Source: an uncultured Actinomycetes bacterium (GTDB taxonomy: Bacteria; Actinomycetota; Coriobacteriia; Coriobacteriales; Atopobiaceae). Taken from it: a DNA stretch of 47,710 nt. The DNA lies in the NCBI GenBank assembly GCA_900313905.1, contig OMTG01000153.1, positions 1 to 47,710 on the forward strand. Direction: 5' to 3'. Every line of letters begins with the position of its first letter. Position 1 is the stretch's first letter. Below the pieces are notes generated by a model. It was not told where the DNA came from. It ran no database searches and saw only the letters and a list, made by a program, of their open reading frames with translations. This document shows positions 1 through 47,710 of this stretch, one piece after another. The translations under genes and the position numbers were made by a program.

Positions 1-55
1 CCGGGCCTGCAGCCGGCAGTTTGAAAGCTGATGTCGCGAGGAGGCCGCCTATTCC

Positions 56-775
56 TTAAGTTCTGAGCCATTTCATATGGAAACTGGCGTCGGGGAAGGT
101 CTCCTGCGCCCTCTTGGCATAGCACGGAGGCACGATCTTGTCCTCTGTCCCCTGGCAGATGAGGACCGGGCCGGGATAGTGCATGCGCTCATAGGGATGG
201 TAGGCCCACGCCTTCTCGATATAGGGCGCTCCGACGACCATACTGAGCGCCTCAGGATATTCCGGCATCGGAGCATCGGGCGGATAGGCACGCACCGCAT
301 CATCGTGCAGGACGAAGGCAGGATAGAAGAGGATGAGGCCGCAGAAGAGCCCAGGCTCCTCCTCCGCCGCGAGCGTCGAGACGACCCCGCCCTGCGAGGC
401 CCCGAGCAGGAAGAGCTTCGAGGGATCGCAGATGGGATTGGCAAGGAGGAGCCGGACCTGCGCCAAGAGGTCCTCCTTCTCGGTCTCGATGGTCATGTCC
501 TCCCAGGCCCCATCGCTTGAAGACCCGGCGCCACCACCGCAGAAATCGATCCCCAGCGCCACATATCCACACGCCGCGAAGGCGCAGGCATAGGCAGCAA
601 GGCTCCTGTGGGTCGATCCGAATCCATGGGAGAGGATGATGGCAGGGCGGGGCTCAGGGGCGTCTGCCAGCTCCTGCGCGACCGTCAGCTCGCCATATAT
701 CCTGAGCTTCCTTCCTGCTGCCTCGCGCTGCGCCCAGACGGTACGCGTCACGACCGGAACCGCTCTGCTCTCCAT
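56..775 (-). CDS. alpha/beta hydrolase, C-terminally truncated
   Basis: Serine alpha/beta hydrolase of the dienelactone hydrolase/cinnamoyl esterase type, 239 residues. Visible are the oxyanion-side motif SHGFGSTH (about residues 49-56), the nucleophile elbow GASQGG (Ser near residue 127) and the acid turn GTEDKIVPP (about residues 210-218). Family members continue after a strand like DASFHM with a GAGHGF-type segment carrying the catalytic His. Here the frame ends nine residues later in KWLRT, and no such segment is visible in the other frames of the remaining 55 bp. The product therefore lacks the third triad residue as read and may be a decaying gene. It follows the MutS-like gene on the same strand with a 6-bp gap, so co-transcription is likely. 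Substrate unknown. Confidence 0.7.
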   Translation of the reverse strand: MESRAVPVVTRTVWAQREAAGRKLRIYGELTVAQELADAPEPRPAIILSHGFGSTHRSLAAYACAFAACGYVALGIDFCGGGAGSSSDGAWEDMTIETEKEDLLAQVRLLLANPICDPSKLFLLGASQGGVVSTLAAEEEPGLFCGLILFYPAFVLHDDAVRAYPPDAPMPEYPEALSMVVGAPYIEKAWAYHPYERMHYPGPVLICQGTEDKIVPPCYAKRAQETFPDASFHMKWLRT

Positions 776-781
776 GGCTTC

Positions 782-2236
782 CTACCGTCCGAGCCCAGCC
801 GCTTCGCCGAGCTCCTCGCCGAACACTTCCTTGAAGGCATCGGCAAGCGAGCTGTCCTTGCGCGGACGACCCGGGATCGCGGAGAAGCGCTGCCCGTCCT
901 TCTCGCACCTGATATGGAAGACCCCGCGGCGCGCCAGGTTGTTCGCGCTCACGAGCGCATTGTCCGTCGCAAGCACGACCTCGGCCTTCGCCTCGGTGAG
1001 GGCCCGGACCGCGTCCTGCAGGATCTGGGCCGCCTCGCCCCGCGAAAGCCCCTTGAAGGGATCGTCCCAGAATATGAGGCTGCCCTCCGCTGCCGAGGAG
1101 AGGCGCTCCTTCGCATCGGTGAACTCCTCCTCGAGGCAGGTGGCGTCCCTCCCATGGGAGGAGATGGCCTGGATGCCCGAGCGGACCGGCAGGCTCATCT
1201 CGGCAGCACAGACCGGAAATCCCGCCTGGGCCATGATCTGGGCCTGGCACCAGGCGGCAAGGAGCGTCGTCTTGCCGCTCCCCTTCTTCCCTTCGACAAT
1301 CCAGAAGAGCATCCCCTTGCCCTTGGCCTCCTCGAGCACGCTCACGCATCCGTTCTCGCCGATGCAGGAGAGCCCCTCGCATGAGCGCTCCTGCGTGGCA
1401 ACATCGAGGGCATCGTTCACGGAAGGCAGGCACCAGCGCACGCCTGCCTTCTCGAGGGCATCGGCCAGATTGATGCAGCCCACATAGAAGCCGACCTCGT
1501 CGCGCAGGATCCTGAAGAAGCGCCCCATGCCGGCGAGCATGCGCCAGAGCTCAGGCCGGAGCTCTTCCTGGGCATGGGCGAGCCGGGCCTTCCGGTCCCT
1601 CTCCTGGACATCGCTCGCCGCATCGCCCGAGACGGCGCCTGACACCTTCCAGCGGATCCAGTCCGTCCGGCGGGGGTAGGCGCGCAGCGTAAAGTGCGGC
1701 TCTCCGGTGGGATCGAGCTCCACGCTCATGAATGCCGACTTGGTGCGGCCAAGCTCCTTCAGAAGGTCGTCGAAGGCCCTGAGATAGCTCTGATCCGCAA
1801 GCCCTGCCGCCTCGTCGCAGAAGCGGCGGAAGGCGACCGAGGAGGCATCGGAGCGCAGCTCGCGGGCGACCCCGCCCAGCTCTTCCAGAGCCTTGCGGTA
1901 GAGCCCTGCGATCTGCACCAGCTCTGCGAACGTGCATTCAGGACGTTCTGCGACGCTGCGCGTCGCCTCGCCCTGGGCGAGGGCGAAGAGATGGCGCACG
2001 GCATCGGGATGGGCAAGCGCATCGCGCACCGCATCCTGGCGGTAGGCGACCTCGGTCGCCTGGGCCAGGGGATGCAGGAGCGCCTTGCGGCAGGCCTGCG
2101 CGAGCCCGACATCGGCGCCCGCCATGAGCTTCACGACCGATTCCGCGCCACAGAAGGCAAGCACGCCCTCCCAGCCCTCGGGCGAGGCACCTTGGCTCCC
2201 CGCATCACGGTCTGCATACAGAAGACGGATCTTCAC
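782..2236 (-). CDS. MutS-like DNA-repair-family ATPase (active-site-bearing partner)
   Basis: A 484-residue protein with a MutS domain V-like ATPase at its C-terminal half and a helical region in front. It has no N-terminal mismatch-recognition domain. The P-loop reads EGKKGSGKTTLL (about residues 320-331) and is followed by the MutS-like stretch FPVCAAEMSLPVRSGI and then SHGRDATCLEEEF. The Walker B equivalent is LIFWDDPF. It starts at GTG, whose first bases overlap the TGA of the upstream MutS-like gene (GTGA), with GGAG upstream, so the two proteins are translationally coupled and probably form a complex. Family members of this short type have no settled function. Mismatch repair is not implied by the sequence. 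Confidence 0.8.
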   Translation of the reverse strand: MKIRLLYADRDAGSQGASPEGWEGVLAFCGAESVVKLMAGADVGLAQACRKALLHPLAQATEVAYRQDAVRDALAHPDAVRHLFALAQGEATRSVAERPECTFAELVQIAGLYRKALEELGGVARELRSDASSVAFRRFCDEAAGLADQSYLRAFDDLLKELGRTKSAFMSVELDPTGEPHFTLRAYPRRTDWIRWKVSGAVSGDAASDVQERDRKARLAHAQEELRPELWRMLAGMGRFFRILRDEVGFYVGCINLADALEKAGVRWCLPSVNDALDVATQERSCEGLSCIGENGCVSVLEEAKGKGMLFWIVEGKKGSGKTTLLAAWCQAQIMAQAGFPVCAAEMSLPVRSGIQAISSHGRDATCLEEEFTDAKERLSSAAEGSLIFWDDPFKGLSRGEAAQILQDAVRALTEAKAEVVLATDNALVSANNLARRGVFHIRCEKDGQRFSAIPGRPRKDSSLADAFKEVFGEELGEAAGLGR

Positions 2237-3783
2237 TTCTCATCAGCTCCCATCCGGGCATCGGCAAGCGCTTTGGCCAGCTCGCTATAGCTGAGCCCAT
2301 GCCGGTCGGCCATCTCTCGTGCGAACTCCATGCCCAGAGGCGCGCTGCGCTCCAGCCGGTGGTTCCTGAGGCCGGGATTCTCCACATCCTGCCCGAAGGC
2401 ATAGGAGGCGCAGAGGCGCTCGAGGCGCTGCGTGACCGCGAGCCCATCGGGTCCTGCCACCACGATCGTGGCATGCGGGAGGGCGCCAAGATCCGATGCC
2501 AGAAGCTCCATGAAGGCAGCCTGGTCCTGGGGGGCGCCATCCGGAAGCGGGCAGTCGAGCACCAGCAGCATCTTGCCGCCTGCGCCCGCGAGGGCGCCGT
2601 GCACGCCAGCCAGCTGCACCTTCGCGTCCCGTGCCTTCTGGCTCCAGGCGACGAGGCCATCCGCATAGGAGATGCGGCAGCTGCGGGCAGGGACGGTGAG
2701 GCCGAGCGAAGCCAGCCAGGAGATCTGTGCCAGCGCACGGGCAAGCGAGCTCCTGCCTGCCCCTTCCGCCCCGGAAAGGACGACGATGCGCTCGTCTCCC
2801 ACAAGGGACACGGAATTCGGCACGACCTCCTCCACCCCGTCGAGCGCAAGGGTCGCGTCGAAGGCGTCCTCGCACGCGAGCACGCAGGGAGCCTCCGTGA
2901 GCTCCGGCAGGCTGAAGCTGCAGCCGGAAGGCACCAGGCGCTGCGTGAAGGAGAGCCAGGCCAGGTAGAAGCGGACATCCCAGGCAAAGCGGGCAAGCCT
3001 CTCGTCGGCAAAGCCCGAATGGCGCTCGCAGAACCTGGCCAGCGCCCGGAACTGGTCGCCGAAGTCGTGGGAGGCTGCAGCGAGCACAGCCCCCTCCATG
3101 CCCTCGTCGAGAGGGTCCATCACCGCAGGCTTGGGGCTCCCCTCCACCATGAAGGAGGCAAAAGGCGCCTCGAGCGCCCCGAGGCTCTGCGAGAGGGCAG
3201 GCTCGCCCTGGTACTTGCGGACCCGCATGCCATTCTCATCCACCAGGAGGGCATACTGCACATAGCCCAGGAGCTTCTCCGTATAGTCCACGTCGTCCTT
3301 CAGGCGTGCGTAGCCTTCTGATGCCACGTAGCGGCTGAGGTAGGCCTGGAATGACGCAAGGGCCGCATGGAGATGGTATGCCGCAAGGTCTGCCGCGAAG
3401 CTGTCCACCTCGTGGCACCACCTATCGGCGCAGCGCAGAAGCTGCATGCGTGCGACATCGTCCAGGCTGGCGACCTGGTTCGGCAGGAAGCGCTGGAGCG
3501 TCGCCGAAAGATCGTCCAGAAGGCTGCAGAAGCTGCCCGAGAAGTCCTGGATGCGCTCTGCGAGCTCAGGATGCTCCATCAGGTCCTGAAAGACGCTCTG
3601 CCTCCAGCGGGCGCAGGCAATCCCCTGCGGCGGCACCTGGAAGAGCTGCCTGGTCTCCTGCCAACGAGGATTGGCGCATATCGCCTCGATGATCCGGTCG
3701 ATGCCCGCATCATGCAGGGCGCTGGTGATCTCGCCTGGCTCATGCGCCCCATCGTCTGGATAGAGGATGCTCTGATAGTCCAT
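2233..3783 (-). CDS. MutS-like protein with degenerate ATPase site
   Basis: A 516-residue protein with a helical MutS-like core and a C-terminal ATPase-like domain. The expected P-loop reads GAEGAGRSS, with Arg in place of the Walker A Lys. The Walker B strand reads LLVLDCPLP, with Cys where the catalytic Glu belongs. The C-terminal segment ENPGLRNHRLE followed by MADRHGLSYSELAKA matches the end of MutS-family ATPase domains. I chose ATG 3783 because GGAGGAGAAAG lies directly upstream; the longer open frame has no ribosome site. It is the first gene of a coupled pair with the intact-looking partner downstream. An active plus pseudo-ATPase heterodimer is the natural reading, by analogy with asymmetric MutS dimers. 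This is an inference. Confidence 0.75.
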   Translation of the reverse strand: MDYQSILYPDDGAHEPGEITSALHDAGIDRIIEAICANPRWQETRQLFQVPPQGIACARWRQSVFQDLMEHPELAERIQDFSGSFCSLLDDLSATLQRFLPNQVASLDDVARMQLLRCADRWCHEVDSFAADLAAYHLHAALASFQAYLSRYVASEGYARLKDDVDYTEKLLGYVQYALLVDENGMRVRKYQGEPALSQSLGALEAPFASFMVEGSPKPAVMDPLDEGMEGAVLAAASHDFGDQFRALARFCERHSGFADERLARFAWDVRFYLAWLSFTQRLVPSGCSFSLPELTEAPCVLACEDAFDATLALDGVEEVVPNSVSLVGDERIVVLSGAEGAGRSSLARALAQISWLASLGLTVPARSCRISYADGLVAWSQKARDAKVQLAGVHGALAGAGGKMLLVLDCPLPDGAPQDQAAFMELLASDLGALPHATIVVAGPDGLAVTQRLERLCASYAFGQDVENPGLRNHRLERSAPLGMEFAREMADRHGLSYSELAKALADARMGADEK

Positions 3784-3995
3784 CTTTCTCCTCCCTGTAG
3801 CACCGTGGCTGGCTTTCCATATTAGCAAGCTCCCCCGCCGTCTGCATTCGTGGAAGGAGGCAGGACGGCCGGACGGATGAGGGCGCTGCACTGTTTCAAC
3901 CCGTCCAATCTGGGTACTTATCTGATACCGCAGTGCTGGCATCATTCTGGCTCGGGCCAGCACGGAAACATCGACGAAGCCATACAGGAGAAGCC

Positions 3996-4325
3996 ATGAT
4001 CGTCGCAATCTCCCTCCACGAGGGGAAGATACCCGCCCACTTCGCGGATACCACGGAGTTCATGCTCTATCAGATCAACAAGGGAGCCCTCGAGAAGGAG
4101 CGCCTGCGCAAAGTCGGCGCACAGCCTGGCTCCGAGCTCATCCGGGTCCTGATGGATGATGGGGTGGATGTGCTGGTGGCGGGCGGCATGGGCCGCGACG
4201 CGACGCAGCGCGTCCTCGATGCCGGCATCATGCTCTACCCGAACTGCACAGGCACCGCAAAGGAGGCGCTCGATCTCCTGCAGCAGCATAAGCTGAAGCA
4301 GATGAAGGAGACCCCTGCAGAATGA
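3996..4325 (+). CDS. NifX/NifB C-terminal-like (dinitrogenase iron-molybdenum cofactor) family protein
   Basis: A 109-residue single-domain protein of the dinitrogenase FeMo-cofactor biosynthesis family. It opens with MIVAISLHEGKIPAHFADT, has the central DDGVDVLVAGGMGRDA segment and the LYPNCTGTAKEALD end typical of the family. Most such stand-alone proteins occur outside nitrogen fixation and are thought to bind metal clusters. No nif genes are present here. AGGAG six bases upstream supports ATG 3996. It diverges from the MutS-like pair and ends in front of a bidirectional hairpin. Confidence 0.82.
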   Translation: MIVAISLHEGKIPAHFADTTEFMLYQINKGALEKERLRKVGAQPGSELIRVLMDDGVDVLVAGGMGRDATQRVLDAGIMLYPNCTGTAKEALDLLQQHKLKQMKETPAE

Positions 4326-4338
4326 GGCAGCAGACGGG

Positions 4339-4363
4339 AAGGCAGGCGCTTGGCGCCTGCCTT
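4339..4363. terminator. bidirectional hairpin terminator
   Basis: An 11-bp perfect stem (4339-4349 with 4353-4363) around the 3-base loop TTG sits between the convergent NifX-like and ClpX-like genes. A pyrimidine-rich tail follows on the plus strand. Confidence 0.75.
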
Positions 4364-4379
4364 CCTCATATCTCCCGCC

Positions 4380-6182
4380 TCAGAAGATGATGGGCATGCC
4401 GCCCGCAAAGGGCGTGTCCTTATCGAGGGCAAGCGCGACCTCGTTGATATCGGAGCGGAGCCAGGCTGCCTCCTGCTCCGACTTCGTCGCCTGGAAGGCA
4501 CGTGCGCAGGCAAGGCTCTGCGCCTCCTGGCGGACCTTCTCGGGATAGCTGAGATAGCGGCGATAGCATGAGAGCGCAGCCACCGTATCTGGCGTGGCCA
4601 GGGCAGGATCTGCCATGGCGCGCTCCTCGAGGCCCCGGATGCCGCAGAGCTCGACCCGTCCGAAGAAGAGGATATCGAGATAGGAGACGCCGTCTCCGAT
4701 AGCGATGTCGGAGAGCTTCACGTAGGCGCAGACATGCCCGAGGCCCAGCTGCCCCCGCTCGCTGAGCGAGAGGTAGCCCATCACAGCCTGGAGCAGGAGC
4801 TTTGCGCACGGAAGCGCCCGTGCGTCCCTGCGGTGCCACTCCTGGTAGTCTGCAAGCCTCTCGCCCAGGAGCTCGCGTCCGAGCCTGCTCGCGGCAGCCT
4901 CGCCGAAGCGCGCTCCCGCCATGGCGGCGTCCACGGCAGAGACGATCCGCTCGTCGGGCGCGAAGCTCTGCTGCGGCAGCTTCGCGCTCTCCAAGGCTTC
5001 GGATGCATCTTGAGGTGCTGCAGCCTCTTCGGGCTCCTGCGCAGGGAGGTCCTCATCGATATCGAAGGAAAGGGCCAGCTTGCCATCTCCATCCACGACG
5101 AGGGTCGCCCGGTTCATCCCATCCGGCTTCTGGAGGGCTGCCAGGGCCTTCGCGGCGAAGCGGTTCGCGAGCTGGTCGATCCTGCGGGCGCCGAGGCCGC
5201 TGCGCGCCGCTTCGTGGGCGATGCGGTCTGCTGCCGCGTCCTCGATCGCGAACATGCGGCGGGGTCCCAGGAGGTTCGATATGCGGTGCTCGAGCGAGCG
5301 CTCCGAGCCCTTCACGATCTTCCTCAGCGAGGAGACCGAGAGCGCCGGCACGCTCACGACGGCGCCGAAGCGTCCGACCAGCTCGGGCATGAAGCCCCAG
5401 GTGATGAGGTCCTGGAGGCTGCAGGCGCGGTAGAGCTCCTGCGCGCTCATGAGGCCCGGATTGGCACGGTCGCCGGCAACCGAGAGGCTGCGGGAGAGGA
5501 GGCGCTTCTTCACGATGTCCTCGATCCCCATGAAGGCACCGGCAAAGACATTGAGGATCCGTGCGGTATTGAGCGTCATCTCCTGCTGCCCTGGCTGCTC
5601 GGCCTCGAGCACCATCTCCTCGCCGTCGAGGAGCTTGAGGAAATTGGACTGTGCATCGAAGCCGCGGTTCTGGCCCGAGGAGGAGCGCACGAGCTTGTCA
5701 GCCTCGTCCCAGAAGGCGATGACCGGCTGGGAAGGTGCCGCATCGAGTGCGTGCGCCACCCTTCTCAGCTCGGAGGAGACCGAATCCCCCGCCCAGCCGG
5801 CACCGGTGATGCCAGCGCAGTCGATGCTCACGAGCGTGATGCCCATGACACGGGCCACGACCTTCATGATGAAGGACTTGCCAGAGGCGGTCGTCCCTAC
5901 GAGCATGAAGGCGCAGGCACGGGGCAGGTCGAGCTCGTCGGTGCCCAGGGAGCGCATGCGCATCCGCTGCAGGCATGCATAGAGCAGGTCTACGACCTCC
6001 TCCACGACGGCATCCTGCCCCACGATCGTGCGCTCGCATTCTGCGACCACCTCGTCGCGGGGCCGCGAAAGGAGGGCATCCAGCGCCTCCTGCACGTTCT
6101 GGTCCTTCGCTATGGCATCCTCTGCCGATATCCGATCGCTCACACTATCGCCTATCCCTGGGCCTGCTCCTTCTGGCTGCAC
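4380..6182 (-). CDS. ClpX-like AAA+ ATPase without zinc domain
   Basis: A 600-residue AAA+ protein. The ATPase core resembles ClpX: IVGQDAVVEEV (about 53-63), Walker A GTTASGKS (96-103), GWAG at the pore-1 position (129-132), Walker B FWDEAD (157-162), GFMPELVGR (box VII-like Arg) and the sensor-2 motif GLGARRI. The N-terminal four-Cys zinc domain of ClpX is absent. In the stretch where ClpX carries its IGF ClpP-docking loop no such tripeptide is seen. Beyond about residue 390 there is an acidic linker and a roughly 180-residue extra domain that I do not recognise. The start is GTG 6182 with AGAGG upstream, overlapping the ribokinase gene; a second GTG at 6143 lies just past that gene's stop. 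It probably unfolds or remodels proteins independently of ClpP. Confidence 0.75.
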   Translation of the reverse strand: MQPEGAGPGIGDSVSDRISAEDAIAKDQNVQEALDALLSRPRDEVVAECERTIVGQDAVVEEVVDLLYACLQRMRMRSLGTDELDLPRACAFMLVGTTASGKSFIMKVVARVMGITLVSIDCAGITGAGWAGDSVSSELRRVAHALDAAPSQPVIAFWDEADKLVRSSSGQNRGFDAQSNFLKLLDGEEMVLEAEQPGQQEMTLNTARILNVFAGAFMGIEDIVKKRLLSRSLSVAGDRANPGLMSAQELYRACSLQDLITWGFMPELVGRFGAVVSVPALSVSSLRKIVKGSERSLEHRISNLLGPRRMFAIEDAAADRIAHEAARSGLGARRIDQLANRFAAKALAALQKPDGMNRATLVVDGDGKLALSFDIDEDLPAQEPEEAAAPQDASEALESAKLPQQSFAPDERIVSAVDAAMAGARFGEAAASRLGRELLGERLADYQEWHRRDARALPCAKLLLQAVMGYLSLSERGQLGLGHVCAYVKLSDIAIGDGVSYLDILFFGRVELCGIRGLEERAMADPALATPDTVAALSCYRRYLSYPEKVRQEAQSLACARAFQATKSEQEAAWLRSDINEVALALDKDTPFAGGMPIIF

Positions 6183-7081
6183 CGGTCGACCTCTGAGGCC
6201 ACAGGTATGGCCTGCTGGGCTCCGATGCGTGTCGCCGTGAGGCCGGCAGCATGCGTCGCACGCTGCATCGCCTCCTCAAGGCCCATCCCAGATACATACC
6301 CCGCAGCCAGATATCCTATATAGGTGTCGCCTGAGGCGGTCGTATCGACCGCCTCGATCCTGTCTGCCGCAACCGAGATGAAGCGCCCCTCTGAGAGGCC
6401 TGAGGAGCCTTCGGCGCCGAGCGTCACGATCGCCACCTCCGGCCCCAGGGCGCAGAGGGCTGAGAGCGCCTCGCGCGCGCTTTCGCGGCTGGTCGGCAGG
6501 ATGCCGACAAGCGCCGCGCATTCCGTCTCGTTCACGCAGATGATGTCTACATCGGCCCAGGCCGCATCCGGGAGCTTCTCGGGAGGCGCTGCATTGAGGA
6601 GGGTCCGCATCCCCGCCTCATGGGCTGCATGGAGGGCGCATGCCGTCGTCTCGAGGTCGCATTCCATCTGCGTGAGGAAGATGTCCCCTGCCGCCCCTCT
6701 CTGCCGAATCTCAGATGCCACCTCAGCTGCGCAGGAGCGCCCATTTGCCCCATGGTCGAGGATGATGCGGTTGTCCCCCTCCGTGCGGATGATCACGGCG
6801 ACACCCGTGGGGACGCCTGGGGCGACCGTCACGCCCGAGCACTCGACCCCATAGCCGGCGAGTCCTTCGATGAGCTCGTGGCCGAACGCATCGTTGCCGA
6901 CCGAGCCGATCATCGAGGTCGCAGCCCCTGCCTTTGCGGCAGCGACTGCCTGGTTCGCCCCCTTGCCTCCGGGGTTCGTGCAGAAGCCAGAGCCCGCCAG
7001 GGTCTCCCCCTGCTGGGGCATGCGTCCGCATGCGATGGAAAGATCCATGTTCAGGCTGCCAAATACAAGAGCGTTCCCCAT
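6152..7081 (-). CDS. rbsK: ribokinase
   Basis: PfkB-family sugar kinase, 309 residues, the usual ribokinase length. It opens with VFGSLNMDLSIACGRMPQQG and NPGGKGANQAVAAAKAGA, the substrate-binding signature. It ends with the second PfkB signature DTTASGDTYIGYLAAGY, which carries the catalytic Asp. The reaction is ATP-dependent phosphorylation of ribose (or a related sugar) to the 5-phosphate. ATG 7081 is chosen over upstream ATGs because AGGAAGG lies eight bases before it. It overlaps the start of the ClpX-like gene and is divergent from the HAD phosphatase. No ribose transporter is adjacent. A nucleoside hydrolase that would release ribose lies about 10 kb away. Confidence 0.87.
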   Translation of the reverse strand: MGNALVFGSLNMDLSIACGRMPQQGETLAGSGFCTNPGGKGANQAVAAAKAGAATSMIGSVGNDAFGHELIEGLAGYGVECSGVTVAPGVPTGVAVIIRTEGDNRIILDHGANGRSCAAEVASEIRQRGAAGDIFLTQMECDLETTACALHAAHEAGMRTLLNAAPPEKLPDAAWADVDIICVNETECAALVGILPTSRESAREALSALCALGPEVAIVTLGAEGSSGLSEGRFISVAADRIEAVDTTASGDTYIGYLAAGYVSGMGLEEAMQRATHAAGLTATRIGAQQAIPVASEVDRCSQKEQAQG

Positions 7082-7260
7082 CAGCGCATCCTTCCTGTTC
7101 ATGCGACCAGGCAATCCCCAAGGGCTGCCCGGCATCCTGTCCATACCATCGTATACCCTATGCAAGCAGGCCAGAAGAGGGGCTTCATGCAGATGACGGA
7201 GGGCAGGCGGCTTCCTTCAGCTATCATGGGAGGCCCGACACGTCCCAAGGAGGCACACTG

Positions 7261-7914
7261 ATGACAGATTTCCGAACCTGCCCGCTCATCATCTTCGATT
7301 TCGACGGCACCTTGGCAGATACGGCGTCCGCCATCAAGCACACCGCAGCCGCCGTGCTTCAGCGCCATGGCCTGCCAGAAGAGCGCATGAAGGACATCCC
7401 GCAGCTCATCGGCCCTCCCTTTCCGGAGGCCTTCACGCTCGTCTTCGGCTATTCGCCGGAAGATGCGCAGAAGATCACGGACGACTACCGGAAGATCTAT
7501 GGCAGCCTGGGCCCTGAGGCCTGGCCTGCCTTCCCCGGCATCTCCGAGCTCCTCCAGAATCTGGTGGCAGGCGGCAGGACCCTTGCCATCGCAAGCTCGA
7601 AGCGCACTGCCTTCGTCGAGCATTCCGTCCGGGATGCGGGCATCGATGGCTTCTTCACCTATCTCGAGGGCAAGCCAAGCGATGCGCCCCAGACGAAGGC
7701 CGAGACCATCGCAAAGGTCCTCGCTGCGGCAGGGACCGAAGATGCTCTCATGATCGGCGACCGCCACTACGATATCGAGGCGGCGCATGAGGTGGGGATC
7801 CCCGGCATCGGCGCCCTCTGGGGAAAGACGGCGCCTAGGGAGGAGCTCGAGCGTGCAGGGGCGGAGGCCATCGCAGATACCGTCAGCGACCTGAGGGAGA
7901 TCCTCGGCGCCTGA
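7261..7914 (+). CDS. HAD-family phosphatase (Gph/PpaX-like)
   Basis: A 217-residue haloacid-dehalogenase hydrolase of the phosphoglycolate phosphatase/PpaX branch. Motif I is FDFDGTLAD, with the nucleophile Asp at the start of the DFDGT run. Motif II is IASSKR, with the Ser after strand 2. A conserved Lys follows in PQTKAETI, and motif IV is MIGDRHYDIEAAHEVG. A helical cap lies between motifs I and II. AAGGAGG upstream fixes ATG 7261. The substrate, a small phosphomonoester, cannot be told from sequence. It is a single gene with a hairpin after it. Confidence 0.85.
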   Translation: MTDFRTCPLIIFDFDGTLADTASAIKHTAAAVLQRHGLPEERMKDIPQLIGPPFPEAFTLVFGYSPEDAQKITDDYRKIYGSLGPEAWPAFPGISELLQNLVAGGRTLAIASSKRTAFVEHSVRDAGIDGFFTYLEGKPSDAPQTKAETIAKVLAAAGTEDALMIGDRHYDIEAAHEVGIPGIGALWGKTAPREELERAGAEAIADTVSDLREILGA

Positions 7915-7946
7915 GCGCCCACTGCAGACATCACAGAAAAGGAGAA

Positions 7947-7964
7947 GGGAGCCTTTCGGCTCCC
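7947..7964. terminator. short bidirectional hairpin
   Basis: A 7-bp perfect stem GGGAGCC/GGCTCCC with a TTTC loop lies between the convergent HAD phosphatase and histidine kinase genes. There is no long T run on either side. Confidence 0.6.
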
Positions 7965-7986
7965 CTCGTGCTTTGCATGGCATGCA

Positions 7987-9246
7987 TCACAGCGTGAAGC
8001 GGATCGTCAGCACCTTCCCGTCGGACGAGGCCTTCACGTCTCCCCCGTGGGTCCTGGCCGTCGCACGCACGACCGCAAGGCCTATCCCGTGGCCGCCCGA
8101 ATAGGTGCGGGCGGCGTCTGCCTTGTAGAAGCGCTCGAAGAACTCGGGATGTTCGCCCGGAGCGATTCCCTCGACTTCGTTCGCGACCGTGATGGCGGCA
8201 TGGTGGGGCGAGGTGCGCTCGACCTTGAAGGAGACCTTCGCCTTCTCGGGCGAATGCTTGAAGGCATTGTCGAGCAGGATCGAGATGACCTGGCCGATCA
8301 TGCCGGCATCCGCCTTGACCAGGACATCCTTCTGGATATCGGTCGTGAAGGGCTTCTCCTGCGCCTGCGAGACCGCCTCGAAGTCCTCCGCGATCTCCAT
8401 CGCAGCACGGGAGAGGTCCATGTCGGCGAGCTTGAGCGAGCTTGTGCCTTCATCTGCCTTCGCCAGGGCCACAAGCTTGTTCGTGAGGTCCTCCAGCCGC
8501 TTCGTCTGGTTGTGGATGGACTGGGTCCATTCGCTCTCCCCGTTCTCGATCTCGATCACATCGACCGCAGACTGGATGATCGAGAGCGGGGTCCTGAGCT
8601 CGTGGGAGGCATCGGTCACGAAGCGCCGCTGCTCCTGCTGCGCCTCCTCGACCGGACGGGTCGCGGTATGGCTGAAAGGGAACACGATCAGGATGAAGGC
8701 GACGAGCCCTATGAGCCCCATCATGATGCTCGCACCCATGAATGAGTGAAAATAGGCCAGGTCGTTGTAGGCATAGAGGAAGAAGACCGTCGTGCCGTCC
8801 ATCGTGTCCACGATGCGGTAGCGGTAGGTCCCCTCGAAGCCACGCCGGTTGCCCGAGGCGACGACTTTGCGGGCCATGTCTGCTGCATTGGCATCGGGCA
8901 TCGAGGCGATGCTGTCCATGTTGGAGCCGATCACATCCCCCTTGTCGTTGAGCGTGACCGAGAAATAGCGCGTATCGTAGGGCACCTCGAGGAGATACTC
9001 CGATCCAGGCGCATCGTATTCGCTCGTCAGGTTCGAGAGCTCGCCATCCGTCTCCTCGAGATAGTCGAGCAGGGTATCGAGCCTGTGGCAGGTCTCGTTC
9101 CAGCTGAGGAGGTTGATGCCGCAGATCACGGCCGCGAGGATCACCGTGCAGGCGATCAGCGCGGTCGCCGTGATCTTCCGGCGCATGCCGCGGACCGTGC
9201 TCTCCTCGCTCCCGAAGAGCAGGCGGCGCAGGCGCCGCGCGCTCAT
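7987..9246 (-). CDS. sensor histidine kinase
   Basis: A 419-residue membrane histidine kinase. TM1 (about 26-47) and TM2 (about 170-190) flank an extracytoplasmic sensor of about 120 residues. The dimerisation/phosphoacceptor box is DASHELRTPLS with His215. The catalytic domain shows the N box ILLDNAFKHSPE and the G box GGHGIGLAVV. ATG 9246 overlaps the stop of the response-regulator gene (ATGA), so the two are translationally coupled. The pair is divergent from the dlt operon. That arrangement suggests it senses envelope stress or cationic peptides and controls D-alanylation; this is an inference from context. Confidence 0.88.
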   Translation of the reverse strand: MSARRLRRLLFGSEESTVRGMRRKITATALIACTVILAAVICGINLLSWNETCHRLDTLLDYLEETDGELSNLTSEYDAPGSEYLLEVPYDTRYFSVTLNDKGDVIGSNMDSIASMPDANAADMARKVVASGNRRGFEGTYRYRIVDTMDGTTVFFLYAYNDLAYFHSFMGASIMMGLIGLVAFILIVFPFSHTATRPVEEAQQEQRRFVTDASHELRTPLSIIQSAVDVIEIENGESEWTQSIHNQTKRLEDLTNKLVALAKADEGTSSLKLADMDLSRAAMEIAEDFEAVSQAQEKPFTTDIQKDVLVKADAGMIGQVISILLDNAFKHSPEKAKVSFKVERTSPHHAAITVANEVEGIAPGEHPEFFERFYKADAARTYSGGHGIGLAVVRATARTHGGDVKASSDGKVLTIRFTL

Positions 9247-9923
9247 GAGGCGCTCTCGCACTCGAGGCGGTAGCCGAGCCCGCGCGATGCCTCGATATGC
9301 ACTTCGGCATCGATCTTGCGGAGCTTCTTCCTGAGGTTCGATATGTTGACCCAGATGACGGAAGGCTCGGTGTCGGAGAGCAGGCCCCAGACCTCGCGGC
9401 GTATCGATTCATTGCTCGTGAGGCCATCTCCGTGCTTCAGCAAGAGGCGCATGATCTTGAGCTCGTTCGCCGTGAGCGGCACGGACTTCCCATGCGCCTC
9501 GAGCTGCGAATTCTCCTCATCCAGGCTGATGTCGCCGAAGGAGAGGCTCCTCTTCACCGCACCGGGGCTCGTATGGGTGAGCGCCCTGATGCGGGCCAGG
9601 AGCTCCTTTGCGGCGAACGGCTTCACGAGATAGTCGTTCGCTCCGGCGTCGAGCCCGGCCACCCTGTCGTCGATATCGGCGCGGGCCGTGAGCAGCAGGA
9701 CCGGCACCTCGTCGCCCTGCTCGCGGAGCTTCCTGAGCACCGTGAGCCCATCCACCTTCGGCATCATGATATCGAGGATCACGAGGTCATATCCATTGCA
9801 GTCGAGCTGGTAGAGGGCATCCTCCCCATCGGGCGAGGCATCCACCTCGTAGCCGGCATGCCTGAGGATCGCGACAAGCGCCTGCCTCAGCTCTTTCTCG
9901 TCGTCAGCCAGAAGTATCTTCAC
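9243..9923 (-). CDS. OmpR-family response regulator
   Basis: A 226-residue regulator. The receiver domain has the acidic pair DDE (residues 7-9), phosphoacceptor Asp51 in VILDIMMP, Thr79 and Lys101 in LVKPF. It is followed by an OmpR/PhoB winged helix ending in NLRKKLRKIDAEVHIEASRGLGYRLE. It is the first gene of the operon, followed by the histidine kinase with a 4-bp overlap. Its upstream region holds two sets of phased repeats (9935-9965 and 10017-10045) that fit binding by a tandem dimer of this family, so it may regulate itself and the divergent dlt operon. Confidence 0.9.
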   Translation of the reverse strand: MKILLADDEKELRQALVAILRHAGYEVDASPDGEDALYQLDCNGYDLVILDIMMPKVDGLTVLRKLREQGDEVPVLLLTARADIDDRVAGLDAGANDYLVKPFAAKELLARIRALTHTSPGAVKRSLSFGDISLDEENSQLEAHGKSVPLTANELKIMRLLLKHGDGLTSNESIRREVWGLLSDTEPSVIWVNISNLRKKLRKIDAEVHIEASRGLGYRLECESAS

Positions 9924-9934
9924 GGCGCACTCCC

Positions 9935-9965
9935 ATCAATGAGATATCAATCATCCGACATCAAT
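9935..9965 (-). promoter_or_regulatory. ATTGAT repeats upstream of the response regulator
   Basis: Three copies of ATTGAT (minus-strand reading) occur at 9935-9940, 9946-9951 and 9960-9965, immediately upstream of the regulator start codon. The first two are 11 bp apart. They could be regulator sites or just an AT-rich leader. Confidence 0.35.
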
Positions 9966-10016
9966 CCTAGCGCTCCCTGGCTCTCCGTCCGGCTCCGTTC
10001 TGGTCCGCTAGCTTCG

Positions 10017-10045
10017 CTTTAGGAAGGCTAAAGGTCCTCTTTAGG
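10017..10045 (+). promoter_or_regulatory. candidate response-regulator box: CTWWAGG x3 with 11-bp period
   Basis: CTTTAGG, CTAAAGG and CTTTAGG begin at 10017, 10028 and 10039, exactly 11 bp apart, so all lie on one helix face. OmpR/PhoB-type regulators typically bind direct repeats with 10-11 bp phasing. The array is about 75 bp upstream of dltA and about 95 bp upstream of the divergent regulator gene. A weaker fourth copy may begin at 10006. Confidence 0.55.
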
Positions 10046-10120
10046 GTCCGTCCGTAGGATGCAGTCATACACCGAAGAGATGGGTGCGCCCCGATGCACC
10101 CCTTCATGGAGGAGGACACC

Positions 10121-11764
10121 ATGCAAACGCTGGCAGGGACCGAAGCAAAGACCGCAGCAGTTGCAGGCAAAGAGGATCTGACCAGAAACGACCTTCTGGC
10201 CCGCGTCTGGATAAGCGTCACCTATCATCCCGAGGCACCGGCCTTCCGCATGCTCGACGAGAAGCCGATGAGCTACGCCGAGCTCTGGCGCCGTTCCGGT
10301 GTCCTGGCCCAGCACCTCATGGACATTCGCCAGGATACGGTGCCTGTCATCGTGCTGGGCGGCAAGAGCCCTGAGATGCTCTGCTCGATTCTTGCCTGCC
10401 TGCGCTCTGGCCATGCCTACGTGCCGGTCAATATCTCGATGCCTTCCTCCCGCGTCCAGATGATGGTGGAGGAGCTCAAGGGCGCCTGTGGCAGCGCGCC
10501 GACGATCCTGGTCGCTGCAGGCCACGCCGAGGCAGCAGCTGCAGGCCACAGCGAGGAGGGCGCCCTCTGGGCATGCGACATCCTCGCCGCCTCCGACATC
10601 CCTGCAGAGCCTGCCCTGATCCCCGGCGAGACCGAGCGCTGGGTCTCCGGCGAGGCCACCCAGTACATCATCTTCACCTCTGGCTCCACCGGACGCCCCA
10701 AGGGCATCGAGGTCACCGAGAACGACGTCCGCCACTTCATGCAGTGGCTCGAGACCTTCCCGGCCATCCGCGAGCGCTGCCAGACCTTCATGGACCAGGC
10801 GCCCTATTCCTTCGACCTCTCCGAGTTCGAGCTGGTCGGCGCGCTTTCGACCGGAGGCTGCCTCTATGCCCTCTCGTCGGATGCCACGACCGATTTCCGC
10901 AAGCTCTTCCAGGAGTTCGCAGACTCCCATATGGACGTCTGGGTGTCGACCCCGCCCTTTGCAGACATGTGCCTGGCCGATCCAAGCTTCAAAGAGACGC
11001 TCCTTCCCGACCTCAAGCTCTTCCTGTTCTGCGGCGACACCCTGACGCCGAGGACGGCCAAGGCGCTGCGTCGCCGCTTCCCGCACGCAATCGTCGCGAA
11101 CACCTATGGCCCGACCGAGTCGACGGTCGCTGTCACCTACTGCGAGATCGACGATGAGATGCTCGCCTCCGGCGAGGCGCTGCCCGTCGGCTATGCACGT
11201 CCTGGCACCGAGCTCCAGATCCGCCGCATCACGGAGCCGGACGATCCGCTCGGCGAGAAGCTTCCTGCCGGCCAGTCCGGCGAGGTCGTTATCATCGGCG
11301 ACACCGTCGCGAAGGACTATCTCGGCCTGCCTGAGAAGACCGCAGCGGCTTTCTTCGATACCACCCTCTCGGATGGCAGGCCGGCTCGCGCCTTCCGCAC
11401 AGGCGACATCGGACATCTGGATGAGGACGGGATGCTCCACTACGAGGGGCGCATGGGCTCGCTCATCAAGCTCAATGGCTTCCGCATCGAGCTCGGCGAC
11501 GTCGAGAACCATCTGGCTGCCCTCAAGGGCGTGAAGATGGCAGCTGTCGTCCCCGTCAGCCGCCACGGCAGGATCTCCTCCCTCAAGGCCTTCGTGGTCC
11601 TCGACCACAAGGGGGCTCCCGAGGCCGAGACGCCGCACGCGATCCGCAACCGCCTGGCTGAGACGCTGCCTTCCTACATGATTCCGAAGAGCGTCAAGGT
11701 GCTGGACGAGATGCCGCTCACCACAAATGCTAAGATTGACCGCAGACAGCTCGCCCAAGCCTAG
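10121..11764 (+). CDS. dltA: D-alanine--D-alanyl carrier protein ligase DltA
   Basis: Adenylate-forming enzyme of 547 residues that activates D-alanine with ATP and loads it on the phosphopantetheine arm of DltC in the cytoplasm. The P-loop-like A3 motif TSGSTGRPKG is at 186-195, the A5 motif NTYGPTEST at about 326-334, the hinge region GRMGSLIKLNGFRIELGDVE near 440, and the C-terminal catalytic Lys in TTNAKIDRRQ (about 538). GGAGGAGG upstream decides ATG 10121. At 547 residues it is somewhat longer than common DltA proteins; the extra length is in the N-terminus and around residues 120-180. It is the first gene of dltABCDX. Confidence 0.93.
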   Translation: MQTLAGTEAKTAAVAGKEDLTRNDLLARVWISVTYHPEAPAFRMLDEKPMSYAELWRRSGVLAQHLMDIRQDTVPVIVLGGKSPEMLCSILACLRSGHAYVPVNISMPSSRVQMMVEELKGACGSAPTILVAAGHAEAAAAGHSEEGALWACDILAASDIPAEPALIPGETERWVSGEATQYIIFTSGSTGRPKGIEVTENDVRHFMQWLETFPAIRERCQTFMDQAPYSFDLSEFELVGALSTGGCLYALSSDATTDFRKLFQEFADSHMDVWVSTPPFADMCLADPSFKETLLPDLKLFLFCGDTLTPRTAKALRRRFPHAIVANTYGPTESTVAVTYCEIDDEMLASGEALPVGYARPGTELQIRRITEPDDPLGEKLPAGQSGEVVIIGDTVAKDYLGLPEKTAAAFFDTTLSDGRPARAFRTGDIGHLDEDGMLHYEGRMGSLIKLNGFRIELGDVENHLAALKGVKMAAVVPVSRHGRISSLKAFVVLDHKGAPEAETPHAIRNRLAETLPSYMIPKSVKVLDEMPLTTNAKIDRRQLAQA

Positions 11765-11779
11765 GAGTGCTCCCGCCGC

Positions 11780-12955
11780 ATGAATTTCTTCAGCGATTTC
11801 AGCTTCTTCTTCATCCTTGCCATCGTGATTCTCGGCGCCTCCTGGCTGGGGCTGCACGAACGGAGCCTCAAGCGCTATGGCCTCGTGGCCTCGCTTTTCC
11901 TTCTTGTCTGCCTCTTCGTGAAGACGCCTCTGCAGGGGCTCTATGCTGCCATCTTCGTTGCCATCTCCTATGCCTGCGCACGCTTCCTCTGGAAGGCGCC
12001 GGACGACAAGGGGCGCTACCATATCGCCCTTGGCCTCACCTTGGTGCCGCTTGTGCTCTGCAAGGTGTCCGGCGCCTTCGATGCGAACATACTCGGCTTC
12101 ACGGGCATCTCATATGTGACCTTCCGGGCAGTGCAGATCCTCATCGAAACGCACGACGGGCTGATCTCAGGCATGAAGGGCGAGGACTATCTCTACTTCC
12201 TCGTCTTCTTCCCGACCTTCACCTCAGGCCCGATCGACCGGTCCCGCCGGTTCCAGGAAGACCTCGACAACGTCCCCTCGAAGGATGAGTATGCCGACCT
12301 TCTTGCCAAGGGCATCCTCCTCATCCTTCTCGGCATGGTCTACAACATCGTGTTCGCGACCATCGTCCGGACCTATTGGGTGCCAGAGGCCTTCAACCAG
12401 TACGCCGAGGGAACGACGGTCGCGATCTGGCGCCAGGTGCGCAACTCCGTCGCCTACGGGCTCTATCTCTTCTTCGACTTCGCTGGCTACAGCTGGATGG
12501 CGATGGGGGCAAGCTACGCCCTGGGCATCCGCTGCCCCAGGAACTTCCGTGCGCCCTTCCTGGCGACGAGCATCACCGACTTCTGGAACCGCTGGCACAT
12601 CACCCTCTCCACATGGCTGCGCGACTTCGTCTTCATGCGCATCGCCCGATCGATGATGAAGAGGAAGGTGTTCAAGGGGAAGTCGGCACGCCTCCATACG
12701 GCACAGGTCGCCATGATCCTGAACATGCTGATCATGGGATTCTGGCATGGCCTCACGGCCGACTACATCATCTATGGCCTCTACCACGGCGTGCTGCTCG
12801 CCTTGGAGCAGGGCTGGGAGAAGACCCGCTTCTACAAGGCCCACCGCCATGCCACGTGGTATAGGATAATCTCTTGGGGAATAACCATGGTGCTGGTATT
12901 CATTGGATTCTCCATCTTCAATGGGCAGGCCGCCCTGCTCGTGAAAGGAGCCTGA
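11780..12955 (+). CDS. dltB: D-alanyl transfer membrane O-acyltransferase DltB
   Basis: MBOAT-family multi-spanning membrane protein, 391 residues. DltB moves the D-alanyl group from DltC across the membrane toward teichoic acid. Conserved features visible are the TFTSGPIDRSRRF loop, the ITDFWNRWHITLSTWLRDFVF block and the signature His323 in MGFWHGL. Eight or more hydrophobic segments are evident. It starts 15 bp after dltA and is followed 5 bp later by dltC. Confidence 0.92.
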   Translation: MNFFSDFSFFFILAIVILGASWLGLHERSLKRYGLVASLFLLVCLFVKTPLQGLYAAIFVAISYACARFLWKAPDDKGRYHIALGLTLVPLVLCKVSGAFDANILGFTGISYVTFRAVQILIETHDGLISGMKGEDYLYFLVFFPTFTSGPIDRSRRFQEDLDNVPSKDEYADLLAKGILLILLGMVYNIVFATIVRTYWVPEAFNQYAEGTTVAIWRQVRNSVAYGLYLFFDFAGYSWMAMGASYALGIRCPRNFRAPFLATSITDFWNRWHITLSTWLRDFVFMRIARSMMKRKVFKGKSARLHTAQVAMILNMLIMGFWHGLTADYIIYGLYHGVLLALEQGWEKTRFYKAHRHATWYRIISWGITMVLVFIGFSIFNGQAALLVKGA

Positions 12956-12960
12956 TATAT

Positions 12961-13224
12961 ATGGCAGATCAAAAGCTTTCTCACGATGAGGTGACGGACA
13001 AGGTCGTCTCGCTCCTCGAGGACATCTCGGGCGAGGATGATGTGGCAGACAATATGGACACCGACCTCTTCGAGGAGGGCTATCTCGACTCCATGGGAGC
13101 GATCGAGCTGCTCGTCTCCCTCGAGGACGATCTGGGCGTCTCGATTGCGCCGACCGAGGTCGACCGCTCCGAGATGAACACCCCGAACCTCATCATTGCC
13201 CAGGTCGAGAAGCGCCTGGCATAG
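12961..13224 (+). CDS. dltC: D-alanyl carrier protein DltC
   Basis: An acidic acyl-carrier-type protein of 87 residues. The phosphopantetheine attachment site is Ser44 in YLDSMGAIEL. The rest is the expected four-helix pattern, with helix 2 following the serine. It carries thioester-bound D-alanine between DltA and DltB. The gene sits between dltB and dltD, with AAAGGAG before the start. Confidence 0.93.
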   Translation: MADQKLSHDEVTDKVVSLLEDISGEDDVADNMDTDLFEEGYLDSMGAIELLVSLEDDLGVSIAPTEVDRSEMNTPNLIIAQVEKRLA

Positions 13225-13237
13225 GAGACAGCCCCAG

Positions 13238-14476
13238 ATGATCACCCGCAGGACCCTCCTCAAGACAACTGCAGGCAGCCTCGCCGCCCTCGGCGCAGGG
13301 CTTGTCGGCACCGACGAGCTGCTCTTCCCGAAGCTCGAGAACAAGGCTGATGGATCGCGCATCTATGACTATGTCTATGGGATGCCGAAATCCGAAGCCG
13401 TCGAGTTCGTCTTTGCCAACATGAGCGAGCAGGGCCGCTTCTGCTTCGGCACCTCCGAGTTCTACTTCAGCGAGGACCTCATTCCCGAGATCGCGCAGGC
13501 CGTCTTCGGCGAGAACAACTGCGGTCTCGATATGACGCTGATCGGCGAGCCCTTCGACCAGAGCCTCTGGCAGGCCATTGCGGCAGGCGCCTATTGCGGA
13601 CGTGCCCAGAACCATGAGTGCGTGCTCTTCGTGAGCCCCCAGTGGTTCTTCAAGGGATCGGGCTCCCGGAACATCTTCTCCGGCAAGTTCAACTACGAGC
13701 TCTACCGCTCGTTCTGCCAGAACACGATGCTCTCCGACGAGACAAAGGACAAGGTGCGCGAGCGCTGCCTGGCGCTCGGTGTCCCTTCCGAGACCCTTGC
13801 TGCAGCCAACCAGGACACCCCGACCGATGCCCTGAACGATCTCCAGCGCCACAAGCAGGAGACACTGCGCATCAGGAGCGAGCTCGAGAAGATGATCGAA
13901 GGCTCCCCCAAGAAGAGCCTGACCCGTGTCTCTGGCGTCGACACCGGCGAGCCCGACTGGGCTGCCTGGCTCGAGAAGGCGGATGAGGACGGCGCCCACC
14001 GCTGCACGAACAACGATCTGGGCATCTACGATGCATACTGGGAGAAGAACTCCAAATACCAGACCGAGCGTGGACAGAACTTCGACGAAGCCGAGGATGA
14101 GTGGTCCGATCTCGCCCTCTTCTTCGATGTGGTGCGCGAATGCGGGATGAGCACCCTCATGGTGATGCTTCCGATGCATGGCCCTTGGTACGACCATGTC
14201 GGGATAGATGAGGACCAGCGCGACGCCTGGTATGCACGCGCACGGCAGGTGGCAGACAATGCGGGCGCGACCTACGCCGACTTCTCCCCCTGCGAGTATG
14301 AGCGCTACTTCTTCTGCGACACCGTCCATCCTGGCTGGAGAGGCTGGGTGCACATCGAGCGTGCCGTCTACCACTTCGTGAATGGCCAGGACGACGAGTT
14401 CCTCGGCGGCTGGGGCTACGGCAGCGCCGACGGCGAAGGGACGGACGATATGAGGGGAATCGAGGTCGAGGCATGA
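13238..14476 (+). CDS. dltD: D-alanyl-teichoic acid transfer protein DltD
   Basis: A 412-residue SGNH-like protein that acts on the outer face of the membrane in the last steps of D-alanylation. The nucleophile motif is FGTSEF (Ser73), and the C-terminal block DTVHPGW provides Asp361 and His364. The N-terminus reads TRRTLLKTTAGSLAALGAG, a twin-arginine-like signal followed by a hydrophobic segment of about 15 residues, rather than the simple transmembrane anchor usual for DltD. A start with AGGAG upstream and a 4-bp overlap with the following dltX place it firmly in the operon. Confidence 0.9.
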   Translation: MITRRTLLKTTAGSLAALGAGLVGTDELLFPKLENKADGSRIYDYVYGMPKSEAVEFVFANMSEQGRFCFGTSEFYFSEDLIPEIAQAVFGENNCGLDMTLIGEPFDQSLWQAIAAGAYCGRAQNHECVLFVSPQWFFKGSGSRNIFSGKFNYELYRSFCQNTMLSDETKDKVRERCLALGVPSETLAAANQDTPTDALNDLQRHKQETLRIRSELEKMIEGSPKKSLTRVSGVDTGEPDWAAWLEKADEDGAHRCTNNDLGIYDAYWEKNSKYQTERGQNFDEAEDEWSDLALFFDVVRECGMSTLMVMLPMHGPWYDHVGIDEDQRDAWYARARQVADNAGATYADFSPCEYERYFFCDTVHPGWRGWVHIERAVYHFVNGQDDEFLGGWGYGSADGEGTDDMRGIEVEA

Positions 14477-14673
14477 GGAACAAGGATGCGAAGAAGGAGT
14501 TCACGCCGCTCGCGGATGCGAAGGGGCAGATCCTTGCCTTCGGGAAAGCGCACCCGCTCCTCACCGATATCGGGGCAGGCGTAGCCGTCATCTCGATGGG
14601 CATCCTGCTCTTCTGGTTCGTGAACTTCTCGGGCTACAACGCGCCGGCCACCTTCATCTACGCCGGCTTCTGA
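14473..14673 (+). CDS. dltX: DltX-like small membrane protein
   Basis: A 66-residue protein with one transmembrane segment (about 31-51). It ends in GYNAPATFIYAGF, which matches the conserved DltX C-terminus (FIY followed by two residues and a terminal Phe). In established work DltX carries the D-alanyl group through its C-terminal motif between DltB and DltD. Two things differ from the usual gene: it lies at the 3' end of the operon instead of before dltA, and it has a charged cytoplasmic N-terminus of about 30 residues where typical DltX is about 50 residues in all. It overlaps the dltD stop by 4 bp. Confidence 0.8.
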   Translation: MRNKDAKKEFTPLADAKGQILAFGKAHPLLTDIGAGVAVISMGILLFWFVNFSGYNAPATFIYAGF

Positions 14674-14688
14674 GCGTGAACCCAGCAA

Positions 14689-16341
14689 TCAAGCCTGCAC
14701 GTCCTGGCCTTCCTTGCCTCCATGCCACGCATGCGCAAGGAAGGCCGCTTTCATGAAGCCAGTCGCAAAGAGCACGAGAGCAGATCCTGCCAGCACGAGC
14801 GCCGTATCCGGCGTGAAGGTTGCTACATCGCGCCACTGGTAGCCCTCCGCAAAGGGGAATGCCAGGATGCAGAGCGGGAAGAGCAGATGGAGGATAACGA
14901 GCCGGGCAAGGACGGTTGCACGGTCGAGCCTATGCAGGCTCTTCCGCCACTTCCGGATGCGCACGAGGGGCAGGATCGCGCAGAGCGCCAGAAGGGCGAG
15001 GCGTACATCCTCCTGGACATAGCCCTCGATCCTCGCTTCGGCCCGGACCGGCTCTGCCTCGCCGCCCACGACCTTCGCCACGATCCCATCGGCGATCTCG
15101 TAGAACGAGCCATTCCCGCCATGGGAGTCGGCGGCATCGCCGAAGATCGCGATCGCGATGCCCCGTTCCGGGAATATGACCATGCGGGCGATGCCATTCT
15201 CCACATCTCCATCGTGCGAGAGGATGAGCTCGCCATTCTCCCAGTAATAGGAGGTCCATCCCATCCCGTAGAAGGTGTCGCTCGCAGGGTCTGACACCCG
15301 CGAGAGGAACATCTGGCGTATGCCGGAAGCAGAGAGGATCTGAGCTCCGCCAAGTGCCGTGGCGCTTCCCTGGTTCAGGTACATGATCAGGTACTTCGCG
15401 AAATCAGCAACGCTCGTCGCCATATACCCCGAGCTCGCGCTGCCCCAGGAGCTGTCTCCATCCTCGTGCACAAACCCATCGGCCACATTCCAGCCGAAGT
15501 AGTTCCGATAGGCATGGGCAGAGGCCCTGGCCTCCATGCTCGGCGAGGAATCCTCCATCCCCAGGGGTCCGAGGATATGCTCCTCGACGTAGTCTGCATA
15601 GCTTTCGCCCGAGACCGCCTCGACGATCTTCCCCAAGAGGTCGTAGTTCGCATTCGCATAGGAGAAGGTGCCCTTGAGGGGGCCAGAGGTGGCCTGGTCG
15701 AGCGAATCGTAGTAGCCGAAGCCGCTCGTCTGGTTGAGGAGCATCCTCACCGTCACGTCGTCGGGTGTCCCATAGGCATCCACATACTGGTTGGCGGGCG
15801 CATCGAGATCGAGTTCGCCTGCCTCTGAGAGCTGCATGATCGAGAGCGCAGTGAAGGATTTCGAGAGGGAGCCGATGAGCATCGTGTCATGATCCGAGGT
15901 GATGTCCCCCATCACCTTCTCGTAGTCGATGCCACCGGCATCGACTACAACCACGCCCATGCCCGGAAGCCCGGTCTCGGGGAAGTTCTCCTCCAGGTAG
16001 GCGTCAAGGCCTTGGAGCGACGAGTAGTTCGTGCCACCGCTCTCCATGGCGCCTTCGACGCTCTCGGTATTCGTCTCCGAAGGATTGTCCGAGAAATCGA
16101 CGTCGACCGGGCTCGATGGGAAGAGCTCCCCTTCCCTGGAGGGCGCATCGGTTCCCTCGGCAGGCCCTTCGATCCCCTCCTCGATCAGCTCCTCTTCAGC
16201 AGAGGTGGTCTGGGAGGTCTCCACATATGCCCCTCTCCAGCCACCGCCAGCATAGGTCGCCCAAGCGAGGAAGCCGGCACACAGCATGGCTGCACCAGCC
16301 TTGATCCAGGCATCCCGAAGATGCCCTCTTCTGTTCTGCAC
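14689..16341 (-). CDS. membrane-anchored serine hydrolase, beta-lactamase/FmtA-like
   Basis: A 550-residue exported protein: an N-terminal signal anchor (about 12-32), an acidic Ser/Glu-rich linker (40-105), a class C beta-lactamase-type domain, then three more hydrophobic segments (about 445-462, 477-497, 512-535). The catalytic motifs are SLSK (Ser158, Lys161), YAN (Tyr228) and HDG (376-378) in place of KTG. The substrate may be D-alanyl peptides or esters. S. aureus FmtA, with the same fold, removes D-alanine from teichoic acids, which makes the position next to dlt suggestive but not proof. AGGAGG supports the GTG start. It is convergent with dltX and lies 113 bp downstream of the nucleoside hydrolase gene. 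Confidence 0.8.
   Translation of the reverse strand: MQNRRGHLRDAWIKAGAAMLCAGFLAWATYAGGGWRGAYVETSQTTSAEEELIEEGIEGPAEGTDAPSREGELFPSSPVDVDFSDNPSETNTESVEGAMESGGTNYSSLQGLDAYLEENFPETGLPGMGVVVVDAGGIDYEKVMGDITSDHDTMLIGSLSKSFTALSIMQLSEAGELDLDAPANQYVDAYGTPDDVTVRMLLNQTSGFGYYDSLDQATSGPLKGTFSYANANYDLLGKIVEAVSGESYADYVEEHILGPLGMEDSSPSMEARASAHAYRNYFGWNVADGFVHEDGDSSWGSASSGYMATSVADFAKYLIMYLNQGSATALGGAQILSASGIRQMFLSRVSDPASDTFYGMGWTSYYWENGELILSHDGDVENGIARMVIFPERGIAIAIFGDAADSHGGNGSFYEIADGIVAKVVGGEAEPVRAEARIEGYVQEDVRLALLALCAILPLVRIRKWRKSLHRLDRATVLARLVILHLLFPLCILAFPFAEGYQWRDVATFTPDTALVLAGSALVLFATGFMKAAFLAHAWHGGKEGQDVQA
14706..14746 (+). terminator. probable dlt operon terminator inside the convergent gene
   Basis: A 12-bp perfect inverted repeat (14706-14717 with 14735-14746, 17-base loop) begins 32 bases after the dltX stop and is followed by GCTTTCAT. 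It lies within the last codons of the convergent serine hydrolase gene. No other hairpin is available in the 15-bp gap. Confidence 0.6.
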
Positions 16342-16454
16342 GTCTGACCCCTCCTGCCTTCCCTACTCTAGCAAAGCAGGAGCAGGAATCTCGCAGAAGG
16401 CATGGAGACCGGAAAGCCTCACAAACCATGAAGGAGGCAAAGAGAATGGCACGC

Positions 16455-17366
16455 TCAGCGGGAGGCACGCTCTAAGGCCCACTTGAACCAGCCACGGAAT
16501 CCGTCAGCATCGACGTCGGTTGCGATGTGGCAGTTGGGGTCTTCCGCATCAAGATCGACATGCGAGGTGCCATCCGCATCGACAGCAAGATGGCAGGGCG
16601 CGACCGTGAAGAATTCGGGATGGGTGGCAAGGCCTACGGCGATGGGGTCTGCGATCTCCTTGCCCTTCCCGTCCAGGCTCTGGGCGCCTGACAGCATGGT
16701 ATAGACCGCATTGCCGACGCGTCCCGAAAGCGCGATGTCGGCCATATCGAGGTCGGACATGCGCACCTGCGCAGCGACCTCCACCGGCACGAAGGTCACA
16801 TCGAGGCCAGCCGCCAGCACGGCACGGGCCGCTTCAGGGTCGGCAGCCACATTCCTGCCGGACATCTGCAGGCTGTCCGCAGCCCCCATGGTGGTCCCCA
16901 TGCCGTAGATGGGGCCGATGTGCTCAGGCAGCTCCGGATGGTCCTTCAGGGAGGCCGCCAGATTCGAGAGCGGCCCCAGGCAGATCATGATCGGCTTCTG
17001 GCCCCGGCTCTCAGCGCTCCGGACGGTCTGCCAGATGGCTTCCGAGGCAGGCACATTGTAGAAGAGGTCATATGCCTCATCGGCGAAGACCCACTTCCCC
17101 AGGCCAGAAGGCCCCAGCGTCGGCTCCATATAGTGGCGCTTCTGGGAATTCGGCAGGTCGATGCCCTTCGCGACGAGCGCCCGCGACCCCAGGAAGGCCT
17201 CGAGCTTCAGCGCATTGGCGGTCGCCTGGTTCACATCGATCGATCCGCCCACGGTCGTGATCAGCGACGTATCCAGCTTCGAGCAGGTGAGGGCGATGAA
17301 GAGTGCTGCGGCATCATCGATTCCAGGATCGACATCGATGATGGCCGGCATGCCTGTGCGCCCCAT
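16455..17366 (-). CDS. inosine/uridine-preferring nucleoside hydrolase
   Basis: A 303-residue nucleoside hydrolase that cleaves N-glycosidic bonds of nucleosides to base and ribose. The Ca-binding signature DVDPGIDDAAAL (Asp11, 17 and 18) opens the protein. The remaining family landmarks are LGPLSNLAA, GRNVAADPEAA and the C-terminal DPIAVGLATHPEFF with the catalytic-site Asp. GAGGAGG sits just before ATG 17366. The leader carries a palindrome (17391-17402) in an AT-rich patch. Released ribose could feed the ribokinase near 6.2-7.1 kb. Confidence 0.88.
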   Translation of the reverse strand: MGRTGMPAIIDVDPGIDDAAALFIALTCSKLDTSLITTVGGSIDVNQATANALKLEAFLGSRALVAKGIDLPNSQKRHYMEPTLGPSGLGKWVFADEAYDLFYNVPASEAIWQTVRSAESRGQKPIMICLGPLSNLAASLKDHPELPEHIGPIYGMGTTMGAADSLQMSGRNVAADPEAARAVLAAGLDVTFVPVEVAAQVRMSDLDMADIALSGRVGNAVYTMLSGAQSLDGKGKEIADPIAVGLATHPEFFTVAPCHLAVDADGTSHVDLDAEDPNCHIATDVDADGFRGWFKWALERASR

Positions 17367-17390
17367 GGTTCCTCCTCAAACCCAAAATGT

Positions 17391-17402
17391 TATTCGAGAA
17401 TA
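17391..17402. promoter_or_regulatory. candidate operator palindrome before the nucleoside hydrolase
   Basis: TATTC-GA-GAATA is a perfect 5-bp inverted repeat with a 2-base centre, 25 bp upstream of the start codon. It overlaps an AT-rich segment that stands out from the GC-rich surroundings. It is short, so chance is possible. Confidence 0.3.
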
Positions 17403-17515
17403 TAGCGCACTCGTGCAGGGATATGGCCGAAAACTGCCGCTTTGGTTACAAGTTATATATATGCAGATGCCTCATGCCACCAATGACCGCAGAGCAATGT
17501 GCAGGGTGCCTGCAT

Positions 17516-17555
17516 GAAAAGGCTCCAGGCCGGCCGCCAATGCCTGCCTGGAGCC
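17516..17555 (-). terminator. terminator of the asp23 operon
   Basis: A 10-bp perfect stem (17521-17530 with 17546-17555) is followed on the minus strand by TTTTCAT. It lies 28 bp past the asp23 stop. Confidence 0.75.
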
Positions 17556-17583
17556 ATCCAGTCCATCTCTTCGGGAAGGATCC

Positions 17584-18153
17584 TTACGCGCCCTTGGCAG
17601 CCGATGCCGCTCCGAGCGCGGCAGGTGCTACGTTCTCCGCCTCGTCCGTCTCCGCAGCTTCGGCCTCAGACTCTGCCGCGCTGTCCTGGCGCTTTGCGGC
17701 GCCATTGATCTCTTCGGGCGTGAGGACATCCTCGATGCGCAGGTTCACGCCTGCGACCTCGAGCCCGGTCATCCCCATGACCTGCTTCACGACTGCCTTC
17801 TTCACATCCTCGAAGATCTGCGGGGCGTAAGAGCCGTACTCGATCAGGACCGAGATGTTCACGCGCACCGCCGCATCGGGCGTGACCTCGACCGTGACGC
17901 CCTTGCGGGGGTCGGTCGCACCAAAGGCATCCTGGACACGGTTCACCCAGCCGCCCTTCATCCCGACGACGCCCGGCACATCGCGGACCGCGAGCGCGAC
18001 GATTTTCTCGATGACACCGTTGCTGAAGGTCAGGGAGTCTTCGGAGTTGTCGTCCTCTTCCGCTGCCACGATATCATCGGTGTTGCTCATGCTTTCCTGT
18101 GCTTCGGAGCTCTGGTGCTCGGCGCGCACCACGTCCGTCGTATCGTTTGCCAT
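17584..18153 (-). CDS. Asp23/Gls24 family envelope stress protein
   Basis: A 189-residue Asp23-domain protein. The core runs about residues 40-150: LTFSNGVIEKIVALAVRDV, then VPGVVGMKGG, then RVNISVLIEYGSYAPQIFE, and ends with LEVAGVNLRIEDVLTPEE. Acidic or Ala/Glu-rich extensions sit at both ends. Asp23 proteins coat the inner face of the membrane and are tethered by AmaP. It is the last gene of amaP-DUF2273-asp23 and has its own terminator. GAGGAG upstream sets ATG 18153. Confidence 0.88.
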   Translation of the reverse strand: MANDTTDVVRAEHQSSEAQESMSNTDDIVAAEEDDNSEDSLTFSNGVIEKIVALAVRDVPGVVGMKGGWVNRVQDAFGATDPRKGVTVEVTPDAAVRVNISVLIEYGSYAPQIFEDVKKAVVKQVMGMTGLEVAGVNLRIEDVLTPEEINGAAKRQDSAAESEAEAAETDEAENVAPAALGAASAAKGA

Positions 18154-18172
18154 TTGCACTCCTCACGTCAGT

Positions 18173-18526
18173 CTATGAACGGTCATCCTTCGATCCGAGC
18201 AGGTTCTTGAAGAATGTGACGATCTTCGGATCCCCATCAAGCTCCTGGCCGATCGCCACCCCGATCGTGATGCAGAGGACCAGAAGCAGGGTCGCCCAGA
18301 ACCCAATGATGAACAAGAGCAGGGCGACGAGGAAGCCGGCGAAGCCACAAAGCACGGCATTTTCATGCCCCGGGAAGGTGGCATGGATCCAGCCCTGGAC
18401 CGCCTCGACCGGATGCGCATGCTTCGTGCCCTCATCGGCGGGTGCGGCAGCTTTCGGCGCTTCCTGGGCCTTCGCTGCGGATGCAGCTTCCGCCTCCTGA
18501 TCGACGGTCACCTTCGGCCTATTCAT
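18173..18526 (-). CDS. DUF2273 small membrane protein
   Basis: A 117-residue protein with an Ala/Lys/Glu-rich cytoplasmic N-terminus of about 45 residues and two hydrophobic segments (about 57-95, AVLCGFAGFLVALLLFII then ATLLLVLCITIGVAIG). It ends with DPKIVTFFKNLLG. This matches the DUF2273 proteins found with Asp23 and AmaP. AGGAGGGG precedes ATG 18526, which overlaps the amaP stop by 8 bp. Confidence 0.8.
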   Translation of the reverse strand: MNRPKVTVDQEAEAASAAKAQEAPKAAAPADEGTKHAHPVEAVQGWIHATFPGHENAVLCGFAGFLVALLLFIIGFWATLLLVLCITIGVAIGQELDGDPKIVTFFKNLLGSKDDRS

Positions 18527-19280
18527 GCTTCCCCTCCTCATGTGCTGCCACGCCTCTCATCGGGATCGTGACGCCGTCGCCTGACGGATCGGGGTGGGCA
18601 GAGCCTTCCGGAGCCTCCTTGTGAGGGGTCTCCTCAGCTGTGGCTTCCGCTTCCTGGGGCTCCTCGGCGCCCTCCGCCTCCTCGCCTTCCGGCTCTCCGT
18701 CCTCGGCATCGGCATCCATCAGGGCAAGGTAGGAGCTTGCCCCGTCATCGCTCTCGATGGCCGATGCCTCCTCCGGCGCCAGGAACTCGAGGCTGATGCT
18801 CTCGATCCTCTCGCCGCAGAGCTTTGTCAGGCCCTCATCGAGCTCCTGCCTGAGCTCGGCGCCCTTCTCGACTGCCGAGACGGTGTAGTGCGGACGGATC
18901 GTCACCTGAACCGAGATGAGGCCCTTCTTCTCGGCGAAGACGCCGACCTTCGTGGCCTCGCAGCTGCCATCCTCCTCGACGATGTAGCGTGCCTGCGAGG
19001 AGATCGCATCGCGGGTGATCGTGATCTGGCTGCCATCCTCTTCCTCGAGGCTGATGGAGTTCGCCTTCTTGCGGCGGGAGAGGACCCGGATCCACATGAT
19101 GAGCCCGCCGATAAGGGATACGGCGATGCATCCCTGCACGGCATAGTTGTAGGTGTCGACCGCAAAGAGGGCGAGCGCTTCGTGCGTCCATGGTCCGTAG
19201 ATGGTGGCCATAAGGGCGCAGACGCCGATAAGCGTTGCCAGATACCATACCGTCATAAGGAGCTTCTTGATGAAACCCAT
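18519..19280 (-). CDS. amaP: alkaline shock response membrane anchor protein AmaP
   Basis: A 253-residue protein with two N-terminal transmembrane segments (about 8-27 and 45-64), then a basic RRKK stop and an Asp23-like domain (about 74-170, with ITITRDAISSQARYIVEE and VSVQVTIRP-like strands). A Glu/Ala-rich tail follows. AmaP recruits Asp23 to the membrane. It is the first gene of the stress operon. The ribosome site is weak (GGGGG). Confidence 0.83.
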   Translation of the reverse strand: MGFIKKLLMTVWYLATLIGVCALMATIYGPWTHEALALFAVDTYNYAVQGCIAVSLIGGLIMWIRVLSRRKKANSISLEEEDGSQITITRDAISSQARYIVEEDGSCEATKVGVFAEKKGLISVQVTIRPHYTVSAVEKGAELRQELDEGLTKLCGERIESISLEFLAPEEASAIESDDGASSYLALMDADAEDGEPEGEEAEGAEEPQEAEATAEETPHKEAPEGSAHPDPSGDGVTIPMRGVAAHEEGKHE

Positions 19281-19504
19281 GCCACAACCCCCAGACCGGA
19301 CATGCCCTCGGAAGAGCGCTTGATACCTTCAAAGGATACCCCACATCGGATGCCTGCACACCCCCGCACAAGGACGGGCGACCAATTTCATCTGTCCGCC
19401 GCCCCAGACACATGGGAAGACGGTGCATACAGGAAAACAGGCAAAACCCTTGAAACGAAGAGCGCCTATCATGGATGCAACACTGATGCAGAAAGGTGCC
19501 GCAT

Positions 19505-20374
19505 ATGAGAATCGATTCGATCCTGGCGAAGAAGCAGACCTATTCCTACGAGATCTTCCCGCCCAAAGGCGAGCTTCCCCTCGAGGAGGCGTGCAAGGTG
19601 GCGCAGGAGCTTGCACTTGACCATCCCGACTGGATCTCGACGACCTTCTCGGCCGGAGGATCGGGCAACTCCCAGAACACGGCAGCCATCTGCGATGCTG
19701 TGCAGAACAGCCTGCACGTCACCTCGCTGGCCCATCTGACCTGCATGGGCGCCACGACCGAGACGGTCGACGCCTATCTGGACACGCTTTCCCGCGCAGG
19801 CATCGAGAATGTGCTGGCCCTCCGGGGCGACAGGGTCCCAGGACGCGAGCCGAAGGACTTCGAGTATGCCTCCGACCTGATCGCCCACATAAAGAGCCGC
19901 AATCCGGACCTCTGCATCGGCGCTGCCTGCTATCCCGAGGGGCATGTGGAATCGCCCTCGATGGAGAAGTCCATCGAGGCGCTCAAGCGCAAGCAGGATG
20001 CCGGTGCCGACTTCCTCGTGACCCAGCTCTTCTTCGACAACGAGCTCTTCTACCACTTCCGCGACCTCTGCGCCCGCGGCCGCATCAAGATCCCCATCGT
20101 CGTCGGCATCATGCCCTTCACGAGCAAGAACCAGATCCAGCGCATGGCATTCACCTGCGGCGCGACCATCCCCTCCCGCGTGATCAAGCGCATCATCGCC
20201 GCCGGCGAGGACCCTGCCGCCCAGGCGGAGGCGGGCGTCGTCTATGCACAGGAGCAGCTCTGCGACCTCGCCGCCAACGGCGTCGATGGCCTGCACATCT
20301 ATTCGATGAACAAGCCGCAGATGGCCCACAAGATCCATGCGGCGCTCAAGGAGTGCGGCTACCTTGCCTCATAG
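19505..20374 (+). CDS. metF: methylenetetrahydrofolate reductase
   Basis: A 289-residue flavoprotein of the MetF family, making 5-methyl-THF for MetH. It shows SYEIFPPKG at the start, AHLTCMGAT, LALRGDRVPG (folate/FAD site), AACYPEGHVES and DFLVTQLFFDN, followed by GIMPFTS. It is the first gene of an overlapping set metF, MetH-reactivation protein, metH. The start ATG 19505 has AAAGG upstream. No SAM or cobalamin riboswitch was found in the 224-bp gap before it. Confidence 0.9.
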   Translation: MRIDSILAKKQTYSYEIFPPKGELPLEEACKVAQELALDHPDWISTTFSAGGSGNSQNTAAICDAVQNSLHVTSLAHLTCMGATTETVDAYLDTLSRAGIENVLALRGDRVPGREPKDFEYASDLIAHIKSRNPDLCIGAACYPEGHVESPSMEKSIEALKRKQDAGADFLVTQLFFDNELFYHFRDLCARGRIKIPIVVGIMPFTSKNQIQRMAFTCGATIPSRVIKRIIAAGEDPAAQAEAGVVYAQEQLCDLAANGVDGLHIYSMNKPQMAHKIHAALKECGYLAS

Positions 20375-21086
20375 CCAATTCATCTCATCCTTCGAGATAG
20401 ATTCCATCTCCCGCACGGAGGTGCTGCGCTACCTCGGCTACGCAGGCCAGGAATACTCCACCAACCTCGATGATGCGCTCACCCGGGAGATTGGCCGTGC
20501 CCTTGCCATCTCCACCCCGAAAGGGACGGGGCAGATCTTCGAGGTCGAGCGCATGGACCCGTCTGTCCCCCGCGTCGTCCTGAAGGACACGGCGCTCGTC
20601 CTCGATGGTGAAGATATGCAGAAGCATCTGGCCGGCGCCAAGGAGGTCGGCGTCTTCGCCGTGACCCTCGGGATGGCAAACGAGCGCGAGCTCCGGAGGC
20701 TCTCGCTCACCGACCGCCTCTCCCACGTGCTTTTCGACGCCGCATCGGTCGCCCTCGTGGAGCGTGCCGCCGATGCAGCGGAGGCCGAGATGGTGCGCCG
20801 CGCTGCCGAGGAAGGCCTCTTCTGCAACTGGCGCTTCTCGCCAGGCTATGGGGACCTGCCGCTCGAGACGCAGCCGACGCTTCTTGCCGCCCTCAATGCC
20901 CAGCGCCTCCTCGGCATCACCCTCTCTCCGAGCCTCCTCATGACGCCGACGAAGAGCGTGACCGCACTCGTCGGCCTCTTCGACGAACCCCAGAAGAGCA
21001 CCCATATGAGCTGCGCCAAGTGCGTCTGCCATGATTTCTGCTCATTCCTTGCACATGGAAGGACCTGCCATGAACGAAGGCGCTAA
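20364..21086 (+). CDS. stand-alone methionine synthase reactivation-domain protein
   Basis: About 240 residues resembling the C-terminal activation domain of MetH, which binds SAM and re-methylates inactive cob(II)alamin. It has ISRTEVLRYLGYAGQE at the start, GVFAVTLGMANERELRRL in the middle and WRFSPGYGDLPLETQ, followed by LLGITLSPSLLMTPTKSVTAL, the domain's best conserved run. The end has a Cys cluster, CAKCVCHDFC, plus one later Cys. That may bind a metal or Fe-S cluster and is not part of the classical domain. I prefer TTG 20364 (AAGGAG 12 bp upstream); ATG 20337 is an alternative without a ribosome site. It overlaps metF by 11 bp and metH by 17 bp. Confidence 0.8.
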   Translation: MPHSQFISSFEIDSISRTEVLRYLGYAGQEYSTNLDDALTREIGRALAISTPKGTGQIFEVERMDPSVPRVVLKDTALVLDGEDMQKHLAGAKEVGVFAVTLGMANERELRRLSLTDRLSHVLFDAASVALVERAADAAEAEMVRRAAEEGLFCNWRFSPGYGDLPLETQPTLLAALNAQRLLGITLSPSLLMTPTKSVTALVGLFDEPQKSTHMSCAKCVCHDFCSFLAHGRTCHERRR

Positions 21087-23586
21087 AGCACTCGCACCCC
21101 TCGCCGTCCGCGACCCCATGGTGCCGAAGGAGGCACCCTTCGGGCCCGGGAAGAAGCGGGAGCTCCGCATCAAGGACGAGCACCTTGCCCGCGTGCTCGA
21201 AGGGAAGGACTTCCTCCTCTTCGATGGAGCCATGGGGACGCAGCTCCAGGCAGAGGGCCTCGAGGCAGGGGCCCTGCCCGAGCTCCTCTGCCTCACGGAC
21301 CCCAATGAGGTGACAGCCATCCATGCCTCCTATGTGGCAGCTGGCTCCGAGGCGGTGACGACGAACACATTCGGCGCGAATTCGGCAAAGCTCGGCGGCG
21401 GCCATACGGTCCGCGAGATCTTCACGGCAGCTGTCGGCTGCGCCCGCAGGAGCGGCGCCCGCTATGTGGCGGCAGACATCGGCCCCACAGGCGCCCTCCT
21501 GGAGCCGATGGGGACGCTCCCCTTTGCCGATGCCTATACGCTCTTCGCAGAGGAGGCCATAGCGGCACGCGATGCCGGAGCCGACCTCTTCATTATCGAG
21601 ACGATGGCAGACCTCGCTGAGGCGAAGGCAGCCCTTCTTGCCGTCAAGGAGCACACCGACCTGCCCGTCTTCGTGACCATGACATTCGGGGAGGACGGCA
21701 GGACCTTCCTTGGGACGACGCCCGAGGCAGCAGCGGTCACGCTCTCCTCGCTTGGCGCCGATGCGGTCGGCATCAACTGCTCGCTCGGCCCTGCCGAGGT
21801 CGCGCCGCTCGTCTTGAGGATGCTCCCCTATCTCTCCTGCCCCTGCATGGTGCAGGCCAATGCCGGCCTGCCCGAGGTGCATGACGGGGTGACGAGCTAC
21901 GGGATTGGAGCCGAGGAGTTCGTCTCGGCGATGGAGCCGCTCGTCGCAGCGGGCGTCTCCATCATCGGCGGCTGCTGCGGCACCGCTCCGGACTATATCA
22001 GGCGCGAGCGGGAGCTCCTCGAGCGCTACGGCACGCCCCAAGGGCACGAGCTCTGCCCCGACTTCACGGTCACGAGCTCCCAGCAGCTCCTCTCCCTTGC
22101 CCCCTCCCATGTCGGCATCATCGGCGAGCGCATCAACCCGACCGGCAAGAAGCGCATGAAGGAGGCGCTGCGTTCCGAGGACTTCGACTACATCCTGACG
22201 CTCGCCCTCGAGCAGGAGCGCGCTGGCGCCCAGATCCTCGATATCAATGTCGGCCTGCCCGAGATCGATGAGGCCAGGCTCCTGAAGCGCGTGGTCGGCG
22301 ATGTCTCCGGCGTGACCTCGCTCCCGCTCCAGATAGACTCTGCCGATGCGGCAGCGGTCGAGGCAGTCGTCAGGTCCTATCCCGGCAAGCCCCTCATCAA
22401 CTCGACCAACGGCCGCGAAGATGTGATGGAGCATGTCATCCCGATCGCTGCCCATTACGGCTGCGCCCTCGTCTGCCTGACGCTCGACGAGAGCGGCATC
22501 CCCTCCACGGCGGAAGGCAGGCTCGCGGTGGCAGAGAAGATCTATGCACGGGCCACCTCATATGGCATCCCGCCCAAGGACCTTGTCTTCGACTGCCTCG
22601 CTATGGCGGCAAGCACGGACCAGACCGCCCCGGGAAAGATCCTCGAGAGCATCCGCCTCGTGAAGGAGCGCTTCCCCGGCGTCCGCACGGTCCTCGGCGT
22701 CTCGAACATCAGCTTCGGCCTCCCCTTCCGTCCCCTGATCAATGCCACCTTCCTCGCGGCGTCCTTTGCTGCCGGCCTCGACCTCGCTATCATCAATCCG
22801 GGCCAGCAGCGCATGCACGATGTGGTCGACGCCTGGCGTGTGCTCTCGGGAGAGGATGTGGCAGCCAACCACTATGTGGCACAGAACGCCACGAGGACCG
22901 AGCAGACAGGTCCTGCACAGACGCAGGCACCGGGTGCAGAGAAGGCAGTCCAGGCCTCCGATATGGCTCCAGAGCAGAAGGCCTTCCAGGCGGTCCTCGA
23001 AGGCCGGAAGGCTGCTGTGCAGGATGCCGTCAACGAGCTTCTCCAGGACCACGACGTGATGTATGCCATCAACCAGGTCCTGATCCCAGCCCTCGACGAG
23101 GTCGGCGTCCGCTTCGAGAAGGGCACCTTCTTCCTCCCGCAGCTCATGGCATCAGCCGATGCGGCGAAGGCGGGCTTCGACACGATAAAGGCCAGCCAGG
23201 ATACGAGCGAAGTGCCCACGAAGGGCGAGATCGCGCTCTGCACCGTGAAGGGCGACATCCACGATATCGGGAAGAACATCGTGAAGATGCTGCTCGAGAA
23301 CTATGGCTACCAGGTCTTCGATGTCGGACGCGATGTGGATCCGCAGGCCTTCTGCGACGTGGTCGTCGAGCACCACATCAGGCTTGCCGGACTGAGCGCG
23401 CTCATGACAACAACGGTGCCAGCGATGGGCGAGACGATCGAGCTCCTGCGCAAGCAGGCTCCCTGGTGCAAGGTCGTCGTCGGCGGGGCCGTCCTCAATC
23501 CGGAATACGCGAAGATGGTCGGAGCCGACTACTATGCGAAGGACGCGGCAGAGACCGCCAAGATCGCAGCTGAGGTCCTGGGATAG
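21070..23586 (+). CDS. metH: cobalamin-dependent methionine synthase (short form)
   Basis: An 838-residue MetH lacking the reactivation domain, which is encoded by the preceding gene. In order: homocysteine-binding barrel (about 40-320, FDGAMGTQLQ, GINCSLGP and GGCCGT with the zinc Cys residues), pterin-binding domain (about 345-600, GERINPTGKKRMKEAL), B12 cap (about 640-715) and Rossmann B12-binding domain with DIHDIGKN, His731 being the cobalt ligand. It transfers methyl from 5-methyl-THF to homocysteine. It is probably translated by coupling and ends at a strong terminator. Its cofactor could come from the B12-regulated ECF system downstream. Confidence 0.93.
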   Translation: MNEGAKALAPLAVRDPMVPKEAPFGPGKKRELRIKDEHLARVLEGKDFLLFDGAMGTQLQAEGLEAGALPELLCLTDPNEVTAIHASYVAAGSEAVTTNTFGANSAKLGGGHTVREIFTAAVGCARRSGARYVAADIGPTGALLEPMGTLPFADAYTLFAEEAIAARDAGADLFIIETMADLAEAKAALLAVKEHTDLPVFVTMTFGEDGRTFLGTTPEAAAVTLSSLGADAVGINCSLGPAEVAPLVLRMLPYLSCPCMVQANAGLPEVHDGVTSYGIGAEEFVSAMEPLVAAGVSIIGGCCGTAPDYIRRERELLERYGTPQGHELCPDFTVTSSQQLLSLAPSHVGIIGERINPTGKKRMKEALRSEDFDYILTLALEQERAGAQILDINVGLPEIDEARLLKRVVGDVSGVTSLPLQIDSADAAAVEAVVRSYPGKPLINSTNGREDVMEHVIPIAAHYGCALVCLTLDESGIPSTAEGRLAVAEKIYARATSYGIPPKDLVFDCLAMAASTDQTAPGKILESIRLVKERFPGVRTVLGVSNISFGLPFRPLINATFLAASFAAGLDLAIINPGQQRMHDVVDAWRVLSGEDVAANHYVAQNATRTEQTGPAQTQAPGAEKAVQASDMAPEQKAFQAVLEGRKAAVQDAVNELLQDHDVMYAINQVLIPALDEVGVRFEKGTFFLPQLMASADAAKAGFDTIKASQDTSEVPTKGEIALCTVKGDIHDIGKNIVKMLLENYGYQVFDVGRDVDPQAFCDVVVEHHIRLAGLSALMTTTVPAMGETIELLRKQAPWCKVVVGGAVLNPEYAKMVGADYYAKDAAETAKIAAEVLG

Positions 23587-23608
23587 CAAAGAGAGAGCAG
23601 AACGCATG

Positions 23609-23642
23609 AGGGGAGGATGCCGAGGTGGCATCCTCCCCTTTT
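23609..23642 (+). terminator. metH operon terminator
   Basis: A 13-bp stem (23609-23621 with 23627-23639), 5-base loop GAGGT, running into TTTT. It is a textbook Rho-independent terminator. Confidence 0.88.
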
Positions 23643-23670
23643 CGCAGGTGCGATTCCCCTTTTCCGCATG

Positions 23671-23707
23671 GAAAAGGCGCTGGCAGGAACCGTGTCCTGC
23701 CAGCGCC
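23671..23707 (-). terminator. yebC terminator
   Basis: A 13-bp perfect stem (23676-23688 with 23695-23707) with a 6-base loop, followed on the minus strand by TTTTC. It lies just past the stop of the YebC-family gene. Confidence 0.85.
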
Positions 23708-23733
23708 CTGCATCCTATGGGAAAGCCTTCTGG

Positions 23734-24537
23734 CTAGTCCTCGTCCTCTTCGAGCTGTGCTGCGACCTCGTCGGAGACAGACATCGTGGAGTAGACGTTC
23801 TGGACGTCGTCGAGCTCCTCGAGGCGGTCGATCAGGCGCTGCACCTTGCGGGCGTCAGAGAGGCCAAGCTCGACCGGGGTGTTCGGGACCATCGTGAGCT
23901 CGGAGCCCTTGACCTCGATGCCCTGGTCCTCGAGAGCCTTCTGGACATCCTGCATCTTGTCGTAGGCGGTGTAGACGATCCACTCGTCGCCGGCGTCCTC
24001 GTAATCTTCGCCGTCAGCCTCAGCGACTGCCATCATGAACTCGTCCTCGTCGACAGCGTTCTCGCGATCGGGAACCTTCTTCTCGTCGGACTTGATGACC
24101 TTCTCGACTGCGATGGAGCCCTTGCGGGTGAACTGGAAGGCAACAGAGCCCGTGGTGCCGAGGTTGCCGCCAGAGTGCGTGAAGATGGAGCGGACATCAG
24201 CAGCGGTGCGGTTCAGGTTGTCGGTCAGGCACTCGACGTAGACAGCCACGCCAGCAGGGCCGTAGCCTTCGTAGGTGACCTCCTTGTAGATGACCGCCTC
24301 AGCGCCGGAACCGAATGCCTTGTCGATTGCGGCCTGGATCTTTGCGTTCGGCATGGAAACCATGCGGGCGCGGGCGATGGCGGCTGCAAGGGAAGCATTG
24401 TTGGCGGGGTTGGGATCTCCGCCGGTACGTGCGGCAACGGTGATGTTGCGCGAATGCTTGGAGAAGAGCGCAGAACGCTTCGCGTCGATTGCGGCCTTCT
24501 TGTGCTTGGTAGTAGCCCACTTAGAGTGTCCGGACAT
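23734..24537 (-). CDS. YebC/PmpR family DNA-binding regulatory protein
   Basis: A 267-residue YebC-family protein beginning MSGHSKWATTKHKKAAIDAKR, the family signature. The conserved second-domain runs YEGYGPAGVAVYVECLTDN and HSGGNLGTTGSVAFQF are present. Some homologues are transcription factors; recent work on others assigns a translation role at difficult sequences, so the function here is left open. The C-terminus is acidic. It has a good promoter (24571-24599), GGAG upstream and its own terminator, so it is a single-gene unit. Confidence 0.9.
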   Translation of the reverse strand: MSGHSKWATTKHKKAAIDAKRSALFSKHSRNITVAARTGGDPNPANNASLAAAIARARMVSMPNAKIQAAIDKAFGSGAEAVIYKEVTYEGYGPAGVAVYVECLTDNLNRTAADVRSIFTHSGGNLGTTGSVAFQFTRKGSIAVEKVIKSDEKKVPDRENAVDEDEFMMAVAEADGEDYEDAGDEWIVYTAYDKMQDVQKALEDQGIEVKGSELTMVPNTPVELGLSDARKVQRLIDRLEELDDVQNVYSTMSVSDEVAAQLEEDED

Positions 24538-24570
24538 GCACATCTCCTTCTAGATTGGCAAAACATACAG

Positions 24571-24599
24571 ATAATACAAAAGTGCAGAGCGCATTGCAA
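24571..24599 (-). promoter_or_regulatory. sigma70-type promoter of yebC
   Basis: On the minus strand TTGCAA (24594-24599) is 17 bp from TATTAT (24571-24576), about 34 bp before the start codon. Spacing and hexamers are near consensus. Confidence 0.75.
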
Positions 24600-24682
24600 A
24601 TGAGACCATCAGAAAGATGGCCACATCCGCGAAGGCTCCATGTACGCCCGAAGGGAGCGTTTGATCTGCGTTTGGGTGAGCC

Positions 24683-25363
24683 TCAATCATAGCGTGCGAG
24701 CACCCTCGTGAGCGAACGTCCCCAGGGAATCCAGATAAGCAGCAGGAAACCGGCGGTTGCAAGCCCATGCACCAGATCCAGGGGAAATCCTGCCAGATAG
24801 GCGGCGATCACGGTCTCAGGCGCAAGCGGGCGCACATAGCCGAGCACATACCATCCGTTCAGGATCGCTCCATAGAGGAGGCCTGAGAGGATGCCAGACG
24901 CGGCAAGCTGCCAGCGCTTCCGGAGCAGTCCCCGCTCTGCCAGCGCGCCTCCAAGATAGCCGACAAGCCCCCAGGCATACATCTGGATCGGCGTCCAGGC
25001 TCCCTGCCCGAAGAAGAAGTTCGAGAGCAGGGCCGCAAAGGCTCCGACCACAAATCCGCTCCGCCGCCCCAAGAGGGCCCCTGCCAGGATCGCGATGGCA
25101 GAGACCGGCTTCACATCGGGGACCGCAGCGAAAAGGACCCTCCCTGCCGCTGCAAGGGCCGCAAGGCACACCGTCGGCATCATCTGCCGCATCGTCGGCC
25201 TCGACGATTCCACCTGCGCGAACAGGAAGACGACAGCAAGGACGCAGGCAAGGAGCGTGAGGCCACCCGAGATCGAGGAGCCCATCCAGGCCGACCAGAG
25301 CATCACAGCAGGGACCGCGACAAGGACCGCTGGCTCGAGCACACGCAGCATCTTCCTCCTCAT
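24683..25363 (-). CDS. ECF transporter S component (probably cobalamin-type)
   Basis: A 226-residue integral membrane protein with about six hydrophobic segments. It is the substrate-binding subunit of an energy-coupling-factor transporter. Landmarks are GRVLFAAVPDVKPVSAIAIL, GALLGRRSGFVVGAFAALLSN and FFFGQGAWTPIQMYAWGLVG, the last resembling the GQGPWTPWQM run that I recall in CbrT-like S components. The ATG at 25363 overlaps the stop of the ATPase gene (ATGA). An in-frame ATG 12 bp later has AGGAGG before it and may be the true start. As the last gene of a cobalamin-riboswitch operon, cobamide is the expected substrate; this is an inference. Confidence 0.82.
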   Translation of the reverse strand: MRRKMLRVLEPAVLVAVPAVMLWSAWMGSSISGGLTLLACVLAVVFLFAQVESSRPTMRQMMPTVCLAALAAAGRVLFAAVPDVKPVSAIAILAGALLGRRSGFVVGAFAALLSNFFFGQGAWTPIQMYAWGLVGYLGGALAERGLLRKRWQLAASGILSGLLYGAILNGWYVLGYVRPLAPETVIAAYLAGFPLDLVHGLATAGFLLLIWIPWGRSLTRVLARYD

Positions 25364-26811
25364 CGCTTCTGCCCCCAAAGCCAGGACGACGAGAGGAACT
25401 CCGCAGTCGGCGCCGTGAGGGCGACATTCCCATCGAAGAGGAGCGAGACCGATGAGGCGGCTGCCTCGATCAGCTCCTCATCATGACTCGACATGATGAC
25501 CGTCACGCCTTCTGCCTGCGCCGCCAGAAGCGCATCCACCAGGGCGGACTTCGCCTTCCTGTCAAGGCCACGGCTCGGCTCATCGAGCAGGAGCAGCTCC
25601 GGCTTCGTGAGCAGGAGCTTCGCAAGCGCGACCAGCTGCTGCTGCCCGCCCGACACATCATAGGGATGATGGGACAGGAAGGCATCATCCTGAGGGAGCC
25701 CCAGCCGCTCCAGGCATGCCTTTGCCTCATCCATCCTGTAGCCGACGGTCCCGCCCCATTCCATGAGCTCCTCGGCAATCGTCTCCTTCGAGAAGAGCGC
25801 CTTGGGATTCTGCGGCAGGAACGCCTGGAGGGAGCGTGCGGCATTGCGGACCCGCCCATGCTGGGCGCGTCCAAGGCCGGCTATCACGGAGAGGAGCGTC
25901 GACTTGCCCGACCCATTGCCGCCGACAAGAGCCCTGATCTCCCCTTTCCCGACCGAGACGGAAAGGCTGCGGAGCACCCAAGGGGCATTCCTGGCATAGC
26001 GGAAATAGACATCCGTGAGATCCACGGCTGGCTCGCCGAAGGGCCCTTTCTGGGGACGCAGCCCAGTGGCGATCCTGAGGGGCTCCTCTTGCTTCAGGCA
26101 ACCCACGCCGACCTCCTCGAGCTGCGGAGCCTCCTCGCCATAGCCATGGAGGAGGAAGGCATGGTCTGCATAGGGAGCCAGCGGCTTCGGCGCATGGGTG
26201 CAGACAACGACCGCGATCCCCAGCTCCTGGTTCATCCGGTACAGAAGCGACAGGAAGGTCCTCTGCGCAAGCGGATCGAGCATCGAGGCCGGCTCATCGA
26301 GCAGGAGCACCTTCGGTCTCATCACCATGAGGGCAGCCAAGGCCAGGATCTGCTTCTGGCCACCCGAGAGCTCTGCGGTCCTCTTCCGGTACCAGGGCTC
26401 GATGCCGAAGAAATAGCAGGTCTCCGCTATGCGCTGGTGCATCTCCTGCTGGCCAAGCCCCAGGTTCTCGAGGCCGAAGGCAAGCTCGTGCCAGACCGTG
26501 TCGCAGACGATCTGGTTCTCGGGATTCTGGAAGACATAGCCGATCTCTGCTGCGGACTGCTGGGGCGAAAGTGCGTCCAGATGCGTCCCGAAAAGCCGCA
26601 CTGAACCTGCCCTCTCCCCATGCGGGGCAAGCTCTGGCTTGAGGAGGCGCAGAAGCGTCGTCTTCCCAGAGCCGGTCGCCCCAAGCAGGACCGAGAAGGA
26701 TCCTTCCGGAATCGAGGCCGTGATGCCATCCAGGACCGGCGTTGCTGGCCGCTCCGTATCGATGGCAGGATAGCTGAAGCCAAGCCCATCAATCTCGAGC
26801 GCGTTTCCCAT
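25360..26811 (-). CDS. ECF transporter ATPase, A and A' fused
   Basis: A 483-residue double ABC ATPase that powers the ECF transporter. Domain 1: Walker A GATGSGKTT (44-52), Q-loop FQNPENQ (95-101), signature LSGGQKQ (148-154), Walker B LLLDEPASMLDP (169-180). Domain 2: Walker A GGNGSGKST (297-305), signature VSGGQQQ (386-392), Walker B LLLLDEPSRGLD (406-417). Both sites look complete. In many ECF systems A and A' are separate genes; here they are one chain. ATG 26811 is preferred (AGGAGG six bases upstream). It overlaps the T-component gene by 23 bp. Confidence 0.9.
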   Translation of the reverse strand: MGNALEIDGLGFSYPAIDTERPATPVLDGITASIPEGSFSVLLGATGSGKTTLLRLLKPELAPHGERAGSVRLFGTHLDALSPQQSAAEIGYVFQNPENQIVCDTVWHELAFGLENLGLGQQEMHQRIAETCYFFGIEPWYRKRTAELSGGQKQILALAALMVMRPKVLLLDEPASMLDPLAQRTFLSLLYRMNQELGIAVVVCTHAPKPLAPYADHAFLLHGYGEEAPQLEEVGVGCLKQEEPLRIATGLRPQKGPFGEPAVDLTDVYFRYARNAPWVLRSLSVSVGKGEIRALVGGNGSGKSTLLSVIAGLGRAQHGRVRNAARSLQAFLPQNPKALFSKETIAEELMEWGGTVGYRMDEAKACLERLGLPQDDAFLSHHPYDVSGGQQQLVALAKLLLTKPELLLLDEPSRGLDRKAKSALVDALLAAQAEGVTVIMSSHDEELIEAAASSVSLLFDGNVALTAPTAEFLSSSWLWGQKR

Positions 26812-27727
26812 CATGGTCCTCCTTCCACCAGGCAAGGCTCTCGGCAGCAGCCGAGAGCAGAGGCAGCGCCGCCTCAGCAGCATAGGGCAGATAGCCCCAC
26901 CACCAGACGAGGCTGGGCATCACGGGATAGAAGCTCCACTGGGAGCAGGCGATCCACGCAAGGACTGCATTGAGGATGCCGAGGGCGAGAAGCGCAATGC
27001 AGGCGCTGGCGTCCCGTCCGCTGAATCGCAAGGTCCGATAGCTGCTGCGCTGAGCACCGCTCCCCCAGCCCCGTGCGCGCATCGCATCGGAGCGCTCAAT
27101 CGAATCCTCGAGGGTCCAGGACAGCAGGATCCCTCCCGCAAGGAGGCCCATGCGCTCCTGGGAAGGAGAGGGGTGCCTCGATGCGGTGCAGGCAAGCTGC
27201 GTCTCCTTCACGATGGAGAATCGCCGCATGATCTGCGGCACGAGCTGGGCCGCTATGGCCAGCATCGTCGTGATTGCAGGAAAGCGCCTGCCGCCAAGGC
27301 CCATGAGCTCATCCTGGCTCACGAGGGCAGCGAGGTCCTCGAACCAGAGGATGACCGAGATGAGCGAGATGCCCATGGTCGCTCCATAGGCAAGGCTCTC
27401 GGCCTTGAGATGGAAGGGGCCAAGCGCCAGGAGCTCGGTTGCGCCATAGCCCGCAAAGAGCGCGTTTGCGCAGGCCAGGAGCACGATGAGTGGCAGCTGC
27501 CACGCAAGCTGCCTGGATGTCCTATCCCAGCCACGCGACACGCCTGAAAGGAGGAATGCTGCCACAAGCCCCATGCTGGCATAGACAGGCTGCACAGCGA
27601 ACATCGCCATGAGCAGCATCTCGGTCCCGAAGAGCGCTGCGACCGCAGGATGGAAGGACGAGAAGGGCTTGAAGCGCTCCTTGGGCATCGTCCCTTCAAG
27701 GCCTGTGGGTTCCTCAGTACGAGACAT
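26789..27727 (-). CDS. ECF transporter T component
   Basis: A membrane protein of 312 residues from ATG 27727, or 299 from ATG 27688, which has GAAGG upstream. Four N-terminal and one or more C-terminal hydrophobic segments flank a cytoplasmic coupling region. The EcfT Ala-Arg-Gly motif appears as RSDAMRARGWGS, the coupling helix that contacts the ATPases. The first ATG overlaps the stop of the DUF4430 gene by 14 bp. It couples the ATPase to the S component. Confidence 0.87.
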   Translation of the reverse strand: MSRTEEPTGLEGTMPKERFKPFSSFHPAVAALFGTEMLLMAMFAVQPVYASMGLVAAFLLSGVSRGWDRTSRQLAWQLPLIVLLACANALFAGYGATELLALGPFHLKAESLAYGATMGISLISVILWFEDLAALVSQDELMGLGGRRFPAITTMLAIAAQLVPQIMRRFSIVKETQLACTASRHPSPSQERMGLLAGGILLSWTLEDSIERSDAMRARGWGSGAQRSSYRTLRFSGRDASACIALLALGILNAVLAWIACSQWSFYPVMPSLVWWWGYLPYAAEAALPLLSAAAESLAWWKEDHDGKRARD

Positions 27728-28946
27728 AGGTCCACGCAACCGTATCGCCCGCAGAAAGCGTGTAGTAGGCAGCCGACATGCTCGGCTCGGAGCCATTCAC
27801 GGCGTAGACCCAGCCCATCCGGTCTGTCGAGGTGGCCTCGATGCCGGAGATACCATTCACATAGAGCCCGTAGCTCGTATTGCGTGCATCCACGCTATAG
27901 CCAGCCGCGACGAGGGCATCGTAGGCAGAAGAGCCTGCCGGAATGCTGACACGGGCGCTCGAGGTCCTGCCGCCACCCAAAGACCCATTGACGGTGACCG
28001 TCACCATGATGGTGGACGGCTGGGATGTGCCTCCGGAAGAAGCCGAGGAGGAGGTGCCGCTGGAGCCACCAGCTGAAGCAGAGGAGGAGCTCTTGGTTCC
28101 CGGATCTGCAGCGGGCGCGCTCCCATCTGTGGCGGCAGCACCGGACGAATCGGGCGCAGAGGCAGTGCCACTCTGGCTTGAGTCCTGGCTATCGGACTGG
28201 CTCTCTCCATCATTCCCCGAAGCCGCTCCCGTCGCTGCTGCCGCCTCCTCTTCCGCGGCGGTCTCCTGGGCTTCCTCGTCGGCAGGGGCCAAAGCAAGGC
28301 TGCTACCGTCTGCATTGGTGATGGCATCGCCTTGGGACTGCGGCATATCGGAAAGCCCCAGCTCCTGATAGCTGCTATCCGAGAGGGCATAGCCCGAAAG
28401 CGAGGAGAGGAGCGACTGGGTGGATCCTGCATCCACGCTATCAAGCGTCTGGCCGGGTGCAAGCGTGCAGGCAAAGCGGACATGGCCACCGCTGTCCTGG
28501 AGGATCCAGCAGATGGTCACTGGCTCTTCCGCATCGCTTTCATCGCGTGCCCAGACATGGAGCGCCATGGCCCTCTTGGAGGCAAGCGGGATGGCAGTCG
28601 ATGCATCCTCGTCACTTGTCTGCACGATCCAGACCGTACCATCAGAGAGCGTGACGTCCACGCCATCCGGATCGATGCTGACATCCTCGCCCTGGAAGGA
28701 GAGGCTCCCGAGAGCGGCGCGAATCTGCTCCTCGGTGAGCTCCTGCGAAGGAGCTTCTTCAGCCGTGGTGCTGCTGACCGTCTCGAAGAGGCCTGCAGGC
28801 ATCCCATAGACGGCAACGAGCCCTGCTGCCGCGAGGGCAACCAGGGCGATGCCCAAAGCCAGCAGCGCCTTCCAGCTGAGACAGTGGCGCCGGGGGCCTT
28901 CAGGCTGCACCGGCTCATCCGTATCGTGAACGATATAGCTGCTCAT
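27714..28946 (-). CDS. membrane-anchored DUF4430 (transcobalamin-like C-terminal) protein
   Basis: A 410-residue protein with a cytoplasmic N-terminus, one transmembrane anchor (about 26-48), an extracellular region of unknown fold (about 65-205), a long Ser/Gly/Ala linker (about 215-310) and one C-terminal DUF4430 domain (about 315-410). The domain shows SYGLYVNGISGIEA and MGWVYAVNG, with a final GDTVAWTYVSY. InterPro describes this family as transcobalamin-like, C-terminal. It starts 7 bp after the larger DUF4430 gene and overlaps the ECF T gene, so it belongs to the B12-riboswitch operon. It probably hands cobamide to the S component, a role inferred from context only. Confidence 0.8.
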   Translation of the reverse strand: MSSYIVHDTDEPVQPEGPRRHCLSWKALLALGIALVALAAAGLVAVYGMPAGLFETVSSTTAEEAPSQELTEEQIRAALGSLSFQGEDVSIDPDGVDVTLSDGTVWIVQTSDEDASTAIPLASKRAMALHVWARDESDAEEPVTICWILQDSGGHVRFACTLAPGQTLDSVDAGSTQSLLSSLSGYALSDSSYQELGLSDMPQSQGDAITNADGSSLALAPADEEAQETAAEEEAAAATGAASGNDGESQSDSQDSSQSGTASAPDSSGAAATDGSAPAADPGTKSSSSASAGGSSGTSSSASSGGTSQPSTIMVTVTVNGSLGGGRTSSARVSIPAGSSAYDALVAAGYSVDARNTSYGLYVNGISGIEATSTDRMGWVYAVNGSEPSMSAAYYTLSAGDTVAWTYVSY

Positions 28947-28953
28947 ATCCCCG

Positions 28954-31900
28954 CTATTCCTGGCTCTCCTGCTTGCGGCGCTTCAGAGCCGCAAGAATGA
29001 TGAGGAGGCCTGCCGCAAGGAGGCAGAGAAGCGCTATGGCTGGGATATCCAAGCCAGCCTGCGTGCCCTCAGCAGGCGCAGCCAGAGCATCATCCTCGCT
29101 GTCCTCCGTCCCTGTCGAGGCGGCAGTGCTGTCGAGGGCTGCTGCGCTGCTGTCCTCATCTGCCGCCGCATCCGGCGTGGCTTCCCCGTCCGCTGCCACA
29201 GCTGCCGCCACCGTCGCCGATGCACCTGCCGTTGCGGCCCCGCCTTCCTGGCTTCCTGAGCCGCTGCCATTGGATTGCGTGCCCTTGGCATTCGATTTCG
29301 AGGCCGCGCCTGCATCCTGATTCTTGCCCGTATCCTGGTTCGTGTCCGGATTCGGGCTTGTAGACGGCTGCGAATCAGGCTCCTTCTCCCATTTGGCATA
29401 GAGCGTGATGGTCTCGCCGTCGGATCCGATGACGGAGGGATCGAATGCCTCGGTCAGAGCAGCATCCATATACCAGCCCTTGAAGACATAGCCCGCACGC
29501 TGGGGAGTCGGCACGCTTGCTGCCGCCTCGCCCGATGCCTGCTCCTGGCTCTCGAGGACATCTCCGCCCTGCGTATCGAACTGGAGCGTCCAGACGGGCG
29601 CCTTCTTCAGAGCGAAGAGGTAGCCGGAATCGTTCGTGTAGTAGATGGTCCCGTCGCTGCCACAGATGGCAGAGCCTGTGCAGTAGTTGGCATAGCTTCC
29701 CGACGGCTCGAAGATCGTCGTGGCGGCCGAGAGCTTCCCTTCCGACCAGCGCACGATGTAGAGGCTGCCCGGCGTGGCATTGCAGGTCACATAGAGGGAG
29801 ATCGTGCTCCCCTGCTTCGTCACGAGCGGCGTGGACTGGGATGCGCCTGTCCCGACCTCGACGGTCTCAGGCACATAGCCTGCCGTGCCAACCTTCGAGA
29901 GGTCGATGGCCGAAAGCGTGCCGGTCCTCGAAGTCCCTTCGACCTTGGCTCCGCAGACGAAGGCAATGCCATCCGAGATGACCGCCGTCGAGGTGGAGCT
30001 GTCGGCAAAGGAGACCTTGCCTGTCTCTTTGAGCGTCGTGCCCTCAAGCGAGACCAGATGCAGGACGCCGTCAGTCGTCACTGCGGCAAAGCTCGTGTCG
30101 GAGACCTTCGTGACGCCCGCATGGCTTGCGCAGCCCAGGTCGAGCGAACCGATCTCTTCTCCATCCGTCCCATCGATCAGGCGGATGAAGCCCTGCTCAT
30201 CTGCCACGACGATATTGGAGCCCGTGGTCGCTGCCCCTGCCCAGTAGTATTCGTTGCGCTCGGATACCTGCTGCCAGCTCGAGCCATCGGCAAGCGAGGC
30301 AGAGACCAGGATGCCGGTCCCATTCAGGGGATTCAGCCAGTCGACCACCGAGAAGGCAGCATAGACGCGGCCTCCCGCGACGCTCAGGGAGGAGAGCGCC
30401 TGGGTCGAGCCCTCGACCGCGATGCGCGGCGTCTCCCAGACGAGCTTCAATGAGTTGTCCGGATCGTCGGCCGAATAGGTCGTGAAGGCCAGGAGACGTC
30501 CGTCATCCACAGGGACGATCAGGAGGCCTTCCGCATAGATGGGGCGGCAGAAGTAGCTGGTCTTCGTGGAGATGCGCTTGCTTGCAAGCTCCGTGCCCGT
30601 CTGGGCATCCACCACATGGAGCACGCCTTCGCCGACAAGATAGAGCTTGCCGCCAACGAGGACCGGATCGGACTGGCCCATGCCGATCCTGAAGGGCGAC
30701 CAGGCAAGGACCGTCCCTGCCTGGGATGTCGGGGTCGCTGCCGTGACCGCTCCGCCTTCCATCCCCTGGTTGAAGCCGGCCCAGACGACCTCCTCGCTGG
30801 TTCGTTTGGCCGAAGCATCAGGGACCTCAAGGCTTGGGTCGTCGACGATCTGCCCCTCTCCGGGCAATGCGTCTCCCCAGCCTGAGTAGTACCAGACGAT
30901 GCTCGTGCCCTCGCTGAGGGTGACGCCAGACATTCCCGACGATGAGGCTCCTCCATCCACGAAGAGCTGCCAGTACTTCTGGTCGCCGTTGGTGTTGTAG
31001 GCATAGGCCTTCCCATCGAAAGGCGAGGTGATCGCATTGAGATAGGCCCCATAGCTCGTGCTCTGGATGTCCGCTGAGAGGCCAGCGTCCTTGAAGGTGG
31101 ATGTGGTGAGGTCGGCTGCGGTCGAGCCTTCCTTCACCCGGACGGTCTTCTCTGCAAGCCAATTGCAGACATTGCCTTCCGCATCAGGGCCGAGGACCGA
31201 GATCTTGACGGAAAGCTCCATCGTGTCGGGCAGGCTCGCGCCGTAGGCGGAGTAGTACCAGACGATGGACATGCCGTCCGTGAGCGGCACATCGGACATT
31301 CCGGAGTCCGATGCCTTGCCATCCACGAAGAGCTGCCAGTACCTCTGGTCCCCGTTCGTGTTGTAGGCATAGGCCGTGCCGTCTTTGGGCGAGGTGATGG
31401 AGTTCAGGTAGGCGCCATAGTCGGAGCTCTGGATGTCAGCAGAGAGGCCGGCGCCCTTGAAGGCGGATGTGGTGAGGTCGGCTGCCGTCTTCCCGTCCTC
31501 GATCATGACGGACTTCTTGTCGAGCCAGTAGCTGTCGCTGCCGTCTGCACCCGGGCCGATCACCGAGATCGTGACATCGAGCGTCTGCGGAGGGAGGCTC
31601 GCGCCGTAAGCGGAGTAGTACCAGACGACGGACATGCCATCCGTGAGCGGCACGCCGGACATGCCCGAGCTAGAGGCCTCGCCGTCCACGAAGAGCTGCC
31701 AGTACTTCTGGTCGCTGTTCGTGTTGTAGGCATAGGCCTTCCCGTCGACCGGCGAGGTGATGGAATTCAGGTAAGCCCCATAGCTCGTGCTCTGGATGTC
31801 AGCCGTGAGGCCGGCATCCTTCAATGCAGATTCTGTAAGGTCGGCTGCAGTTGAGCCTTCCTTCATCGGGACCGTCGTGGCAGACAGCCACTCCGTATCC

Positions 31901-32316
31901 TTTCCATCGGAGCCTGGGCCGATCACCGAGATTGTGGCCGAGAGCTCCTGGGCATCGTCTGCCGTGCTGGTTTCCGTGGCGGCAATCGTCGATGTGGCTG
32001 CCTGGCCAGACGTGGTGGTCGTGGCTGCGGTACCAGGAGAGATGTCTTCTGCGCTTCCGGAAGCCGTGCCGGCGCCTTGCGCTGCCGCCTCGGACGCCGT
32101 GCTCTCGGCTGTCGATGCCGTATCTGTGGCTGCATCTGCTCCGCTCTGCCCCGCTGCAGATCCAGCTCCTGCATCTTCTGTCTGGGAGGCTGAAACGATG
32201 GCTTCCTGGCCCGTGCCTTCCGCCAGAGCTGCTACGGGCACCTGCGTCCAGGCAAGGGCGATGCTCAGGAAAGCCGCCAGAAGCCTCTGCGCCGTTGGGT
32301 GGCTCTTCATCCACAT
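28954..32316 (-). CDS. surface protein: three transcobalamin-like domains, beta-propeller, InlB-type repeat, C-terminal anchor
   Basis: A 1120-residue exported protein. Signal peptide about 1-32; low-complexity Ala/Ser/Thr linker 33-122; three DUF4430 repeats (127-241, 247-361, 367-485), each with SxYGAYLNxITSP, YWQLFVDG and a final WYYS strand; a PQQ-like beta-propeller (about 540-905); a Listeria-Bacteroides (Flg_new) repeat (about 911-977, GYVFKGWYMD); a disordered acidic linker; a transmembrane segment (1090-1110) and KRRKQ tail. No LPXTG motif is present, so it is membrane-anchored, not sortase-linked. ATG 32316 is chosen for AAGGAG eight bases upstream. It is the first gene after the cobalamin riboswitch. 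Cobamide capture at the surface is the likely role; the propeller's ligand is unknown. Confidence 0.83.
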   Translation of the reverse strand: MWMKSHPTAQRLLAAFLSIALAWTQVPVAALAEGTGQEAIVSASQTEDAGAGSAAGQSGADAATDTASTAESTASEAAAQGAGTASGSAEDISPGTAATTTTSGQAATSTIAATETSTADDAQELSATISVIGPGSDGKDTEWLSATTVPMKEGSTAADLTESALKDAGLTADIQSTSYGAYLNSITSPVDGKAYAYNTNSDQKYWQLFVDGEASSSGMSGVPLTDGMSVVWYYSAYGASLPPQTLDVTISVIGPGADGSDSYWLDKKSVMIEDGKTAADLTTSAFKGAGLSADIQSSDYGAYLNSITSPKDGTAYAYNTNGDQRYWQLFVDGKASDSGMSDVPLTDGMSIVWYYSAYGASLPDTMELSVKISVLGPDAEGNVCNWLAEKTVRVKEGSTAADLTTSTFKDAGLSADIQSTSYGAYLNAITSPFDGKAYAYNTNGDQKYWQLFVDGGASSSGMSGVTLSEGTSIVWYYSGWGDALPGEGQIVDDPSLEVPDASAKRTSEEVVWAGFNQGMEGGAVTAATPTSQAGTVLAWSPFRIGMGQSDPVLVGGKLYLVGEGVLHVVDAQTGTELASKRISTKTSYFCRPIYAEGLLIVPVDDGRLLAFTTYSADDPDNSLKLVWETPRIAVEGSTQALSSLSVAGGRVYAAFSVVDWLNPLNGTGILVSASLADGSSWQQVSERNEYYWAGAATTGSNIVVADEQGFIRLIDGTDGEEIGSLDLGCASHAGVTKVSDTSFAAVTTDGVLHLVSLEGTTLKETGKVSFADSSTSTAVISDGIAFVCGAKVEGTSRTGTLSAIDLSKVGTAGYVPETVEVGTGASQSTPLVTKQGSTISLYVTCNATPGSLYIVRWSEGKLSAATTIFEPSGSYANYCTGSAICGSDGTIYYTNDSGYLFALKKAPVWTLQFDTQGGDVLESQEQASGEAAASVPTPQRAGYVFKGWYMDAALTEAFDPSVIGSDGETITLYAKWEKEPDSQPSTSPNPDTNQDTGKNQDAGAASKSNAKGTQSNGSGSGSQEGGAATAGASATVAAAVAADGEATPDAAADEDSSAAALDSTAASTGTEDSEDDALAAPAEGTQAGLDIPAIALLCLLAAGLLIILAALKRRKQESQE
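30862..31938 (-). repeat. three tandem DUF4430 coding repeats
   Basis: Three units of roughly 345-357 bp (31594-31938, 31234-31578, 30862-31218) share long near-identical stretches, for example the codons for NTNGDQKYWQLFVDG. This points to internal duplication. Divergence is concentrated in the strand that follows each VIGP/VLGP motif. Confidence 0.85.
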
Positions 32317-32439
32317 GCTGCATGCTCCTTCCATACCGGATGCAGAAGCCAAGCAGCAGGGATGGGAGACAGGCGCATAGCACCTCTCCCTTCCACCGTA
32401 CCGGCTGGCTTCCCACACGCCCGGGTCGCTTTGCCTATC

Positions 32440-32621
32440 GACGAGGGGCAGGTCTCCTGGCTTGAGGGTTGAACGCATCCGTCCTCTCCAAGCCCCTTCT
32501 CAGGCCGAGGCCCAATGGGATTGCGCTTGGAACGTGCCCTCTCACAGTAGTGGCGGCTGTCCCGGATCTGCACCGGGTTCCCTTTTGATCCCTGCACGAG
32601 CATGCAGGGAACCGTCTCGTC
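32440..32621 (-). ncRNA. cobalamin riboswitch
   Basis: On the minus strand the P1 arms GACGAG (32616-32621) and CTCGTC (32440-32445) close the element. Inside are the conserved core GGGAACCCGGTGCAGATCC, then CCGCCACTACTGTGA, and the B12 box GCCAGGAGACCTGCC (32447-32461). All are hallmarks of the AdoCbl riboswitch class. It lies 124 bp upstream of the large DUF4430 gene. The stretch between holds a GGGAGA/TCTCCC hairpin (32364-32390) without a T run, so control may be on translation. Upstream, CATATAAGC at about 32633-32641 gives a possible -10. Confidence 0.93.
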
Positions 32622-32884
32622 AGACAGTGTCGCTTATATGCATGTCAGGCACCGTTCAGTGCCCTGCTGCAAGTCTAGCAACCAGCTGGCAAAATGAGAA
32701 GCCCCTTGCGATGCACTCGACAGCATGCCGCCTCTTTGCCCATTCCGGAAACGGCAGACAGCACGGCCGGCTATGCGCTGTCCGCCGCCCAAAGCATGCC
32801 GCCCGGAAGGCAGGGGGCGACGTTTCCTGCTGCAACCTGCTAGGCTCATTGTGTCCCGGGAGCCATCCACCCAAGGAGGCACAC
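32622..32884. other. divergent intergenic region
   Basis: It separates the riboswitch 5' end from the acidic orphan gene. It should hold promoters for both. I see only a TATAAG -10-like element for the riboswitch transcript and no convincing -35. No ORF is supported. Confidence 0.4.
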
Positions 32885-33373
32885 ATGCTCTATGTCGGAA
32901 ACTTCAGCTACAACGATGAGAATGATGCAGCCCATAACTACTGTCTCATGCCCTGCATCGTGAAGGCCGGCTCCGCAGAGGAGGCGCTCGAGAAGTTTGC
33001 AGACCACTTCGAGGATATCCGGCAGAGCTCCGACCTGCTGGACGGAGCCGACGAGCTCTATCTCGACTCGCTGGTCGAGCTCACCGAAGAGCCGGAGGAG
33101 CCGCTCGTGACCCAGTGGCAGAAGATCGTCCCGACCCGCGAGGGCCTCTGCTCGCTCGTGAGCGCAACGCCTCTGGCGGCAGGCAACGAAGCCGTGGTCT
33201 CCTACGAGATCGATGGCAGCGGCCGCGATGAGGAGGATGAGGAAGAGGACGAGGGCGACGAGGATGAGGAGAACCGTGCCCTCGAGGACGCAAAGGAGCT
33301 CTTCGGCTTCAGCGGATCGGACATCGAGCTCGAAGGGTACGACGAAGAGCCTTTCATCATCTTCGAGGAGTAG
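32885..33373 (+). CDS. acidic protein of unknown function
   Basis: A 162-residue soluble protein with no signal or membrane segment. Residues 1-105 look folded, with SAEEALEKFADHFEDIRQ as a clear amphipathic helix. Residues 110-130 are an Asp/Glu run (EEDEEEDEGDEDEEN), and the end, DIELEGYDEEPFIIFEE, is again acidic. I do not recognise a family. AAGGAGG precedes the start. It stands alone, divergent from the cobalamin operon and convergent with lgt. Confidence 0.75.
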   Translation: MLYVGNFSYNDENDAAHNYCLMPCIVKAGSAEEALEKFADHFEDIRQSSDLLDGADELYLDSLVELTEEPEEPLVTQWQKIVPTREGLCSLVSATPLAAGNEAVVSYEIDGSGRDEEDEEEDEGDEDEENRALEDAKELFGFSGSDIELEGYDEEPFIIFEE

Positions 33374-33390
33374 AAAGCAGCACCAATGAG

Positions 33391-33431
33391 GAAGATGGCC
33401 TGCCGGTCACAGAGACCTGCAGGCCATCTTC
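33391..33431. terminator. bidirectional hairpin between the acidic protein gene and lgt
   Basis: A 13-bp perfect stem (33391-33403 with 33419-33431) and a 15-base loop, placed between the convergent stops. T runs are weak on both sides. Confidence 0.7.
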
Positions 33432-33457
33432 ATGCTGTTATGCTCCTCCAGCCGTGG

Positions 33458-34282
33458 CTATGCCTTGAGACAGCCCCGCTGCGGACGCTGGGTGCGATGT
33501 GCATAGACAAGCAGGCAGACGCCCACCACGAAGATAGGCGCAGAGAGGCACTGCCCCATCGTGAGCCAGCCCGTTCCGAAGAGATACCCGAGCTGGGCAT
33601 CGGGCAGGCGGACGAACTCGATCAGGAAGCGGAAGATCCCGTAGAGCATGAGGAACGTCCCCATGAAGGTCCCCTGTGGACGGGGCGGCAGCTTCCTGCT
33701 CATCGCGAACAGGATGAAGAAGATAACAAGGCCTTCGAGGATCGCCTCATAGAGCTGGGAGGGGTGGCGATAGACGTTGCCGCCAGTCTCGAATATGACG
33801 CCCCAGGGAAGGTCCGTCGGCTTGCCCCAGAGCTCGCCGTTGATGAAATTGGCGCACCGTCCGAAGAAGAGGCCGAGCGGGGCTCCGCAGACGGCCATGT
33901 CTGCGACCGAGAAGACCGAGATATGGAGATGGCGGCAGACGAGGCAGCCGCCGACGATCGCTCCGACCAGCCCGCCATGGAAGCTCATGCCACCTTCGGA
34001 GAAGGCAAGTATCGAGGCGGGATGCGCCAGATAGTAGCCTGCCCCATAGAACACCACATAGAAGAGGCGGGCGCCGAGTATCACGCCGAAGGCGACGCCG
34101 ATCACGATCGACAGCAGGTCGTCGTCCGTGATATCGAGCTTCCAGCGCCGGTTGAGGCTCCTGATCACCAGGTAGCCGCAGATGAAGCCCGCCAGATAGG
34201 CGATGCCATACCAGCGGATGGCAAGCGGGCCGATCTGGATGGCGATGGGATTGAGATGCTGATAGAGGTCATTGAGCCACAT
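33458..34282 (-). CDS. lgt: prolipoprotein diacylglyceryl transferase
   Basis: A 274-residue multi-spanning enzyme that adds diacylglycerol to lipobox Cys residues. The signature GRCANFINGELWGKPTDLPWG (Lgt motif with the conserved Arg and Asn) and the upstream GGMSFHGGLVGAI, with the essential His, are intact. RHPSQLYEAILEG and IFRFLIEFVR follow as in the family. AAGGAG upstream selects ATG 34282. It is a single gene, with hairpins on both sides. Confidence 0.93.
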   Translation of the reverse strand: MWLNDLYQHLNPIAIQIGPLAIRWYGIAYLAGFICGYLVIRSLNRRWKLDITDDDLLSIVIGVAFGVILGARLFYVVFYGAGYYLAHPASILAFSEGGMSFHGGLVGAIVGGCLVCRHLHISVFSVADMAVCGAPLGLFFGRCANFINGELWGKPTDLPWGVIFETGGNVYRHPSQLYEAILEGLVIFFILFAMSRKLPPRPQGTFMGTFLMLYGIFRFLIEFVRLPDAQLGYLFGTGWLTMGQCLSAPIFVVGVCLLVYAHRTQRPQRGCLKA

Positions 34283-34315
34283 GGCGCTCCTTGGAAGACG
34301 TAGATGCGTGCAGAT

Positions 34316-34355
34316 GAAAAGCATGCAGCCGGAGGCCAGGCCCCCGGCTGCATGC
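34316..34355 (-). terminator. terminator of the NifU-like gene
   Basis: A 12-bp perfect stem (34321-34332 with 34344-34355), followed on the minus strand by TTTTC. It begins 34 bp after the nifU-like stop. Confidence 0.8.
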
Positions 34356-34389
34356 TGATTCACACGTTCTGGAACAAGCCAACCCTATC

Positions 34390-34623
34390 CTACATCATTG
34401 ACTGGACACGGGTGACGCCCGGCACGTGCTCCTTCAGGATGCGCTCGATGCCCATCGACATATCGTACGAGGAGAGCGGGCAGCCTGCGCAGGCGCCCTG
34501 CATCTCGAGGGAGACGACACCATCGTCGTCGCAATCGATGAGCTCGATGTCGCCGCCATCAGCCTGGAGGCTCTGGCGGATCACATCGATCGTCGACTTC
34601 AGCAATTCCTTGTCTACAGCCAT
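34390..34623 (-). CDS. NifU-like C-terminal domain Fe-S scaffold
   Basis: A 77-residue protein consisting only of the NifU C-terminal (Nfu) domain. It has QADGGDIELIDCDDDGVVSL and then the cluster-binding CAGC in QGACAGCPLSS. It holds and passes Fe-S clusters. ATG 34623 has AAAGGAAG upstream; the longer upstream frame is not supported. A TATTAT -10-like element lies at 34701-34706. It is separated from the U32 gene by a hairpin, so it is probably its own unit. Confidence 0.88.
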   Translation of the reverse strand: MAVDKELLKSTIDVIRQSLQADGGDIELIDCDDDGVVSLEMQGACAGCPLSSYDMSMGIERILKEHVPGVTRVQSMM

Positions 34624-34729
34624 ATCTAGCTTCCTTTCGATGCGGCAGGCGTCCTGCCGCGAAGGGATCGGATCCCTCTCCCTGGTTTCAGCTGGGAAAG
34701 ATAATACCCCTTCCGTACTAGCAATTACA

Positions 34730-34770
34730 GCTCTCCCGAAGAGCGACACAAACCGCTGCCACGGGAGAGC
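34730..34770 (-). terminator. hairpin after the U32 gene
   Basis: A 9-bp perfect stem (34730-34738 with 34762-34770) 10 bp past the stop, without a strong T run (TGTAATT follows). Confidence 0.5.
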
Positions 34771-34780
34771 AGGTGGATGC

Positions 34781-37291
34781 CTAGCCGATGCCGACGAAGA
34801 GATGGCCCGAGGTGGCGCCCGCAAGCCGCGGTGCCGCCTTCTTGCCGAGCTTTGCCGCCTGCACCGCACGTACGATGCGTTCGACCGCGAAGGAGGTCTC
34901 CTGCGGATTCAGGAGCGTCGCGTCTGCCATGAAGCGGGAGACGCCAGCCTCCATCATCTCGGGGATCTGCGGGGTCGCATCGAGCGGGTGGGCCGCATAG
35001 AGGTGGCTCCTGCCTTCGAGATCGGTCCTCACCGGAAGGAGCGCCCCATCGATATCGCGGAGCGAGAAGCGCTTCGTGCGGAGCCGGCAGTGCGCACAGT
35101 CATGGATGCATCCGTCCATCGTCTGGAGGATGCAGTGCTCGCTTGTCATTGCCCGCGTCCTGCCGCTCACGACGAGGCCGCAGGGAACCGATGCCTCCTT
35201 CGCCAAGGCGCATATCTCCTCGAGCGTGAGCTCAGGCGAGAACCAGAACCCTTCGGCGCCCGCCGCCTCGAGGGCGACCATGCAGGACTCGTTGTGCACC
35301 GGGATGAGCTGACGGATCTCAGGATGCGCCCCCATCTCATGCGCAAGGGCGAGCTCGGAGACATTGCCGACAGCGATGCGGGCGCCTGGCCGCACGAAGG
35401 CATCGAGCCTTTCGTGGTCAGGCTCGCGGCATACCTCGTCGAGGACCGGCACCACGCCGTGGGGCCAGGTGCCGGCAGAGAGCGCATCGGGCGTCGCATA
35501 GATCGTGGTGGCGCCAGCAGCGAGCGCCGAGGTGGCCGCCTCAGGAGTCGCGACAAGCGCAGAGATCTCAGGCTCGGGTGCGACGTATGTGAGCGGGTCT
35601 TGAATCCCCTCTTCCTGGCGCACCTGCCGGAGCGTCTCGTGGATCCTCCAGGCAGGGGGCACCGGAGCCGTCTCCTCTTCGCGCCGTTCATATGCGGCAA
35701 GCAGGGCCTTCTCCAGCGCTTCTGAGGCCTCCGCGCGCACCGCATGCACGGCGGAGAATCCCATGCCGCAGCCTTCATCGAGATGGCAGGTGCAGGATAC
35801 CGGGTCGAAGGGGGTCTGGCCCATGCGCAGGACATGGGAGACGAGATCATCCTCGGTGAGCGCCTTCGTGCGGGCAGGCTCGACGGGATCTCCTTCCGCG
35901 CGCCCCTCGATGCCATCTGCGGTCCTGAGCGTCACCGCGAAGGGCTGCCCCAGCCGGGCCTCGATCTCGACCGTGACGGGGCGCTTGCGCCCATTCTCCT
36001 GATGGGCGGCATGCATCGCATCGTCCATCGCAGAATGGGACCTGATGACACGGACCAGCGAGCCCTCCTCCATGGGACGGGTGGTCCGGCAGACGATCTT
36101 CGTGCCAGCAGCGGCATCCTCCCTGGCAGTCGAGGTCAGGAACTGCGACGGATCGGAAAGGGGCCTAATCTCGAGGAGATCCCCCTCGAAGACCGGCTCA
36201 TCCAGCGCGATCGTTGCCTCTGCCTGCGTCATCCGGCGGTTGCGGCGCCTTCCGCCATTGCCGCCTCCGCGGCGCACGAGGGTGTCCTCGAGCCTCCTCG
36301 AGGCGACGACCCTGCCGACCAGCTCGCCACGGTTGTTGGACCGCTCGTAGCTCATCATCTCGTTGCCTGACGTGCCCTTCAGATAGGCATCTGTGAAGCC
36401 GCGGTTGAAGGAGCGGAGCAGGCGGCGCATCCGCTCATGCTCCGTCTCCTCGGAGATGCTCCTCCCCGCCTCCACATCGTCAAGCTGCTGGCGATAGGCC
36501 GAGATGACGGAATAGACATAGTCGGGCGCCTTCATGCGGCCCTCGACCTTGAGGGAGCCGACCCCCGCTTCGAGAAGGAGCGGCAGGTCATCGATGGTGC
36601 AATAGTCCTTGGGGCACAGCGGGCGGTCCCAGCCCTTCTTCTGGCAGACCTTGCCCGTCTCGTCGACCACATCATAGGGCAGCCGGCAGGGCTGGGCGCA
36701 CATGCCCCGGTTCGCGGAGCGGCCTCCCGAGAGGCTCGAGAGCATGCAGACGCCCGAATAGCAGAAGCAGAGGGCACCGTGGCCGAAGGCCTCGACCTCG
36801 ATCCCCTCTTCCGCGATATCGCGGAGCTCTGCCAGGGAAAGCTCGCGGGAGATCGTGACGCGTCCGACCCCAAATCGGCGGCACCAGGCGGCAGCGCGCC
36901 GGTCATGGACGTTCGCCTGCGTGGAGACATGGATCTCTATCTCGGGCCAGATCCTCTGGACCTCGGCCATGAGGCCCCAGTCCTGGATGATGAAGGCATC
37001 GGCGCCGAGGCACCAGGCACGCCTGATCACATCGAGCACCTTCGGCATCTCCTCGGTGCGTATCACGACATTGACCGTCACGTAGACGCGCACGCCAGCG
37101 AGATGGGCCGCGCGGCAGGCAGCCGCGAAGGTCTCCTCATTGAAGTTGTCGGCATTCCTCCGGGCATTGAAGTCGTTCCCGAAGCCGCAATAGATGGCAT
37201 CTGCCCCGGCGGCCAAGGCAGCCGCAAACGGCTCAGGGCCGCCTGCGGGTGCCAGAAGCTCGAGGGAATGCCTCGTTTCCTGATTCTGCAT
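34781..37291 (-). CDS. U32 family peptidase/RNA hydroxylase-like protein
   Basis: An 836-residue protein of the U32 family in its long form. The N-terminal U32 barrel shows LLAPAGGPEPFAAALAAGADA, EAFGHGALCFCYSGVCMLSS and the Cys motifs in GMCAQPCRLPY and LCPKDYC, followed by SLKVEGRMKAPDYVY. A middle DUF3656-like region contains the Arg/Gly-rich insertion RRGGGNGGRRRNRR. A second half repeats a barrel-like domain with CIHDCAHC. E. coli relatives (RlhA, TrhP) hydroxylate cytidine or uridine in RNA, so protease activity should not be assumed. It lies 15 bp behind tyrS, which places it in a translation-linked operon. Confidence 0.85.
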   Translation of the reverse strand: MQNQETRHSLELLAPAGGPEPFAAALAAGADAIYCGFGNDFNARRNADNFNEETFAAACRAAHLAGVRVYVTVNVVIRTEEMPKVLDVIRRAWCLGADAFIIQDWGLMAEVQRIWPEIEIHVSTQANVHDRRAAAWCRRFGVGRVTISRELSLAELRDIAEEGIEVEAFGHGALCFCYSGVCMLSSLSGGRSANRGMCAQPCRLPYDVVDETGKVCQKKGWDRPLCPKDYCTIDDLPLLLEAGVGSLKVEGRMKAPDYVYSVISAYRQQLDDVEAGRSISEETEHERMRRLLRSFNRGFTDAYLKGTSGNEMMSYERSNNRGELVGRVVASRRLEDTLVRRGGGNGGRRRNRRMTQAEATIALDEPVFEGDLLEIRPLSDPSQFLTSTAREDAAAGTKIVCRTTRPMEEGSLVRVIRSHSAMDDAMHAAHQENGRKRPVTVEIEARLGQPFAVTLRTADGIEGRAEGDPVEPARTKALTEDDLVSHVLRMGQTPFDPVSCTCHLDEGCGMGFSAVHAVRAEASEALEKALLAAYERREEETAPVPPAWRIHETLRQVRQEEGIQDPLTYVAPEPEISALVATPEAATSALAAGATTIYATPDALSAGTWPHGVVPVLDEVCREPDHERLDAFVRPGARIAVGNVSELALAHEMGAHPEIRQLIPVHNESCMVALEAAGAEGFWFSPELTLEEICALAKEASVPCGLVVSGRTRAMTSEHCILQTMDGCIHDCAHCRLRTKRFSLRDIDGALLPVRTDLEGRSHLYAAHPLDATPQIPEMMEAGVSRFMADATLLNPQETSFAVERIVRAVQAAKLGKKAAPRLAGATSGHLFVGIG

Positions 37292-37306
37292 GGTTCCTTG
37301 TCTTGA

Positions 37307-38524
37307 CTAGACGAGCCTGGCCCAGCGCTTCTTGCCCGACTGCAGGACAGTCTGGGCGCTGAAGAGGGCCGGATCGACGTTGTAGCTCTTCGGTGCGACG
37401 GCGGTGCCATCGATCTTGACCGATCCGCCATCGATGAGGCGGCGTGCCTCGCCCGTGGACTTCGCGATCTTCACATCGACGAGGAGCTTCGCGAGGTAGA
37501 CCTTCCCCTCGTCGTTCACCTCGACCACCGAGACCGGAAACTCCGGGATGTCCTCAGGCACCTCGTTGCGCTTGAACTGCGCATCGAAGGCTGCCTCGGC
37601 AGCATCTCCTGCGCCCTCGCCGTGATAGAGGTCGCAGATGTTGCGGGCAAGCCTGCGCTTCAGGGCATAGGGGTCTGCCGTGCCATCCTTGAACTCGCGG
37701 TCGATCTCGTCGATCTCATCCACGGAGAGCGTGGAGCAGAGGCGGAAATACATCGGCAGCAGCTCGTCCTTGATGGACATGAGCTTGCCGTACATATCAT
37801 CCGGCGCATCGGTGAGCCCGACATAGTTGCCGTAGGACTTGGACATCTTCTTCGTGCCATCGAGGCCGACCAGAAGCGGCATCGTGAGGGCGACCTGGGG
37901 CTCCATGCCCATGTCGCGCATCAGGTCACGGCCAGCGAGCAGGTTGAAGATCTGGTCGTTGCCGCCCATCTCGAGGTCAGCCTTCACCATCACGGAGTCA
38001 TAGGCCTGCAGGACCGGGTAGATGAACTCGTGCAGCGCGATGGACTGGCCATTCGTGTAGCGGTTGTGGAAGTCCTCGCGCTCGAGGATGCGGGCGACAT
38101 TGAACTTGCTCATGAGGCCGAGCATCGTGCCGAGATTCATCGGCTTGATCCAGTCGCCGTTGTGGACGATCTTCGTCTTGTCGGGATCCAGGATCTTCAT
38201 GGCCTGCGCGACGTAGGTCTGGGCATTCGCCTCGACCTGCTCCTCGGTGAGGGGAGGCCTGGTGGAGTCGCGGCCGGAGGGGTCGCCGATCAGCGCCGTG
38301 CCATTGCCGATGATGAGGGTGACATTGTGGCCCAGGTCCTGGAACTGGCGCATCTTGCGCAGCGGCACCGCATGGCCGAGATGCAGGTCGGGGCTCGTCG
38401 GGTCGACGCCGAGCTTGATGTTCAGCGGCACTCCGCGCTCGAGCTTCTTCCTGAGCTCGTCCATCGGCACGATCTGCATGGTGCCCGACGTGATGACCTT
38501 GAGCTGTTCGTCTACAGGCAGCAC
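37307..38524 (-). CDS. tyrS: tyrosyl-tRNA synthetase
   Basis: A 405-residue class I synthetase. The HIGH-type motif is DLHLGHAVP, the KMSKS motif is intact in TKKMSKSYGNY, and a C-terminal S4 domain (KSTGEARRLIDGGSVKIDG) follows. I chose GTG 38524 because the protein then opens LPVDEQLKVI as homologues do and AGGAGG lies nine bases upstream. ATG 38542 is possible but has a poor ribosome site. No T-box motif is seen in the leader. The U32 gene follows in the same operon. Confidence 0.92.
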   Translation of the reverse strand: MLPVDEQLKVITSGTMQIVPMDELRKKLERGVPLNIKLGVDPTSPDLHLGHAVPLRKMRQFQDLGHNVTLIIGNGTALIGDPSGRDSTRPPLTEEQVEANAQTYVAQAMKILDPDKTKIVHNGDWIKPMNLGTMLGLMSKFNVARILEREDFHNRYTNGQSIALHEFIYPVLQAYDSVMVKADLEMGGNDQIFNLLAGRDLMRDMGMEPQVALTMPLLVGLDGTKKMSKSYGNYVGLTDAPDDMYGKLMSIKDELLPMYFRLCSTLSVDEIDEIDREFKDGTADPYALKRRLARNICDLYHGEGAGDAAEAAFDAQFKRNEVPEDIPEFPVSVVEVNDEGKVYLAKLLVDVKIAKSTGEARRLIDGGSVKIDGTAVAPKSYNVDPALFSAQTVLQSGKKRWARLV

Positions 38525-38828
38525 TTGTATCTTCCTCCTCATATCGATAAGTCTTTCAGGGGGACGATGCCGCCTGAGACCTTTTCCCAAATGCGTCTAG
38601 TCTACCTCAGATGCCCGGCAGGCGTCTCCATGAGCCTCGGGTCTCCATAGCTTCTGGGCGTGTTTCTTTTGGGGCAATCTTCAGCAAGCGGGGCTATAAC
38701 CAGTCCCATGCCTGATAGGCTATCTGGAAAAGCATTATTTGCATGGAGCAGGCCCGCTCCCGGTTTACTTGCTCCGCAACAAGGCTGTCTACCCATATAA
38801 TGTCTCGTATCTATGAAAGGGGATATTC
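38525..38828. other. divergent intergenic region between tyrS and the PBP gene
   Basis: About 300 bp. It holds TATAAT at 38796-38801 as the -10 of the PBP gene; no -35 at 16-18 bp is convincing. Nothing else is supported: no T-box, tRNA or ORF. Confidence 0.45.
38796..38801 (+). promoter_or_regulatory. -10 element for the PBP gene
   Basis: A perfect TATAAT 28 bp before the start codon, with GGGGATATTC as leader. The best -35-like hexamer, TTGCTC, is 21 bp away, so spacing is poor. Confidence 0.45.
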
Positions 38829-41018
38829 ATGGGCATTCGCACCAGACGCGCTCACAAGCATGCCAAGACGCATGCGGTGGCATTCACAGTAGTCGGGATC
38901 TTCGGCTTCATCGCGATGCTTTTGATCGCGCTTGCTCTCTCGCTGAATTCGATCGTGTCCTCCTGGCTCGAGGATCTGCCTGACTACACGTCGGCAGACG
39001 CCTACCTAGCCGCCGAGCCGACCGAGGTCTACGACGCGAACGGCAACGTAATTGCCGAGTTCTATATGCAGAACCGCCGCACCATCACGATCGACCAGGT
39101 CTCGAGCTATGTCCTCAAGGGCACGGTCGACACCGAGGACGTGCGCTTCTACCAGCATAACGGCGTGGACCCGCAGGGCATCCTGCGCGCCATCGCGGTC
39201 CAGCTGACCGGCGGCTCCGAAGGCGCATCCACGATCACCCAGCAGCTCGTGCGCAATACGGTGCTCTCCGACGAGCAGTTCGACTACACGCTCAAGCGCA
39301 AGGTCCGCGAGGCCTATATCGCCATCCAGATGGAGAAGATGTACACGAAGGACCAGATCCTCATGATGTACCTCAACACCATCTATTACGGCCATGGCGC
39401 CTATGGCATCCAGGCGGCGTCAATCACCTACTTCAACAAGAACGCCTCCGACCTGACGCTCGCCGAGGCCGCCATGCTCTCCGGCCTCCCCCAGTCCCCT
39501 TCCTACTACGATCCGTTCCAGAACCCCGAAGCGGCACTCGAACGCCGCAATACCGTCCTCGACCGCATGCTTACAGCAGGCGACATCACGCAGGAGGAGC
39601 ACGACCAGGCCCAGGCTGAGCCTCTGACCCTGAATGAGGGCTCGAGCTTCCTCGACGAGAACGGCACCTATCCGTACTGGACCGACTACATCAAGAGCAT
39701 CCTGTCGGACGACTTCGATACCGACACGATCTTCAAGGGCGGCCTGCACGTCTATACGACGCTCGATCCGACCATGCAGGCAGCGGCCGAGAAGGCAGTC
39801 TCCGACCAGCTCGCCTCGATCGGCAACTCCAAGCTCGATTCCGCCCTTGTCGCAATCGATCCTTCCACGGGCTACATCAAGGCCATGGTCGGCGGCAACG
39901 ACTACAACACCGACCAGTTCAATGTCGCAGCCTACGGCATGAGGCAGCCAGGCTCCTCGTTCAAGACCTTCACCCTGATCACGGCCATCGAGCAGGGCAT
40001 GAACCCGAACGTTATCCTGAACTGCTCCTCGCCGCTCCAGGCGACCTCGACCTGGCTCGTCCAGAACTACGGCAACAACAACTACGGCATCATCACGCTC
40101 GCCCGTGCGACTGAGCTCTCCTCCAACACCGGCTATGCGCAGGTCGCGCTCGTCGTCGGCGCTGACAACATCGTCGCCACAGCGAAGAAGATGGGCATCG
40201 ACGAGGACCTCGCAGCGGTCCCCTCGATCACGCTGGGCTCCTCCGAAGTCCCGCCCCTCGAGATGGCCGAGGCCTATGCCACTATCGCCTCCGGCGGCGT
40301 CCATCGCGACCCGGTCGCAATCACCAAGATCGAGGACCGCAATGGCAACACGGTCTACGAGCACCAGGATTCCGGCGAGCAGGTCGTCGATACGAGCGTG
40401 ACCTATGCCGCGACCCAGGTCCTCGAGGGCGTCATCACAAACGGCACCGCCGCACGCTCGCTGTCCCGCCTCTCGATCGACCAGCCCTGCGCCGGCAAGA
40501 CGGGCACCTCGCAGAACTCCCGCGACCTCTGGATGGTCGGCTTCACGCCGCAGCTCTCGGTCGCAGTGTGGTCCGGCTATCGCGACGACAATGGCCAGAT
40601 GGTCACGGTCCATGGGTCGGAAGCCATTCCTGGCACGACCTCCTGCCCAATCTTCGTGAACTTCCTGAATTCCGTCCTGGCCGATACGCCACGCGCGGAG
40701 TTCCCCGAGGCAGCAGCGCCTGACTACAAGTCGAACTCCAGCTGGAGCTTCGTCGGCACCTCCTCGGGCTACAACAGCGGCTACAGCTACAGCTCCAGCT
40801 CCAGCTCGTCGAAGTCCTCCTCGAGCTCGAGCGCCCGCTCCACTTCCTCCTCGAGCTCTGAGTCCGCAGCCGATACCAGCTCGAGCTCGAGCGCATCTTC
40901 GAGCAGGAATGGCGAGGAGGCATCTGAAGCCACTACGACGACGCCATCCTCCGAGCAGTCGTCAGGCACCGGCGAGGCGACAGGCGATTCGACGCCCGCA
41001 TCCTCTGCAGGCGACTGA
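38829..41018 (+). CDS. class A penicillin-binding protein (PBP1A-like)
   Basis: A 729-residue bifunctional peptidoglycan synthase. One N-terminal transmembrane anchor (about 17-40). The GT51 glycosyltransferase shows DTEDVRFYQHNGVD, with catalytic Glu103, and ASTITQQLVRN. The transpeptidase has SSFK (Ser376, Lys379), the SSN motif in ELSSNTGYA and KTGTS. After about residue 630 comes a Ser-rich disordered extracellular tail of about 95 residues ending in Asp. It polymerises and cross-links the wall outside the membrane. It is a single gene with a -10 upstream and a hairpin downstream. Confidence 0.92.
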   Translation: MGIRTRRAHKHAKTHAVAFTVVGIFGFIAMLLIALALSLNSIVSSWLEDLPDYTSADAYLAAEPTEVYDANGNVIAEFYMQNRRTITIDQVSSYVLKGTVDTEDVRFYQHNGVDPQGILRAIAVQLTGGSEGASTITQQLVRNTVLSDEQFDYTLKRKVREAYIAIQMEKMYTKDQILMMYLNTIYYGHGAYGIQAASITYFNKNASDLTLAEAAMLSGLPQSPSYYDPFQNPEAALERRNTVLDRMLTAGDITQEEHDQAQAEPLTLNEGSSFLDENGTYPYWTDYIKSILSDDFDTDTIFKGGLHVYTTLDPTMQAAAEKAVSDQLASIGNSKLDSALVAIDPSTGYIKAMVGGNDYNTDQFNVAAYGMRQPGSSFKTFTLITAIEQGMNPNVILNCSSPLQATSTWLVQNYGNNNYGIITLARATELSSNTGYAQVALVVGADNIVATAKKMGIDEDLAAVPSITLGSSEVPPLEMAEAYATIASGGVHRDPVAITKIEDRNGNTVYEHQDSGEQVVDTSVTYAATQVLEGVITNGTAARSLSRLSIDQPCAGKTGTSQNSRDLWMVGFTPQLSVAVWSGYRDDNGQMVTVHGSEAIPGTTSCPIFVNFLNSVLADTPRAEFPEAAAPDYKSNSSWSFVGTSSGYNSGYSYSSSSSSSKSSSSSSARSTSSSSSESAADTSSSSSASSSRNGEEASEATTTTPSSEQSSGTGEATGDSTPASSAGD
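40780..40911 (+). repeat. Ser-codon low-complexity tract in the PBP tail
   Basis: Runs of AGCTCC/TCGAGC-type hexamers encode the poly-Ser tail. Such tracts can change length by slippage. Confidence 0.7.
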
Positions 41019-41043
41019 CAGCCACGAGCATCGAAGCCTTGAA

Positions 41044-41076
41044 AGCCCGGCCTCCGCAGCATGCGGGGACCGGGCT
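41044..41076 (+). terminator. PBP gene terminator
   Basis: AGCCCGG (41044-41050) pairs with CCGGGCT (41070-41076), with a GC-rich inner stem and TCTTCT after it. Confidence 0.7.
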
Positions 41077-41095
41077 TCTTCTGTGCATCGCTATC

Positions 41096-41119
41096 AAAGA
41101 AGGCGGCTTTGCGCCGCCT
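41096..41119 (-). terminator. argR terminator
   Basis: A 7-bp perfect stem (41101-41107 with 41113-41119), followed on the minus strand by TTCTTT, 27 bp after the argR stop. Confidence 0.65.
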
Positions 41120-41145
41120 CTGCCTTCCAGCCTTTCGAAAGCAGC

Positions 41146-41583
41146 CTATTTATGGGGAGAACGCAGCTTGTTCAGGATGCCGACGAAGCTCTGGGCATCC
41201 TCGGGAGTCGCAGCGATCACGAGGACAGTATCATTGCCAGCCACCGAGCCGATCGCCTCTGGGAGCTGGGCTGCATCGATTGCAGCGGCGACGCCTGGAG
41301 CAGTTCCTGGCTGCGACTTCACGACGACCAGATTGCCTGCCTGCACGATTTCGGTCACGAACTCCGATACCATCCGCTGCAGATGCAGGTCCTCTGCAAG
41401 CACATAGATGCCTTCTGGGAGCTTGCGCAGGCCCATATCAGCGATATCGCGGGATACGGTCGCCTGAGTGCAGCTGAATCCTGCATTCTGCAGCTCCTGC
41501 ACCAAAGCGCGCTGCGTGCCGATCGACTTGCTGCGTACGATTTCCCGAACTGCATCCTGCCTGTTGGTGCGTCTTTTCACCAT
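41146..41583 (-). CDS. argR: arginine repressor ArgR
   Basis: A 145-residue regulator. The N-terminal winged helix-turn-helix has CTQATVSRDIADMGLRKLP, the ArgR DNA-binding signature. The C-terminal hexamerisation/arginine-binding domain has GTAPGVAAAIDA and GNDTVLVIAATPEDA, with the arginine-binding Asp. GGGAGG precedes ATG 41583. It is an orphan here: no arginine genes are in the window. Confidence 0.92.
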   Translation of the reverse strand: MVKRRTNRQDAVREIVRSKSIGTQRALVQELQNAGFSCTQATVSRDIADMGLRKLPEGIYVLAEDLHLQRMVSEFVTEIVQAGNLVVVKSQPGTAPGVAAAIDAAQLPEAIGSVAGNDTVLVIAATPEDAQSFVGILNKLRSPHK

Positions 41584-41877
41584 GATGCCTCCCACGCTGA
41601 CATCCTGTGCGCTATCTCATCCATATGCAGCGTATAACGGAAACAGTGCATAAAGCGCCCATTTCGTCTCATGTTCCAGTCTAGTCCGCCCGGATGCAAT
41701 ATCCACCAATATTTGCCCTGAACGGTCGATACGGGTCTACGAATAGACGTTCGCGTAAACCCCGATGCGCATGCATGAGAGGTAGCATATCATAAGAGGA
41801 GGAAGGTCGGTTCCATGCAGGGCCTTCCTGTGCCTATGCAGGACCCTTGAGTCATTTAATAGTTGAAGGATGTATCT
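41584..41877. other. divergent intergenic region argR / C39-like gene
   Basis: 294 bp and less GC-rich than average. Visible are an imperfect hairpin (GGAAGG at about 41801 with CCTTCC at about 41823) and two ATGCAGG repeats. No ARG box of clear quality and no promoter pair is convincing. Confidence 0.35.
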
Positions 41878-43125
41878 ATGCCATCGAGCAATCAATCCCG
41901 CCGGCGTGGCGGCTCATCCCAGCGGCCGAACAGGAACCGCCAGCGTCCTGCCGGACAGCGCCAGGGGTCCCAGCCACGCCCTGCCTCCCAGCCAGTCGGT
42001 GGCCGCAGCCTGAACGGCGTTGGCAGCCATGACACAGGCTATACGCTCCATCGGGGCGGAACGCGGAGCCGTGGCAGAGGCTCCTCGATCCGGAGGAACC
42101 GTTCGAGGAATCCCCGCTCCATTGCCCTCATGGTCGTGATTGCCTGCCTCCTCCTGCTGATCATCTTCGGCGTCAGCTCCTGCGTCTCAAGCTGCACGGC
42201 GGCCCGTGAGCAGAAGCAGACCGAGGAGCAGCAGGCCGATACCAATCCGGTCGATTCCCGTGTCGCCTACGGCGCCTCGGAGAACATCTCCCAGGAGCTT
42301 TCCTCCGCCCTCGACAATGGGGAGAAGCTGCAGAAGATCGCAGCCAATGCAACCGCCTATTCCGATGACCGCATCATCGAGCTGGCGCTCCGCGAGCCCT
42401 CTGCCATCGATTTCGTCGAGCAGCTCCCGACGGCAAGCAAGGATCCCCAGCCCTACACCGGCACCGTCGTCCAAGGCACCTATCCGGTGCTCTACGACTG
42501 GGACACCCGCTGGGCCTTCATGGACTATGGCTCGCTCCCCCTGGGCCTCACAGGCTCCGGCCCCACCAGCATCGCTATGGCGTACATGGGGCTCACCGGC
42601 AAGAGCGACAAAACGCCTGCCGTGATCGCGCAGCTGGCTCTGGATGGCAATTACGCCACGGGCGCCTCAGGCACCTCGTCTGATTTCATCAAGAATGCCG
42701 CCTCGAGCCTTGGCCTCTCGTGCACTGGGCTCGATGCCACGGAAGCGAACATCACCGGGACGCTCGATGACTCTACCTGCATCCTGGTCGAGCTCCAGGC
42801 AGGCACGGTCACAGACGAGAGCCACTGGGCGCTCCTTGTCTCGCTGAACCGTGACACCTCGGTCACGCTCTACGATCCGACCTCGACCTCCGCAAGCGCC
42901 CATACCTGGGATGCCGGCACCATCGCCGATTCCGCCACCACGCTCTATGCGCTCACCGTCGATGCGAGCGCCTCCACAGACTCCTCGTCCTCATCCACGG
43001 AGAGCTCGAGCACAAGCGACACCACCTCCACAGGCTCCACAGGGACCGGAAGCACCTCCTCGTCCACGACGGGGAGCAGCACTGCTTCAGGCAGTGGCTC
43101 TGCGGCATCGAACAGCAGCAAGTAG
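41878..43125 (+). CDS. membrane protein with C39-like fold, catalytic Cys replaced by Ser
   Basis: A 415-residue protein. The N-terminus (1-80) is rich in Arg, Gln, Gly and Ser and is cytoplasmic. A transmembrane segment (82-101) is followed by Cys residues 102 and 106, an extracellular linker, a C39-type peptidase-like domain (about 195-362) and a Ser/Thr/Gly tail. Around the expected nucleophile it reads LTGSGPTSIAMAYMGLTG, where active relatives have GCGPTS, so the position is Ser227. His316 in ESHWALLVS and an Asp in LYDPTS remain. It may bind peptide without cleaving it, or use Ser; neither is shown. AAGGA precedes ATG 41878. Confidence 0.75.
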   Translation: MPSSNQSRRRGGSSQRPNRNRQRPAGQRQGSQPRPASQPVGGRSLNGVGSHDTGYTLHRGGTRSRGRGSSIRRNRSRNPRSIALMVVIACLLLLIIFGVSSCVSSCTAAREQKQTEEQQADTNPVDSRVAYGASENISQELSSALDNGEKLQKIAANATAYSDDRIIELALREPSAIDFVEQLPTASKDPQPYTGTVVQGTYPVLYDWDTRWAFMDYGSLPLGLTGSGPTSIAMAYMGLTGKSDKTPAVIAQLALDGNYATGASGTSSDFIKNAASSLGLSCTGLDATEANITGTLDDSTCILVELQAGTVTDESHWALLVSLNRDTSVTLYDPTSTSASAHTWDAGTIADSATTLYALTVDASASTDSSSSSTESSSTSDTTSTGSTGTGSTSSSTTGSSTASGSGSAASNSSK

Positions 43126-43147
43126 GGGCACATCCAGATGCCCGTGC

Positions 43148-43181
43148 AGCCGGGCAGGCTCCTTTGGGGGCCTGCCCGGCT
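43148..43181 (+). terminator. terminator of the C39-like gene
   Basis: A 12-bp perfect stem (43148-43159 with 43170-43181) with a 10-base loop and TCCTTAT after it. Confidence 0.78.
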
Positions 43182-43232
43182 TCCTTATGGAGAGCTTTGC
43201 AGCCTGCCTCAGGGAAGCCGGCACAAAGAGAG

Positions 43233-43261
43233 GACCCCACCATGGGTTGCATGATGGGGCC
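43233..43261 (-). terminator. terminator of the phosphohexomutase gene
   Basis: A 10-bp stem with two G-U pairs (43233-43242 with 43252-43261), followed on the minus strand by CTCTCTTTGT. Confidence 0.65.
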
Positions 43262-43286
43262 CTCGATGATCCTGTTGTGGCAGGTC

Positions 43287-45011
43287 CTACTTCAGGATGC
43301 TCTCAGCAGCTTCCTGGAGCTTTGCACGGACAGCCTCGGCGTCAGCGCGCGTTGCGCCCTTTGCGAAGAGGTATGCCTTCACCTTGGGCTCGGTGCCGGA
43401 CGGACGGAAGATGATCTTGTTGTCGTCCTCGAGACGGAACTCGATCACATTGGCAGCCGGCAGCGTCTGTGCAGGCTCCTTCTGGAGACCGGAGACGCGC
43501 GGCATCTCAGCGCACTTCGCGTAGTCGGTGATGCCGGTGACCTTGTAGCCAGCGACCTCCTCAAGCGGCTTCTCGCGCAGGCCGTTCATGATCTCGGCCA
43601 TGCGTGCTGCGCCTGCCTCGCCCGGGAACGAAGCGTTGACCGTGCCATTGAGGTAGTAGCCATACTTCTTGTAGAGCTCCTCCATGGCCTCATAGAGGTC
43701 CATGTTGCGGGCTGCATAGTAGGCAGCCATCTCGACGCACATCTCGACAGCGACGATAGCGTCCTTGTCGCGGGCATGGGTGCCGATGAGGTAGCCATAG
43801 GACTCCTCGAAGCCCATGAGGAAGCGGTCCTCCTCGCCCTCATCCTTCAGCTGGTCGATCTGGTCGCCGATGTACTTGAAGCCGGTGAGGACGCGGCGCA
43901 TCTCGAAGCCATGGTCGCGGGCAAGGGCATCAGGCATCACCGAGGAGACGATCGTGGAGACAGCGACCTTGCGCTTCGGGTCCTCGCCACGGTCCTCAGC
44001 CATCTTGATGAGCCAGTCCATCAGAAGGACGCCCATCTCATTGCCGGTCAGGAGCTTGTACTCGCCGTTGTGCGGAATGGCGGTGCCCATGCGGTCGGCA
44101 TCCGGGTCAGTGGCGACAACGAGGTTCGGCTTGACCTTCTCGGCCAGGTCGAGGGCGAGCTGCAGGGCTTCGCGGAACTCGGGGTTCGGGTACTTGCAGG
44201 TCGGGAAGTTGCCATCCGGATTGGCCTGTTCGGGGACGACCGTCACGTTCTCGACGCCAATCTCCTTCAGGATGCGGGTGACGCACTCCATGCCTGTGCC
44301 ATTGAGCGGCGTGTAGACGACCGAATAGGAAGGATCGGCCTTGAAGCCCGGAATGGAGACCTTCTTGACGGCAGCGATGAAGTTGTCGAGGACCTCTTCC
44401 GGCGTCCACTCGATGAGGCCCTGCTTGAGGCCCTCGTCGAAGTCCATCATCTTGACGCCACCGAACATCGGGGTCTTCGCGATGGAGGCAGAGATCTCGT
44501 CTGCCGCCTCGTTCGCGATCTGGCCGCCGTTATCGTTGTAGACCTTGTAGCCATTGTACTGGGCAGGGTTGTGGGAGGCGGTCAGGACGATGCCGGCAGA
44601 GGTGTGGAGATAGCGGACTGCGAAGGACAGCGTCGGCACCGGCTCGATGCGCGGATAGACATAGACGTGGATGCCATTGGCAGCAAGGACGCCAGCAGCG
44701 ACCTTCTGGAAATCCTCGCCCTTGAGGCGGGAGTCGCGGGCAAGCGCGAGCGTCGGGTGGTCGTAGTGGGCATTGAGATAGTCCGCGACACCCTGTGTCG
44801 CCTGTGCCACGACGTACACATTCATGCGGTTGGTGCCCACGCCGAGCGTGCCGCGCAGGCCGGCCGTGCCGAACTCCAGATTGCGATAGAAGGCATCATT
44901 CAGCTTCTCCTCGTCGCCTGCCGCGATGAGGGCTTCGAGCTCCTCCTTGAGGTCGGGCTCGGTGACATTCTCACGCCACAGATCGACCTTTGCCTGAACA
45001 TCAGCTTCCAT
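43287..45011 (-). CDS. phosphoglucomutase/phosphomannomutase
   Basis: A 574-residue alpha-D-phosphohexomutase of the long PgcA-like type. Domain order is as expected: GTAGLRGTLGVGTNRMN at the start, the phosphoserine loop TASHNPAQYNGYK, the metal loop DPDADR, the sugar loop GFEESYGYLIGT and the C-terminal phosphate loop FRPSGTEPKVK. It interconverts hexose 1- and 6-phosphates for cell-wall polymer and glycogen precursors. GAGGAGG sets ATG 45011. It is divergent from the rRNA methyltransferase gene. Confidence 0.92.
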   Translation of the reverse strand: MEADVQAKVDLWRENVTEPDLKEELEALIAAGDEEKLNDAFYRNLEFGTAGLRGTLGVGTNRMNVYVVAQATQGVADYLNAHYDHPTLALARDSRLKGEDFQKVAAGVLAANGIHVYVYPRIEPVPTLSFAVRYLHTSAGIVLTASHNPAQYNGYKVYNDNGGQIANEAADEISASIAKTPMFGGVKMMDFDEGLKQGLIEWTPEEVLDNFIAAVKKVSIPGFKADPSYSVVYTPLNGTGMECVTRILKEIGVENVTVVPEQANPDGNFPTCKYPNPEFREALQLALDLAEKVKPNLVVATDPDADRMGTAIPHNGEYKLLTGNEMGVLLMDWLIKMAEDRGEDPKRKVAVSTIVSSVMPDALARDHGFEMRRVLTGFKYIGDQIDQLKDEGEEDRFLMGFEESYGYLIGTHARDKDAIVAVEMCVEMAAYYAARNMDLYEAMEELYKKYGYYLNGTVNASFPGEAGAARMAEIMNGLREKPLEEVAGYKVTGITDYAKCAEMPRVSGLQKEPAQTLPAANVIEFRLEDDNKIIFRPSGTEPKVKAYLFAKGATRADAEAVRAKLQEAAESILK

Positions 45012-45272
45012 GGATTCCTCCTCAGTTGAGATGGGCCAAGACAGGTGAAACCATTCAGTTACTTGCACCTACGAAGTCTTTTATACCGCTCTTCATGCGG
45101 TATGGGGCTGCCAATTCCTTTCTCGTGCCATAATATGCCGGCAAGAGGACGGGGCGGGCCGGCAAGCGAAATGGGAAAGGCATGCAGAAGCACGAATGCC
45201 TCCCCGGTGCCGCTACAATTGCTGTCAGGATACGTGGAAGCGCTGCTTCCCTCACGGGCGAAAGGTGACCCG

Positions 45273-47710
45273 ATGGAATACTATGCGACCTGCCCTGCCG
45301 GCTTCGAGAAGCTCCTTGCGCAGGAGCTCGCCTCTCTGGGCATTGCGTCTGCCCGCCCTCTCCAGGGCCAGGCTGCCTTCGAGGGCAGCCTCGAGGATGG
45401 ATACCGCGCCTGCCTCTGGTCACAGATCGCATCGCGCATCATGCTCGTGCTCGGCCGCTTTGCCGCCAGCACCTCCGATGAGCTCTACGAGGGGGCCAAG
45501 GCCATCCCTTGGGAGGATCACATCCCTGCCGACGCCACGATCGAGATCGAGGCCCATGGCTCGAACGCCGCCCTCAGGAACACGCAGTTCGTCGCCCTGC
45601 GCACGAAGGATGCCATCTCGGACCGGCTTCTCGCCGTGAAGGGCGTCCGTCCTGCGACCGACACGTCCCATCCCGATATCCGCATAGCGCTGAGGCTCGG
45701 CAAGAGCCGTGCGAGCGCCGGCATCGATCTTGCCGGCGAGCCGCTCTTCCGCCGCGGGTATGCGCAGATACGCTCCACGCGCTCTCCCCTGCCGCCCCTG
45801 CGGCCTGACTACGCCGCCGCCATGCTCGAAAGCGGTGCCTGGTTCCGCGCCATCAGGCACGACGATCCAGCAGCTTCGATCATCTATAGCGGTGGAGGGA
45901 CCCTTGCAGCAGAGGCAGCGCGTGCTGCCCTCGACCGCGCTCCCGGGCTCCTGCGCCCCCGCTGGGGATTCACGAGGTGGCTCGGCCATGACCAGAAGGC
46001 ATGGGACGCTCTCAGGGCAGAGGCCGATGCCCGCGCCGAGGATGCAGCCACCCGCACGGTCAGCCTCATCTGCGCCGATGCCCGACCGGGCGCCGAGACG
46101 GCGCTCCGCCAGATCCTGCGCGCTGCCGGCATGCCCCAGATCGTGCCGACCTTCTTCGATATGCGCCGGATGCCTTCAGAGCTTGCCAGCGCCCTGAAGG
46201 CCCATCCAGGAGCACCCGCCTTCATCGACCTCTCCTGGCTCAGGCAGGAGAGCCTGCCTGAGGAGGCAGAGGCCCTCTCCTTCATCGCCGGCGCAGCCCA
46301 GGGCCTCGAGCCGGGCACCACTGCCGTCGCCCTGGCGCAGGACGATGCGCTCGATGCCACCTTCGGATGCGAGCCTGCATCCTCCATCCCCCTCATCGTC
46401 GGCACCGACCAGGCCACCCTGCGCACGTATCAGCCAGAAGAGGTCCCCGAGCACCCTCATGCCGAAGCGGGCGGGCTCGAGATCCCCGTCCTGCTCCCTG
46501 CGTCCGACCAGTTCGCTAAGCGCCTCCAGAAGGTCGCCCGCCTGCGTGCCAAATGGGCGAAGCGCGAAGACATCAGCTGCTATCGCGTCTACGATGCCGA
46601 CCTGCCTGACTACGCTGTCGCCATCGAGATCTACCAGGGCTCCCAGACGCCAGGGACCTGGCTCCAGATCTCCGAGTATGCAGCGCCGAAGGAGATCGAT
46701 CCCTCCCTCGCACGCAAGCGCCTCATCGACGTCCTCACGATCGCTCCGCGCATTCTGGGTGTCTCCCCCACCCATACCTACCTGAAGGTCCGCACCCACG
46801 GAAAGGGCGGCTCGCAGTATGCCGAGGAGGCCACAGGGCAGCGCTACATCAGGAAATCGCGCCACGGGCAGGCACCCACCCTGCCGGAAGGCGCCCATCT
46901 GATCGACGAGGGCGGCCTCACCTTCGAAGTGAATTTCTCGAACCGTCTCGACTGCGGCATCTTCCTCGACCACCGCGAGACGAGAGGCCTCGTGCGCGAG
47001 CTCGCGAAGCAGACGCAGGGCTCGAAGCGCTTCCTCAACCTCTTCGCCTACACCGGGACCGCCACCTGCTATGCGGCAGATGGCGGGATGTACCACACGA
47101 CGACCGTCGATATGTCGCGCCCCTCCCTCGACTGGGCACGGCGCAACATGGAGCGCAACGGCTTTGTGGGAGACGATCACGAATATGTGCAGGCCGATGT
47201 CCTCTCCTGGGCACAGGAGCAGCGTCATAGCCCGAACCGCTGGGACCTCATCTTCTGCGACGTCCCGACCTTCTCGAATTCCTCCCGCATGCGGGGAGGC
47301 TCCTGGGATGTCCAGCGCGACCATGCAGAGCTCCTGATCACGGTATCGAGGCTGCTTACCAGAAACGGCGTCTGTGTCTTCTCATGCAACCTCAGGAGCT
47401 TCAAGCCCGATGTGGAGGCCCTCGCAAAGGCAGGGGTCGAGATCGAGGACATCACGGCGAAGACGATCCCCGAAGATTTCGCCCGGAACCCGAAGATCCA
47501 CCACTGCTATCTCGTCCGCCGCACGCCGCGCCCCGATGACCACCCGTCCGCTTCCCAGGATGCGCGCAAGCCACGCCAGCAGGGCAGAGGCCCTGCCCGC
47601 AACGGCCGTCCTGGCCAGGGCGCGCACCATGGCCAGGGGCCAAGGCCAGATGCCCTGAGCCCTGTCAATATAATGGACAGCGGAATCGCAGATTCCTACA
47701 CGGCCAGCAT
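45273..47710 (+). CDS. RlmKL-like bifunctional 23S rRNA methyltransferase, 3' end outside window
   Basis: Open to the window end: 812 codons without a stop. The N-terminal half follows RlmL: MEYYATCPAGFEKLLAQELA, a THUMP domain (about 50-160), RGYAQIRSTRSPLPPLRPDYAAAML, then the methyltransferase fold. Its SAM motif reads IIYSGGGTLAAEAA (204-217) where RlmL has DPMCGSGT, and the NPPYG motif is missing (IDLSW, about 318-322), so this half looks inactive. The C-terminal half is RlmK: DCGIFLDHRETRGLV, NLFAYTGTATCYAA and CDVPTFSNSSRM (DPPTFSNS in relatives). A basic Gln/Gly/Pro tail follows from about 755. AAAGGTG precedes ATG 45273. Confidence 0.85.
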   Translation, partial: MEYYATCPAGFEKLLAQELASLGIASARPLQGQAAFEGSLEDGYRACLWSQIASRIMLVLGRFAASTSDELYEGAKAIPWEDHIPADATIEIEAHGSNAALRNTQFVALRTKDAISDRLLAVKGVRPATDTSHPDIRIALRLGKSRASAGIDLAGEPLFRRGYAQIRSTRSPLPPLRPDYAAAMLESGAWFRAIRHDDPAASIIYSGGGTLAAEAARAALDRAPGLLRPRWGFTRWLGHDQKAWDALRAEADARAEDAATRTVSLICADARPGAETALRQILRAAGMPQIVPTFFDMRRMPSELASALKAHPGAPAFIDLSWLRQESLPEEAEALSFIAGAAQGLEPGTTAVALAQDDALDATFGCEPASSIPLIVGTDQATLRTYQPEEVPEHPHAEAGGLEIPVLLPASDQFAKRLQKVARLRAKWAKREDISCYRVYDADLPDYAVAIEIYQGSQTPGTWLQISEYAAPKEIDPSLARKRLIDVLTIAPRILGVSPTHTYLKVRTHGKGGSQYAEEATGQRYIRKSRHGQAPTLPEGAHLIDEGGLTFEVNFSNRLDCGIFLDHRETRGLVRELAKQTQGSKRFLNLFAYTGTATCYAADGGMYHTTTVDMSRPSLDWARRNMERNGFVGDDHEYVQADVLSWAQEQRHSPNRWDLIFCDVPTFSNSSRMRGGSWDVQRDHAELLITVSRLLTRNGVCVFSCNLRSFKPDVEALAKAGVEIEDITAKTIPEDFARNPKIHHCYLVRRTPRPDDHPSASQDARKPRQQGRGPARNGRPGQGAHHGQGPRPDALSPVNIMDSGIADSYTAS

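Follow-up and report, generated by a model that had tools for sequence, protein, structure and literature searches.

A riboswitch-associated operon encoding DUF4430 surface proteins and a CbrT-type ECF transporter: a candidate cobamide-scavenging system

Described systems for vitamin B12 capture and uptake

Vitamin B12 is imported in many Gram-positive bacteria by BtuFCD, which is often placed under a cobalamin riboswitch, and CbrUVT was reportedly predicted by Rodionov in 2009 to be an energy-coupling factor (ECF) cobalamin transporter. To our knowledge, only this membrane step (CbrT, BtuFCD) is known, and not how Gram-positive cells capture scarce B12 at their surface. In the gut, bacteria compete for the vitamin with the human B12 carriers, among which transcobalamin has an alpha domain that closes over B12.

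The ECF-CbrT complex of Lactobacillus delbrueckii has been resolved and characterized (PDB 6FNP, PMC5997447). Both cobalamin and cobinamide are ligands and transport substrates of CbrT, which is active in proteoliposomes without CbrS (PMC5997447). Since cbrS of the L. delbrueckii cluster nrdJ-cbrS-cbrT-pduO encodes a DUF4430 protein, this activity shows DUF4430 to be dispensable for transport itself. CbrUVT is also listed for the uptake of cobyrinate diamide (PMC8123684), and DUF4430 genes lie beside the plasmid-borne CbrVUT operon of L. plantarum (pMF1298-5, PMC6722938). In Bacteroides, the seven-bladed propeller lipoprotein BtuG is partnered with outer-membrane BtuB (PMC6143338).

The locus described here lies in a window (the whole stretch of DNA that was analysed) of 47,710 nucleotides from an Atopobiaceae genome. 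It shares T, A-A' and CbrT-type S components and a cobalamin context with the 6FNP complex, a shared-module (group II) transporter that was studied without a capture protein; unlike that complex it has a dedicated module and adds two DUF4430 surface proteins under a riboswitch, one of them with three modules and a propeller. Its features are as follows:

32430..32632, minus strand: complete cobalamin riboswitch aptamer (RF00174, Infernal), operon leader
28954..32313, minus strand: large surface protein, 1119 aa (Pfam/NCBIfam)
31588..31944, minus strand: DUF4430 module 1 of the large protein (Pfam PF14478)
31219..31581, minus strand: DUF4430 module 2 (Pfam PF14478)
30859..31215, minus strand: DUF4430 module 3 (Pfam PF14478)
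29590..30855, minus strand: PQQ/BamB-type beta-propeller region of the large protein (profile search, TIGR03300)
27714..28946, minus strand: small membrane-proximal protein, 410 aa (Pfam DUF4430, E 8.5e-13)
27717..28016, minus strand: DUF4430 domain of the small protein (AlphaFold pLDDT 87.6, Foldseek)
26789..27727, minus strand: EcfT, CbiQ-like transmembrane component (same-position homologues)
25360..26811, minus strand: EcfA-A' fusion, two ABC ATPase domains (PF00005, TIGR04520/04521)
24683..25363 from ATG, with a possible TTG start at 25378, minus strand: EcfS, predicted CbrT-family substrate-binding component (PF07155/PF12822)

The riboswitch, the operon and its ECF transporter

The leader matches RF00174 over the complete model (1-189 of 189) in Infernal, at 102.3 bits (gathering score 31.5) and an E-value of 1.3e-24. 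This bears out the complete cobalamin riboswitch claimed in the preliminary description, except that its end was given there as 32621 and is computed 11 bases further, at 32632. The match is the only one in the whole 2.78 Mb genome. No transcription terminator was found between the riboswitch and the first gene, and folding of the leader RNA gave no clear indication of a hidden ribosome-binding site (z -1.4); the ATG of the first gene, at 32313, is positioned 8 bases 3′ of a GGAG. To judge by the riboswitch class, control would be of the OFF type, with the operon expressed at low adenosylcobalamin.

Downstream of the riboswitch, five minus-strand genes encode, in order, the triple-DUF4430 surface protein, the DUF4430 membrane protein, EcfT, EcfA-A' and EcfS. 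Successive spacings are +7, -14, -23 and -19, the last with the TTG start of S; the alternative ATG at 25363 gives a 4-base ATGA overlap with the A-A' gene. The recomputed values agree with the tight co-directional packing (+7 to -23) reported earlier, and the gene identities proposed with it also hold, by Pfam and NCBIfam searches for DUF4430, A-A' and S and through homologues for T. A Pfam search with the T protein of the window alone gave no match, and the homologues at the same position, which are annotated as energy-coupling factor component T, match CbiQ (PF02361; 1.9e-17 and 3.1e-14). The A-A' protein carries ABC_tran (PF00005) in two stretches (E 7e-54) and is also CbiO-like in NCBIfam. 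Scans of viral contigs with the A-A' fusion and with the large protein returned no relatives of either.

The kinship of the S component was measured by sequence and profile searches against solved S components. The single sequence found CbrT (6FNP) as its sole match in the PDB (E 1.4e-6), and an S-family profile from which CbrT had been excluded reached CbrT at 2.5e-26, with the next S chain at 0.005. These searches confirm the predicted placement of the S component with CbrT, as had been proposed, and the grouping with a non-corrinoid S family that would have spoken against it was not seen. With T, A, A' and S all in one operon, the transporter is a dedicated-module ECF of the CbrUVT type; that is, the ECF part is the already catalogued predicted transporter CbrUVT. 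An identity with BtuFCD was rejected, as none of the five operon genes match BtuF, BtuC or BtuD.

The DUF4430 proteins and the vertebrate B12 carriers

The large protein consists of a signal peptide, three DUF4430 modules (E 2.9e-27 for the whole protein), a beta-propeller, a Listeria-Bacteroides repeat and a C-terminal membrane anchor with a basic tail, the propeller and the repeat lying between modules and anchor; no LPXTG was seen in it. The three modules had been recognized in the preliminary description, which overlooked the propeller and the repeat. A propeller profile built from 7 relatives matches BamB at 3.5e-16 and the designed Cake propellers at 2e-18 among structures, and TIGR03300 matches the region at 2e-8; an AlphaFold model of module 3 plus the propeller, from the single sequence without an alignment, reached a pLDDT of 36 and was set aside. 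Both this protein and BtuG are surface proteins with a beta-propeller at a B12 uptake locus. A BtuG relationship was rejected by sequence only, and not by fold, on the basis of matches to BamB and quinoproteins among which BtuG (3DSM) is absent.

The small protein is organized as an N-terminal membrane helix, a low-complexity stalk and a C-terminal DUF4430 domain; outside these two genes, Pfam found no DUF4430 in the genome. At E<1e-3, Foldseek matched the modelled domain of the small protein with transcobalamin, haptocorrin, intrinsic factor and the bacterial DUF4430 structure 3U7Z only, and its TM score against the transcobalamin beta domain is 0.82. A DUF4430 profile made without vertebrate sequences found transcobalamin-2 at 6e-5 and transcobalamin-1 at 0.005. 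Profile and model thus confirm the predicted transcobalamin beta-domain fold of DUF4430, and with it the transcobalamin-like character claimed at the outset. The conserved (S)-Y-G-x-Y loop of DUF4430 is aligned on S357-Y362 of transcobalamin, which includes L358, whose backbone hydrogen-bonds the cobalamin phosphate in holo-transcobalamin, and an invariant DUF4430 tryptophan is aligned on W377. The transcobalamin beta domain alone binds cyanocobalamin in crystals, and cobinamide as well (PMC5599065); a literature search found no report of cobamide binding by any bacterial DUF4430. The structure 3U7Z, a Ruminococcus gnavus protein with the DUF4430/transcobalamin-type fold, is filed as putative metal-binding.

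The suggested analogy with transcobalamin and intrinsic factor is supported, with a qualification: the DUF4430 link holds by profile and fold, and the alpha domain is absent from the large protein. No alpha6/alpha6 toroid was found there, and the BamB/PQQ propeller takes its place, so that cobamide affinity could be low. The likeness to the vertebrate carriers lies in the beta-domain fold and a recognizable sequence kinship, whereas the carriers possess an alpha domain where the window protein combines three beta domains with a propeller, and they work through receptor-mediated endocytosis whereas the window protein is membrane-anchored and would feed an ECF transporter. These comparisons tie DUF4430 to the human B12 carriers and point to this domain of unknown function as the missing B12 capture domain.

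Spread of the operon and readings of its function

DUF4430 occurs in about one third of sampled Bacillota and one fifth of sampled Actinomycetota genomes. ECF genes adjoin it in 34 of 40 sampled loci of the former and 17 of 20 of the latter, usually in the same gene order as in the window. A cobalamin riboswitch lies just upstream in at least 27 of the 40 Bacillota DUF4430 loci, where about 0.33 would be expected by chance. Within the Atopobiaceae, an Rfam search of 16 other loci detected RF00174 at the operon in three (two genus mates and one more), and not in most other genera. The riboswitch-ECF-DUF4430 set is thus conserved across two phyla and recurrent in many Gram-positive bacteria. The chain had been presented as coherent and little described; comparative genomics adds support for it through the recurrent gene order, the riboswitch linkage and the DUF4430 gene cbrS inside the L. 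delbrueckii cbrT cluster, with the qualification that CbrUVT had been catalogued earlier.

A cobamide-scavenging operon, with surface capture, hand-over by the small protein and import by a CbrT-type ECF transporter, is the reading we favour (probability roughly 0.78). Low intracellular adenosylcobalamin would cause the riboswitch to permit expression of the operon. The large protein would then expose three DUF4430 beta domains and the propeller outside the membrane and capture cobamides, which the membrane-anchored small protein would take up near the membrane and hand to S; docking of the CbrT-type S on the EcfT/A-A' motor would release the cargo with ATP hydrolysis. We infer both cobamide binding by DUF4430 and propeller and the two-step relay. 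The genome context favours this reading in two respects: genes for B12-dependent MetH and its activation domain lie beside the operon, and CbiD was not found in the genome, which hence gave no sign of an anaerobic de novo route to corrinoids. On the other side, two FecCD-type permeases on other contigs (C11 and C120), without RF00174, could carry B12 too.

That the ECF part imports cobamides while the DUF4430 and propeller proteins are non-binding adhesins or envelope scaffolds appears improbable. CbrT does transport without DUF4430 proteins (PMC5997447), and the relatives of the large protein differ greatly from one another (600-2300 aa) and contain Ig-like, SLH, Listeria-Bacteroides-repeat and propeller regions, as surface adhesins typically do; yet nearly all sampled large proteins are encoded inside the transporter operon, the part that stays constant among them is the DUF4430 module with its transcobalamin fold and a motif aligned to the cobalamin loop, and in the minimal form, that of L. 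delbrueckii, a DUF4430 domain and nothing more stands next to cbrT. That the riboswitch governs import of a metal such as cobalt, or of a different tetrapyrrole such as haem, is highly improbable. The CbiQ-like T and CbiO-like A components recall CbiMNQO, and a haem ECF transporter exists in Staphylococcus lugdunensis (PMC7299338), but the operon has no CbiM or CbiN gene, and both substrates were rejected on the kinship of S, for which CbrT comes far ahead of any other solved S component, and on a DUF4430 fold whose only matches are the cobalamin carriers and the bacterial DUF4430 structure 3U7Z.

That the system is specific for cobamides other than B12, or for corrinoids that are incomplete (cobinamide, cobyrinate a,c-diamide), and not for B12 itself, is rather unlikely. 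Such a specificity would accord with the cobinamide transport by CbrT (PMC5997447), the listing of CbrUVT for cobyrinate diamide (PMC8123684) and the cobinamide bound by the transcobalamin beta domain (PMC5599065); the lack of CbiD may speak against it, and the conserved motif at the transcobalamin phosphate loop argues for complete cobamides.

In place of the window's propeller, an alpha-toroid resembling squalene cyclases, of the kind seen in the alpha domain of transcobalamin, is present in many relatives from the Bacillota; its profile matches squalene cyclases and transcobalamin-1 (1e-4). A wider reading, tentative and given somewhat less than even odds, is that such proteins are ancient, riboswitch-controlled Gram-positive B12 captors and true homologues of the vertebrate carriers, which would descend from a bacterial captor or have a common origin with one; the lineage of the window would have exchanged the toroid for a propeller and so gained a new cobamide clamp. 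In this ancient system the captor would combine an alpha-toroid with DUF4430 and be attached to the wall through SLH domains.

The operon and its setting

The preliminary description read this operon as a route from cobamide capture at the cell surface to an importer, a reading that is supported overall, and judged it little-described, which does not apply to the transport half, as this is of the known CbrUVT type. Low adenosylcobalamin would relieve the riboswitch. Cobamide captured at the surface by the large protein would then pass to the small protein near the membrane, and import itself would fall to the CbrT-type S component together with the ECF motor. This scheme joins observed parts, with their kinship, fold and conservation, to a cobamide-binding step, a relay and a sign of regulation that we infer.

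Features of the operon and its flank
32632-32430, minus strand: cobalamin riboswitch RF00174, full length (102.3 bits, E 1.3e-24)
28954-32313, minus strand: large protein, with signal peptide and GGAG 8 bases 5′ of the ATG
29590-30855, minus strand: BamB/PQQ-type propeller in the Pfam-blank region of the large protein, found with a profile of seven relatives
19496-23586, plus strand: MTHFR, MetH activation-domain protein and MetH, just beyond the B12 operon

The riboswitch is thus complete, as had been proposed, and is the one RF00174 match in a genome-wide search. Downstream of it lie five packed genes on the minus strand, the last ending at 24683, with the overlaps originally described; the ATG at 25363 (ATGA overlap) is the better start for the S component. 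By Pfam, the large protein comprises three DUF4430 modules and a Pfam-blank region, then a Listeria-Bacteroides repeat ahead of a C-terminal membrane anchor. The small protein has a membrane helix at its N-terminus and a single DUF4430, a domain confined to the operon proteins in a genome-wide search. EcfT, fused EcfA-A′ and EcfS follow in turn; this EcfT has no Pfam match of its own, and homologues at the same operon position match CbiQ.

The neighbouring MetH (851 aa, two B12-binding domains) lacks the activation domain, which is a free-standing protein here, and MetH also flanks the operon of a genus mate. CbiD was not found in the window's genome, consistent with reliance on outside corrinoids. 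Two FecCD permeases are encoded elsewhere in the genome, without a riboswitch.

DUF4430 and the architecture of the large proteins

Profile and model fold alike identify DUF4430 with the transcobalamin beta domain. The profile, built from 26 bacterial DUF4430 domains, matched transcobalamin-2 (isolated beta domain) at 6e-5, transcobalamin-1 at 0.005 and intrinsic factor weakly, at 0.24. In the profile alignment the conserved (S)YGxY loop falls on transcobalamin S357-Y362, the loop in which the L358 backbone binds the cobalamin phosphate of holo-transcobalamin (PMC5599065), and the invariant Trp falls on W377. The small protein's domain was modelled (pLDDT 87.6) from an alignment of the window's other modules and L. 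delbrueckii-type CbrS. Foldseek returned 19 PDB matches below 1e-3 (TM up to 0.83), all of them transcobalamin, haptocorrin, intrinsic factor or bacterial 3U7Z, with the next match at 0.14. The domain's transcobalamin-like character is therefore upheld, and its proposed likeness to intrinsic factor stands in fold, with a weak profile match. By itself, transcobalamin's beta domain binds both cyanocobalamin and cobinamide (PMC5599065), which makes such binding plausible for a single DUF4430 domain too. The solved structure 3U7Z, a Ruminococcus gnavus "putative metal-binding protein" of this fold, may be a cobamide binder.

Transcobalamin and intrinsic factor combine an alpha toroid with the beta domain, whereas the window's large protein, to judge from its sequence, carries a propeller and lacks an alpha domain, which corrects the preliminary description. 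The propeller profile matched BamB structures (3.5e-16) and designed propellers (2e-18); BtuG was absent from its matches, which sets this BamB/PQQ-type propeller apart from BtuG in sequence. In relatives from the family Atopobiaceae the large proteins span 860-2170 aa and have one to three DUF4430 modules, then the same propeller; longer versions add Ig-like domains in front. Two other Actinomycetota (L100, L108) encode a free-standing propeller protein, of 873 aa and 869 aa respectively, in the neighbourhood of the DUF4430 and ECF genes; the propeller thus recurs as a gene of its own. Bacillota large proteins have SLH wall-binding domains instead, frequently with an alpha-toroid ahead of DUF4430. 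Transcobalamin and intrinsic factor share this toroid-plus-beta-domain layout, and the toroid profile matched squalene cyclases and transcobalamin-1 (1e-4). Among 33 large proteins scanned from both phyla, SLH occurred in 23, SQHop_cyclase_C in 10 and Prenyltrans in 7.

The S component and known cbr genes

CbrT is an S component proven by experiment for cobalamin and cobinamide (PMC5997447). The window's S component alone matched one solved structure, CbrT of ECF-CbrT (6FNP, 1.4e-6), and a profile of 23 S proteins of DUF4430 operons, built without any CbrT sequence, found CbrT at 2.5e-26 against 0.005 for the next S chain, 4HZU. NCBIfam gave weak matches alone, to riboflavin and folate S families. 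On this profile evidence the component groups with CbrT, in agreement with its proposed cobalamin type.

The L. delbrueckii cbrT cluster is nrdJ-cbrS-cbrT-pduO (PMC5997447). At a locus with this gene order (L056), a secreted DUF4430 protein is encoded between nrdJ and cbrT (Pfam 1.1e-20), which makes cbrS the minimal form of the putative DUF4430 captor. That locus (5213-9066, in a record titled Faecalicatena absiana; 97% like L. delbrueckii CbrT) reflects either a recent transfer or contig contamination. In L. delbrueckii DSM 20074 (L057 7721-7960) the nrdJ-cbrS region has shrunk to a short frame, an nrdJ-like start joined to the cbrS end, with cbrT intact. Plasmid pMF1298-5 of L. plantarum, for which CbrVUT genes have been reported (PMC6722938), has this same set of T, A-A′ and S, and DUF4430 is encoded two genes further along. 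An annotated fucose-binding lectin II (L119 6416-7468), whose protein has no Pfam match, separates this DUF4430 gene from the CbrT-type S gene. In L. rhamnosus a DUF4430 gene adjoins the B12-dependent reductase gene rtpR (PMC9963975). Surveys catalogue CbrUVT as a transporter for B12 or a precursor (PMC6593275, PMC8123684), and the parts of them consulted do not mention DUF4430 beside it. Open literature naming the domain yielded no tie of bacterial DUF4430 to B12 uptake; an earlier report in subscription literature is possible.

Distribution and riboswitch linkage

The DUF4430-ECF system is widespread rather than local. DUF4430 occurs in 95/299 Bacillota and 62/296 Actinomycetota genomes, and ECF parts were present at 17 of 20 Actinomycetota loci and at 34 of 40 Bacillota loci (about every second genome), 26 of the latter having the order small DUF4430, T, A-A′. 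At least 27 of these 40 loci had a same-strand RF00174 match no more than 9.5 kb upstream, a lower bound as several of the contigs are short, against 0.33 expected from riboswitch density.

In the window's family 83 of 140 genomes carry the S gene. Nearly all of 20 neighbourhoods have T, A-A′, S and one or two DUF4430 genes, the profile detecting no DUF4430 in two; in several the S gene is some distance from A-A′. Of 16 family loci scanned, just three had RF00174 at the operon, those of the two genus mates and of one other genome, so operon control differs in this family; most other genera (L036-L055) retain the operon without an RF00174 match there. A guanidine-III riboswitch elsewhere in one member's neighbourhood (L043 15037-15097) is unrelated to the operon. 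One Bacillota operon (L064 2371-4858) has two CbrT-type S genes in tandem, which perhaps serve different cobamides.
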